NCBI RefSeq assembly: GCF_002575655.3
Contig: NC_053036.3
Location: 154,976,627 to 155,040,626 of the forward strand
Source: Aegilops tauschii subsp. strangulata
Lineage: Eukaryota > Streptophyta > Magnoliopsida > Poales > Poaceae
Direction of reading: 5' to 3'
Length of the DNA stretch: 64,000 bases
Under the pieces are notes generated by a model. That model did no database searches. It was not told the DNA's origin and saw only the letters and a program-made list of their open reading frames with translations. Position 1 is the stretch's first letter, and the number at the start of each line of letters is the position of its first letter. Of this stretch, positions 1 to 64,000 are shown piece after piece. The position numbers and the translations under genes are program-made.

Positions 1-844
1 AAAGTCCATCTGCATGGAGCTTCTTCATGCGTTTGACACCAATGTGACCAAGGCAGTAGTGCCACAAGTATGTGGGACTATCGCTATCAACTTTACATCT
101 TTTGGTATTCACACTATGAATATGTGTAACATCACGTTCGAGATTCATCAAGAATAAACCATTGACCAGCGGGGCATGACCATAAAACATATCTCTCATA
201 TAAATAGAACAACCATTATTCTTGGATTTAAATGAGTAGCCATCTCAAATTAAACGAGATCCAGATACAATGTTCATGCTCAAAGCTGCCACTAAATAAC
301 AATTATTGAGGTTTAAAACTAATCCCGTAGGTAAATGCAGAGGTAGCGTGCCGACGGCGATCACATCGACCTTGGAACCATTCCCGACGCGCATCGTCAC
401 CTCATCCTTCGCCAGTCTCCGTTTATTCCGCAGCTCCTGTTTTGAGTTACAAATATGAGCAACCGCACCGGTATCAAATACCCAGGAGCTACTACGAGTA
501 CTGGTAAGGTACACATCAATTACATGTATATCACATATACCTTTGGTGTTGCCGGCCTTCTTGTCCGCTAAGTATTTGGGGCAGTTCCGCTTCCAGTGAC
601 CACTTCCCTTGCAATAAAAGCACTCAGTCTCAGGCTTGGGTCCATTCTTTGACTTCTTCCCGGTAACTGGTTTACCGGGCGCGACAACTCCCTTGCCGTC
701 CTTCTTGAAGTTCTTCTTACCCTTGCCTTTTTTGAACTTAGTGGTTTTATTCACCATCAACACTTGATGTTCCTTTCTGATCTCCACCTCCGCTGATTTC
801 AGCATTGAATATACCTCAGGAATGGTCTTTTCCATCCCCTGCAT
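1..844 (-). pseudogene. E0 Gag C-terminus, protease and integrase start, broken
   Basis: An ORF at 844-245 carries a lysine-rich stretch, a CCHC zinc knuckle (CFYCKGSGHWKRNC) and a Copia aspartic protease active site (WVFDTGAVAHIC). A TGA at 245-247 interrupts the frame. Beyond it the same frame stays open to the window edge and encodes the GAG-pre-integrase segment, with the zinc-binding-like motif LWHYCLGHIG near 60-90. The reading continues off the left edge. Given the stop and the frameshift upstream, this copy is unlikely to be autonomous. The TGA is most simply an old CGA codon that lost a methylated cytosine (inference). Confidence 0.82.
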
Positions 845-1370
845 AGTTCATCACAAAGCTCTTGTAGCTTGGTGGAAGCGACTGGAGGATTCTGTCAATG
901 ACCGCGTCATCCGGGAGATTAACTCCCAGCTGAGACAAGCAGTTGTTTAACCCATACATTCTGAGTATGTGCTCACTTACAGAACTATTTTCCTCCATTT
1001 TACAGCTAAAGAACTTGTCGGAGACTTCATATCTCTCGACCCGGGCATGAGCTTGGAAGACCATTTTCAGCTCTTCGAACATCTCATATGCTCCATGTTT
1101 CTCAAAACGCTTTTGGAGACCCGGTTCTAAGCTGTAAAGCATGCCGCACTGAACGAGGGAGTAATCATCAGCACGTGATTGCCAAGCGTTCATAACGTCT
1201 TGGTTCTCTGGGATCGGTGCTTCACCTAGCGGTGCTTCTAGGACATAATCTTTCTTGGCAGCTATGAGGATGATCCTCAGGTTCCGGACCCAGTCCGTAT
1301 AGTTGCTACCATCGTCTTTCAGCTTGGTTTTCTCTAGGAACACGTTGAAGTTGAGGACAACGTGGGCCAT
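816..1370 (-). CDS. E0 Gag, N-terminal part (Copia capsid)
   Basis: This 184-residue ORF starts at ATG 1370, just after the leader. It looks like the Copia Gag N-terminal and capsid region (UBN2-like family): DGSNYTDW near residue 20, a central region that should form the capsid, and DRILQSLPPSYKSF near the end. Gag packages the element RNA into cytoplasmic virus-like particles. The ORF ends at 816 in a frame different from the downstream gag/protease ORF (starting at 844), with a 29-base overlap. A single frameshift therefore splits what is one polyprotein in related elements. No compensating signal for programmed frameshifting was seen. Confidence 0.8.
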   Translation of the reverse strand: MAHVVLNFNVFLEKTKLKDDGSNYTDWVRNLRIILIAAKKDYVLEAPLGEAPIPENQDVMNAWQSRADDYSLVQCGMLYSLEPGLQKRFEKHGAYEMFEELKMVFQAHARVERYEVSDKFFSCKMEENSSVSEHILRMYGLNNCLSQLGVNLPDDAVIDRILQSLPPSYKSFVMNYAGDGKDHS

Positions 1371-2650
1371 TTGATCTACAAGACATATTGTAAAGATTTT
1401 AGACTAAGTTCATGATAATTAAGTTCATCTAATCAAATTATTTAATGAACTCCCACTCAGATAGACATCCCTCTAGTCATCTAAGTGAAACATGATCCGA
1501 GTTAACTAGGCCGTGTCCGATCATCACGTGAGACGGACTAGTCAAGATCGGTGAACATCTCCATGTTGATCGTATCTTCTATACGACTCATGCTCGACCT
1601 TTCGGTCTTCCATGTTCCGAGGCCATGTCTGTACATGCTAGGCTCGTCAAGTCAACCTAAGTGTATTGCGTGTGTTCCGAGGCCATGTCTGTACATGCTA
1701 GGCTCGTCAACACCCGTTGTATGCGAACATTAGAATCTATCACACCCGATCATCACGTGGTGCTTCGAAACAACGAACCTTCGCAACGGTGCACAGTTAG
1801 GGGAAACACTTTCTTGAAATTATTATAAGGGATCATCTTACTCACTACCGTCGTTCTAAGCAAATAAGATGCAAAACATGATAAACATCACATGCAATCA
1901 AATAATGACATGATATGGCCAATATCATTTTGCTCCTTTGATCTCCATCTTCGGGGCGCCATGATCATCTTCGTCACCGGCATGACACCATGATCTCCAT
2001 CATCGTGTCTCCATGAAGTTGTCACGCCAACGATTACTTCTACTTCTATGGCTAACGCGCTTAGCAATAAAGTAAAGTAATTTACATGGCGTTATTCAAT
2101 GACACGCAGGTCATACTAAAATAAAGACAACTCCTATGGCTCCTGCCGGTTGTCATACTCATCGACATGCAAGTCGTGATTCCTATTACAAGAATATGAT
2201 CAATCTCATACATCACATATATCATTCATCACATCTTCTGGCCATATCACATCACAAGGCACATGCTGCAAAAACAAGTTAGACGTCCTCTAATTGTTGT
2301 TGCAAGTTTTTACGTGGCTTCTATAGGTTTCTAGCAAGAACGTTTCTTACCTACGTAAAACCACAACGTGATATGCCAATTTCTATTTACCCTTCATAAG
2401 GACCCTTTTCATCGAATCCGTTCCCACTAAAGTGGGAGAGACAGACACCTGCTAGCCACCTTATGCAACTAGTGCATGCCAGTCGGTGGAACCTGTCTCA
2501 CGTAAGCGTACGTGTAAGGTCGATCCGGGCCGCTTCATCCCACAATACCGCCGAAACAAGATAAGACTAGTAGCGGAAAGAAGAATTAGCAACATCTACG
2601 CCCACAACTGCTTTGTGTTCTACTCGTGCATAGTAACTACGCATAGGCCT
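1371..2650 (-). other. E0 untranslated leader
   Basis: About 1.28 kb lie between the primer binding site and the gag ATG, with no supported ORF. A long leader is typical of the BARE group and normally carries packaging and dimerisation signals. The 60-base periodic duplication at 1613-1710 is the only clear internal structure. Confidence 0.7.
1613..1710 (-). repeat. 38-bp direct duplication in E0 leader
   Basis: Two identical 38-base copies lie at 1613-1650 and 1673-1710, exactly 60 bases apart. Each contains the small inverted repeat catgt/acatg around a four-base loop, with the palindrome TGTACA. Such a structure could act as an RNA dimerisation (kissing-loop) element, but that role is only inferred. 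Confidence 0.75.
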
Positions 2651-2663
2651 GGCTCTGATACCA
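2651..2663 (-). other. E0 primer binding site (tRNA-iMet)
   Basis: Read on the minus strand, TGGTATCAGAGCC follows the end of the 5' LTR with a one-base spacer. It matches the complement of the 3' end of plant initiator tRNA-Met, the usual Copia primer. This fixes the direction of E0 and identifies 2665-4384 as the 5' LTR. Confidence 0.92.
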
Positions 2664-2664
2664 C

Positions 2665-4384
2665 TGTTGGGGATCGTAGCAGAATTTTAAAATTTTCTAC
2701 GCATCACCAAGATCCATCTATGGAGTCTACTAGCAACGGGAGGGAAGGAGTGCATCTACATACCCTTGTAGATCGCGAGCGGAAGCGTTCAAGTGAACGG
2801 TGTTGATGGAGTCGTACTCGTCGTGATCCAAATCACCGATGACCGAGTGCCGAACGGACGGCACCTCCGCGTTCAACACACGTACGGAGCAGCGACGTCT
2901 CCTCCTTCTTGATCCAGCAAGGGGGAAGGAGAGGTTGATGGAGATCCAGCAGCACGACGGCGTGGTGGTGGAAGTAGCGGGATCCCGGCAGGGCTTCGCC
3001 AAGCAGAAGCGGGAGGGAGAGGTGTTGCAGGGGGAGAGGGAGGCGCCAGGGGCTGTGGTGTTGCTGCCCTCCCTCCCCGCCACTATTTATAGGACCCCTG
3101 AAGGGGGGGCGCCGGCCCTGGAACCCATCTACATGGGGGGGGGGCGGCGGCCAAGGGGGAAGGGGGGTGGCTTCCCCCCAAGCCAAGTGGGGCGCCCCCC
3201 ACCCCTAGGGTTTCAAACCCTAGGCGCAGGGGGAGGCCCAAGGGGGGCGCCCCAGCCTACTAAGGGCTGGTTCCCTTCCCACTTCAGCCCATGGGGCCCT
3301 CCGGGATAGGTGGCCCCACCCGGTGGACCCCCGGGACCCTTCCGGTGGTCCCGGTACAATACCGATAACCCCCGAAACTTTCCCGGTGGCCGAAACTGGA
3401 CTTCCTATATATAATTCTCCACCTCCGGACCATTCCGGAACTCCTCGTGACGTCCGGGATCTCATCCGGGACTCCGAACAACTTTCGGGTTTCCGCATAC
3501 TCATATCTCTACAACCCTAGCGTCACCGAACCTTAAGTGTGTAGACCCTACGGGTTCGGGAGACATGCAGACATGACCAAGACGCCTCTCCGGTCAATAA
3601 CCAACAGCGGGATCTGGATACCCATGTTGGCTCCCACATGTTCCACGATGATCTCATCGGATGAACCACGATGTCGAGGATTCAATCAATCCCGTATACA
3701 ATTCCCTTTGTCAATCGGTATGTTACTTGCCCGAGATTCGATCGTCGGTATCCCAATACCTTGTTCAATCTCGTTACCAGCAAGTCTCTTTACTCGTACC
3801 GCAATGCATGATCCCGTGACTAACTCCTTAGTCACATTGAGCTCATTATGATGATGCATTACCGAGTGGGCCCAGAGATACCTCTCCGTCATACGGAGTG
3901 ACAAATCCCAGTCTCGATCCGTGCCAACCCAACAGACACTTTCGGAGATACCTGTAGTGCACCTTTATAGTCACCCAGTTACGTTGTGACGTTTGGCACA
4001 CCCAAAGCACTCCTACGGCATCCGGGAGTTGCACGATCTCATGGTCCAAGGAAAAGATACTTGACATTGGAAAAGCTCTAGCAAACGAACTACACGATCT
4101 TTGAGCTATGCTTAGGATTGGGTCTTGTCCATCACATCATTCTCCTAATGATGTGATCCCGTTATCAATGACATCCAATGTCCATAGTCAGGAAACCATG
4201 ACTATCTGTTGATCAACGAGCTAGTCAACTAGAGGCTTACTAGGGACACGTTGTGGTCTATGTATTCACACATGTATTACGATTTCCGGATAACACAATT
4301 ATAGCATGAACAATAGACAATTATCATGATCAAAGAAATATAATAATAACCATTTATTATTGCCTCTAGGGCATATTTCCAACA
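2665..4384 (-). repeat. E0 5' LTR (1720 bp)
   Basis: The LTR is bounded by TGTTGG...CCAACA and followed by the primer binding site. It contains a TATA box on the minus strand near 3404-3414. The stretch 3060-3340 is very G-rich on the plus strand (runs of seven to nine G), so the transcript side is C-rich. ORFs called inside this LTR on both strands are low-complexity artefacts. Confidence 0.88.
3404..3414 (-). promoter_or_regulatory. E0 LTR TATA box
   Basis: On the minus strand this reads ATTATATATAGG, a good plant TATA box within the LTR and directed toward gag. It separates U3 (about 980 bp) from R-U5 (about 730 bp). Confidence 0.65.
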
Positions 4385-4714
4385 AAAAAATCATGACAGA
4401 AAATGGGCTTCGTCCTGGGCGGGCCGGAGACGCAGCTGCATGACATTCTTTGGGCCGTCCATGATGAAAAAAAACCGTGGTAGAAGCGAGGGCGAGGAAA
4501 ATATTGGGGACTTCCCGGTTACGGCGGGTGGTCGGGGCCGAGCGATGCGCGTTTCTCTCATACATGAACGCGCGTGGGTGTGAGGCGTTGGGCTCTAACT
4601 GAACCCAAGCGAGGCGTTCGCCTACTGAACCCGAGCGATTGCACTGCAGGCTACGCGTTACTGAACCCGAGCGGTCGATCGATCCCTGGTTGTTAACTGA
4701 ACCTGCTGCCTCTT

Positions 4715-5140
4715 GATGAACAGTGAGCGTTGTTGGGTGGTGGGATGAACAGTTCCCCGTGGTAGTAGCTAGAGGCCATTGCCGCTGGATGAACAGGACC
4801 CCAATCGATCGAGCTGATGGGGGTGGATGAACAGGACCCCGTGGAGGGGTGGATGAACAGGACCCCGTGGAGGGCTGGTTGAACAGTAGTCAGTGGAGGG
4901 CTGGATGAATAGTAGCCCGTGGAGGGGTGGTTGAACAGGACCCCATGGAGAGGGTTGGTTGAACAGTAGCCAGTGGAGGCTGGATGAACAGGACCCCCAA
5001 GGTGAATAGTAGCTGGTGGAGGCTGGAGGAAGTCGACGATGGATGAATAGTAGCAGGTGGAGGCTGGAGGAAGTCGACGGTGGATGAACAGTAGCCCGTG
5101 GAGGCTGGAGCGAGGCAGTAGACGGTGGATGAACAGTAGC
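4715..5140. repeat. Dispersed/tandem gatgaacag minisatellite
   Basis: The core g(a/t)tgaacag(g/t)a(c/g)ccc, often followed by cgtggaggg, recurs every 25-45 bases, for example near 4719, 4745, 4790, 4827, 4853, 4881, 4932, 4960, 4985, 5083 and 5128. The unit drifts in length, so it is a degenerate array rather than a clean satellite. The long minus-strand ORFs here are a by-product of the repeats. Confidence 0.8.
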
Positions 5141-5152
5141 CCGTGGAGTCCC

Positions 5153-5425
5153 GTTTTGCGGTACGCCACACCCCTGTCGATGAACAGGACCCCCGTTTCG
5201 ACCGTATAGGCGCTCCAACACAAGTCCGTTTCCTCTGTTTTGAAGTACGCCACACCCCTCCCGATTAACAGCACCCCGTTTCGACCGTAGGTGCTCAAAC
5301 ACAAGTCTGTTTCCTCCGTTTTACGGTATGCCAGACCCTTCCCGATGAACAGGACCCCGTCCCGACCATACGCGGTCGAACACAAGGCCATTTTCCTCTG
5401 TTTTGCGGTACACCAGACCCCGTTC
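5153..5425. repeat. ~82-bp tandem repeat, about 3.3 units
   Basis: Units begin with gttttgcggtacgccac or a close variant near 5153, 5238, 5319 and 5400. Each contains a gatgaacagg core, a cgtttcgaccgta segment and aacacaagtccgttt. Unit length varies by a few bases and copies differ at several positions, so the array is old. Confidence 0.8.
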
Positions 5426-6145
5426 CGGCTGTTCCGTCCAAGCCAGTAGGTTGCTGAATTGAACACGACCCATTCCGACCCAGTCTGTTGCCTCGCGATG
5501 AACAGGACGCATTCCGACCCAGTCACTTGGCTCCCGGTGAACACGACACTATTTCCTCCGTTCCGACCCAGCCGGTTGGCTTCCGATGAACAGGACGTCG
5601 TTGCGGCCCTTCGTTACCTATCCATGTACACGAGCCCTGGCCATACATATGCACAAGTAGGCATTCGAGACCCCGCCCGTATGTACGTACGTATGTGTAC
5701 ACGATACAGACGGGACCGCCTGAACAACTACCGCTCCTTACTGGGCCACGGTTCATCATGGCAGACAGACCGATGGACCAGTATGTACGTACACGTTTGC
5801 GACCAGAATGACAACGCTACGTAGCTTCGACCGGGTGGGTTCCGGCTGTCAGGGAGGATAAGGAGGCACTTCCTTGCGTGCGAAGATGTAGCTGGTGGGT
5901 CCGAGCTGACAGGGGGAGGATTCTTTTTTTTGCGCATAATATGGAGGCACTTCCTTGTGTGTCAAGATGTAGCTAGTGGGTCCATCTGTTAGCCTCACCG
6001 CATACAGTCCTCTTCCGCTGGCTGTCATTCGTTGACCACGCCGCCTGGATAGCACCAGGAGGTGGACGACAGTGAGGCAGGGAACGACGCGGAGCCTGGG
6101 AACATTCGGAGGGTAGTACGAGGGTTGACTGGTTCGACTGTGGTG

Positions 6146-7529
6146 TGATACGTCTCCATCGTATCTAATTTTCCAAACACTTTTGCCCTTGTTTTGGACT
6201 CTAACTTGCATGATTTGAATAGAACTAACCCGGACTGGCGCTGTTTTCAGCACAATTGCCATGGTGTTATTTTTGTGCAGAAATAAAAGTTCTCGGAATG
6301 ACCTGAAACTTCACGAAGAATATTTTTGGAATAAATAAAAAATACTGGCGAAAGAATCAACACCAGGGGGCCCACACCCTGTCCACGAGGGTGGGGGCAT
6401 GCCCCCTGCCTCGTGGCCCCCCTGAGACTCCACCGACCTCAACTCCAACTCTATATATTCACGTTCGGGGAGAAAAAATCAGAGAGAGGGATTCATCATG
6501 TTTTATGATACGGAGCCGCCGCCAAGCCCTAATCTCTCTCGGGAGGGCTGATCTGGAGTCCGTTCGGGGCTCCGGAGAGGGGAATCTGTCGCCGTCATCA
6601 TCATCAACCTTCCTCCATCACCAATTTCATGATGCTCACCGCTGTGCGTGAGTAATTCCATCGTAGGCTTGCTGGACAGTGATGGGTTTGATGAGATTTA
6701 TCATGTAATTGAGTTAGTTTTGTTAGGATTTGATCCCTAGTATCCAATATGTTCTAAGATTGATGTTGCTATGACTTTGCTATGCTTAATGCCTGTCACT
6801 AGGGCCCAAGTGCCATGAGTTCAGATCTGAACCTATTATGTTTTCATGAATATATGTGAGTTCTTGATCCTATCTTGCAAGTCATTAGTCACCTACTATG
6901 TGTTATGATCCGGCAACCTCGAAGTGACAATAATCGGGACCACTCCCGATGATGACCGTAGTTTGAGGAGTTCATGTATTCACTAAGTGTTAATGCTTTG
7001 GTCCGGTACTATATTAAAAGGAGGCCTTAATATCCCTTTGTTTCCAATAGGACCCCGCTGCCATGGGAGGGTCGGACAAAAGATGCCATGCAAGTTCTTT
7101 TCCATAAGCACGTATGACTATATTCGGAATACATGCCTACATTACATTGATGAACTGGAGCTAGTTCTGTGTCACCCTATGTTATAACTGTTGCATGAGG
7201 AATCGCATCTGACATAATTATCCATCACTGATCCAATGCCTACGAGCTTTTCACATATTGATCTTTGCTTAGTTACTTTTCCGTTGCCACTGTTACAGTT
7301 ACTACAAAACTGCTACTGTTACTTTTGCCACCATTACCATTACTTCCATACTACTTTGCTACTAAATACTTTGCTGCACATATTAAGTTTTCCAGGTGTG
7401 GTTGAATTGACAACTCAGCTGCTAATACTTGAGAATATTCTTTGGCTCCCCTTATGTCGAATCAATAAATTTTGGTTGAATACTCTACCCTCGAAAACCG
7501 TTGCGATCCCCTATACTTGTGGGTTATCA
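6146..7529 (+). repeat. E1 5' LTR (1384 bp)
   Basis: The LTR starts TGATACGTCTCC and ends GGGTTATCA, followed by the PBS 11 bases later. Its partner, split by E2, is 14164-14849 plus 42071-42766, totalling 1382 bp. A TATA box (ctatatatt) lies at 6452-6459 and a pyrimidine-rich, AT-rich U5 follows. Confidence 0.93.
6452..6459 (+). promoter_or_regulatory. E1 LTR TATA box
   Basis: The octamer tatatatt sits in the context caactctatatattcacg, conserved in the 3' LTR copy near 14466. It is directed toward gag and is the likely core promoter of E1. Confidence 0.65.
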
Positions 7530-7540
7530 AGAATATTTTC

Positions 7541-7558
7541 TGGCACCGTTGCCGAGGA
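7541..7558 (+). other. E1 primer binding site
   Basis: tggcaccgttgccgagga lies 11 bases after the LTR. It resembles the plant tRNA-Asp primer site TGGCGCCGTTGCCGGGGA with two mismatches, as used by many Gypsy elements. Confidence 0.75.
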
Positions 7559-7607
7559 GCATAGCTCTATTCTTTGAGTCACTTGGGATTTATATCTGCT
7601 GATCACT

Positions 7608-8752
7608 ATGAGGAACTTGAAAGACGAAAAAACCAAGATTTATCCCTCAACTACGAGGGGACGTAAAAATCTGCCATCTAACTCTGCACTTGATTCACCT
7701 TCTGTTATGAGTAAACTTGCGACACCTACTCCTGCTATTGATTCTGATATGTCGCATGTTATTGATGATGCCACTTCTGCTATGCATGATACTTATGATG
7801 AAACTACTTCTATGCTTGATAATATTGTGCCATTAGGTGAATTTCTTGATGAACAACTTGCTAGGGTTAGAGAGAATGAAATTATTGAAACTAATAATAT
7901 TGATGAAAGTGATGATGAAGATTCTCCCCCTTTATATGAATTGCCTGATGTACCTGAGGGTTATGTTATGGATGAAGAAACTGCTAGAGACTTTTTTGCT
8001 TACAAAGATAGATATGATCTTACGAAACTGTTAGCTAAGCTGAAAGAAAAATATTTGAATGCTAGAATGAAATATGACCCTGCTTTTTGCTACTTCACCG
8101 ATCTGTATTTCGGATAAGGATTATGATTTCTCTGTCGACCCTGAGTTAATTAATTTGGTTGAATCTGATCCTTTTTATGGCTATGAATCTGGAACTATTG
8201 TGGCACATCTTACTAAATTAAATGATATAGCCACCCTATTCACTCATGAGGAAAAAATTCGTTACTACTATATCCTTAAGTTATTTCCGTTCTCATTAAA
8301 AGGTGATGCTAAAACATGGTTTAATTCTCTTACTCCTGGTTGTGTGCGTCGTCCCCAGGATATGATTTATTACTTCTGTTCCCGCTCATAAGAAACAAGC
8401 TGCCTTAAGGGAAATATATAATTTTGTGCCAACTGAAGAAGAGAGTCTCCCACAACCTTGGGGGGGGGGGGGCTTCTCCTATTACTTAATGCTTTTGCGT
8501 GATCATCCTCTCAAGAAAAATGAAATACTTGATATCTCTTATAATGGACTAACCGATGCTTCCAGAGACCACCTGGATAGTTGTGCTGGTTGTGTTTTCA
8601 GGGAAAGAACTGCTGATCAAGCTGAATTGCTATTGAATAATATGTTGAGTAATGATAATAATTGGACACTTCCTGAACCAACTCCGAAGAAAAGGGGTAT
8701 ACTATTTCTCAGTCCTGAAGATATGCAAGAGGCAAAGAAATCTATGGAATAA
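7608..8752 (+). pseudogene. E1 Gag, N-terminal part, frameshifted
   Basis: Three overlapping frames together encode an Athila-type Gag: 7608-8117 (acidic N-terminal region), 8074-8391 (capsid core with FPFSLKGDAKTWFNSL) and 8426-8752 (NEILDISYNGL, CAGCVFRERTADQAELLLNN). A 13-G run at 8460-8472 lies at the last frame change and is an obvious slippage site. The ORF at 8426 ends with a TAA just before the longer ORF at 8830. At least three indels or stops prevent translation as one protein. Confidence 0.8.
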
Positions 8753-8829
8753 AAGGGTATTAAAGCTGAAGATGTTAAGAATTACCACCTATTGAAGAAA
8801 TACATGGTCTTGATAACCCAACACAGGTA

Positions 8830-10326
8830 GTGAAGGTAAATTCTCTCTATAGATTTGATGAAGGTGATATTCCTTGTTATAGGTCTGCTAGCCAGTGCTT
8901 AGACGAGTTTGATAATTTTATTGTTAAACAAGAAAACTTCAATGCTTATGTTGGTACACAATTGAAACGTAATGCTTATATGATTGAACACTTGTGTGAT
9001 TATATGTCTAGAGTTAAAGGTGACCTTAAACTTATTAGTAAACATGCTTCTATGGTTACCACTCATGTAGAACAAGTGCTTAAAGCACAAAATGATTTGC
9101 TCAATGAATTAAATAATAAGAAAAATGATAATGCTGTTAGAGTTGTGACTAGAGGGGGTAAAATGACTCAGGAACGTCTGTATCCTGAGGGCCACCCTAA
9201 GAGAGTAGAGCAAGATTCTCAGAGAACTAATGTTGATGCACCTAGTCCTTCTAAAAAGAAGAAAAAGAAAAATGATAGGAGTTTGCATGCTTCTAGTGAA
9301 CCTATTGTTGACACACCTGAGAATACGAATGATATTTATATTTCTGATGCTGAAACACAATCTGGTAATGAACATGAACCTAGTGATAATATTGATGATG
9401 ATGTTCATGTTGATGCTCAACCTAGCAATGACAGTGATGTAGAGATTGAACCTGCTATTGATCTTGATTACCCACAATCAAAGAATCAACGTTATGATAA
9501 GAGAGACTTCGTTGCTAGGAAGCACCGTAAAGAAAGAGAACCATGGGTTCAGAAACCCATGCCTTTTCCTCCTAAACCATCCAAGAAAAAGGATGACGAG
9601 GATTTTGAGCGCTTTGCTGAAATGATTAGACCTATCTTTTTGCGTATGCGTTTCACTGATATGCTTAAAATTAATCCTTATGCTAAGTACATGAAAGATA
9701 TTGTGACAAATAAAAGAAAGATACCGGAAGCTGAAATTTCCACCATGCTTGCTAATTATACTTTTAAAGGTGGAATACCTAAGAAACTTGGAGATCCAGG
9801 AGTACCAACTATACCATGCTCCATTAAAAGAAACTATGTTAAAACTGCTTTATGTGATCTTGGAGCCGGTGTTAGTGTTATGCCTCTCTCTTTATATCGT
9901 AGACTTGATTTGAATAAGTTGACACCTACTGAAATATCTTTGCAAATGGCCAATAAATCAACTGCTATACCTGTCGGTATTTGTGAGGATGTGCCTATTG
10001 TGGTTGCGAACGTTACTATTTTAACGAACTTTGTTATTCTTGATATTCCCGAGGACGATAGTTTGTCGATTATCCTTGGTAGACCCTTTTTGAATACTGC
10101 AGGGGCTGTTATTGATTGCAACAAAGGCAATGCCACTTTTCATGTTAATGGTAATGAGCATACGGTACACTTTCCGAGGAAACAACCTCAAGTCCACAGT
10201 ATCAATTTTATTGGAAAAATTCCAACGATTACTATTGGAGGTTTTGAATTCCCTCTTCCTACTGTCAAGAAGAAATATGATATTCTTATTGTTGGGGATG
10301 TGCATATCCCTGTTGAGGTAACTTAG
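8830..10326 (+). CDS. E1 Gag C-terminus and aspartic protease
   Basis: The 498-residue ORF is open throughout. Residues 1-120 are a helical segment, and residues 130-250 are a charged linker with lysine runs and Asp/Asn-rich repeats. The protease domain follows at about residues 285-480, with ALCDLGAGVSVMPLSLYRRL (active site DLGA in place of the common DTGA or DSGA) and IILGRPFLNTA as the flap-distal motif. It lies in the same frame as the capsid core ORF, so in an ancestor it was one Gag-PR polyprotein. A stop follows, and no RT is present downstream. The protease would process Gag inside virus-like particles. Confidence 0.8.
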   Translation: MKVNSLYRFDEGDIPCYRSASQCLDEFDNFIVKQENFNAYVGTQLKRNAYMIEHLCDYMSRVKGDLKLISKHASMVTTHVEQVLKAQNDLLNELNNKKNDNAVRVVTRGGKMTQERLYPEGHPKRVEQDSQRTNVDAPSPSKKKKKKNDRSLHASSEPIVDTPENTNDIYISDAETQSGNEHEPSDNIDDDVHVDAQPSNDSDVEIEPAIDLDYPQSKNQRYDKRDFVARKHRKEREPWVQKPMPFPPKPSKKKDDEDFERFAEMIRPIFLRMRFTDMLKINPYAKYMKDIVTNKRKIPEAEISTMLANYTFKGGIPKKLGDPGVPTIPCSIKRNYVKTALCDLGAGVSVMPLSLYRRLDLNKLTPTEISLQMANKSTAIPVGICEDVPIVVANVTILTNFVILDIPEDDSLSIILGRPFLNTAGAVIDCNKGNATFHVNGNEHTVHFPRKQPQVHSINFIGKIPTITIGGFEFPLPTVKKKYDILIVGDVHIPVEVT

Positions 10327-10548
10327 TGTTATTCGAAAATTCTCTGGTTTCATGCAATTCGGAAAGAGTTTGTTGACAAGACTTGATCAACCTTGTTAGT
10401 GGATTCCTTTTGATGAGCATGAGATGGATGAAGTTAGAAAGCGCAACTCTCTGTACCCTCCTTTTACTTTCTGTTATTTAGATTAAATAAAGCAAAAATA
10501 GTATTTTCTGTTTATTTTCTTAATTATCCTTGCAATAAAAAATACCCC

Positions 10549-10760
10549 GAAAATAAAAGTTCTCCAAATGTGCTGAAAATTATATATGATTTTTTAAGAA
10601 TATTTAAGAATATCTGGCAATGAGAACACATCAGGGGGAGCCACCACCTGGCCACGAGGGTCCAGGGTGCGCCCACCCCCTGGGGCGTGCCCCCTGCCTC
10701 ATGGACCCCACGTGGACCCCCTCCACTTATTCCTGCACCCTCTCACTTCGTCTTCCTCCA
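10549..10760 (+). promoter_or_regulatory. Internal segment homologous to the E1 LTR promoter region
   Basis: This stretch parallels the LTR at about 6280-6460. Shared blocks in the same order include (g)aaataaaagttctc, ctgaaa, aatatctggca versus aatactggcg, caccaggggg versus catcaggggg, ccacgagggt, and gccccctgcctc(g/a)tgg. The internal copy lacks a clear TATA box. It sits about 350 bp upstream of the third ORF. It may be a captured LTR fragment acting as a promoter, or a shared packaging signal; function is unproven. Confidence 0.55.
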
Positions 10761-11111
10761 GAAAAATCCTCCCATAGCTCAAACCCGTGTTCTAGCTCAT
10801 CTTGCTGCCATTTTCGATCTCCTTGCTGAAAGCTCCGTTCACAAAACTGTTTTGGGGGATTGTTCTTCGGTATGTGACTCCTCCAATGGTCCAATTAGTT
10901 TTTGTTCTAGTGCTTTATTTATTGCAAATTTTTGCTGCTTAGGTGACCCTGTTCTTGAGCTTGCATGTCAAATTTATATGGTCCCAAGTAGTTCTAATGC
11001 ATGATATAGCCTCTAGGCACTTGTGGGAGTAGTTGCTATCAATCTTGTTGAGTTTGGTTCACTTTTATTTTGAGTCACTAAAAATTTCAGAAAATTTTCA
11101 GAGGAAGAATT

Positions 11112-12128
11112 ATGTTTAGGAAAATGTACCAAGGTGGTTCCTCAAGGAAGCAAGGCCCAAGGCCCGTGATACGTGAGCCGGACAATCAACTACCAAGGGA
11201 AGCTCAAGTGCGGCCTTGTGAATGGCCGTCAGAAGAGTTTATGGTCCGGGCAGGCATCAACCCGCAATATGTGCGTAATGCTGATCTTGAGGGCTTCGTG
11301 TCAGGTAAGTGCCTGCAATACCACTACCTAACTGATTCCTTTGTGAGAAGGTTTAAATTTACATCCTCGCGCAATTCTCACACTGTTTTATTGGATCTTT
11401 ATGATAAATCATATACCATGGACCTAGAAGATTTTAGTAATGCTTGCAAACTCCCGCAGTGGGGCAATGTTAGTGAGCCTCGCAAATCTGAATATAAAGA
11501 TTTTCTTGCTAGTATCACTGTGGGGGAATCTAGAGAAATCACACAAGCTACCATAGGGAGCATTCATTTTCCTTCCATACATTATTTTGCTCTCTTTATA
11601 GGTAGATGCATTAACGGTAAAGATGAAGCTTGTCACATGTGCATTCCAGATCTTTGTGTCCTCAAAAGTGCGGTATTAGGTGATAAACAATATAACTTGG
11701 GGGCTATTGTTGCACGAAGGTTGCATCTTAACGGTTTAAGTGGAGACTTATTTGGTGGAATTTATGCAACTCGTGTAGCTAATTATCTTGATGTACCCAT
11801 GCGTGAAAATGATATGGAGTTACCTCCTGCTTATCTAGATTATAACGCTATGGTCCGCCATCAATTTGTTGAGAGGAATGAACAGTTCCTCCAGTACCGA
11901 CTAATCTTCAACAGATGTCGCACTGTCCATATTGCTCTCCCTGCTCCTACTTTCTTTGACTTTCAGGCAAAAAGGATATTTGTTATAACCAGGGAGGAGG
12001 CGAACGAGTATGAGAGGAGGACGGAGGCAGCTCGCCTCCAAGCTGCAGCTCGTCAGGCAGTAGCTGCTGCATCTCAGTACGACCCCAACTACGACTTTGG
12101 ATATCCGCCAGGCCAGCAGTGGCCATAG
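11112..12128 (+). CDS. E1 third ORF (Athila-type, env position)
   Basis: An intact 338-residue ORF starts at ATG 11112, between protease and the 3' untranslated region, where Athila-like elements carry an extra or 'env-like' gene. The protein has CEWPSEEFMVRAGI near residue 36, a globular middle, an Ala-rich helical tail (residues 295-320) and a Tyr/Pro-rich end. I see no signal peptide or transmembrane segment, so calling it an envelope is not justified. It resembles the Athila ORF family of unknown function. A possible 5' intron lies at about 10871-10942 (gtatgt...gcttag). It is the only uninterrupted long gene of E1 besides gag-PR. Confidence 0.65.
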   Translation: MFRKMYQGGSSRKQGPRPVIREPDNQLPREAQVRPCEWPSEEFMVRAGINPQYVRNADLEGFVSGKCLQYHYLTDSFVRRFKFTSSRNSHTVLLDLYDKSYTMDLEDFSNACKLPQWGNVSEPRKSEYKDFLASITVGESREITQATIGSIHFPSIHYFALFIGRCINGKDEACHMCIPDLCVLKSAVLGDKQYNLGAIVARRLHLNGLSGDLFGGIYATRVANYLDVPMRENDMELPPAYLDYNAMVRHQFVERNEQFLQYRLIFNRCRTVHIALPAPTFFDFQAKRIFVITREEANEYERRTEAARLQAAARQAVAAASQYDPNYDFGYPPGQQWP

Positions 12129-12149
12129 ACCAACTTAGGCCAAAACCCT

Positions 12150-12163
12150 AAGCTTGGGGGAGT
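12150..12163 (+). other. Second (central) polypurine-tract-like copy in E1
   Basis: aagcttgggggagt is identical over 14 bases to the sequence directly before the 3' LTR (14150-14163). It lies 22 bases after the stop of the third ORF. It could prime an internal plus strand, like a central PPT; alternatively it marks an old duplication. Confidence 0.6.
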
Positions 12164-14149
12164 ACGTATTTCTCACCGATATTACATTCATGTTCACACA
12201 CTCATGCCAGTTGTCGGTGCTCATACTTTTTCATTGTACTATCCATGCTAGTTTATTTTCTTTTCTAAGCCTTCTTCTTGTGTGTTTCAAAAACCTTAAG
12301 ACAAAACAAAAAAATAGTTGTAGCTTTTAGCTAGTTTACTTTCCATGCCTGTAGTAGTAGTAAAAAGAAAACCAAAAAAGATTTCTCGTTCTTCTTTTTT
12401 CTTGTTGGGAGCTTTCCCATGTAAATAGTTTTATTTCTTTTCTTTTCTTTGGGGGTCGAGAGGAGAAGACCATGATGAAAATGTTGAGAGGCTCTCATAT
12501 GCATTATTGTTGATTTAACCAAGAGCCCATATTACCTTGTCTTCTCCCTTGTATTGAATGCTTGCAGATTCCAGCTTAGTCCAATGTACGTGCACTATTA
12601 TTATTATTATCCACACTGTTCGGTCGTGCAAGTGAAAGGCAATAATGACGATATATGATTGACTGATTGAGCTGAGAGAAGCTGGTATGAACTCGACCTA
12701 TCTTGTTTTTGTAAATATGATTAGTTCATCGTTCCTGATTCAGCCTATTATGAATGAAACATGTTTGCAATGACAATTAGAGATTATAGTTGCTCATGCC
12801 ATGCTTAATTAGCTAGGAGTTTATAATGGTTTACCTTCCGTGCCAACATGCTATTAAAATAGTTGTTATGTGGTATCATAGGGTGGCATCCTCCTTTGAA
12901 TGATTTGAGTGGCTTGACTTGGCACAGGTTCACGCATGTAGTTGAAACAAAATCAACACAGCCTCCACGATATTTATGTTCAGGGTGAATTATATCCTAC
13001 TCATGCTTGCACTCAGTGTTGATTAATTTTAATGCATGTTCATGACTGTTGTCGCTCTCTAGTTGGTCGCTTCCCAGTCTCTTTCTAGCCTTCACTTGTA
13101 CTAAGCGGGAATACTGCTTGTGCATCCACTTCCATAAACCCCAAAGTTATTCCATAGGAGTCCACCATACCTTCCTATATGCGGTATCTACCTGCCATTC
13201 CAAGTAAATTTGTATGTGCCAAACTCTAAACCTTCAAATGAAATTCTGTTTTCTATGCTCGAATAGCTCATGTATCAACTAGGGTTGTCTATATCTTCCA
13301 TGCTAGGTGGGTTATTCTAACGAGGAGTGGACTCCGCTCCTCACTCACGAGAAAATGGCCGGTAACCGGGATGCCCAGTCCCATGCTCAAACCAAATCAA
13401 AATAATTGCAAACAAAACTCCCCCAGGATTGTTGTTAGTTGGAGGCACCCGTTGTTTCGGGCAAGCCATGGATTGATGCTTGTTGGTGGTGGGGGAGTAT
13501 AAACTTTACCATTCTGTTTGGGAACCACCTATAATGTGTGTAGCATGGAAGATATCGAGATCTCTCGGTTGTTATGTTGACAATGAAAGTATGCCACTCA
13601 AAATATTATCTATCTCTATTTCAAAACTCGAGCTCTGACACCTCTACAAATCCCTGCTTCCCTCTGCGAAGGGCTTATCTATTTAGTTTTATGTTGAGTC
13701 ATCATCCTCTTATTAAAAAGCACCAGTTGGAGAGCACCGCTGTCAGTTGCATGCATTACTATTAGTTTTCATTGAGTATGACTGGATCTCTTTTACCATG
13801 AATTACAATGTCTAGTTGGTCCTTGATCTTTAGAGGTGCTCTGCATTTATGTTTTGCGGTCTCAGAAAGGGTTAGCGAGATACCATCTTGTTATATCATA
13901 TTATGATTGTTTTGAGAAAGTGTTGTCATCCGAGATTTATTATTATTGCTCGCTAGTTGATTATGCCATTGATATGAGTAAACATGAGACCTAAGTGTTA
14001 TTGTGAATATGGTTAGTTCATAGTCTTTGTTGAAAACTTGAATGCTAGCTTTACATATTTACAACAACAAGAGCAAACAGAGTTTGTAACAGTTTTTCTT
14101 TATCACTTTCAGTTTGTCAATTGAATTGCTTGAGGACAAGCAAAGGTTT
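12164..14149 (+). other. E1 long 3' untranslated region
   Basis: About 2 kb of AT-rich sequence without a supported ORF. It has short low-complexity runs (tattattattat near 12598, T-rich stretches near 12390-12450). No homology to pol was recognised, so the missing RT and integrase are absent rather than merely mutated. Confidence 0.6.
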
Positions 14150-14163
14150 AAGCTTGGGGGAGT
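14150..14163 (+). other. E1 polypurine tract
   Basis: aagcttgggggagt directly precedes the 3' LTR start TGATACG at 14164, the expected site for plus-strand priming. Confidence 0.8.
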
Positions 14164-14849
14164 TGATACGTCTCCATCGTATCTACTTTTCCACTTTTGC
14201 CCTTGTTTTGGACTCTAACTTGCATGATTTGAATGGAACTAACCCGGACTGGCGCTGTTTTCAGCAGAATTGCCATGGTGTTATTTTTGTGCAGAAATAA
14301 AAGTTCTCGGAATGACCTGAAACTTCACGGAGAATATTTTTGGAATAAATAAAAAATACTGGCAAAAGAATCAACACCAGGGGGCCCACACCCTGTCCAC
14401 GAGGGTGGGGGCGCGCCGCCCTGCCTCGTGGGCCCCCTGAGACTCCACTGACCTCAACTCCAACTCTATATATTCACGTTCGGGGAGAAAAAATTCGGAG
14501 AGAAGGATTCATCGCGTTTTACGATACGGAGCCACCGCCAAGCCCTAATCTCTCTCAGGAGGGCTGATCTGGAGTCCGTTCGGGGCTCCGGAGAGGGGAA
14601 TCCGTCGCCGTCGTCATTATCAACCTTCCTCCATCACCAATTTCATGATGCTCACCGCCGTGCGTGAGTAATTCCATCGTAGGCTTGCTGGACGGTGATG
14701 GGTTGGATGAGATTTATCATGTAATCGAGTTATTTTTGTTAGGATTTGATCCCTAGTATCCATTATGTTCTAAGATTGATGTTGCTATGACTTTGCTATG
14801 CTTAATGCTTGTCACTAGGGCCCGTGTGCCATGAGTTCAGATCTGAACC
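14164..14849 (+). repeat. E1 3' LTR, part 1
   Basis: This matches 6146-6835 of the 5' LTR, including the TATA region, and stops at gaacc where E2 is inserted. About 29 differences from the 5' LTR were counted by eye over this half, including a four-base indel. Confidence 0.92.
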
Positions 14850-15374
14850 TGTCGTGGTTTTGTCACGGCAGATGTCCTAGAGACAGGACTTAGTCGTGGA
14901 GCCATCGCTACGGGTTAGCTTGAAGGGGTTAAAGCGGACAAGGGATGCAAGAGAGTTTTATACTAGTTCGGCCCCTTCGATGAAGGTAAAAGCCTACGTC
15001 TAGTTGTGATGGAATTGATGGGGTTTCGATGACCAGGGAGCAAAAATGCTTTGCCTGAGTCTCGAGTTGTTGTCTGTTGTCCCTGAACCGCCGCCGGGTC
15101 GTCCCCTTATATACATGGGTTGACGCCCGTCGGTTTATAGACTTCGTGGCCGGCTCATAATCGTGTCCGGCTCGGTCTCTGCTACGCATATCTTATGACA
15201 CAAGTTTACATCTCAATACCGGTTTGTGTCTACATGCCTTAAACCGGCTTTGGGCCCTGGGCCTTCATGAAGCGTCACCGTCTGTCTTCATGGGCTTCAG
15301 ATACAGATGAACTACTTATGAAGTTAACCCGGCCTCTCCTGGCTGGTTTACGCCCAGTGGTAATATCCCCAACA
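14850..15374 (-). repeat. E2 3' LTR
   Basis: 525 bp, TGTCGTGG...CCCCAACA on the plus strand. Its inner edge is followed by the minus-strand purine-rich TGGGGCCTAA (15375-15384), the likely polypurine tract. Confidence 0.93.
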
Positions 15375-15607
15375 TTAGGCCCCAGATTGATTTGAACTGG
15401 TTCATGTCAATCCTCAATACTTGAGAAAATTTCTTCTTCAACATCTTCACACAGTCTTGTAAACCACCATGACATCATCTTCTAGGATCTTGGTAAACCG
15501 CCGTGACGTCACCTGTCATTAACGAGCCTCCGACAATCAAGGCGACAACATCACCTTATATCCAAAAATCCGGCTCCTCGATTTCCGTATCTGTCGTTTT
15601 ATCTCCT

Positions 15608-15615
15608 TATAAATA
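15608..15615 (+). promoter_or_regulatory. TATA box of the E2 antisense gene
   Basis: tataaata lies in ctccttataaatagggcc, on the strand opposite to E2 gag-pol. A pyrimidine-rich leader, a 5' UTR intron (15798-16313) and the antisense ORF follow. The equivalent position in E3 also has a TATA box (23040). Confidence 0.7.
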
Positions 15616-16325
15616 GGGCCAGGGGGTCTTTCCAGTTTCCCCCTCGTGCCTCTTTGCTTCATCTTCATCCTCGCGACGCCCGAACCTTCGACCTCAGCCG
15701 CCACCGTCAACCTTCGACTGCTGCACCAACCTTGGCCGCTGCATCGACCTGAACGTACCAGAGCTCCTCCGTGCACCGCCGCTGCTCAACAGCATCCGTA
15801 AGTCTCCCCTTTCTCTTACCGTAGATCTGCCCTTAGGGTTTCTGTCGTTCATCGGTGTTCGCCGCCGCCCTTGTTTTCCCTTATTTATATCCATGGGTTA
15901 GATCCAAAAACCAAATAGGTCTCGTGCGGTAGTAGTTTAAACCACATAGATCTCACGCTTTAGTAGTTTCAGCACGTGTTTGATATCCAACTCATCTCAT
16001 CTTGGTGAACCTTCAGTACACTGGAATTTAGGTCAGAATATATTTTGTTTTTCCTACGCGCGGTAGATCTGAAATTACCATAGCAAGATGTGAAACTTGT
16101 TTCTTCCTTCTGTTACACCCATTGAATACCAGATTGGCCGGTTTAGCCTCACAGAAAAAATGATGATCCGGTAGATACCATTAGTCCCCTGTTGAACCGC
16201 CAATGCATTACACCGTTCCATTGCCAGACTCCGGTTTACCAATATGCTAGTATCCTCATACCGCTGTATAGTTGTCCACTGTAAATCTTAAACCGGTAAT
16301 ACTCATGTTTCAGATTTTCCTTGTC

Positions 16326-19300
16326 ATGGCTAAACAAGTTTATGAGTGCAACTGGGCTCCCTCTCGAGTAACCGAGGAGCAATTAAACAACCTTGTTAAA
16401 ACGGGCGCCTTAGCCAAGAAAGATGTCATTCACTAGAGGGTCCCTGGCCCAGAAAATCCTCCTACACCCAAGGATGGAGAAGTAGTCGTGTTTGCTGATC
16501 ATCTTGGACGAGGTTTTAGCCCTCCCGGTTCAAAAAATTTCCGAGATGTGCTAGCCAATTTTCAGCTGCGCCCTCAAGACATCGGTCCCAACTCTGTTAC
16601 CAACATCTGCCATTTCCGAGTATTCTGTGAAGCTTATCTGCAAGAGGAACCTACACTCGAACTGTTTAGGGATTTCTTTCACTTAAACCATCGCACCGAG
16701 TTCTCAAATGGACCCAACACGGAACTGGGCGGAATGGCGGTTCAGAAGAGGAAAGAAGTCACCTTCCCCCATCCCAAACTCCACAGTCACCCCAAAGAGT
16801 GGAACCAAACTTGGTTTTACTGCATGGATACCTCTCCATCTGATGAAAACCCCCTACCGGGTTACCGCCCTAAATGCCTGAGCAATACACACCCGTTTCC
16901 TCAGAGGTTGACAGCAAGAGAACGGGCCAACTATGCTCCCCAACTATCAAAGCTTAGAGCCTTCATGGCGAACGGTTTGACAGGAGTTGATCTTGCTCGT
17001 TGCTGAATAAGCTGGAGCATTCTGCCCTTAAGCCGGCGCCCCAGTTTGATGTGTGAGTACACGGGTAGTCTGAAGGATGCTCAGCGGCACATTGATATTC
17101 AGATTACAGACAAAGAAGTCGCTGAGGCTGTAAAGAAAATACTGAACGAACCGGAGGCCGTCTGTGCCCAAATCGGACTACTCCCTTTCTGCACCTTCAA
17201 CAAACCACCAGCTATAAGAATCATACAATCCTTTGTATCTGAATTTGCTTCTGTCCAAATATTCTCTGAGAGTGTGATTATTTTCTGACAGGGTGATGAT
17301 CCGTTCTCGAACAAGAAACCATCACAAGATAAACCGGCAAAACCACAAGACAAACCGGTCAAGCCAGTTTGTCCAAAGACCAAGGTTGTTAAGAAACCTG
17401 CCAAAAGAAGGACCACTGCATCCTCCGATCTACCAGCTGATGACAATGTGCGTAATCCGGAATCAGAGGTAGAACTTGACTCTCTAGGTTCATTTTTCGT
17501 ACATCTCATTGACAATGATTATTATCAGGACGACGCTGAAGGCAGTCACGCTGAGGACGTAGAGGTAACTATTCTTTCCTCCGATTTAGATCCTCTGCCA
17601 ACATCAAAAATCCGTCAAGCAAACCGGAAAGTAAAATTTTCTCACCCTCTTGCTTATTTGGACCCAAACTTTCTTTTGAAGACGCAGCAGCACGAAGCTC
17701 GCCGTACAACCCGGCACAGCGGCCAGGTAGTTACCTCCGCTGGTTTACCGAACAGTCCGGTTCAGAAACGCCGATCAGAGGTCTCTTATCCCATTGATAC
17801 TTCATGCCCAAAAGCAGGCTGTTTTTGCCAGCCTCTTAACCAGTCTGATTCAAATTATCAGGGTACTTCTCACTCATCCTCTGGCGAGTCTTCGGCCACA
17901 CAGCTTCCACCCCTCAAAACAGTTCCTGGGTGAGTTATGCACATGTCTTTATTCTTGATATGTTATCTTTTCATACTGTACTAATCCTTATGTCTTATCT
18001 TTTCGCAGCGCCAAGCCAAGACCTAGCAAGAAATCTCGATTGAACAAACCGGCTGATGATAATGTAGCTGCTGAACCGGAAACAACTCCAGATCTGGAAG
18101 AAACTGATGCTGACGCCATGCTTCACGATCCGCCGCTTCAAGACCATGATTTCCTTGCTGAACAAGTGCAAGTTGATACTACAAGTCATGCAGACCGACC
18201 AACCATCCCTGTCTGAACTGGTGACAAACCGGTCAGTCCAGCGAAGGACACTGATAAACCGCCAACTCCGGCAAGAGCTGCTGATGAACAAGATGATGAC
18301 GTTATGATTACTGGCACTGGCCACTCCACTCCAGGCAACCCTGTAGCTTTGTCAAAGCATACTGCCAAGGATGATCTCTCTGCTATCGGCAAAGGCGAAT
18401 GGAATGCCGATTTATCAAGCTTTGCCCACCTCAATGTTCAAGATATTCACTCTGGCTTCTTGCACCGTCTGTATACCAGCCGTGACTATGAAGCTAGTTT
18501 GGTAAACTTGATGAAGGAGCGATATGAGGTAACTACTGTTTTTCTCCTTTGTCCAATTGCAGTTCATCGACTCGTAGTAGCTCCCAAGTGACGGTTTATG
18601 ATACCAATCTAAACCGGGACTTTTGTCATAACTTAACTTTGCCTATTTAGCCTCCAGGGACCGGATTACCTTGTTAAGATGAACCAGTTCCTTAAAATTT
18701 GCCATACTGCTCTTTCGCCGGTATAGTCCCAAGGGCCGGTTTAACTTTATAAAGATGAACCGGGACTGTAGAAGAATTCCCATATCAACAGCTTTTTGAG
18801 CAAACACACATTAGCCCCCAAGTGCCATGCTTAATACTTGTATTGTGCTTGGGACTTGTAAAAATTTCTGAGTAAAAGCAAATATGCATTAGCCCCCAAG
18901 TACTAAGGGCATAACTTGTTATGTGCTTGGTACTTCAAATATGTACTGTCAACTCATTATGTATCTGTCTCTTTACAGGCAGAGCTGAGCAAGAAGGAAC
19001 GCCAAACCGCTGATCTGCAAGAGAACATCAAAACCCAGCAAGCTGAAGCCTCCAAAGCGAAGGAAGAGTTGACCCGCACTCTAGGCGCTATGGAAAAACT
19101 GAAAGAAGGTTTCAACAAAGAGCGGGCGGATTGGGAGACTGAAAAAGCCGCTTTGATGAAAAGGACTAAAAACGCAGAAGCCGCTCTTAAACCGGTGGTT
19201 GACGAACTGACTGGTGTAAAGCGGCAAGTGCATGCTAGGACCGCTGCTGTGTTTGGTAAGCATCTTGTCTTTAATACTTGTCAACATATCTTCCCATGCA

Positions 19301-19910
19301 TTGCCGGTTTACTGATGTTTGCAATGATGAAGGAACTCGCATTAGTCATCTGGGCTCTGATGTTCAGAAGAAGCTGAAGGCTGCCTATACGCTAATAGAA
19401 CAACTGTATACCGGCGCTCAACGAATTATCTGCACCGCTTCTCACAATAAGCCGCCCCCGACGTTAATCAAAGATACCTTAGACAGGCTATCTATGCTGC
19501 CTGCCCGGGTAGAAGAGCTGAAGAGGTCTGCTGCAAGGGCTGGCGCTCTGACCGCCTTAACCCGGGCAAAAGCATGGGTGCCTGATCTTGACCCGACGGA
19601 CGTGGCTAAAGGCTACCCAAGCTTGAAAGAAGACGGATCAGAATTTTGCACTGAAGATCTCCGCGCCATAAACCGGGAAGTACGTCCACTGGCTTGTCAA
19701 CTTGCTCAAGAGGCTGATCTTTCACATTATCAGGAGATTTATTATATCAATAACAAGCGGGTTGTTGCACCAGCTCCTGAGGCTCAAAACCTGATCCCTC
19801 CAATCCGTAAGCACACTTATGCCCCTGATATTGAACCGTCCACCCTTATAAGCGACGAAGCTGTGTTCCAAGCTTTAACTGGAATCGACTGGACAACTGT
19901 TGACTTCTAG
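16326..19910 (+). pseudogene. E2 antisense gene, decayed copy
   Basis: This is a multi-exon gene antisense to gag-pol, homologous to the intact gene of E3. A 516-base 5' UTR intron (15798-16313) precedes ATG 16326. Later exons are about 17292-17929, 18009-18528, 18979-19255 and 19333-19910, with gt...ag borders. The donor of the first coding exon (near 17205) is unclear. N-terminal signature: PPTPKDGEVVVF, then CEAYLQEEPTLELFRDFF. A basic NLS-like patch (KKPAKRR) and a coiled coil (from 18979) follow, then a conserved C-terminal region with RAKAWVPDLDP. In-frame TAG (16434), TGA (17004) and TGA (18214) break it. N-terminal similarity is to the Transposase_28-like 'putative gypsy type transposon' family, function unknown. 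Confidence 0.8.
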
Positions 19911-21162
19911 CCATTGGGTAGGGACGAAGAAGAAGAACCGGTGCAAGATGACCCGTAGCCGTCAGGTCAAGCTGCTCAGTGATCATAACCCGGGGGCCGG
20001 TTTAATCTTCCATACTGCAATGTTTATTGAGAAACAATTATTCCTTTGGGCACTGAAATGCCTTGTAATAGGCTAGTTAAAACACTTGGTCTGTTATGCC
20101 TTCGTGCATATTTATCTGCAACTGATGCGTGTTAATCCGCCATGCTTGAGATATGATGTTCATAATCCATAGCTATTTATTCAAGTTGTTCCTGCAGATA
20201 AAAAGCTTAAAGCGCCCTGGGGGTTTACCACCGGGCGGGTCATGATACCCAACTATATATATGCCCAAGCTTTATAACCAAGGTTGTAAAAGATAAACAA
20301 GTATGGAAATATATGATACCAGCGACCTTTAGGCATAGTGTTGGCTGACCAACCTTGTAATGAAGGTAATAACCTTAATCCGGAGTAAAAGTATCTCCTG
20401 TTATATAATGCCGGTTTACAACAAAACCGTTCCGGGTTGTGATAAACACCGGCTTATTCCATACTGGTGACTATGAGTCAAAACCAGACCGGGCTGATAG
20501 TCTCCGGATTATAACGTGGTCATGTACTGACAACTTGTAGTTGACAGCCCAACCGGGTTGATAAACACTGGTTTGAAAACATCAAAATCTTAGCAAAAGA
20601 AAAAGAAACTTAGCAAAAGGCAAATAAAACCGTTGTAGTCGAGGCTTTTCACGGCCTGCCAGGCCCCAAATTTGATCAAGAGGTGTTGCTATGGTTCGGG
20701 TTCGACCAAGCCCCCAAGTGATGCTGTGGCATTACGCCGATCAAAAGGCATTGCTATGGTTCGGGTTCGACCAAGCCCCCAAGTGATGCTGTGGATTTAC
20801 GCCGATCAAGAGGCATAGCCATGATTCGGGTTCCACCATGCTCCCAAGTGATGCTGTGGCATTACGCCGATCAAGAGGCGTGGCTATGGTTCGGATACGA
20901 CCAAGCCCCGAAGTGATGTTGTGGCATTGCGCCTATCAAGAGATGTAGCTATGGTCCGGATACGACCAAGCCCCCAAGTGATCTGATATCAAGCTTTAAG
21001 AAGCTAAATCAAGGGGTAAACCGGACGCCGCTTTGTAAGCTCCATGTAACCACACGTGATGTAAGAAAACAACAGATATCCCGCTTTAGCTGAGGTTCCA
21101 GTTTATTATATTGATCATAATATATACAATGTCATAATATGTACATAAGCAGAGCCTGTAGC
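19911..21162. other. E2 3' untranslated region between antisense gene and integrase end
   Basis: This is where the antisense gene and gag-pol converge. It has no supported ORF. It is rich in ccggtt/aaccgg motifs and includes the 65-bp minisatellite. Both transcripts probably end here, so polyadenylation signals for both strands are expected; none was pinned down. Confidence 0.6.
20674..20984. repeat. 65-bp tandem repeat, ~4.8 units
   Basis: Units start at 20674, 20739, 20804, 20869 and 20934, each gatcaagaggcgt...attacgcc, with the common core gaccaagcccccaagtgatg. The spacing is exactly 65 bases for the first four units; identity is high but not perfect. There are no unique spacers, so this is a minisatellite. 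Confidence 0.95.
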
Positions 21163-21430
21163 TCAAGTATAGTAGGGCCGAAGATGAGCAATATTCCATG
21201 GCCGGTTGGTCTCCTCCTCCGATTTACGTGAGTCTTTGTGCTCTCGAACATCGATTAGGTAGTACGACCCATTGTGCAGATCCTTGCTGACCACAAAAGG
21301 TCCTTCCCAAGGGGGGGATAGCTTGTGCATATCTATCTGATCCTGGATGAGTCGAAGCACCAAATCTCCTTCTTGAAAGGTTCTGGTTCTAACCCGGCGG
21401 CTATGATAACGACGCAAATCTTGCTGATAA
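21163..21430 (-). pseudogene. E2 integrase C-terminal end (beyond E3 insertion)
   Basis: After E3 (TSD atcgc at 21431-21435) the minus-strand frame resumes with IYQQDLRRYHSRRVRT, then FQEGDLVLR and WEGPFVV, the conserved C-terminal region of Gypsy integrases. It ends at a stop at 21163. It joins 35298 on the other side of E3 without loss apart from the duplicated five bases. Confidence 0.88.
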
Positions 21431-21435
21431 ATCGC

Positions 21436-22606
21436 TGTCGGGTGGTTGGTGCGACATATGCCAATGGATGGCTTATCATTGTGGGAGCCAATAAAACGTC
21501 GCCGGTGCCTGGAAACGGGATGAGGCGAAGACATGCACGCCAGCGAATCTTACCCAGGTTCGGGGCTCTCCGAGGAGATAACACCCCTTGTCCTGCTCTG
21601 CGGGGTCTCCGCGTGATCACTAGCTCGATAAAGAGTAGCTACAATCGCTCCTAGAGCTGTTGGGATCAAGGGAGAAGAAGAACAAGGCTAGCTCTTGCTT
21701 CTCTCTATCTATGGTGTGTGTGTGTGTGCTATGCTTGGAAGCTAAGCATGCAGAGGTGCCAACTATGCTTGGGTCAAACTATGCTCAGTGGCCAACCCTT
21801 TGCATGGGTGCTCCGGGGGGTTTATATAGGCCTACCCCCCGGGGGTACAATGGTAATCCGACTGGGAACTGGCCCCAGCCGTCAGTGTCTGCGCTCGCCG
21901 GCTTCTCCGCCGGCTGCTGGGTCCCGCCGGCTGCCGTCTACTCGGTCGACAGGCCGGCCCCACCGCCCAGGGCTTTGTCGGCGGCCGCTTACTGTAGCCG
22001 CGCCTCTGATGATGAGGGCTTTGTCGAGGTGAGCATGGCTACAGTGGGCCGCCTCGGGGGCTATCACTGTAGCCTCACCTCGTCTTGTCTCCTTAATGGG
22101 GCTCCTGCTTCGAGGAAGGGAGTAGCCGGCATCCGGAGGCCGGCTATGCTCCCGGCCGACTAGGGAAAGCCGGGCCTCCTTCACGCCTCTCTCTGGCTGA
22201 AGGGGCCCGCCGTCCTTGGGCCGTACAGGAGGGGATCGTGGATGACGTCGTAGCTGGCGTGGCTACAGTGCCGGGCCGCACGGGAGACATCCCTCTCGTA
22301 CGGCCTCCTGTAGCCATGCCCGCCTCGGGCTTTGGGGGTCGTGGGCCGCACTGTGGCCATGCCCCGTCAGGTCGTCGTTATGTTGGAGTGGTTGTGGTCT
22401 TGGCCGGCTTCTAGGAGTCGGCGTCCTTCTTGGCCGGCTTCTTGGAGTCGGTGAGGCTGGGTCGCCTTCCGGGAGTCGGCTTTAGTGGTAGCCGGCCGGG
22501 GAAGGCGGCCCAAATGCTTGGAGTGCTTGAAGGCCCAAAGGCCTGATATATTTTCTGAAGAGCCAGGGGTAGCCGGTTTGGCTACCCGTGGCCACTTACT
22601 CCGACA
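21436..22606 (-). repeat. E3 3' LTR (1171 bp)
   Basis: The LTR runs TGTCGGGTGG...CTTACTCCGACA. It carries the same TATA-in-hairpin (21813-21842) and long inverted repeat (22025-22082) as the right copy. A (gt)n run lies near 21714-21728. Confidence 0.95.
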
Positions 22607-23039
22607 GTAGTCCTCGAAGCTGATCGGGCTTCGAGGTGGAGTAGGGTTCAAGAAGCTCGAACAGCTTCCCATCGCGACAAGCCGGCAGCTGGGAGCCGGC
22701 CTTGGTCAGGCACGTCGCCTGAGCCGAAATCTTCTGGAGTCGGAGGGCGGGAACCCGCTGGCATGCGCGCCGGGCCGCGGGCCGGCCGCGGGCGACGGCG
22801 CGCCACGTAGCCGAAAAGCCTGCCAGCCCACGCGCGAGACGGGACGTTGCCGCAGAGAGGGGGCCGCCACGTCCGCGCCCCAGCCCAGGCGCGGATCTTT
22901 TGTATCCCGGAACCGCCCGCACGTTCCATGCGGCAGTTTCGGCTCGCACTTATGCGTAATAAACGCGAGGCGTGGGGGGAGTGGGCGCAGTTAATCCCAC
23001 GTCTCCCCCCCACGTCCGGCCTCTTCGGCCCCGTGAGGC
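22607..23039. other. E3 segment between 3' LTR and antisense-gene promoter
   Basis: 433 bp, very GC-rich, without a supported gene. ORFs on both strands are GC shadows. It should hold the E3 polypurine tract (minus strand, near 22607-22625) and upstream promoter elements of the antisense gene. A cgcgaggcgtggggggagtg block lies about 70 bases before the TATA box. Confidence 0.5.
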
Positions 23040-23047
23040 TATAAGTA
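23040..23047 (+). promoter_or_regulatory. TATA box of the E3 antisense gene
   Basis: tataagta in ggctataagtaggggg lies 145 bases before ATG 23185. A C/T-rich leader typical of plant transcripts follows. It points to independent transcription opposite to gag-pol. Confidence 0.72.
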
Positions 23048-23184
23048 GGGGGAGGTGGAGGGCGGCAGACCCTCGCACGCTCCTCCTACTCCCTTCGTCT
23101 TCTCGCCTTGCTCGTTCTCGCAACAGTGCCTCGCCGCCGCGCTCTTCCTCCGCACGCTCCTCCGCTGCCGTGCTAGCTTCCGCC

Positions 23185-26100
23185 ATGCCTCCCCACGTAG
23201 AGCAGCGTGGCGGGGATTGGGATGGCTCCATCGTCCACAACGACCACATCGACTTCCTCCGCGACACACGGCGTCTGCCCAGCGCGGACAAAGTGGAGGT
23301 CCGCCTCGCGCCGGAGAAAGAAATCAGGCCGACGCCGCGGGATGGCGAGCGGGTGGTCTTCCGCTCGCACTTCCTGCGCGGCTTCGGCTTGCCAGTGAGC
23401 GCCTTCTTCCGCACCTGGCTGGACTTCTATCAGCTCCAGCCGCACCACCTCACCCCCAACGCGGTGGTGCTGCTGTCGGCCTTCGTCACCCTGTGCGAGG
23501 GCTATCTCGGCGTCCTCCCCACCCTTGAGCTCTGGGGGGAGTTCTTCCAGTCAAAGCTGGGTACGCGCAGCCAGGGCGTGCCGGCCCACACTGGCGCCTT
23601 CATCGCGTCGCGGAGATCGGGCGCCGACAACCCCTTCCCCATCATCACGCTGATCCAATCGATGAAGAAGTGGCAGAAATCATACTTCTACGTGCGGAAC
23701 ATCGCTCCACGGGGCGACTACGTCAACCTGCCGGCTTACGTAGCCGGCCCGCCGGCGGGGAGGCTGCCCCAGTGGTCCTTCCGGGCGGTGACGCTGTTGC
23801 AGGGAGGAAACGCCGCCATCGCCCGCCTGCGGGTGATGGCCCAGACGGAGGGCCTGACGGGGCCCGACCTCCTGGCCGCGTTCGTCACACGCCGGGTCCT
23901 CCCGCTCCAGAGCCGGCCTCATCTGATCTGTCAGATGAGTGGCCAGCTCGATCCAAGCCGGATGTGTACCAAGGAGATGCCGCAGGCCGACGCTGCCGAC
24001 ATGGTGAACTACCTCGCCAACTGCCAGCTTCCCGACGACTGGCAATTCGGCAAGGAGCCATACAGCCGCGCCAATCCTCCACCTACGGTACACTCCCCTT
24101 CTCTTTTTCTCTTTGTTGCCGAGTTCCTCCGGCCCGATTCTAACTCAGTCGGCTCGCTCTTTCGACAGAATCCTCTGCTTCGGCCGGCCAGCGGGACGGA
24201 CGTGGAGCGCCGCTTCGCCCCCGACCGGACCGAGCTCGACCAGGAGGACCCCGATCTGGGGGCGGTCCATATGGAGGAAGCCGCCGAGCCGGCTGGTGGC
24301 CAAGCCGGCGGCGAAGCAGGCGGCGCCGGGTACTCCGCGACCTTCGACGATTGGCCGGACAAGGACGAAGCCGAAGTCGTCCCGCCCCGCCAGCCAGCCT
24401 CCGGACGCGGCGCGGGCTCCTCCGGCGCGCAGCCTGCTCGGGGTAGAGGCCAGAAACGTCGCGCCACCCAGGGCATGTTCGGTAGCCGGACGAAGAAGCC
24501 GAGGGGTGGGGCGGCAGCCACCAGGCGGGAAGAAGCGGCCGCGAAGGCGGCTCGCTTCCGCAAGGTGGTGAAGCAGCCGCAGGCTGTGTCAGCGTAAGCT
24601 TTCTTTCGTTATGTGTATTCTCCTTCTTTCTTTTCTTGGATGGTTTTCTGAACCTTTGTCTTCTTTTCTTTGATCAGAGCTCCACTATCACTCGAGCGGG
24701 CGGCTGCCGGCTCCGTTGTCGAGTCGCCAGGGGGCTCTGGGAGCACCACCCGCCGCGTAGATCCCCGCGCCGCCCTCCTGGAGGCGACGGAAAGGAACGC
24801 GCGGGACGTGCGGGAGGAGCAGGAAGCGCGGGAGGCGGAGGCACGGAGGGCAGCCGCCGCCCAGGCAGCTCGGGAGGAGGAGGCGGCGAAGGCGCTCGCC
24901 GAGGCCGCAGCCAAGGCCCAGGCAGAGGCCGAGGCCGAAGCGGCGGCAGGGGAGGCCTTGATGGACACCCCCCTGCGCGCCATGGCGCCCGGGGACGCGG
25001 ATCCCTCGCCAGGGGGAGCCAGCGGTTCCCAGCCGGGTCTGGGCGGGAGCGGCGACGACGTCATCTTCGTGAGGGAGGCGCTGGGGCCGACTCCTCCGAC
25101 CAGGGCGGCCCAAGGCGGTCAGACCGAGCCTGCGCCCGCACAGTCGGCGGAAGGCGAGCCGGCCGCGGGAGCTGCGGTGGCGGTCCGGGTTCCGCCAAGC
25201 CGGCGCGCAGGGAAGGCCGCGTCGGAGCCACGGCCGGCCGTGGGCTCCAGCTCGTCGGCCCGAGACGCGGAGGCGGCCAGCGCTACCTCCGGGTGGACGC
25301 CAGGCGGAGGGACAGCCGTGGTGAACATCACTGCGCAAGACGTCCGGACCCGGCTCCAGGGCCAAGCCGCGGCGCGGAGGCAGTTCACCGACGAATTCCT
25401 CGCCACGCGGGCTGCCATCCGGGTTAGTATTCTCATCTTCTTCTTGATTTCTCTCGTGGGGGCGTGTCAGCGCACCCACTGGGTGTAGTCCCCGAGATTC
25501 GGGCCGACTGCTGAGCAGTCGGCTCGGATCTTCCTTGATGATTTCTCATCGTTGCTTTCGTTCTCACGTCGATCTTCTGTCCATCTTGCAGGACTATCAC
25601 AACCTCCGAGCGGCCGCCTTCAACTCCCAGGCTCAGGAGCTGACGCAGAAGACCGCCGATCTCACTGAAAGCCGAGGTATGTAACTTGATCTTTATCTCA
25701 TGTGGGGGCGCGTCAGTGCACCCACTGGGTGTAGTCCCCGAGATTCGGGCCGACTGCTGAGCAGTCAGCTCGGATCTTCCTTGATGATTTCTCATCGTTC
25801 TTCTTGTTCTTCTATCTCTGCAGCGGCCAACGCCAGTCTGAGGGCACAGCTGGGGGAGTCCCAGACTGCTCTTCGTGCCAGGGACGCGGAGGTCGCCGCC
25901 TTGGTGCAGGAGCGCGACCGCCTGGTCAAGAAGCTGGCCGACCAGGCGGAAAGCCACAAGGCGGCGCTGAAGGCGGCGCAGGACCGCGAAGCCGCCCTCC
26001 AGGCTGAGTTCGAGACGGAGGCGGCCGCTTGGGACGAAGCCAGGCAGACTCTGGTCTCCGGCTATGGCCAGATTGAGGATTTGGTTGACGGTAAGTCGTC

Positions 26101-26892
26101 TACCCCTTCGTCCTTTCTTGCCATCTGTCATTTTGACTTGTTTTTCTGACTTGGGGTTCTTCTTTTCTTTTCTGCGCAGAGTACTTCCCCGGCTATTCCA
26201 CTGCCGCCAACCAGGCCATCGAAGCTCGTCGCCAGGCGAAGAGGCAAGCCGGCTTTGAGATTTCGCCAACTGCCGGCCGCTCGCTGGCGGAGCAGCTCCT
26301 GGCGATCCAGGCTCGTATCCAGCCGGCTCACAGGCTGCTCCGCCGGCTTCAGCGTGCCGGGTCGCAGGTCCTGGCCGCCCTCTGGCCCGGCCAAGAGATC
26401 CCGCGCACTCCCAGTCGGACCGCCGACTGGCTAGAGGTGGCCGTCGGGCGCTTCGAGGCTTGGAAGGCGTCAGCGGCTCGCTCCGGCGCCGGGCGGGCGC
26501 TGGAGTTCGTCAAGGCCTGGTACCCAGGCCTGAATCTGGACCAGCTGGCCACCTGGCGGCAGCAAGCCGACACGGAGCTGGAGCCGGCGCGGCCGGCCAT
26601 CATTCGACGGGCTTCGGCAATCGCCGACTACACCGACACCAATGTCTTCGCCCCCGAGGTGGACGACAATGGAGTCGCCCAGCCGAAAGATTGGTTCGGG
26701 CTGGACCCGGCGTACGGCGAGGACTCGGCGGAGGAGATCGCCTCCAGCGACGAGGGCGAAGAGGAGGAGGAGGAGGGTGAAGACGTCGAGCCGGCTGGTG
26801 GAGCTGCCGGCCAGCCTGACCGCGCCTCCAGCACTACGCTGCGCGCGAGTGCGTCTCCTGTTGCGGGAGGCGGTCAAGCCGGGACCAGCTAG
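23185..26892 (+). CDS. E3 antisense gene, intact, six exons
   Basis: Exons: 23185-24087, 24169-24593, 24678-25422, 25592-25676, 25824-26090 and 26180-26892. All five introns (81, 84, 169, 147 and 89 bases) have GT-AG borders, and phases agree throughout, giving 1045 codons plus TAG. N-terminus (about residues 45-250): PTPRDGERVVF, CEGYLGVLPTLELWGEFF and WQKSYFYVRN, a Transposase_28-like domain found in 'putative gypsy type transposon' proteins. Exon 2 has a basic NLS-like patch (GQKRRATQG...TKKPRGG). Exon 3 has an Ala/Glu-rich coiled coil, and exon 5 a second one. Exon 6 has a conserved FVKAWYPGLNL segment and a Glu-rich tail (EEEEEEGED). It lies between pol and the 3' LTR on the opposite strand. 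The function is unknown; nuclear action is only inferred. The ATG was chosen because it follows the TATA box and begins the conserved region. Confidence 0.85.
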
Positions 26893-27678
26893 GCGGCCAC
26901 TCCTTCAGCCGGCGAGCTGCCTTCACCGACCAACTCGGCCTTCGCGCCTTTGTCTTCTTTCTTTTGTTTCCTGTCTTGTTACTTTTGAACAATGTTTTTG
27001 GTTAAGTCTGCGCAGTTCCACCCAGTGGGTGTATTGAAATTCAAGTCTGTTGCCGCCTATCGGGGGCTTTTATGTATATAAGTTATGCAATCGGTCTTTC
27101 CTTGTACTTTCGCTTTTTGTCCTTCTGCTTTTTTCCTTTGCCACCCTCCCTTGGTTGCCGCCTCCCTAGTCAAACAGTTGCTCTGCAATCTGTAGCCGGG
27201 GAGTGCCTGGCCGATTGGGGAGGGGGAAGTACTTTTTAGCTCGGTCGGACTTAAGCTAAGTTTTCAGGAAGCCGGCCAGCCGGCTGCTGTTACAGCCGGC
27301 AGGCATATATGGAGGCCGTCTTTTTGCTATATAGGTTAGTTGTTCCTTAGCCGTTTTCCCGTGGGCGTCCTTTCTGTCTTCTCTCTTGCTAGTCGGACAG
27401 TCAGTTCTTTGAGCTGCGACTTTCAACAAGAGAGGACTGGGGAGCCGGCGCACTACTTTGCTGACTTCGGGAAGAACTTATAATATAGCTTAAGGCGGCC
27501 AGTCCCCGGGCCGACTAGTCGGACCCGGTGCCGGACAAGAATTCAAAATGTAATAAGACATTCATGGATATGACACTCGTCATCCATAGATAAATAAAAG
27601 GCAGTCCCCGAGTACTGTTCGGGGGGCCTGTTGGTTTGTAACTTAATACAAAAGGGGTAGCATGATACATACTGCTTT
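26893..27678. other. E3 convergent untranslated region
   Basis: 786 bp lie between the stop of the antisense gene (plus) and the stop of pol (minus). No gene is supported. The near-palindrome cacccagtgggtg near 27013 echoes cacccactgggtg in two introns of the antisense gene. The 3' ends of both transcripts probably overlap here. Confidence 0.6.
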
Positions 27679-30600
27679 TCAGCTGTAAAATTGTCTTAGG
27701 AGGTTTGCGTTCCATGGTCGCTCCGACTCCTTGCCGGAGTCGTCTCTCTTGCGTGCTCTTGGCTTTTGCGCGTCGATCAAGTAGTAGGAGTTGTTGCCGA
27801 GTGCCTTGCTGACGACGAAGGGGCCTTCCCAAGGGGCCGAGAGCTTGTGCTGGCCGGCTGTTCGCTGGATCAGCCGGAGCACAAGGTCGCCCTCTTGGAA
27901 GGATCTTGGCTTGACCTTGCGGTTGTAGTAGCGGCGCAGGCCTTGCTGGTAGATGGCGGACCGGCTGAGGGCTAGCAGCCGGCCTTCTTCCAGTAGGTCG
28001 ACGCCGTCTTCTCTTGCTTCTTTGGCTTCCTCCTCCGTGTACATGGTGATCCGAGGCGAGTCGAACTCGATGTCTGTTGGGATGACAGCCTCGGCACCGT
28101 ACACGAGGAAGAATGGAGTGAAGCCGGTTGACTTGTTGGGTGTAGTGCGCAGACTCCAGAGGACAGCCGGCAGCTCTTCGAGCCAGCAGCCGGCCGATCG
28201 CTCCAGTGGTACAACCAGTCGGGGTTTGATGCCGGAGAGGATAAGTCCATTTGCTCGCTCGACCTGGCCGTTTGACTGCGGGTGGGCAACGGACGCTAAG
28301 TCCAGTCGGATGCCCTGTGTCGCGCAGAAACGTGCCAGCGCGCCTTTGGCGAAGTTTGTGCCGTTGTCGGTGATGATGCTGTGCGGCACGCCGTACCGAG
28401 TGGTGATGTCGGTGATGAATGTCACGGCAGTCGGCCCGTTCAGCTTCTTAATCGGCTTTGCTTCGATCCACTTTGTGAACTTGTCCACAGCAACGAGTAG
28501 ATGTGTCAAGCCACCGCGGGCCGTCTTGAAAGGGCCCACCATGTCCAGTCCCCAGACGGCGAAAGGCCAGGTGAGGGGAATGGTCTTGAGGGCAGAAGCC
28601 GGTAGGTGTTGTTTGGAACTGAAGACTTGACATCCTCTGCAGGTCTTGACTATTTCTTTAGCATCCTCCAAGGCAGTCGGCCAGAAGAAACCATGGCGAA
28701 AAGCCTTGGCCACGAGGGATCTTGAGGCGGCGTGGTGGCCGCATTCGCCTTGGTGGATGTCTTTGAGGATTGCCACTCCTTTTTCTGGCTCGACGCAACG
28801 CTGGAAGACTCCAGTGACGCTGCGCTTCACAAGCTCCCTGTTGATTATTGTGTATGCTGCGGCTCGTCGTTGCACTAGTCTTGCTGTGATCTCATCAGTC
28901 GGCAGCTCTCTGCTGACTAGGAACTTGAGGATGGGCTGGGCCCATGAGGGAGCTGTGACTTCTTCTGCTGTTAATGTAGCCACCATGACTCGGGTGGGTG
29001 GGTTGGGTGTTGCGTTGGGGTCGACCACCACTTCTTGCGTCGTTGCAGTCCCCGGGCCGACTGCTGCAGTCCCCGGGCCGGGCTCTGAGGTCCCTGGGCC
29101 GGGTGCGACTACGTCAGTTCCCGGGGCAGTCGTCGAAGTCCCCGTGCCGCCTGCGGGATTTCTTGAGCCGGATCCGGCTGTTTCTGGCGCAGGCGGTACG
29201 AAGATGGAATCCGACTCTGGAGACGGCTTGATGGACGGCTTGAGGAGGCGCTGGAGGGAGACACCAGTCGGTATGGCTTGTCGGGTGGAGCCGATCCGTG
29301 CTAGGGCATCTGCTTGGTCGTTGTCGGCCCTTGGCACATGAAGGAACTCGCACCCTTCGAAGTGTCCGCTCATCTGCTGGACGAGGAAGCGGTAGCTCGC
29401 CATGTTCGCGTCCTTGGCGTCCCAATCGCCAGATGATTGCTGGACCACTAAGTCGGAGTCGCCGTAGCACAGGATCCGGCGTATGCCGAGCTCTTTGGCT
29501 AGCCGGAGCCCATGTACGAGCGCCTCGTACTCGGCCACGTTCTTGGAGGCGGCGAAGTGGATCTGCAGCGTGTACTTGAGCTTGTCGCCTTTGGGAGAGG
29601 TGAGGACGATGCCGGCTCCCAAGCCGGTGCGCATCTTGGACCCGTCAAAGTGCATCCGCCAATGGGTAGAGTCGGGAGCCGGCGGTAAGTACTGGGTCTC
29701 GGCCCAGTCGACGAGGAAGTCGGCCAATGCTTGCGACTTGATGGCGGTGCGGGGTTGATAGAAGATCGTGTAGGGCGCCAAGGCAATGGCCCATTTGGCC
29801 ACCCGGCCGGATGCATCCCGGCTGCCTATGATCTCGGCGAGCGGGGCAGTGCACACGACCGTGATGGGGTGCTCTTGGAAGTAGGGCTTCAATTTCTTGG
29901 CAGCGAAGTACACCCCATAGCACATCTTCTGGTAGTGCGGGTAGTTTTGCTTTGAGCTGGACAGTACTTCGCTGAGATAGTAGACCGGCCTCTGGACCAG
30001 CTGGGCTCGGCCTTCCTCCGGGCGCTGGACCACAACAACAGTGCTGACGACTCGGCTTGTCGCGGCGATGTAGAGGAGCATGGGCTCCTTCTCAGTCGGC
30101 GCAGCCAGGACAGGCGGAGTGGTCAGCATTTTCTTCAACTCATGGAAGGCTTGGTCGGCTTGATCATTCCACTCAAAGTGAGTGGACTTCTTCATGAGTC
30201 GGTACAGGGGGAGGGCCTTCTCTCCTAGTCGGCTGATAAAACGGTTCAGGGAGGCTAAGCAGCCAGTGAACTTCTGCACATCTCGCAGCTTGGTGGGTAT
30301 CTCCATCCTTTCGATGGCCTTGATCTTGACAGGGTTGCACTCAATGCCGCGTTCGGAGACCAGGAAGCCTAGCAGCTGGCCGGCTGGTACTCTGAACACG
30401 CACTTCTCGGGGTTGAGCTTGATCTGGAATCGGCGCAAGTTGGCGAATGTTTCCTTCAGGTCTTCCAGGAAGGTACCGTGCTTCTCTGTCTTCCCCACAA
30501 TGTCGTCTACGTAGACGTGGGCATTTCTGCCGAGTTGTTTCAAGAGACATTTCTGCATGCAACGCTGAAAAGTGGCACCGGCGTTTCTCAAGCCGAATGT

Positions 30601-31095
30601 CATTGTCAGGTAGCAGAAAGCTCCAAAGGGTGTGATGAAGGCAGTCTTCAGGCGGTCAGCTGGGTCCAACTTGATCTGATGATACCCTGAGTATGCATCC
30701 AAAAAACACAACAGCTCGCATCCGGCTGTAGAGTCTATCACTTGGTCAATCCGTGGCAAAGCAAACGGATCCTTTGGGCAGGCCTTGTTCAGACTTGTGT
30801 AGTCTATACACATGCGCCACTTGTTATTGTTCATCAAAACCAGAACTTGATTGGCAAGCCATTCTGGAAAGAACACTTCCATGATGAAGCCGGCTGCAAG
30901 GAGCCGGGCTATCTCTTCTCCCACGATTCTTCGCTTCTCTTCTGATAGTCGGCGGAGGGGTTGCTTGACCGGCTTCGCATCAGCTCGGACATGTAATTTG
31001 TGCTCGGCGAAATCCTTCGGGACACCCGGCATGTCCTTTGGGGACCATGCAAAGATGTCTCGATTCTCACGGAGGAAGTCGGCGAGCTCGCCTTC
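27679..31095 (-). CDS. E3 Pol: RT, two RNase H domains, integrase (intact)
   Basis: The frame is open from 31095 (right after the TAG at 31096-31098) to the stop at 27679; the first internal Met is at 31032 (1117 residues from there). RT: LDAYSGYHQI at 111-120 and YVDD at 174-177. Connection RNase H covers about 310-440. A second, archaeal-type RNase H lies at about 457-580 (HFDGS, EYEALVHGL, YGDSDLV, ADALARIG). A Pro/Gly/Thr-rich linker with PGPGT repeats follows at about 615-670. Integrase: HHCC finger near 760-801, D of GLDMVGPF near 830, D of ITDNGTN near 889, E of GQVERAN, and WEGPFVV in the C-terminal region. All key catalytic residues are present. It is probably expressed as Gag-Pol by reading through the TAG, or from a parent lacking it. 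Confidence 0.92.
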   Translation of the reverse strand, partial: EGELADFLRENRDIFAWSPKDMPGVPKDFAEHKLHVRADAKPVKQPLRRLSEEKRRIVGEEIARLLAAGFIMEVFFPEWLANQVLVLMNNNKWRMCIDYTSLNKACPKDPFALPRIDQVIDSTAGCELLCFLDAYSGYHQIKLDPADRLKTAFITPFGAFCYLTMTFGLRNAGATFQRCMQKCLLKQLGRNAHVYVDDIVGKTEKHGTFLEDLKETFANLRRFQIKLNPEKCVFRVPAGQLLGFLVSERGIECNPVKIKAIERMEIPTKLRDVQKFTGCLASLNRFISRLGEKALPLYRLMKKSTHFEWNDQADQAFHELKKMLTTPPVLAAPTEKEPMLLYIAATSRVVSTVVVVQRPEEGRAQLVQRPVYYLSEVLSSSKQNYPHYQKMCYGVYFAAKKLKPYFQEHPITVVCTAPLAEIIGSRDASGRVAKWAIALAPYTIFYQPRTAIKSQALADFLVDWAETQYLPPAPDSTHWRMHFDGSKMRTGLGAGIVLTSPKGDKLKYTLQIHFAASKNVAEYEALVHGLRLAKELGIRRILCYGDSDLVVQQSSGDWDAKDANMASYRFLVQQMSGHFEGCEFLHVPRADNDQADALARIGSTRQAIPTGVSLQRLLKPSIKPSPESDSIFVPPAPETAGSGSRNPAGGTGTSTTAPGTDVVAPGPGTSEPGPGTAAVGPGTATTQEVVVDPNATPNPPTRVMVATLTAEEVTAPSWAQPILKFLVSRELPTDEITARLVQRRAAAYTIINRELVKRSVTGVFQRCVEPEKGVAILKDIHQGECGHHAASRSLVAKAFRHGFFWPTALEDAKEIVKTCRGCQVFSSKQHLPASALKTIPLTWPFAVWGLDMVGPFKTARGGLTHLLVAVDKFTKWIEAKPIKKLNGPTAVTFITDITTRYGVPHSIITDNGTNFAKGALARFCATQGIRLDLASVAHPQSNGQVERANGLILSGIKPRLVVPLERSAGCWLEELPAVLWSLRTTPNKSTGFTPFFLVYGAEAVIPTDIEFDSPRITMYTEEEAKEAREDGVDLLEEGRLLALSRSAIYQQGLRRYYNRKVKPRSFQEGDLVLRLIQRTAGQHKLSAPWEGPFVVSKALGNNSYYLIDAQKPRARKRDDSGKESERPWNANLLRQFYS

Positions 31096-34000
31096 CTATT
31101 TACTGTCCAAGTTCGCCCCAATCACGGCGAACCTCTCCGGGTGCTCCGGGTCTAGAGGTATCTTCTTCGTCTCTTTGGCAGGCTGGAAGGAGCCCTGCGC
31201 ATCACAGTCCTTGGGGTTGGGGGACAAGGTCGGCTGCTTGCCGGCCATGGCCACAACCCGTTCCAGCATCTTCTTCTCTTCCGCCACCACGAGGGACTCG
31301 GCCAACCGGCTGCTGGCCATGGCACACTCGATGGACTTCTTGTAGTCGCCGGCTACCGTGATGATCCCCTTCGAGCTCGGCATCTTCATCTTCAGATAGG
31401 TATAATGGGGCACAGCCATGAACTTGGCCAAAGCAGGTCGGCCAAGTAGCGCATGATAGGGGCTCTCCAGGTCCACCACCTCGAACCATATTGCTTCCCG
31501 GCGGAAGTGATCTTTGTCTCCGAAGAGAACATCCATTTTGATCTTGCCGATTGGAGAGCAAGATAGGCCGGGTACGATACCGTGGAAGACAGTGCGGCTC
31601 GGCATGAGCTGCTTTGCTTTGATGTTCAGCTTGTCCATGGTGTCGCGGTACAGTATGTTGATACTGCTTCCGCCGTCTATCAGGACGCGGGAAAATCTGG
31701 CAGCTCGCCTCTCCGTCGCAAGGGTGATGTCCAAGACCATAGCATAGGAGCCAGGCGAAGGCATCACCTCTGGGTGGTCGGCCTGGCTCCAGCTGATGGG
31801 CTTTTCCGACCAATGCATGAACTCGGCGGTGTTAGAGGCGACTGCGTTTACTTCTTGGTGTTGCCGGCGTCGGTTGCGCTTGTCGTCGACTTGACTCGTG
31901 AAGACGACGTAGGCGTCATGCGCTTCGGGGAACTCGTCTTGGATGGCGCCGACTGCCGGCCGGGCCGCCGGCTGCTGGGGAGCTGGAGGCGGCGGGCAGG
32001 GAGGCGGAGGCGGCACTATCCCTTCGCCCTTGGTGATGCGGGTGAGCCAGTGGCATTTCCGTGTTGTATGGTTGGACGGCTTCGCGCCGCTGTGGAACTT
32101 GCAGGGGGCATCGAGTGCTTGTTCGTAGGAGAAGGACGGCTGCCAGGGCGGCCGGCCTCCCTTCTTCTTGGGAGCGGGCCGCGCCTCGGGCTGCTCGTCT
32201 TCAACTGTGGCCACCTGCCGACTGGAGGAAGTCGGCAGGGGGCCCTTACGCTTGTGGTCGTTCTGGTAAGGGCGCCGGTTGGGGTCACCAGCCGGCTGCT
32301 TGGGAGCCGGAGCGACTACCTTCCCCGAGGCGTCCACTCGGAGCTCGGTCTTCATGGAGGAGTCGGCAGTGGCGTACTTGTCGGCGGTGATCAGCAACTC
32401 ATCGAGGGTAGCCGGCTCGTCGCAGAGGAGCCGGTGCTTGAGGAGGGTGCCTTCTCGGCACCCGGCAGTGAAGCACTCGATGGCCTGGACCTCGTGCACT
32501 CCCTCGCAGGAGTTGCGGAGCTCGGCCCATCGCGTGAGGTAGTCGCGGGTCGACTCGTTGGGCCCTTGGACACAGAGGGAGAGCTGGCGAGGCTTGGGAG
32601 GCCGCTTGTAGGTGCTGGTGAAGTTGCGGACGAAAGCTTCGGTGAAGTCCAGCCAACTGTTGATGCTGTAGGGCTTGAGGCTGTTGAGCCATGTGCGCGC
32701 CGTGCCCTGCAGCATCAGGGGGACGTACTTCACGGCAACGCGCCGGTTGCCGTTGGCGATGCTGACGGCTGTGGAGTAGTCGATGAGCCAATCCTCCGGC
32801 TTCACCGAGCCGTTGTACTTGGGCGTGTCTCTGGGAGCGAGAACCCTTTGGGGAAGGGCTCGTTGCGGATGCGGGGGCCAAAGCATGGCGGGCCGACATC
32901 GTCTTCTTCTAACGCCAGGGACCGAGCAAGGCGGTCGATCCTGTGGCGGGCGTCACTCTCGCCGACTCCTTCTCGGCGGCCGAGTCGGTCGCCAAGAGTC
33001 GGATGGGTGATGGGCGGCGGAGTGAGGCGTCTTTCTCTTCGAAGCGGGGGAGGAGGCAGGTTTCCCTGATGTTCAACCGCCCGAGGGCGGCCTTCCGCGT
33101 CGCGCTCGATAGTGATGCGGGTCCGGCTACGGCTGGCAGCCGGCTCCTTGTCTTTCTTCTGGTGCGTGCCGCTCGCAGTCGGCGAGCGGGACGTCGCGGC
33201 GTGCTCCCGGCGCGGGGGATGGCTATCAGCTCGGGCGCCGGCTTCGTGCCGTTCTACAGCCGCGTCGATCAGCTGCTGGATCCGTCTTGTCATGTAGGGG
33301 AGCTCATCGGCTCCCAGCCCATTGAGCTCCTCTGCTGCCGCCTGAGCGGCTCGCAGATTCTCGAGCGGGGTGGCGTAGACGGGGCGATCTGCGCCCAGCA
33401 TGCTGGCAACGGCTGCGCCGCGCTTCTGGACGATGCCGGCTCGGCTCGGGCCGCTCGGAGGCGGCGTCCCGAAGGCGGCGCAGTCGACTTCGCGTTGGTG
33501 GGCCTCGGCGAGGCGTCTCATCGAGGCTATCTTCTTGCTCTCCGTGATGAGGGCAAGACGGCGTGCCTCTAGGGTCTCGGCGTCGGCGTCGGCCGGGAGG
33601 GGGATGGAGAGGTCGTGCATCGCTGCTTGCTGAGCGTCGCGGGCGCTCCCGCCCGAGTTGGAGACGTGGCTGATGACTAGCACTTCGGTGACAGCGCTGC
33701 TGCCGCTGTCAGCTCGAGGGAGTGGGTCGTCGAAGACCACCACGTCGGAGGGGTAGGCGTCGAGTGACGCGGTGTCGGAGTCGATGAGCATCGGGTCGGT
33801 GGAGCCGACAGACTCCATGTCTGCAGCAGGCTCGCTGGAGACGTGAAGTTGGTCGAGGAGGCTGACGAGGCGGCTCTCGGGGTAGTCGGTGCCTGCGTCG
33901 GACGCAGGCTCGTCGGAGATGCGAGTCTCGCCGAGCAGATCGGCGAGGCGGCTCGCTGCGCAGGCGTCGTCGACGCCTTGCAGCGCGTCGGGGCAAGCGC

Positions 34001-34104
34001 CATTGGGCGCAGCAGGATGGCTGCGCTCGCGGGGAAGGAAGAGATTTCCCGTCCAGAACAGGTCTCCGGACGACGGTGCACCTGGCCCCACGGTGGGCGC
34101 CAAA
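31096..34104 (-). pseudogene. E3 Gag and protease, one frameshift
   Basis: The first frame runs from the PBS (possible ATG at 33818) to 32802 and encodes the acidic/Ser-rich Gag N-terminus. The capsid and remainder lie in another frame from 32886 to 31096: GTARTWLNSLKPYSIN, FVRNFTSTYKRPPKP, a CKFHSG...C nucleocapsid-like segment with Pro runs, and the protease (LIDGGSSINILY, SPYHALLGRPALAKF). The change of frame near 32850 looks like a one-base indel. The protease frame ends with TAG at 31096-31098 and continues in frame into RT. Protease and capsid motifs are intact. Confidence 0.87.
34085..34102 (-). other. E3 primer binding site
   Basis: On the minus strand TGGCGCCCACCGTGGGGC begins two bases after the LTR. 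It is identical to that of E2, so both use the same tRNA primer. Confidence 0.78.
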
Positions 34105-34481
34105 TGTCGGGTGGTTGGTGCGACATATGCCAATGGATGGCTTATCATTGTGGGAGCCAATAAAACGTCGCCGGTGCCTGGAAACGGGATGAGGCAAAGA
34201 CATGCACGCCGGCGAATCTTACCCAGGTTCGGGGCTCTCCGAGGAGATAACTCCCCTAGTCCTGCTCTGCGGGGTCTCCGCATGATCACTAGCTCGATAA
34301 AGAGTAGCTACAATCGCTCCTAGAGCTGTTGGGATCAAGGGAGAAGAAGAACAAGGCTAGCTCTTGCTTCTCTCTATCTATGGTGTGTGTGTGTGTGCTA
34401 TGCTTGGAAGCTAAGCATGCAGAGGTGCCAACTATGCTTGGGTCGAACTATGCTCAGGGGCCAACCCTTTGCATGGGTGCT

Positions 34482-34511
34482 CCGGGGGGTTTATATAGGC
34501 CTACCCCCCGG
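34482..34511 (-). promoter_or_regulatory. E3 LTR TATA box inside a 9-bp perfect inverted repeat
   Basis: The arms ccggggggt (34482-34490) and accccccgg (34503-34511) enclose a 12-base loop with the minus-strand TATATAA box. The left LTR has the same structure at 21813-21842. The orientation drives transcription toward gag. The structure lies in U3, so it would be present in the 3' end of the genomic RNA. Confidence 0.7.
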
Positions 34512-34710
34512 GGGTACAATGGTAATCCGACTGGGAACTGGCCCCAGCCATCAGTGTCTGCGCTCGCCGGCTTCTCCGCCGGCTGTTGGGTCCCGCCGGC
34601 TGGTGGGTCCCGCCGGCTGCCGGCTACTCGGTCGACAGGCCGGCCCCACCGCCCAGGGCTTTGTCGGCGGCCGCTTACTGTAGCCGCGCCTATGATGATG
34701 AGGGCTTTGT

Positions 34711-34768
34711 CGAGGTGAGCATGGCTACAGTGGGCCGCCTCGGGGGCTATCACTGTAGCCTCACCTCG
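34711..34768. repeat. 18-bp inverted repeat in E3 U3
   Basis: The left arm is cgaggtgag, a catg insert, then gctacagtg (34711-34732). The right arm is cactgtagc then ctcacctcg (34751-34768). They pair over 18 bases with one four-base bulge and an 18-base loop. The same structure is at 22025-22082 in the other LTR. The motif CTACAGTG/CACTGTAG recurs elsewhere in the same U3. Confidence 0.85.
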
Positions 34769-35297
34769 TCTTGTCTCCTTAATGGGGCTCCTGCTTCGAG
34801 GAAGGGAGTAGCCGGCTTCCGGAGGCCGGCTATGCTCCCGGCCGACTAGGGAAAGCCGGGCCGCCTTCACGCCTCTCTCTGGCTGAAGGGGCCCGCCGTC
34901 CTTGGGCCGTACAGGAGGGGATCGTGGATGACATCGTAGCTGGCGTGGCTACAGTGCCGGGCCGCACGGGAGACATCCCTCTCATACGGCCTCCTGTAGC
35001 CATGCCCGCCTCGGGCTTTGGGGGTCGTGGGCCGCACTGTGGCCATGCCCCGTCAGGTCATCGTTATGTTGGAGTGGTTGTGGTCTTGGCCGGCTTCTAG
35101 GAGTCGGCGTCCTTCTTGGCCGGCTTCTTGGAGTCGGTGAGGCTGGGTCGCCTTCCGGGAGTCGGCTTTAGTGGTAGCCGGCCGGGGAAGGCGGCCCAAA
35201 TGCTTGGAGTGCTTGAAGGCCCAAAGGCCTGATAAATTTTCTGAAGAGCCAGGGGTAGCCGGTTTGGCTACCCGTGGCCACTTACTCCGACAATCGC

Positions 35298-38227
35298 CGA
35301 ACGGGCTGCCGCCATGTCACGCTCCTCATCTAACAGGTCAAGAGCTTCCTGCCGTGCTTTCTCGTTATCCGCTTCAACATATGCCGCTACACGAGGCGAG
35401 TCATGACGGATGTCACTAGGAAGAACCGCTTCCGCTCCATAAACCATGAAGAACGGCGTGTAGCCTATCGATCTGTTGGGTGTGGTATTGATGCTCCATA
35501 ACACTGAAGGTAACTCCTCAACCCAACAACCCCGCGTTCGTTGCAAAGGAACCATAAGCCGGGGTTTGATGCCTCTCAAGATCTCTTGATTGGCCCTCTC
35601 CGCTTGACCATTGGACTGGGGGTGAGCCACTGATGACACGTCAAGCCGGATGTGCTCACGTTGACAGAACTCCTTCATGGCACCCTTTGACAGATTGGTA
35701 CCATTGTCTGTTATAATGCTGTGTGGAAAGCCAAACCGGAAAATCACCTTTTTGATGAATTGAACCGCCGTGGCCGCGTCACACTTACTAACTTGCTCTG
35801 CCTCTACCCATTTTGTGAACTTATCAACCGCCACAAAAAGGTGGGTCTTCTTGTCCTTGGACCTCTTGAAAGGCCCAACCATATCCAGCCCCCAAGTTGC
35901 AAATGGCCAGGTGATTGGAATCATCCTCAATTCTTGAGCTAGTACATGGGCACGCCATGAGAATTTCTGACAGCCATCACATCTTTTAACCAAGTCGTCG
36001 GCATCAGCATGAGCTGTCAACCAATAGAAACCGTGACGAAACGCCTTGGCCACCAAAGATTTTGAACCGGCGTGGTGCCCACAATCTCCTTCGTGGATCT
36101 CACGCAAAATTTCACGGCCTTCCTCAGGAGATACACAACATTGAAACGCCCCTGTCACACTGCAATGATGTAACTCTCCATTGATAATAGTCATGGACTT
36201 GGACCGCCGGGTTATCTGTCTGGCCAAAGTTTCATCCTCTGGTAACTCGTCCCGGTTTATATACGCCAGATACGGAACCGTCCAATCCGGGATAACATGT
36301 AGAGCTGCCACCAACTGAGCCTCCGGATCAGGAACAGCCAAATCCTCTTCACCAGGGAGCTTGACGGATGGATTATGCAAAATATCCAGAAAGACATTAG
36401 GTGGAACCAGTTTACGTTGGGAACCCAGGCGGCTTAAAGCGTCTGCTGCTTCATTCTTCCGCCGGTCCACATGATCCACCTTATAACCTTTGAAGAGACC
36501 TGCAACAATATCCACCTCACGACGATATGCTGCCATTAGTGGGTCCTTGGAATCCCAAGTGCCGGACACTTGTTGAGCCACCAGATCCAAGTCACCGAAG
36601 CACTTAACTCAGCTGAGATTCATCTCCTTAGCCATCCGAAGACCATGGAGTAAGGCCTCATATTCAGCTGCATTATTAGTGCAAGGGAACATTAAACGGA
36701 GAACATAACAAAACTTATCACCTCATGGGGAAGTTAACACGACTCCAGCCCCCGAGCCCTCCAATTGCCTGGACCCATCAAAATGAATAGTCCAAAAAGT
36801 GTGATCCGGCTTCTCTTCTGGCGCTTGTAATTCTGTCCAATCATTGATGAAATCCACAAGTTCCTGAGATTTGATCGCCGTTCGGGGTATGTATTTCAAC
36901 CCGTGAGGCCCGAGCTCGATAGCCCACTTAGCAAGTCGACCAGTTGCCTCCCTATTCTGGATTATATCCCCCAAAGGAGCAGAGCTGACCACCGTGATGG
37001 GATGACCTTGGAAATACTGCTTAAGCTTCCGGCTTGCCATGAAAAACCCATACACCAATTTTTGCCAATGCGGGTACCTCTGCTTGGATTCAATGAGTAC
37101 CTCACTAATATAGTAAACCGGCCGCTGAACCGGATATTCCTTTCCTGCCTCCTTGCACTCCACCACAATAGCCACACTAACAGCCCGAGCGTTAGCTGCC
37201 ACATATAGCAGCAATGGCTCTTTGTCAATTGGAGCCGCGAGAACCAGCGGATTAGCTAGCTGCCGCTTTAAGTCCTCAAATGCTTCATTAGCGGCGTCAC
37301 TCCAGACGAAGTTATCCGTTTTCTTCAGCATCTGATACAAAGGGATGGCCTTCTCGCCGAGGCGACTGACAAAACGGCTCAACGCGGCAATCCGGCCTGC
37401 CAGGCGTTGAACATCATTGCTACACTTTGGTTTAGCCAAGGAGGTGATGGCTTTGATTTTTTCCGGATTAGCTTCAATGCCCCTGTTAGACACCAAAAAA
37501 CCCAAGAGCTTGCCTGCAGGTACACCAAAGACGCACTTGGCCGGATTAAGCATCATTTTATAAACCCGCAGGTTATCAAAGGTTTCCTTCAAGTCATCAT
37601 CAATGTCTCCTTTTTCCTTGATTTCACCACAATATCATCCACATAGGAGTGAACATTGCGGCCGATCTGTTTATGAAGACAATTCTTCACACACCGTTGA
37701 TAAGTTGCCTGTGCACTCTTGAGCCCAAAGGGCATGGACACATAGCAGAAGGCTCCAAAGGGAGTTATGAAGGCCGTCTTCTCCTGGTCCTTAACTGCCA
37801 TTTTGATCTGATGATAACCAGAGTATGCATCCAAAAAACTTAACCGCTCACAACCCGCCGTAGCATCAATAATCTGATCAATACGGGGGAGGGAAAAAGG
37901 ATCTGCTAGACAAGCTTTGTTGAGATCTGTGTAATCCACACACATATGCCAAGTGCCATTCTTCTTGAGGACCAGCACCGGATTAGCCAACCACTCAGGA
38001 TGGAATACTTCAACGATAAATCCAGCCGCCAAGAGCCTGGCTACTGCTTCTCCAATAGCTTTGCGTCTTTCTTCATTGAACCGGCGGAGAAACTGCTTGA
38101 CCGGTTTATACTTAGGATCAACATTGAGAGTGTGCTCAGCGAGTTCTCTCGGTACACCAGGCATGTCAGAAGGCTTCCATGCAAAGATGTCCCGATTCTC
38201 ACGGATGTACTCGATGAGCGCGCTTTC
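35298..38227 (-). pseudogene. E2 RT, RNase H and integrase, decayed
   Basis: Read right to left. The RT (about 38164-37600) has MCVDYTDLNKAC, FLDAYSGYHQI, MPFGLKSAQATY and the catalytic YVDD. A frameshift occurs near 37590. The connection RNase H region (to ~36900) follows, then a second RNase H-like domain (TIHFDGS, AAEYEALLHGL, CFGDLDLV, NEAADALSRLG). The integrase has an HHCC zinc finger (GDCGHHAG...CDGCQ), GLDMVGPF, ITDNGTN and NGQAERAN. The frame is interrupted by TGA at 36723-36725 and 36609-36611, and by E3. The extra RNase H domain is a known hallmark of Tat elements. Confidence 0.9.
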
Positions 38228-41200
38228 CTATTTCGGATCCAAGTTAGCGCTGATGCTAAACAGCTTGGACGAATTGCCAGGCATGAAGTCAACAAGTTTA
38301 GTCTCATCAGCCGATTTAAACTTTAGAGCCGGATCATTCTCCATAGTTGGTTTCTTCAACAAAGTCATATCTGCCGGATCAACATTGTCTTTGTAAAACT
38401 TCAACTCCTCTGTTGCACAAACCGACTCAGCATAAGCCACATCACCTTCCTCACACTCTAGAGCAATCTTGCGGCTTCCATGCACGGTTATAGTTCCCTT
38501 GTGACCCGACAACTTGAGCTGTAGATAGACATAACAAGGCCGTGCCATAAACTTAGCATAAGCTGGCCGTACAAATAGGGCATGATACGGGCTTCTGATT
38601 TTCACCACTTCAAAGGTCAAGGTTTCTGATCTCGAGTCATGCTCATCTCCAAAAGCGACCTCCAGAGCTATCTTACCAACAGGATATGCCGACTTACCAG
38701 GCACCACACCATGGAACACCGTATTGGACGGTTTAAGATTTTTATCTGTTATCCCCATGCGACGGAAAGTTTCATAATAAAGGATATTGATACTACTCCC
38801 TCCATCCATGAGTACCTTAGTGAACTTATAACCTCCCACCTGAGGTGCCACCACCAGAGCCAGATGACCCGGATTGTCAACCCAGGGTGGATGATCGTCC
38901 CTACTCCACACAATGGGCTGCTCGGACTAGCGCAAATAATGGGGCACCGCCGGTTCAACGGCATTTACCACCCTTTTATGAAGCTTCTGATCGCGCTTGT
39001 CCAAGCTAGTGGTGAAGACATGATACGGTCCGCTATTCAACTGCTTCGGGTTGCTCTGGTAACCCGACTGCTGCTGCCGCTGCTGCTGATTGCCCTGATG
39101 ATTATAGCCACCTTGGTTACCTTGATTACTTTGATTGTTATGTCCACCCTTATTGCCATGGATCCCTGAACCGGAATTTCCTCCGCCTGAACCGCCTCCT
39201 GATCCATGATCATACCGAAAAGAGTCAGAATTTTGAAATCTTGCATGATGTAACAATCTTTCCAGAGGTGTGTGGATGGTTCCTCCTTCGTCCCATGCTT
39301 TGGACAGGGCTGGTTTAACAGATACAACAAACGGTCCGGGTTAGGATTTGGCATTCCATTGCGCCGGGGCCGTTTACCCTTACGCCGCTGGCCCTTGTCA
39401 TGTGTATAGTGTTAGCCACAAAGTCTAAACTGTGGTCTGCTTTACGCTTGCCGCCGTTTCCATGACCCGCTGGGTTGTGGTGCTGCCCCTTGGCGTTGCC
39501 ACTCTTCTTTCCCTTCCCTGTCTTATCATCATCAGACTCGGGATCCTTGGTACTATCAGAGTCGGCATACTTCACTAGTGCACCCATGAGGGTTCCCATG
39601 TCATTACAATGACGTTTAAGCCGTCCCAACTTCAACTATAATGGTTCAAACCGGCAATTGCCTTCCAATGTTAAAACTGCGGTGTCAGTGTTGATGCGGT
39701 CTGATGAATGCGAAATCTTCGAAACCCGGCGCACCCAATGGGTTGTTGACTCTCCTTCCTCCTGGACACAGGCAGCTAGGTCCACAATTGACATGGGCTG
39801 CTTGCATGTATCCTTGAAATTCTGAATAAACCGGGCTCTCAACTCGGCCCATGACCTGATAGAATTAGCCGGTAAGCTCTTTAGCCAAGTGCGGGCCGTT
39901 CCTTCTAGCATCATGGTGAAGTACTTCGCACATGCCGCATCATCCACGTCCAACGTCTCCATGGCCATCTCATAGCTTTCGACCCATGTTTCAGGGGATA
40001 AATCGGCGGTGTAATTCGGCACCTTGCGCGGGCCCTTGGAATCTTTGGGCAGGCGCACATTGCGCAACACCGGGACAAGATATGGCACTCCCAAGGAACT
40101 GGAGGTAACTCCTGGTTCCACCGATGTGGTTGGACGAACCGGAGTAAGCTGATGAGCCTCGTGCTGCGCCGCTAACTCGGCCTCTCTGCGTGCCCGAGCC
40201 CGGTCCACCACCTCCTGAGCATCACCGGCACCACCCGCCGGGTGATGGCCACGGGGCGGATCACGGTTCTGCGCATTGCTTGATACTGCCGGTTCATCCA
40301 TATGCCTGCTGTAACTCCGGCTTGGACGGGGAGTGGAATGAACCCGATCGCGACTATATGAATAAGCCTCCTGTTGAATCAAGGCTGTCTGAAGAAGCTC
40401 CTTAACCTGACGCGTCTCGACCGCTGCTGGAGAATCGCCTTCGATCGGGATGGCCGCCAGCCATGAAGTGGCAGCGACAATGTTGTCCATTGGGTTAGAA
40501 TAATGACCCGGTGGTGTGGGGACATGAGGTACCACAACGTTGTTCTGATGAGGCGGATCCACCAAACGTGGCTGAACCAGCGCCCCTGCTCCGGGTGCCT
40601 CTGCCCGGTTTACCACCGGCAGATTACTGGTTCCTGCTCCTGGGGTGTTAAAGAGATTTCTAGCCTCATAAACTGGCGGCAGGCGAGATCGGTGCCTCCT
40701 CTTCAGGACTTCGTTCGACGCACTCTGATCCAGCATAATCCGATAAGCTTGTGCATCCAAAGCGGCCCGCTCCGCGGCTATCCTGGTATCCTCAACTGCT
40801 AAGTCGGCTTTTGCATGGGTGATCTGATCTTTCACTTTCGTGATTTCCGCATTGTGTGTATCCTGATCCGCCGGGTTAACCTCCGCCATCAGCGTTGCCA
40901 ACATGTCAAACAAATCAGATAAAACTTGAGACGGTGGTCGCACAGGCCTCCTGCCCCAGTCGCTGCCGCCGCTGCTGATCCGGAAATCAACGCCGCTGCG
41001 GTCGAAGAGTGGAGTGCTGGTTGTGTGCCGGCCATGAAGATCGCCACCCGGCTTAGCAGATCAGAGGGGTCCGGAATACTGTCGCCATCGGAACAGCCCC
41101 CAATCCTTCCATCTTGTAACTGATATAACGACTCGGTCTCTCCAGTCGATGACTCGTCGCCGGGATAAATGACGGTCTCACCACCAGATTCCGATCTATC

Positions 41201-41518
41201 CTCAGATTCCCCTCCATGGATAACTCCCACGAAGGCACGCTTCATGACAGGCTTGACCCGGGCAGATCTCGCACGCTGAGCCGTTTCGACGAGGTCGGTG
41301 CAGATGTCCGGCTCAGGGCCCGGTTCGCCGATCTTGCCAATGAAAATGTGTATGCTACCAAAGGGGACCCGGCACCCATACTCGATTCAGCCGGCCTCGG
41401 GGCCCCAGCCTGCATCATCGATGTAGAGCTTGCCACGATGACTCTTGGTCATCCGGCCCACAGCGTAACCCTTGAGTCCTTCGAAGTTGCCCTCCAAGAA
41501 CTTGAAACCATCGTGTGA
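38228..41518 (-). pseudogene. E2 Gag and protease, decayed
   Basis: The Gag capsid region lies in the ORF 40943-39636 (KYFTMMLEGTARTWLKSLP, WAELRARFIQNF). The N-terminal region at 41245-40889 is in another frame. The nucleocapsid part is scattered over frames between 39635 and 38930 and includes a Gly/Asn/Gln-rich stretch. The protease (38911-38228) has LMDGGSSINILY and SPYHALFVRP. Defects are frameshifts near 40940, 39636 and 39330, a TAG at 38927-38929, and a TAG at 38228-38230 that separates protease from an in-frame RT. E3 has a TAG at the same place. Confidence 0.85.
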
Positions 41519-41520
41519 TA

Positions 41521-41538
41521 GCCCCACGGTGGGCGCCA
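41521..41538 (-). other. E2 primer binding site
   Basis: On the minus strand TGGCGCCCACCGTGGGGC starts two bases after the LTR. The identical 18-mer is used by E3. The TGGCGCC start suits a tRNA-Asp-like primer, but the full tRNA match was not verified. Confidence 0.75.
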
Positions 41539-41540
41539 AC

Positions 41541-42065
41541 TGTCATGGTTTTGTCACGGCAGATGTCCTAGAGAAAGGACTTAGTCGTGGAGCCATCGCT
41601 ATGGGTTAGCTTGAAGGGGTTAAGGCGGACAAGGGATGCAAGATAGTTTTATACTAGTTCGGCCCTTTCGATGAAGGTAAAAGCCTACGTCTAGTTGTGA
41701 TGGAATTGATGGGGTTTTGATGACCGGGGAGCGAAAACGCTTTGCCTGAGTCTCGAGTTGTTGTCTGTTGTCCCTGAACCGCCGCCGGGTCGTCCCCTTA
41801 TATACATGGGTTGATGCCCGTCAGTTTACAGACTCCGAGGCCGGCTCATAATCGTGTCCGGCTCGGTCTCTGCTACGCATATCTTACGACACAAGTTTAC
41901 ATCTCAATACCGGTTTGTGTCTACATGCCTTAAACCGGCTTTGGGCCCTGAGCCTTCATGAAGCGTCACCGTTTGTCTTCATGGGCTTCAAATACAGATG
42001 AACTACTTATGAAGTTAACCCGGCCTCTCTTGGCCGGTTTACGCCTAGTGGTAATATCCCCAACA
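41541..42065 (-). repeat. E2 5' LTR
   Basis: 525 bp, the same length as the left copy. A minus-strand TATA box (TATATAAG) lies at 41797-41804. It is flanked by an imperfect inverted repeat (cgtc-ccc and ggg-tt-gatg; the left LTR has gacg, a better match). Confidence 0.93.
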
Positions 42066-42766
42066 GAACCTATTATGTTTTCATGAATATATGTGAGTTC
42101 TTGATCCTATCTTGCAAGTCATTAGTCACCTACTATCTGTTATGATCTGGCAACCCCGAAGTGACAATAATCAGGACCACTCCCGGTGATGACCGTAGTT
42201 TGAGGAGTTCATGTGTCCACTAAGTGTTAATGCTTTGGTCCGGTACTCTATTAAAAGGAGGCCTTAATATCCCTTAGTTTCCAATAGGATCACGCTGCCA
42301 CGGGAGGGTAGGACAAAAGATGTCATGCAAGTTCTTTTCGATAAGCACATATGACTATATTCGGAATACATGCCTACATTACACTGATGAACTGGAGCTA
42401 GTTCTGTGTCACCGTATGTTATAACTGTTACATGAGGAATCACATCCGACATAATTATCCATCACTAATCCAATGCCTACGAGCTTTTCACATATTGATC
42501 TTTGCTTAGTTACTTTTCCGTTGCCACTGTTACAATTACTACAAAACTGCTACTGTTACTTTTGCCACCGTTACCGTTACTTCCATACTACTTTGCTACT
42601 AAATACTTCGCTGCAGATATTATGTTTTCCGGCTGTGGTTGAATTGACAACTCAGCTGCTAATACTTGAGAATATTCTTTGGCTCCCCTTGTGTTGAATC
42701 AATAAATTTGGGTTGAATACTCTACCCTCGAAAACTGTTGCGATCCCCTATACCTGTGGGTTATCA
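42066..42766 (+). repeat. E1 3' LTR, part 2
   Basis: This resumes the E1 LTR after E2, starting with the duplicated gaacc (42066-42070) and ending GGGTTATCA. It is followed by the E1 target duplication tggtg. It matches 6836-7529. Confidence 0.92.
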
Positions 42767-42771
42767 TGGTG

Positions 42772-43448
42772 TGAGGCCGCCGTCGCCGCAGAATAATAGG
42801 GGGTGTGGGTGAGTAGAGGAATGGCGTGGCCAGCGGTGGTAGCTGTAGGGGGCGGTGAGGCCTCCGCGACAGCACACCCGACCACGGGAGGCAGGACCAC
42901 ATGGTGGTTTGGACGGCTAGAGCAAGAAAATCAGAGGTTGAAGAAGCAGGACGACTGTTGGATGTTAACAATCCAACAGTCACTGGTGATAGAATCGTTT
43001 GTTGACTAAGTTGACAAATCCTCAGTACGCGTCAACTTAGTAGGGCCTCAAGTCAGCCTCCAAATCTGGTGGGCCCCAGCTGCCATGGGGAGCACTCGTT
43101 ATTTTTCGGTTAATAAGGAGGCACTTTCTTCAGTGCCAAGATATAGCTGGTGGGTCCCAGCTGTCATTGGGAGTATTCATTCTTTTTGGCGTAATAAGGA
43201 GGTACTTGCTTGCATGTGGCCATGGACCATGTGGGTCCCAACTGTCAGCCTCTCCAGGTACATCCCTCTTTCGATGTTGTCATTTGTTGACAACGTTGAC
43301 CACGCCGTGCCGAGAACACCAGCGGTGTGGACAACGGCGAGAAGCAAGAAGAGAATGACCCGGAGGCGGCGAAGCCACAACAGTGGGGGATGTGGGTGAG
43401 TAGAGGGATGGCCTGGACCGCGGTGGGAGTAGTAGGGGCGCTGAGGCC
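42772..43448. repeat. Right half of the repeat hosting E1
   Basis: This begins right after the tggtg target duplication of E1 and ends where the E4 LTR starts. It shares motifs with 5860-6140 (gataaggaggcacttcc-like, agctggtgggtcc) and carries an internal duplication: the gtgggtgagtagagg(a/g)atggc segments near 42805 and 43391. No ORF with recognisable product was seen. Confidence 0.5.
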
Positions 43449-43912
43449 TGAGGGAGTCCTGGATTAAGGGGTCCTCGGGCGTCCGGCCTGTTGGACATGG
43501 GCCGGACTGATGGGCTATAAGATACAAGACAGAAGACTCTCTCACGTGTCCGGGTGGGACTCTCCTTGGCGTGGATGGCAAGCTTGGCATTCGGATATGA
43601 AGATTCCTTTCTCTATAACCGACTTTGTACAACCCTAGTCCCCTCCGGTGTCTATATAAACCGGAGGGTTTAGTCCGTAGAGGCAATCACAATCATACAT
43701 GCTAGACTTCTAGGGTTTTAGCCATTACGATCTCGTGGTAGATCAACTCTTGTAATACTCATATTCATCAAGATCAATCAAGCAGGAAGTAGGGTATTAC
43801 CTCCATAGAGAGGGCCCGAACCTGGGTAAACATCGTGTCCCCCGTCTCCTGTTACCATCGACCTGACACGCACAGTTCGGGACCCCCTACTCGAGATCCG
43901 CCGGTTTTGACA
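43449..43912 (+). repeat. E4 5' LTR (464 bp)
   Basis: The LTR has TG...CA ends and is followed by ccaacattggtgctttcatt. The primer binding site probably begins at tggtgctttcattgagag (about 43920), but the matching tRNA was not identified. Confidence 0.85.
43641..43668 (+). promoter_or_regulatory. E4 LTR TATA box inside a 9-bp perfect inverted repeat
   Basis: The arms ccctccggt (43641-43649) and accggaggg (43660-43668) enclose the ten-base loop gtctatataa. The architecture matches that of E3 although the LTRs are otherwise different. Confidence 0.75.
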
Positions 43913-43947
43913 CCAACATTGGTGCTTTCATTGAGAGTTCCGCTGCG

Positions 43948-46900
43948 TTGTCGTCAAGAGGTTCGATGGCTCCATCAATCATCTACAACAATGCCGCCCT
44001 GAGGGAAGTTTTCCTCCCCGGCCAGATCTTCGTGTTCGGCGGCTTCGCACTGCGGGCCAACTCGCTTGGCCATCCAGAGCAGATCAACAGCTATGCCCCA
44101 GGTCACCAGATAAGTTTTGGAAACCTGGACTATGTCGCTGGCGTCCGAGGAGACATGATCTTCCAAGGATTCGCGACCCCAACTTCCGCTCTGGCCTTAG
44201 ATCCGGAGCGCGTTGCCGTGCCCGAAGACGGACTTCCTGAGTCCGCCGGACTATCGGTAGCCACTAAACCCAGTACGGGAGAGCCGGATGGAGTAGTGTC
44301 GCTGGCATCCATCATGAAGCCAGACCCTTCTCCGGACACTGGCTACGAACCCTCGGAGTCAGCACCGTGTGAGTTCGGCCGGGGAGTCTCCCTCCTGCCC
44401 TACTCCGCGGCCTCTCTTCTCTCCGGACAAACCTCGCCTTTAAGTGAGGCTCTGGACTTAGTGCGATCCCTTGTCATCACAGAGGAGCAACGTCTGAACT
44501 ACGCCCAGCTCGGACTAGGGGCTGAGGGTAGGGAATTTTACGCCCCACCACCCACCACCCACTTCATAGCCACTGTCGAGGACTTAACCGACATGCTCGA
44601 TTACGGCTCCAAAGACATCGACGGTATGGACGACGATGCCGGAGATGAGCAGGCCCGAAACCCGCCGTTTATCGGACGCTGGACGACCACCTCTTTGTAT
44701 GACGTGTACATGGTGGATACACCCAAATAGAATAGCAGCGATGACAAGGAAGATCCAGTCGAGGATAAACCTCCTGAGATATAGCCAAAGCGCCGACGTC
44801 AGCGGCGCCGCTCTAAATCACGTCGTGGAAAAGACAACAATACCGGTACAGGAGATAACAACACTCCGGGTGATGCCGAAGACGGAGAAGACCCGGCCGA
44901 GTCAACTTCCGAACAGGACGATCGGGAAGATGGGCAAGTTAGCCCTGATGAACAGGCCATAAACAAAGACTCGGAGGACAGTAATTATCTCCCACTCTCC
45001 GAGGATGAGGTGAGCCTCGGTGACAAAGACTTCATCGTACCTGAGGAACCTCTCGAGCAGGAGCGCTTTAAGCGCCGGCTAATCGCCACTGTAAGGAGCC
45101 TGAAAAAGAAGCCGCAGCAGCTTCAAGCTGATCAAGATCTGCTCAATGACAGGTGGACTAATGTCCTGGCAGCCGAGGAATACGGCCTCGAGCGCCCAAC
45201 CAAAAGTTACCCGAAGCGCAAATTGTTACCTCAATTCGATGATGAGGCGCTGGAGCCCGTACCATCAGCGCGTAATGCGGCTGACCGGCCACCACGTGGC
45301 CGGGACAAAGCGGCAACCCAAGCCGAATACCAACCCATAATACCCCGCCCTAAAGGCATGGACATAAGAGCTCGGGGATATACATTTGACCTGTGGCAGG
45401 ACCTGAACAATAGAGCAGGTCAGACCAGATCGATCTACGGATCGCGGGGGCGTGCCCCGACGCGTGACGACGGCCATCTAGCCGGACGTGACAAACATAA
45501 CCACGCCCATGCCGAAAACCACAGATGAACTCCATCTGAACTACGTCACAACTTGGCCCGATATAGAGGCGCCGCACACCCCCTTTGCTTTACTGATGAA
45601 GTAATGGAACATGAATTCCCAGAAGGGTTCAAACCCGTGAACATCAAATCATATGATGGGACAACAGACCCCGCCGTATGTATTGAGGACTTTCTTCTGC
45701 ATATTCATATGGCCCGCGGTGATGATCTTCATGCCATCAAATACCTCCCGCTAAAACTCAAGGGACCAGCTCGGCACTGGTTGAACAGTCTGCCCGAAAA
45801 CTCCATTGGCAGCTCGGAGGACTTGGAAGATGCCTTCCTCGACAACTTCCAAGGTACATATGTCCGACCTCCGGATGCCGACGACTTAAGTCACATAGTT
45901 CAACAGCCCGGAGAGTCAGCCAGGAAATTCTGGACTAGGTTCTTAACTAAAAAGAACCAGATCGTCGACTGTCCGGATGTCGAAGCCCTAGCGGCCTTTA
46001 AACATAGCATCCGCGACGAATGGCCCGCCCGACACCTCGGCCAAGAAAAGCCGAAGTCCATGGCAGCCCTCACGGCGCTTATGACCCGCTTTTGCGCGGG
46101 CGAAGATAGCTGGCTAGCCCGTAGCAATAACAATGCAAGCGAACCTGGCACTTCTGAAGCCAGAAATAGGAACGGCAAGCCCCGACGCAACACACACAAG
46201 CGTCGAAGCAACGGTGATAATACCGACGACACGACGGTCAACACCGGATTCAGTGGCTCCAAGTCCGGCCAGCGGAAGAAGCTGTTCAAAAGGAACAATC
46301 TGGGCTCATCCAGCTTGGACCGCATTCTCGATCGTCCATGTCAGATACATGGCACCCCTGATAAGCCAGCCAATCATACCAACAGAAGTTGTTGGGTCTT
46401 TAAGCAGGCCGGCAAGATAAACGCCGAAAACAAAGAGAAGGGGTCGCAAAGTGAGGACGATGACGAGGAGCCCCGTGCACCGAACATAGGGGGATAGAAG
46501 AAGTTTCCCCCTCAGGACAAAACGGTGAACTTGATATACGCTACCCATATTCCCAAGAGGGAGTGCAAGCGCGCTCAGGGACGTCTATGCGATAGATCTA
46601 GTCGCCCCAAAATTCAACCCATGGTCATCCTACCCGATCACTTACGATCGCAGGGACCACCCGACCAGTATCCGCCACGGCAGTTCAGCCGCACTAGTCC
46701 TTGACCCAATAATCGATGGATTCCACCTCACGCAAGTCCTCATGGACGGGGGCAGCAGCCTCAACCTGCTCTATCAGGATACAGTGTGCAAAATGGGCAT
46801 TGATCCATCAAGGATCAAACCCACCAAAACTACCTTTAAAGGAGTCATTCCAGGTATAGAGGCCTGCTGTACATGCTCAATCACACTGGAAATTGTCTTC

Positions 46901-47344
46901 GGATCTCCGGACAACTTCAGAAGCGAAGAGTTGAACTTTGACATCGTCCGCTTCCGCAGTGGCTATCACGCACTACTCGGACGAACCACATTCGCTCGAC
47001 TTAATGCGGTGCCACACTATGCTTATCTCAAGCTCAAGATGCCCGGACCACATGGTGTCATAACAGTCAATGGAAACACGGAGGGCTCCCTCCGTACCGA
47101 GGAGTACACCATGGCCCTAGCAGCGGAAGTACAGAGCGGCCTTTTAAGGCAGAATTTTAATTCAGTGGCCAAGCTCCCGGACAGTATCAAACGAGTCCGG
47201 ACTACTCCGGAGCATGACAGTCCGGCTCGTCAGGAGTTAGAATAGCAATTTGGCCTCCATTTCAGTCTTGACCAAATGGCGGCATACGTACTGCGCGTAC
47301 ATAACTACGCACTCAAGATACCATGGGCAGAGACGGAGGCATAA
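43948..47344 (+). pseudogene. E4 Gag and protease, many stops
   Basis: One frame from ATG 43948 (or 43966) to 46497 encodes Gag: an N-terminal SIIYNNAALREVFLPG region, an acidic and a basic linker, then the capsid (KYLPLKLKGPARHWLNSLP, FQGTYVRPP) and a Lys-rich nucleocapsid. It is cut by TAG 44728, TAG 44782, TGA 45526 and TAG 46495. After a frameshift near 46585 the protease follows (LMDGGSSLNLLY, GYHALLGRTTFARL). It ends at TAG 47243, and the same frame remains open to 47344. No RT follows. Confidence 0.85.
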
Positions 47345-48467
47345 CCAGACTGTGGTCCATACGGCTTGACCTTCCCTGGACACTCATACTCTCACTTTTC
47401 TTTTTATCCTTTCCAGGTTTCTTTTTCACAGGCCCCTCGCGGTGGCCTGATCATCGGTCCTTTCGAAGCAAGGACACACCAAGGCGGCAAGAAGCACAGA
47501 CGTGTGGGGGAATCTCTAGACGTTCTCTTCGACGATCATCCTACCTGTTTTCAGGACCCGCACGCAGCTCCCCCTTGATCCGGGCATGTCAAATAGCCCA
47601 ATTGCTCATCGCATTATTTGTACAAATACGCTTGGACGTATTAACTAAATTATAATGAAAACTGTTTGCGGCCCAACTTCTGTGGCACTAGCTTACTACT
47701 TCAGTTTATTTCACTATTCTTATTGATAGCACCCGTACACTCTGGTACGCTTTAATTCGCCAGAGGCTTCATTGCGCTCCATACTATGGCAACAAAGTCC
47801 GAACACTTTTACAGTACAGTTCGGCACCCTGAATTCAGCACTATATGCATTGGCTCCGAATCATGTCTTTGGTCAATAGTTGGGTTGCCCAGCTCCTGTG
47901 CTTACTACCTTACGTTCCGCTCTATCGGCTAGGGTAGTAAAGGGAGAACTACTGCAATTGTGTTTCTGGTTTATCCGAGCAAACACCTTAGTAGAGAAAG
48001 CCGAAAACTGACTGTCATGATGTGGCGAGAGCTGGTCAGCTATTCGGAGGTTCAAAATCTTTTGTGATTTTTTCCGCCTTGTGCGATGAATCGGCCTTCA
48101 TCCGATCAGGTGTCTACAGCACCCTAGTCCGGATTAAAATACCAACCAGGGGCTGCGCCTATATTTTTATTTGTCAAACTCCTATGGCTAAGTGAGGGTG
48201 ATAAAGCCGAATAGTCTGATTGCCTGGTTTGTTGTGCTAAACACGTCCTTCAAGGACCAAACTTTTGGATCAAGAGTGTTTAGATTCCATCCCGAACACC
48301 CCCGTACTACCTACGTGGGGGCAGAAGCCGACGACTGGCCAACTTTCAGATTTCACAAAACGGCCGCACAGGAGATAAAATTTTAAATAATAACAAATAA
48401 TAACAAGCATTATATTACATATCAGCCTTGTTTCACCAGACTGGATAGGATAACATGAATGTATTCA
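47345..48467. other. E4 region between protease and antisense gene
   Basis: About 1.1 kb without pol homology. A small ORF (47366-47578) has no recognised product. A pyrimidine-rich stretch with two ag-ending acceptor-like sites lies near 47395-47432. Pol was lost from this family or this copy here. Confidence 0.55.
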
Positions 48468-49657
48468 TTAAAAAATAATGTCCTTAGCACATTGCTCCGC
48501 TACAATGCGGGAGCCCTCCAAGACATCATCAAAATACCGCTTGGGCGTGCGGTGCTCCTTGCCAGCGGGCGGTCCCTTGGTCGCGAACTTGACGGCGTTC
48601 ATCTTCGCCCACTGCACCTTGACACGGGCGAAGGCCATCCACGCACCCTCGATGCAGACCGACCGCTTGATGACGTCAAGCCGGGGGTAGGCATTGACCA
48701 ACCGCTTCACAAGCCCGATGTAGCTGCTGGGTATGGCTTCGCCAGGCCACAGCCGGATTATCAAATCCTTCATAGTCAGTCGGCCACCCTATGCAGTTCG
48801 ACCAACTATTTTAGCTGGTCGCTAAAGGGCACCGGATGTTCTGGCGCAAGGTATTGCGACCAGAATAGCTTCTCCGTTGAGCTCCCCTCTTCGGCTCGGA
48901 AGAACTCTGTAGCGTCGGCAATACTGCGCGGTAAATCCACAAACGCTCCTTGAGAACTCCAAATCCGGGTTAGTAAGAGATACCTCTTCTTCACATATTT
49001 GCTTTGCATAATGAAGTCCTTACCCGCCGCGATCTTTCTGGCCTCTTGGAATTCTTGGAGGGCGCCCTGGGCTTCAACCCGGGCATCTTGTGCGCTTTGG
49101 CGAGCCTTGGCGTGTTCGGTCTCTTGATCCGCAATATTGCGCTCCAAGGACTCGCATTTTTTCACAGCGTCCTGGAGCTCCTGCTGGACCTCATCAACCC
49201 TAGCCTCATGTTTTTCATGAGCGGCTTGCTCCTTTGCCGCTTTCTTTTGGGCCTCGGCCAACGCCTTCTTGAGGGTCTCCACCTCGGTCGCCGCTCCTAC
49301 AAATGTCATGGCACTCCGGTCAACACAAATCATTCACCCTTTCTGATATACAGGATGTCATTACATACCTTGCTTGTCCTCCAGTTGTTTTTTCACTGGG
49401 CCGAGCTCTTCCTCGGCCCGCCCCAAACTCTGCCTCAGTCCGGAGACTTCAGCAGCATGAGAGGTCGCAGCCAGCAACGATGCCTGCTCATTCACATAGA
49501 CATGTATGGTTAATCTCCTGCGAAAATTGTTTGATCCTCTGTCCGGCTTTTCTTTACGAACACCGGACAGAGTCTCAGGGGCTACTGTTTATACTATGAC
49601 TTTCTTTTTACATAATTGCGTCGCTTACCTCAAAGCCTTTCAGAAGGCTGGTGCAGG
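48468..49657 (-). pseudogene. E4 antisense gene, 3' exons
   Basis: Minus strand, right to left. The exon carrying E5 ends at 49629 with donor GTAAGC. The intron is 49628-49518. An exon at 49517-49369 encodes a Gln/Glu/Leu coiled coil and ends at GTATGT. The next exon starts near 49296 after TTTGTAG and encodes a long coiled coil (ETLKKALAEAQKKAAKEQ) and then a conserved C-terminal region to a stop at 48468. TAG 48806-48808 and a small indel near 48780 break it. It is homologous to exons 4-6 of the E3 antisense gene. Confidence 0.75.
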
Positions 49658-50424
49658 TGTCGGCGCCCTGGAAACGGGGGTCCCTAGACTTGCCTGCCTG
49701 CGGCTCACGGCGTGGCTCCTCGGGGGCGGCCTCACCAGGCTGGCTCGCGAGGGGCGGAGATATCAAGGCAAGGCGCACCTCGCGAGGTTCATGTGACGTA
49801 TGCCATGACGACCAGGGCTAGGCGGGCGCCAGCGCGCGTAGTGTCCTCGTTTCCTCTTTGTGCTAAAGAGGCAAGCGCAGGCGAGTAGTCCCTAGGCATT
49901 AGGCAAAGGTTCCATATCGGTGCAACGAGACCAAGACCAGCATGACGGCAGGACGGAGGTCACCATGGAGCCCAGGACGACGTCACCACCAGAGCCTTTG
50001 GTAGGTGAAGACCACCTTTAGTCAGGATAACTTGTACTAGTTGTCTCCCTTCAAATTTGGCCGTTGTGGCATCCCTTCCCGCCTAATATTTGGGAAGAGG
50101 ACCAGGGCCTCTATAAATAGGGCTAGCCACCATCATAGCAGGGGACGGATCATTCAGATCATCCTCTACCGCACAAGCTCACCAAGCACAAGAGCACCTC
50201 TCCTCAGGAGGTTGTTCTTCCCTTGTAACTATTCTTCTTCAGCTCGAGAGGCAATCCACCACACCACACTGGAGTAGGGTATTACACCACATCGGTGGCC
50301 CGAACCAGTATAAACCTTGTGTCTCTTGTTCTGTGAGTTCGATGCGCTGAGCTTTGAGATCGCGGTGAGGGCGTGAGCTAGGGGGAGGAGAGATCTTGGT
50401 GTGCACCCCAGTGTTCGAACCTCA
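49658..50424 (+). repeat. E5 5' LTR, truncated
   Basis: Compared with the right LTR, about 94 bp are missing near 49713 (junction within a short ctc repeat). The last ~30 bp and the primer site are also missing, replaced by a second copy of gagatcttNgtgtgcacccc at 50425. The TATA region tctataaatagg lies near 50112. Confidence 0.85.
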
Positions 50425-50481
50425 AGAGATCTTTGTGTGCACCCCTTCCGCTGATCCACGTTCCACCGCTCCACCGCAACC

Positions 50482-52453
50482 ATGTCAGATGTGCGTCGAG
50501 CCCGCGCCGAGCGCCGGGCCGCCCTCACCGCCCGTGTTGCTCAGACTACTCCTGTCGGCGGGCCTCCCCGTCGTTCTCCGTCACCCGCCGCCAACGCCGC
50601 CACCGGTCCGGCGGGAAACGAGCAACAGGCGTCCTTGCTGCACCCCTCGGTGCGGCGGGACGGCCGCACCGTCTCACGCTCGTCGCGCTCCCACGGACGC
50701 GTAGGCCGTGCTGCTCATGGCACGCGAGCTCCTGCGCTACCGCCTGGTCGACGACCTCTACGAGGATTGGTTGGACAGCATCGCCGAGCTCGTCACCACC
50801 GCTTGGGGCTCCCTCGCACGCTCCCTCTCGCTGCCTCACCCTTCGCCAGCTGCGGGCGACGTAGCTCACGGAGCACCTCCACCACCTCCGCACCAAGACG
50901 GCGCTCTGGCGCCAAGGCGCGCCCCCCCCCGGCATGACCCACCGAGAAGAAGGAAGCTGCCAAGAAGTTCCCCAGCCGCAAGAAAACGGTCCTGCACTCC
51001 CGGCGCCACCACGACAAGACCGTGCGCTGCCCGCGGCGGCGGTGCGCGGACACCAAGGGCAGGCCCACCTCTGCAAAGGGCCTCAGTGGCCACGGCAGGC
51101 TGCCGCGCCTTCACTCTTGAGCTGCGTAGCGTCGTCTGGCCAGGCAAGTTCAAGCCGGACCTGCCTCCTCGCTACGACGGCACCCCTGACCCTACGGAGT
51201 TCTTGTAGCTCTACGAGCTGAGCATCGAGGCAGCCAATGGCGATGAGAAACTCATGGCGAACTGGTTCCCTATGGCTCTCAAGGATGGAGCTCGCTCGTG
51301 GCTCCTAAACCTGCCCCCTGGCTCGATCTCCTCCTCGGATGAGATGCGCGACCGCTTCGTCGCCAACTTCCAGGGCACTTGCGACCGCCCTCTGGCCGCG
51401 GGTTACCTGCGCCGCATCAAGCAGCAGCCAGGAGAGACCCTGCAGAAGTACATCTAGTGCTTCAACAGCGTTCGCCTCAAGATCCCCAAGGTGATGGACG
51501 ATGCCATCATTTCGGCGTTTTCCGATGGCATCCGCGAAGTCAAGATGAAGGAGGAGCTCGCCATCCACGAGGAGCTATGCACAGCTCAGGAGCTGTTCAA
51601 CATGGTGACCAAGTGCGCGTGGGCCGAGGAGGGGCACCTTTCCCTCCTCGAGCTCCCAGCTACCGACCCGGAGGAGAAGGAACCCAAGGCCAAGGACCTG
51701 AAGCGCAAGGGAGTGGCCGGGCTCGCAGCGGAGCCCGATACAAAGCGCGGATGGGACCACCCCGAGTCGTCCAAGAGCAGCCATCCGTTCTGCGCCTTCC
51801 ACAATGTACATAGCCACAACACCAACGACTATGAAGAGCTCAGGGCCATTCGAGATGGACGCTTCGGTCGACGCCCCGGGCGCATTGACCGGGGCTACGG
51901 ACGAGGAGGAGGACGAGGCGGAGGACACCGGGATGATCGCGGCCCCTGCCAGGAGTGGTGCGACCGGCCTCGCGAGGACCGCTGGCAGGACCAGCCTCGT
52001 GAGGGCGCCTGGAGGGATCAGCCTCGCGAGGACCGCCCTTCGGGCAACGCTGGTCTTCCTGTCACTTTCGGGCATTGCGACAACTACCGCACCGAGCTCA
52101 TCGACTTCGACGTCGCCCACATCCGTCTGCCACACAATGTCATCCTCGGGTATCCGGCCCTGGCCAAGTTCATGGCAGTGACTTGCCACAGCTACAACGT
52201 CCTCAAGATGCCAGGAAGCGGCGGGATCATCACAGTCCCCTGCGAAGAAAGAGATGTGGTGTGCTCCCTCGAGCGTGCCTTCCAAGCCGCAACAATCGAA
52301 GACCCTGACAACGATGGTGCGCAGTACCCTCCTGAGGCCATCCCCAAGAAGAAGAAGCAACTACTCTGTGCAGGGCCACAGGGGAGCGCCGCCTCTAGCG
52401 GTGCGACATCAGGATCAACGCCCGCGCCTGAGGCGCCTCCCTCCCTCGAATAG
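50482..52453 (+). pseudogene. E5 Gag and partial protease
   Basis: The N-terminus (50482 frame) shifts to the frame of 50708. In that frame the capsid runs with two TAG stops (51206-51208 and 51455-51457): PRYDGTPDPTEFL, ARSWLLNLPPGSISS, NFQGTCDRPLA. A CAFHNVHSH-type nucleocapsid segment and an Arg/Gly/Asp repeat (REDRWQDQPREG) follow. The first part of the protease including the DGG motif is deleted: the sequence passes from the repeat to the later protease part (CDNYRTELIDFDVAHI, ILGYPALAKFM). Confidence 0.8.
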
Positions 52454-52985
52454 GAAGGCGCGCCCGGCGCCCTCCTCAGGCAAGGCTCGGGGGCTCTCTT
52501 CTGGAGGGCCTCAGACCTAGCCAACATCACGAGGGAGGCGCTCGGGCACCACGTGGAGGCGTGCTTTGCGGCACGTTTCCCTCAGGAGGGCACCAGGTGA
52601 GGAGCGCCTGGAGCTCAGGAGTTCATCACCAAGACCACCCAAGAGCTTCAAGAAGCAAGAGCCATGTGCGGCGACCGCCACCCACCACCTGCTGCAGCTC
52701 CCAATCCAGGCGAGGATGGTGGGCTGCGCGTCTGCATCGACATCCCAGGGCTCAACAAGGCCGCATCTCAGGAGCGCTTCTGGCCATCGCGCGTGGGACG
52801 TTGCGAGGGCCCACCTCACAGCTATGTTCGCATTCGGCCTTCCGAGCATGGCGGTCACCTACCAGCGCAACCTGCGGAGCGCCCTGGCGACCCAGGAGGC
52901 CAGGCGTCACGTAGTCCTGGCGGAGATGGAGACGATCCTCAGGGAACCACCCGAGGCTCGGGGCCCCGGTGGCTCATGAGGAGCA
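52454..52985 (+). pseudogene. E5 reverse transcriptase remnant
   Basis: Fragments in changing frames match Gypsy RT: DLANITREALGHHVEAC near 52515, LRVCIDIPGLNKA near 52730 (the MCIDFTSLNKA block), and FGLPSMAVTYQRN near 52845 (the MPFGLKNAGATYQR block). The catalytic YVDD region, RNase H and integrase are missing. This copy cannot encode polymerase. Confidence 0.7.
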
Positions 52986-53063
52986 ACCCCTTCGCCACGC
53001 ATCTTCAGCTACCCAACACTCCTTCGACAATGAAACCAGGTGACATTTTCCAAGTTTATTTAG

Positions 53064-53239
53064 CTGGGAGCACCCCTCGGGCTGCATTATTCCCAGGTCG
53101 CACGGGCCAGTCCCTGCGGCATGTATCCTTTTACGTCTTTAGCTTACTCTGCTGGGGGCACCCCTTGGGCTGCATCATCCCTAGGCTGCTCGGGTCCGAC
53201 CCAGTGGCATGTATCGTTCTTGCATTTACCTGAGCTAGT
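53064..53239. repeat. 88-bp imperfect tandem duplication
   Basis: Two units start at 53064 and 53152 with ctggg(a/g)gcacccc(t/c), and both contain gggctgcat and ggcatgtatc. Divergence is high, so the duplication is old. Confidence 0.75.
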
Positions 53240-54026
53240 TCGCTTTCCATGCATAAGCTATCTATGGTTATTACCTGCTTGATTACCACCCACCACGGGA
53301 GCCGCGCGCCTATCGTCTTTCTTCAGGATCCTTCGCATAAGAAGGCTAAGCACGGCGTCTGTGCTCGGGTCCATCCCTGCAGCATCGATAAATCCAACGG
53401 CTCAGCTCTGTCTGGCGGGCTGGTCCCGTTCACGTCACCTCCTGGGGTCGTTGGTGCTTGGCCTTCTCATGCGATAACCTCGGGAGATTTATTCGGCGCA
53501 GGTTGCCTAACCATCTCGCGGGACCAACACAGCCATCAAGAACCAAGACCAGGCGCAACCCGCCTTGAGGTAGGGCCTCGTGAGTCCCGCACTGGCTCAC
53601 GAGAGCCTAGACACACCTCGTCTAGCCCTGCCGTGCAAGCCACGTGTCAGGGCATGGCTGTACACGCCCCGGGGGCTCTCCGCAGTAGGGTGTCCCCTCC
53701 CACGCGCCAGTGGAAGCACCATGCTCCGCGCTGGCAGTCGACACGGTCAAGGGGTGGCTATGCCCGTGCAAGTGCGGAAGCGCTATCCTCCACACTGGTG
53801 ATAAACAACTGAGGGCGGCCCCATGACCGTACAAACCTCAGGGAGCCACTCGGCTCAGTGTCCAACTTCACCCCAACGCTTTCCCCTTGGGAGGGCCGCG
53901 CAAGGGGGCTGGGCACGGGGGCTGCGCTCGGGTCACGCCCAAGCGTACGCCGCCCTACTGGGCCTCTCGGACCTGGTTGTCACGTTCCCCCCCGAGCGGA
54001 GCCAAGGTATGAAGGTCGTTTGGACG

Positions 54027-54347
54027 TCAAGGGGGACTCCTGAGCATCGCGACTCAGGAGCCTAACTGGCCACGTAGCCCCTCACCCCTTGTTCTCGTCC
54101 TGGTGATCCGGACAACCCAATGGCGGCTGAGGAATGCACGGGGTCGGGCCCTACCAACGTAGAATGCTAGACCTATTCCTGCTTCTCCTTTCTGTAAGCT
54201 ATTTGCGCTTCAAGGGGGACTCCTGAGCATCGTGACTCAGGAGCCTAACTGGCCACAGTGCCCCTCACCCCTTGGTCTCGTCCTAGTGATCCGGACGACC
54301 CAATGGCGGCTGAGGTATGCGCGGGGTCGGTCCCTGCCGACGTAGAA
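54027..54347. repeat. 138-bp direct repeat with conserved hairpin
   Basis: Copies lie at 54027-54164 and 54210-54347 (183-base offset), about 90% identical. Each includes the inverted repeat ctcctgag/ctcaggag around an eight-base loop (catcgcga or catcgtga). Confidence 0.85.
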
Positions 54348-54501
54348 CGTAAAGCAAATGGGAAGGAAATCGCAAAATCTCAAGCAAATATTACCAGACA
54401 TATTGTTCTCCCGATACCAAATGCAAGTTTAAACGCCTCCACGAGGCATGGTGCATATTGAAGAAGCTAAACAGGAAAGGAGCCACCAACAAGTCATCTC
54501 G

Positions 54502-57200
54502 TCATCCCCGGATGCCGCCGTCGCCCACAAGGGATGCTTCTTCCATAGCGGCATTGCCCTCACCTACACCACCCGCCGGAGTTGCAAGATTAGTAGCACC
54601 ACCAGTTGAGGGTGCGGGATCGAAGGCTCGGAACCTCTTCAGCAGGGCCTCCACCTGACCCTTCACTACTTCGGTAGCAGTTGCGCAGTGCTCGGCGTCC
54701 ACAGGCTCCAGCAGCTCGTCAAGGTGGGCGGCAGGATCTCAAAGATGGAGGTGGCTGAAAACGCGTGTCAATGCGGCTGAGGAAAGAATGCGGGCTTCTT
54801 CCTCTGCCAAGGGGCCGATACCGGCCATGACTTCCTCAAGCGCCTCGACCAGATAAGGAAGCAGCTGGGTGGGGCCCTCGTCATCGGTAGCCAGCGGCTC
54901 CTCCAAGCCCTTCTCGTAGAGCGACCGCAGGGACTTGAAGGCCACGTGGTCTTCGGCAAGGACCTTCGCCTTGGCATCAAGCTCAGCCCTCTCCGCTTCC
55001 ATCTTCCGCTTCAGCTTCTCCAGCCGGCTGCGCTCTGTGGCCCGCGCATTTGCCAACTGCTCCAGCTCGGCATCGCGACCCCTGGCGGCGTCCTCTCGGG
55101 TCATCATCTTCTCCTCCGCCGCCTTGCGGCCTCACGCCTTGGCCGCACGCTCATTGCGCATTGTCTCCAGCTCGGCCTCCAGCGACTGATAGCGATCCTG
55201 GGCGGCCCCGACATCTTTCAGTGCCACCTCGCGAGTGGCCGCGGCTTGGGCAGCGGCCTGCTTGTCCTTCTCGGAGGCCGCCACGGCCTGGCCAAGCGCT
55301 GCTCAAACGGCCACGTCGGAGTGGAGCCAGCCAGAGATCAGCTCCAGTCGCCCGGCCACCAGGCCACGGTCGGTGCCATGAAGATCCTCCCGCAGCAGGG
55401 CCAACGCAGAGAGAGCGCGCTCTAGGACGTTAGGGGAGGCAAAAGGACCCGAGGTCGGTAGTGCAGCGGGAGGAGGAGGAGGCATCATCGTCACGATGGC
55501 CTGCCAGGCTGAGGGCTCCTGAGCTTTGGGGACCTCAGCAGCCAATCCGGACGCCGGCGCCTCTGGTGCCAGCGGGGCCTTGGGGGCTGCCTCCTCCGGA
55601 GGACGCTCGCCCAAGTTTTGTGAGGACGATCGGGCCGGGGAAGCGCGAGCACCGCCACTGCCCTTCCCTGCGGAGGAGGATGCGGCCGCTGCAAGCGATT
55701 TGGTCCCGAGCAGAACCGCCGTATCCTCCTTCTTCTATGCCGCGGGCGTCGGCCTAGTCAAGCAACGGAAAGCGTCAAGACTCAGCAGCAGAAGCCGGAA
55801 CAAGGCAAGACGAGAATACTTACTGGTCCACCGCGGCGTAGTCCCTCTGCTTCCTGAGCTTGAAGCCTGAGAGCCTCGCAGCCTGAGGCGTGGGCACAAG
55901 GGCTCTAGGCGCAGAAGAGGGGGCAGCAGGCAAGTTGGAAGCAGCTTCAGGCAGCGTCAGAACAGGGGCTTCATCTCGGGAGACCAGCGCCGACCTTCCT
56001 CTCGTCGGAATCTTGACCGGTGACCTCCTCCGGGGACAGACCTTGGACCTCGAGGAGCCCCCTGCAGTACGCAGCTCCCCCCTTTCCAGGGGGACATGAG
56101 CCTCGTCATCATCATCAGGCAGGGTGCGGAGGATGTCGGCCTTGCGCAAGGGGGAGGTCTCCCCCCTTCGCGGGTCGCCTCCGAGTTGTGCTCCTCCTCC
56201 TCCTCTTCTTCCTCCTCCCCCTCCTCGCGAGACTCGCCGAAAGACACGACCACCGGAGTTGTCGCCACCGGGATGTTTGTGGGCGCAGGCAGCACGAGCC
56301 CGTGCCCGTCGAAGACAGGCATGGAGGCGGCAGCCTCCGCCCCGTCTGAGCGGCGGAACAAGGGGACAAAGGAGTCCGGCGGGTACCCTTGGTCGTCCCC
56401 GACCAAGGAATGGAGGGCCGAGCGCAACTCCTCATCAGAAAGGGACTCCGGGCGCAGGCGTAGGTCGTCCCCCGCGTCTCCGAGCTTCCACAAGGGGCTC
56501 GGGCGCGCTTGGAGGGGAGCCACGCGCCGCGTCATGAATTCTTTGGCGATCATGGCCCCGGTCAGCTTCGCCGCCCTTGAGTCGCTGGGCCTTAGGTCGG
56601 CAGTCATCCTCTCCAATACCTGTGCCGCCCGGGGGTCGGTGAGCTTCACGCGAAGCCACCCCTCTTGGGACACGGGCATCTCTGTCGGTAGCACCAGGAC
56701 CCGGGGGTGGGAGCACTTGGCATCCATCAGGACCCACTTGCTCCTGAAGCCCCCGGCCTTCTTTCCGGCCTTCGAGATGGCATTGGTCTTGTTGGCCGCG
56801 ACGAAGCCAACACACCCAGAGGAGTAGCCCTCCTTGATCTAGAGGAAGAAGAAGTGGCGCAACAGCGCCACGGACGGCATCACTCCAACATACGCCTCAC
56901 AGTAGAAGGCGAATATCGACAGGAGGACGATGGAGCTGGGATGAAGATGAAGAGCGTGGATGCTGCTCGTGAGGGCGGAACCAACCCGGCGACAATGCTG
57001 CTCGTGAAGAAGGGGTAGAAGGTGCTGCCGGGGGCCTCCGGCTCGGTGGAACTGACCCGGTGCACAGTCTTCCTCTTCTCGTCACCCTCCGTCATCATCA
57101 TACGCATGGCGGCAAGGTTCTTCTCTCACACGCTCGGCGCGTCGAGCGCGGGCTCGTACCAGGATGGTGGACGAGTAGCCCGAGCTTTCTTGGGCGCCAT
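54502..57200 (-). pseudogene. E5 antisense gene, decayed
   Basis: The probable start ATG is at 57200 (MAPKKARATRP), about 100 bases after a minus-strand TATA box (57298-57305). A conserved domain follows at 56727-55957 (WLRVKLTDPRAAQVLERM, FMTRRVAPLQARPSP), then a Glu-rich stretch (near 56200), a Pro/Ala region (near 55560) and a coiled coil (55110-54900, ATERSRLEKLKRKMEAERAELDAK). In-frame TGA codons occur at 57126, 55303, 55132 and 54739, plus frameshifts. Introns were not fully resolved. Homology to the E3 gene is in gene order and motifs. Confidence 0.72.
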
Positions 57201-57297
57201 CGATGGAAGCTCGAAGGGGAACTGGGTGGATCTGGAGTCTCTGAAAGCGAAGGGCAAGAAAGGGGATCTAGAGCAAGACGAAGGAAGGCAATGAGGG

Positions 57298-57305
57298 AAA
57301 ATATA
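57298..57305 (-). promoter_or_regulatory. TATA box of the E5 antisense gene
   Basis: Minus-strand TATATTTT in GGGCTATATTTTCCC lies about 98 bases before ATG 57200, placed as in E2 and E3. Confidence 0.55.
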
Positions 57306-57490
57306 GCCCGCGCCAGCTTTTTGTCAGTCGGGCAGTTGCCGAGGCAGCGTGGGGAAGCAGAGACGCCCACGTCCAATCAATCGCCACGCGTCAACCAGGC
57401 CGCGGGCTGTTGGGGCCCGCAATGCTCTACACTTGCCCCTTGGCCTCGCCTCGAAGCCAAGTTCGAGCGCGCCTTGGGCCCGGGGGCTAC

Positions 57491-58390
57491 TGTCGGCGTC
57501 TTGGGAACGGGGGTCCCCAGACTTGCCTGCCTGCGGCCCACGGTGTGGCTCCGTCAGCGGCCCCGTACGGCCCATCTTCATCTGCGAACACTCAAGACCC
57601 GCGCGAGGGGCCAAGCCTCGTGAGGCTGACGACGCAAGACCTCCTCGGGGGCGGCCTCACCAGGCTGGCTCGCGAGGGGCGGAGAATCAAGGCAAGGGGC
57701 ACCTCGCGAGGTTCCTGTGACGTAAGCCATAACGACCAGGGCCAGGCGGGCGCCAGGCGGGCACCAGCGCGCGCAGTGTCCTCGTTTCCTCTTTGGTGCT
57801 AAAGAGGCAAGCGCAGGCGAGGAGTCCCGAGGCATCATGCAAAGGTTTCCATATCGGTGCAACGAGACCAAGACCAGCAGGACGGCAGGACGGACGTCAC
57901 CATGGAGCCCAGGACGGCGTCACCGCCAGAGCCTTCGGCAGGCGAAGACCACCTTTAGTCAGGATAACTTGTACTAGTTGTCTCCCTTCAAATTTGGCCG
58001 TTGTGGCATCCCTTCCCGCCTAATATTTGGGAAGAGGACCAGGGCCTCTATAAATAGGGCTAGCCACCATCATAGCAGGCGACAGATCATTCATATCATC
58101 CTCTACCACACAAGCTCACCAAGCACAAGAGCACCTCTCCTCAGGAGGCTCTTCTTCCCTTGTAACTATTCTACTTCAGCCCGAGAGGCAATCCCCCACA
58201 CCACACTGGAGTAGGGTATTACACCACATCGGTGGTCCGAACCAGTATAAACCTTGTGTCTCTTGTTCTGTGAGTTCGACGCGCTGAGCTTTGAGACCGC
58301 GGTGAGGGCGTGAGCTAGGGGGAGGAGAGATCTTCGTGCGCACCCCAGTGTTTGAACCTCGAGGGTTTTGCCGGAACCCGAAATCTGACA
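57491..58390 (+). repeat. E5 3' LTR (900 bp)
   Basis: Preceded by the purine-rich gggcccgggggctac. It is about 85-88% identical by eye to the E6 LTR (60273-61181) and has the same TATA context. Confidence 0.9.
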
Positions 58391-60272
58391 ACAGGCTTCG
58401 GTCAGTCCGCTCTTAGCAGACTGGACCCTCTCATTCACCGTACCCATGAGCATGCGGTGTTCTTCCATGATAGAAGCACCTCGCAGCGCTTCCATGAAAG
58501 TATCTGGTGCCTCTAGATGGACAGAGGTCACCGATGGGATAGGTGCGCTTCCTTCTTTCGAAGGAGGTTGCCTGCCTGATTCCGGAGCCGTATGTGTCTC
58601 CGGAACAGTATTCGGCTGGGGGCCGAATTATATATGGCCCCCATCGCCAGTCTCCGGGGGGATTTTCTCCCCAATATGACCGGTGATCGAGGTCCCTCTG
58701 GCGCCACCCTGACGGCCTCCTGCATCCCCCCTGGCCTGTGAAGGTCCTTTGAAACACCGCCTCGGCATCGTCCGTGGCCTTGGGAGAGGTGGCCGTCGGC
58801 AGTGACCCGCTGTCCATAGCATTTGAATCCAGCGAACCCCCCGATGAGGATCGCTGGGATCTGTCATGGGTCGGACTGCAGTGGACGATTCAACACATTA
58901 GGATCAATAGGTAAAGGAGTTGGACGTATAAGTGCGTCAGTGCCTTCGAATACTTACGATTCAACCGGGGGCTTATCCCTTGGGCGCCACTCCGAGCTGC
59001 TGTCGGTATCCGGCGCGGTGTCGTCCGCAAGGGAGGCTCTTCTCCTCTTGGACGCTTCGGCCTCCAGACGCGTGGAGGCCGCCCTTTTCTTCCTTCCCCC
59101 CTCAGGGGGGAGTTGCTTTCTTCTTCCTCCTCCTCCTCCTCCTCGTCGGTGGCGGGTGGGGAATGGGTCTCGATGTCTACGGACGTCACGTTCGAAGTGC
59201 CCTTGTGGCGGAGGCCACCTCTGGTCCCCTTGGCCTTCTTCTTGGCCTTCTTCTCCGGCGCCTGGTAGGGCACCTAAACCAGCATCTTCGTCAGAAGTGG
59301 AATTGCTGGGTCTTCGGGGAGTGGAGCCGGACTCTTGACGAGCTCCACCTTCTTTGTCCAGCCCTGCAAAAGTAAGATGGGGAAGCACAGACATTCTCCT
59401 TGAGTATATAAGTAAAGGATACAACTTGAAAACACGAAAAACTTACCGGACTGGCGGGGTGGGTCGGGTTGTACCCACGGTCTTCGGTCTCCTTCGGCCA
59501 CGTCTCATTGGCCTTGAAGAGTACCTTCCAAATACCTTCATGCGTAACGCCCAAGAAGTGTTGCAGGGTTTGGTGCTTGGCCGGATCGAACTCCCACAAA
59601 TTGCAGGTCCGGCTTTGGCATGGAAGGATCCGACGAAAGAGCATCACATGGATCACATTGACAAGCTTGATGTTCTTGTCGACCATGCTCTTGATGCGCA
59701 TCTGCATCGCTGTCAACTCATCTGACGAGGCCAGTCCAGGCCCTTCTCTAGCCAGGAGGTGAGCCGCATCGGGTCCCCAGACCTGAACTCGGGAGCCGCG
59801 GCCCAGGTGATGTCGCAGGGCTCTGTGACATAGAACCACTGTGGTTGCCACCCTTTAACGGTCTCAACGAAAGTAACTTTGGGCCATATGACGTTGGGCA
59901 TCTTGCTCACCATGGCGCCTGCGCACTCTGCGTGTTGGCCGTCCACCACCTTCGGCTTCACATTGAAGATCTTCAGCCACAATCCGAAGTGGGGTGAGAT
60001 GCGGAGGAAGGCCTCTCACACGACAATAAAAGCCGAGATGTTGAGGAAGGAGTTGGGGGCCAGATCATGGAAATCCAGCCCGCGGACGAATGGGTGGAGT
60101 GGAAATCCAGCTCGCGGACGAACGGGGGGATGAACACAACCCTCTCATGGGGCTCCGGGGTAGGGACGATATGTCCCTTGGTCGGAAGCCGGTGGGCGAC
60201 TTCCTTGGACAAATATCCGGCCTCCCGGAGCTTGCTAATGTCCTTCTCCTTGACGAAAGAGACCATCCACTT
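58391..60272 (-). pseudogene. E4 antisense gene, middle exons between E5 and E6
   Basis: Minus strand. It begins inside the N-terminal domain where E6 interrupts it: GHIVPTPEPHERVVF matches the PTPxxGExVVF signature. A 32-bp tandem duplication (60070 and 60102) shifts the frame. KGWQPQWFYVTEP (near 59850) and FDPAKHQTLQHFL (near 59580) follow. Introns are visible at 59446-59364 (83 bases) and 58957-58876 (82 bases), with GTAAGT or GTAAGT-like donors. A Lys-rich, then Glu-rich segment lies near 59260-59100. The exon reaching 58391 continues in frame across E5 to 49652 when one copy of the target duplication is removed. Confidence 0.78.
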
Positions 60273-61181
60273 TGTCGGTGTTCTGGGAACGGGGGTCCCC
60301 AGACTTGCCTGCCTGTGGCCCATGGCGTGGCTCTGTGAGCGGGCCCGTCCGGCCCATCTTCATCAACAAGGCATTCAAGACCCTCGCGAGGGGCCAAGCC
60401 TCGCGAGGGGGGCGACACAAGACCACCTCAGGAGCGGCCTCACCAGGTTGGCTCGCGGGGGGGGGGGGGGGGTGGAGAGTTCAAGGCAAGGCAAACCTCG
60501 CGAGGTTCCAATGACATGAGCCATGACGATCGAGACCAGGCAGGCGCCAGGCGGGCGCCAGCGCATGAAGTGTCCTTGTTTCCTCTTTGGTGCTAAGGAG
60601 GCAAGCGCTGGCGCGGAGGACCGTGGCGTCAAGCAAAGGTTTCCATATCGGTGCAACGAGACCAAGACTAGCAGGATGGCAAGACGGAGGTCACCATGGA
60701 GCCCAAGGCGGCGTCACCACCAGAGCCTTTTGCAGGCGAAGACTGCTTTTGTCAGGATAAGCTGTACTAGTTGTCCCCTTACAAATTGGCCGTTGTTGGC
60801 TCCCTTCCCGCTCAATATTTGGAGAGAGGACCGGGGCCTCTATAAATAGGACTAGCCACCACAGTAGGAGGCATGGGATCTTTAGCCAATCCTTAGCCAC
60901 ACACCGAGCACAAGAACACCTCAACCTCAGGAGGCTGTCCTTCCCCTTATAACTGTTCATCCTCAGCCCGAGAGGCAATCCACCACCACCACACTGGAGT
61001 AGGGTATTACACCACAATGGTGGCCCGAACCAGTATAAATCTTGTGTCCCTTGTGCTGCGAGTTCGTTGAGTTAGCCCTTGAGATCTCAGCGAAGCGAGG
61101 ACGTGGATCGGTAGGGTGAGATCTTGATGCGCACCCCAGAGTTCGAACCTTGAGGGTTTTGCCGGAACCCGTGATCCGACA
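60273..61181 (+). repeat. E6 5' LTR (909 bp)
   Basis: TGTCGGTGTT...GATCCGACA. The TATA box tataaata is at 60841-60848. A run of 16 G at 60457-60472 replaces gaggggcgg of the E5 LTR and could form a G-quadruplex or be a replication-slippage product. Confidence 0.92.
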
Positions 61182-61183
61182 TT

Positions 61184-61201
61184 TGGCACGCCGGGTAGGG
61201 G
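61184..61201 (+). other. E6 primer binding site
   Basis: tggcacgccgggtagggg begins two bases after the LTR. The primer tRNA was not identified with certainty. Confidence 0.65.
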
Positions 61202-61258
61202 TGCACCGTAGCTTTCCTTCCGTCGATCTGCGCTCTGCCATCATCGCGCTCCACCTTC

Positions 61259-64000
61259 ATGGTAGGCATCTCGCTCCCGGCTCCGACGGCTGACGCCGAC
61301 GATGGGGCCAGGGGGCTCCGAGCCCTGGCCCCCGCCTTACGGCAGGTGCAGTGGCCGCCCAAGTTCAAGTCGGAGATGTCGCCGCGCTACGACGGGGCAG
61401 CGGACCCGTCAGCTTTCCTGCTGGCATATGAGGAGGCCGTCCTCGAGGCCGGGGGTGATGACAAGGTCATGGCCAACAGGCTTCCCATGGCCCTCACTGG
61501 CGCGCCGCGCGCCTGGCTGCTCAACCTCCCCGGATCCACGATGGCATCTTGGGAGGAGCTGCACGGCCTCTTCACTGTGCGCTACGCGGCACCGGTGCAC
61601 CACGCGGTCGCGGCCCTACTAGGCTGCTCTCAAGAACCGCCTTTAGATTGCCATATCAAGCCATTCCTTTGCCAAATCAGCGCAGCTTCCAAGTGCTCGG
61701 GGGCTTCGCCGGGTTGGGCTGCGTCCGAGGCCGACCTCACCTTCGACTCGGAAGACCACCCCGTCACCACCGCCGGCTCGGGTATGCTCCCAATGCTTTG
61801 CACGCCCACCATTTGCAACGTGGCCGTCACCAAGACCCTCATCGACGGCGGCGCCGGCCTCAACGCGCTCTCCGTGGAGGCCTTCGGCCTTCTTCCCATG
61901 CCGCTCGAGCCGTTCAGCCTCAGCAAGCCTTTCCCAGGAGTTGGCGGCGGCACCTCCCACCCCCTAGGGCAGATCCGCCTCCTTGTCACCTTCGGCACGT
62001 GCGACAACTACCGCACAGAGCTGGTCGACTTCGACATCGCCCACATCAGCCTCCCGTACAATGCCATCCTCGGGTACCCAGCTCTGGCCCAGTTCATGGC
62101 AGCGACCCATCCGGCCTACAACCTCATGAAGATGCCTGGAAACAAGGGCGTCCTCACCATCAAGGGGGACGCCAAGGAGGCCCTGGCGGCGCTCAAGCTT
62201 GCCCTCAAGACCGCCGCGCGGCACAGCCCGTCGGCGCGGGCACCTCCGAGGCCGAGGGAGCCGCACTAACCAAGAAGAAGCAGTTGTTCACCCAAGACAA
62301 GGCAGAAACCAAGCGGGTGCCGGTCGAGGAGGACGGGTCCTCAGGAGCCACCTTTACCATAGGCGCTGACCTCGACCCAGACCAAGAGGAAGCGTTGGTG
62401 AAGTTCTTGCGCGCAAACAAGGAGATATTTGCATGGGAACCCAAGCAGCTGGTGGGGGTCCCGAGAGAGGTGATTCAGCATCACTTAAGGGTATGCCCCA
62501 ATGTACGCCCTTTGAAGCAGCGGGCAAGACGACAGTCCGCGGAGAAGCAGGCCTTCATTGTCCAAGAAACCCGCAAGCTGGAGGCGGCGGGTGCCATTAA
62601 CGAGGTCCGGTACCCCGAGTGGCTGGCAAACCCTGTCTATGTGCGGAAGAAAGGCGGGAAGGAGCGAATGTGCGTTGACTTCAGCACAACAAGGCCTGCC
62701 CCCAAGATCCGTTCCCGCTCCCACGCATCGACCAGATCGTCGACTCCACCGCCGAGTGCGACCTGCTGTGCTTCCAGGATGCGTTCTCAGGGTATCACCA
62801 GATCAAGATGGCGGTAGAAGATGTAGAGAAGACAGCCTTCCTGACCCCGCGTGGAGCGTACTGCTACACTTGCATGCCTTCCAGACTGCGTAACATGGGC
62901 GCGACCTTTCAACGGTTGATGCACATCGCCTTAGGGCGGCAGCTCGGGAGAAACGCGGAAGCCTACGTCAACGACATTGTGGTGAAGTCTCGGGAGGCGA
63001 GAACCTTGATCCAAGGTCTGGAGGAAACTTTCGCGGGCCTGCGCCAGGTGAACTTACGACTTAACCCAGAGAAGTGCGTGTTTGGTGTCCCTTCCGGCAA
63101 GCTGTTGGGTTTCCTCGTGTCCCACAGAGGGATCGAGGCGAACCCAGAAAAGATCAAGGCCATTGAAGACATGAGCCCACCGTAGACCCTCAAAGAAATG
63201 CAAAAGCTGGCTAGTCGGGTGACTGCGTTGGGGCGCTTCATCTCCAAGCTGGGAGAGCGCGCCCTACCCTTCTTCAAGCTGATGAAGAAGAAGGGCCCGT
63301 TCGAATGGACCCCGGAGGGCGACCGAGCTTTTCAAGACGTCAAGAGATACCTGACCGGCCCTCCAGTGATGGTGGCGCCACGACCTCTCGAGCCCCTAGT
63401 GCTTTCTCTTGCTGCCACCCCATACTCCGCCAGCGCGGCTCTGGTGGCGGTTCGGGAAGAGCACCGGGCCAAAGGTGCATCACGCCAGGCTATGCCGCCA
63501 GCCGAGATGACGCAAGATCAGGAAGGCGCCGCAAGAGCCGCAGCAGCATCAACAGAGGACCGAGCTCGGCAGGACGACGCCACCGAGACCCCGACAAAAG
63601 ATCAAGCGTCAGGAGTTCCACTACCTCAGGAGACACCCCAACTCCCGCAAGACACGAGCCTCACCAACGCGCCAGCTCTCGTCGAGCACCCGGTGTATTT
63701 CAACAGCACGGTGTTGCGGGACGCAAGGGCACGATATCCCATGCCTCAGAAGCTCTTGCTCGCGCTCTTGGTGGCCTCGCGTAAGTTGCGGCACTACTTC
63801 CAGGGCCACCCCATCAAGGTCATCTCAGCCTACCCATTGGAGAGAGTTCTCAGGAGCCCCAACTCTGCTGGAAGGGTCGCTGAGTGGAACATCGAGTTGC
63901 ACACATTCCAGTTGGAGTTCAGCACTACCAGGGTCATCAAGGGAGCCACGCTTGCTGATTTCATGGCAAAATGGACGGATGCCCTGGCGGTTGAAGTACA
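61259..64000 (+). pseudogene. E6 Gag-PR-RT-RNase H, decayed
   Basis: An ORF at 61259-62269 fuses a Gag N-terminal half (PRYDGAADPSAFLLAYEE, APRAWLLNLPGS) directly to the protease (LIDGGAGLNALS, ILGYPALAQFM); the rest of gag is deleted near 61620-61740. Frame changes follow near 62240 and 62690. RT blocks are ANPVYVRKKGGKERMCVDF, FSGYHQIKM and NMGATFQR. The catalytic motif reads YVND (AAC at 62970-62972) instead of YVDD. TAG at 63183-63185 interrupts the frame. An RNase H region with a long extra insert (Ala/Glu/Thr-rich, 63480-63680) continues to the window end (GRVAEWNIELHTF, ATLADFMAKW). Confidence 0.85.

Follow-up and report, generated by a model that had tools for sequence, protein, structure and literature searches.

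A predicted six-exon antisense gene with a Transposase_28 domain in a Retand-type retrotransposon of Aegilops tauschii

A six-exon gene predicted in antisense inside a Retand-type retrotransposon of Aegilops tauschii is probably an accessory gene of that element, which would use its own promoter, be spliced from six exons and encode a two-module protein regulating the element from the nucleus. The window, which is the whole stretch of DNA analysed, comprises 64,000 nt of Ae. tauschii subsp. strangulata (NC_053036.3, 154,976,627-155,040,626; all positions are window-relative) and is made up of nested retroelements. The evidence supports the gene structure with the exception of the intron-2 join, the conservation of both end modules and constraint on exon 1, while use of the promoter, splicing in planta, entry into the nucleus and function are what we infer. 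The features are compiled in Table 1.

Table 1. Predicted features of the gene, the element carrying it and the enclosing element B
Feature	Positions	Strand	Basis or remarks
TATA box TATAAGTAG	23040..23048	+	motif; presumed own promoter
Exon 1	23185..24087	+	301 codons; ~290-residue globular domain including Transposase_28 (PF04195)
Intron 1	24088..24168	+	81 nt, without in-frame stop; weak donor GTACAC
Exon 2	24169..24593	+	acidic and basic linker, NLS-like KRR..KKPR..RR
Intron 2	24594..24677	+	84 nt, 55% T, GC 0.35; join covered by no relative
Exon 3	24678..25422	+	Ala/Glu/Arg-rich, low-complexity
Intron 3	25423..25591	+	phase 0; paralogous to intron 4, strong hairpin
Exon 4	25592..25676	+	
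Intron 4	25677..25823	+	phase 1; paralogous to intron 3
Exon 5	25824..26090	+	putative coiled-coil-like heptad region
Intron 5	26091..26179	+	89 nt
Exon 6 and stop	26180..26892	+	conserved helical C-terminal module, then acidic tail
AATAAA	27593..27598	+	motif only; possible poly(A) signal
Gene-bearing element	21436-35292	-	13,857 bp; LTR pair and TSD
TSD ATCGC, 5 bp	21431..21435, repeat at 35293-35297	.	flanks of gene-bearing element
3' LTR	21436..22606	-	TG..CA ends; LTR comparison
5' LTR	34105..35292	-	TG..CA ends; LTR comparison
pol open frame including stop	27679..31095	-	Pfam and ORF; RT, RNase H, second RNase H-like domain (aRH), integrase
gag open frame (Retrotrans_gag)	31099..32952	-	Pfam and ORF
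Upstream open frame	32805..34307	-	reading frame different from gag; weak colinearity with neighbour's gag
Exon-1 homologue in element B	16350..17210	+	decayed, two in-frame stops; 32% identity
Exon-6-module homologue in element B	19362..19607	+	30% identity

The element and its nesting

Pfam matches in the pol frame are RT_RNaseH (residues 316-421), RVT_3 (462-579) and rve (823-918); by our reading, RVT_3, lying between RH and INT, would be the aRH by which Retand elements are recognized. The LTRs of 1171 and 1188 bp, the internal region of 11,498 bp and the distance of 5,072 bp from pol to the 3' LTR, all calculated from coordinates, fall within the ranges given for Retand elements by Vicient 2025 (PMC11963269: LTR 315-1,194, internal 7,380-12,869, pol-3'LTR 2,933-6,566 bp). 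On the basis of the aRH, the antisense Transposase_28 ORF and these sizes, the element is classified as Retand-type (Tat, Ty3/gypsy). A long purine run directly adjoining the 3' LTR (22607-22640, element's strand) was not found.

The LTR pair differs by 8 transitions and 8 transversions over 1171 sites (K2P 0.0138, i.e., 1.4% divergence), corresponding to an insertion age of ~0.5 My at a rate of 1.3e-8. With these 16 substitutions over 1171 sites the element is not a potentially recently active Retand element (PRARE), a designation based on identical LTRs. An earlier note, made from the letters of the sequence, had described the gene as antisense to gag-pol inside a young element; its orientation and the low LTR divergence bear this out, but there is no overlap with gag-pol, the gene being placed wholly in the spacer between pol and the 3' LTR and ending 786 nt before the pol stop codon.

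Element B encloses the gene-bearing element (14850-42065, TSD GAACC, LTR identity 95.8%) and is itself inserted in an LTR of a third element, the LTRs of which are ~95% alike. LTR divergence is smallest in the innermost element, so that the nesting order agrees with the age order. The outermost element is found at 6146-7529 and 14164-14849 and resumes at 42071-42766, its LTR being split by element B; it contains weak matches to a protease (below cut-off) and to ATHILA ORF-1. Near the window's right end, two weak matches to the exon-1 domain on the - strand (60290-59827, E 8e-11; 56949-56455, E 4e-8) point to further relics of antisense genes.

In the gene-bearing element, gag and pol share one frame and are divided by a single in-frame stop (31096-31098), which may be either a lesion or the natural two-ORF layout. 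The upstream open frame shows weak colinearity with the N-terminal half of the one-ORF gag of element B (81 residues at 26%, E 0.001; 30 residues at 37%, E 0.057), and the match is carried on by the gag frame proper (134 residues at 34%, E 5e-25). This colinearity lends moderate support to a change of frame in gag, as had been proposed in the earlier note.

Gene structure and splice joins

The exons of 903+425+745+85+267+713 nt between 23185 and 26892 form a stop-free frame of 1045 amino acids plus stop on the + strand. Among the ten GT-AG combinations that fit these exon lengths and ends, this is the only stop-free one, in agreement with the model of matching intron phases proposed beforehand. 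The acceptor is CAG in all five introns, with 75-94% pyrimidine at -5 to -20, and the donors score 2, 3, 4, 5, and 5 of 6 consensus positions in gene order. GC content amounts to 61-75% in the exons versus 35-53% in the introns. Intron 2 is plant-like, with a GTAAG donor, a CAG acceptor, 81% pyrimidine and 55% T. The TATA box anticipated ahead of the gene is present, starting at 23040, 145 nt upstream of the ATG and with no ATG in between.

Borders and phases had originally been taken as sufficient proof of a gene, which is not supported. When up to 5 freely chosen GT-AG introns were allowed in the stitching of 40 dinucleotide shuffles, the frames averaged 780 codons and the longest had 971, none of the 40 reaching 1045; the reverse strand of the gene stretch, stitched likewise, gave 930 codons, and the real strand itself a frame of 1141 codons, longer than the 1045-codon model. 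Since free stitching gives long frames by chance, the case for the gene is carried by its relatives rather than by its borders.

A search with exon 1 gave 189 relatives at E 0.001 and one with exon 6 gave 290; the figures that follow refer to the 120 listed for each. The exon-1 end is reached by 69 of the 120 listed relatives. Of these, 67 extend beyond it by two residues or more, and in 59 of the 67 the next residue is Val, as is required by a phase-0 GT donor (the remaining eight have I and E twice each and N, R, P and D once each). The second residue in the 59 Val-first relatives is S (34), C (16), R (5), I (2), N (1) or G (1); His, which is found here, occurs in none. Identity to this copy is 0.58-0.97 over positions -13 to -2, already as low as 0.28 at position -1, and only 0-0.44 over +1 to +19; the profile was made without gaps, so that indels enlarge the fall. 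Similarity is 0.75-0.96 in exon 1 versus 0.31-0.68 in the in-frame intron 1, the exon being higher in 9/9 relatives compared, all of which align to exon 1 gap-free.

At the other end of the gene, 48 of the 120 listed relatives align from the first residues of exon 6, five as joined models and 43 diverging upstream. The heads of the latter are unrelated, pyrimidine-codon-like, and diverge just upstream of the predicted acceptor, with Ala at -1 in 33/43; three of them (P0212, P0213, P0216) connect exon 5 with exon 6 by reading across the intron, which is open in them. Joins are found in several gene models. P0121 of Ae. tauschii crosses the junctions at residues 691 and 719, its match ending at residue 808, which is the intron-5 donor, while the match of P0128, likewise from Ae. 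tauschii, begins at 692 and crosses 719 and 808. P0135, P0198, P0205 and P0229 join at 808 as well; thus, the intron-5 join, LVD followed by (E/D)-F, is present in 5/6 named exon-6 models, the sixth, P0222, being without it. The intron-1 join is made by P0024 alone of the five named models reaching the exon-1 end (NPPPV joined to NPLI, the last four residues of the match), P0004, P0060, P0090 and P0122 continuing into intron 1. By sequence comparison, Triticeae gene models thus support the joins at introns 3, 4, and 5, and weakly that at intron 1. No relative crossing intron 2 was found in the exon-1, exon-6 and whole-protein searches, and this join is predicted solely from the present sequence. 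The whole-protein search gave two partial matches and no full-length relative.

The 1045-codon frame contains no lesion, although the description of the gene as free of lesions was overstated in view of the intron-1 donor, which matches 2/6 consensus positions. As intron 1 is 81 nt long and without in-frame stop, its retention would keep the frame and add 27 residues.

Introns 3 and 4 have 115 nt in common at 92% identity and can be aligned along most of their length. They differ in phase, and the adjoining exons 4 and 5 are unlike each other (score 26; 200 shuffles, mean 20, maximum 36). Either one intron would have been copied from the other or both would have received the same insert. Both introns contain hairpins (z -4.85 and -3.89, resp.), each stronger than those of 200/200 shuffles. 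The motif CACCCACTGGGTG is located near the strong hairpin in each of them.

Protein modules and constraint

The predicted N-terminus resembles Transposase_28, as recognized early on: Pfam PF04195 matches residues 57-122 with E 1.5e-21 and 76.8 bits versus a gathering cut-off of 26.2, and the domain is found in 42/42 A1 members (E 0.01). AlphaFold2, supplied with this copy, P0122 and 40 relatives from among the 120 listed (42 sequences in all), predicts a single confident domain for residues 10-301 (pLDDT 92, pTM 0.91), for which no structural match was found in PDB and BFVD. The suspected NLS-like patch and acidic tail are likewise present, the former as a basic patch in exon 2 that recurs in P0019 and P0060, i.e., in two of the five relatives aligned there, the latter with a net charge of -15 over residues 976-1045. 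Exon 5 would contribute coiled-coil-like heptads; its Macoilin match is sub-threshold. The C-terminal module is conserved among the exon-6 relatives, without a Pfam family in any of the 42 members, and is predicted with low confidence to be mainly helical (pLDDT 56.5).

Both end modules recur in element B, in the same order, on the same strand and at the same place as in the gene-bearing element. Over 281 codons of exon 1 compared with the homologue in element B, pS is 0.80 (0.77 with shuffled pairing) and pN is 0.49 (shuffled 0.74); codon positions 1, 2, and 3 differ by 0.52, 0.44, and 0.73, respectively. The uncorrected pN/pS is 0.61 (bootstrap 0.54-0.70) and, synonymous sites being saturated, represents only a bound, obtained from one comparison with a divergent decayed copy in a protein-guided alignment. 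It suggests that exon 1 has been under long-term constraint and that the protein has apparently been kept by selection; the dN/dS check asked for by the earlier note, in the rough form that this homologue within the window allows, thus comes out for constraint rather than neutrality.

Proposed role, alternatives and known systems

Transcription would start from the gene's own promoter beside the 3' LTR, and the six exons would be spliced and translated into a two-module protein consisting of the globular Transposase_28 domain, a basic NLS-like linker, a helical or coiled-coil middle part, the C-terminal module and the acidic tail. The protein would most likely enter the nucleus, oligomerise there and regulate the element, be it by acting on its transcription, by shielding it from silencing, or by influencing what becomes of the cDNA. 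In genomic RNA the introns are present as reverse complement and are not seen by the spliceosome. Because of this antisense placement, a five-intron gene would persist through retrotransposition.

The least firmly placed join leaves room for two genes, a TRP28 gene of exons 1 and 2, with the TAA contained in the intron-2 donor as its end, and a coiled-coil/C-module gene of exons 3 to 6. The exon 2-exon 3 join is found in no relative, P0019 and P0060 end where exon 2 read on would end (...VSA/VSS), and the gene model P0121 begins with Met inside exon 3. Nevertheless, a division of this kind is unlikely, considering the plant-like intron 2, the agreement of frames across it and the unchanged order of the two modules in element B. 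Still less is to be said for a function of the RNA rather than of the protein, in which antisense transcripts would pair with genomic RNA and lead to siRNA silencing or a block of reverse transcription. The genomic RNA is, in its 3' part, complementary to this unit, such a role has been discussed by Vicient and Casacuberta (PMC7264820), and the hairpins in introns 3 and 4 are strong, but amino-acid constraint and sharp exon borders would be unexpected if the RNA alone were functional; protein and RNA may each have a role.

A real chance, though one falling short of even, is given to the family gene being genuine and the present insertion being an unexpressed passenger, silenced and starting to decay. 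The 16 LTR substitutions, the gag frame change, the stop between gag and pol, the weak intron-1 donor and the nesting in older elements are in line with decay. On the other hand, the frame has all of its 1045 codons open and shows no gap in comparison with the closest exon-1 relatives, and a unit read in antisense from a promoter of its own could be expressed independently of gag-pol. Hardly any credit is due to a frame stitched by chance or to a captured host gene. The ~780 codons obtained from free GT-AG stitching alone would speak for it; against it stand the failure of all 40 shuffles to reach 1045 codons, the relatives of exon 1 (189) and exon 6 (290), Transposase_28 in 42/42 A1 members, the homologue that element B has in the corresponding position, and the statement of Vicient 2025 that a similarity to TRP28 was not found outside TEs (PMC11963269).

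The preferred reading of a single spliced accessory gene places it in the class of Tat-type antisense ORFs to which it had been assigned at the outset and which has been surveyed in PMC11963269. According to that survey (Vicient 2025), antisense TRP28 ORFs occur in 97% of recent Retand clusters, DNA binding has been proposed for their proteins, and Smc- and TolA-like antisense ORFs are found in Retand elements, too; the latter may correspond to the coiled-coil exons. The present gene is like these ORFs in orientation, position between pol and 3' LTR, Transposase_28 domain and sizes, but the published ORFs were derived with ORF Finder, whereas the present prediction is a single six-exon gene that has a conserved C-terminal module in addition. 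In the text of PMC11963269 the words "intron" and "splicing" are absent, and "spliced" and "exon" occur in references only, while a search for spliced antisense transcripts was urged by a 2020 review (PMC7264820).

As described in these reviews, the maize Grande antisense gene (gene23; Gomez-Orte et al. 2013) also lies in antisense between pol and the 3' LTR; it has its own upstream promoter and a nuclear product, for which a regulatory role has been proposed (PMC7264820, PMC11963269), in comparison with a TATA box and a basic patch alone in the present case. Ogre is an intron-bearing Tat-lineage element as well, but according to PMC6317226 its intron is located in the sense gag-pol transcript, whereas introns of an antisense gene are expected to be retained through retrotransposition. 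HBZ and other HTLV-type antisense genes, which encode nuclear regulatory proteins, offer an analogy only; the HTLV antisense promoter is said to lie in the 3' LTR (PMC11963269), in contrast to the TATA box located 434 nt inside the element here. Within the literature searched, as far as its text was accessible and with the original Grande gene23 report excepted, no description of a multi-exon TRP28 gene was found. Added here to the known class are the split-gene structure, the C-terminal module without Pfam family, the confident exon-1 fold without structural match, and the two paralogous introns.

Extended to the whole group, and put forward more tentatively than the reading of this gene, the antisense TRP28 and Smc/TolA-like ORFs of Retand elements may as a rule be exons of one gene for a two-module nuclear protein, with an N-terminal fold that is perhaps as yet unsolved. 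Antisense placement would let introns be kept and even copied, intron 4 possibly being a copy of intron 3 placed in a different phase, to which template switching during reverse transcription may have led.

Summarizing, antisense genes have been reported in nearly all recently active Retand clusters, and their products are known mainly as ORF fragments. A complete exon model together with a second conserved module provides a defined full-length protein and five junctions to be sought in RNA data, and the gene illustrates why a retroelement can carry introns in a gene that is placed in antisense.
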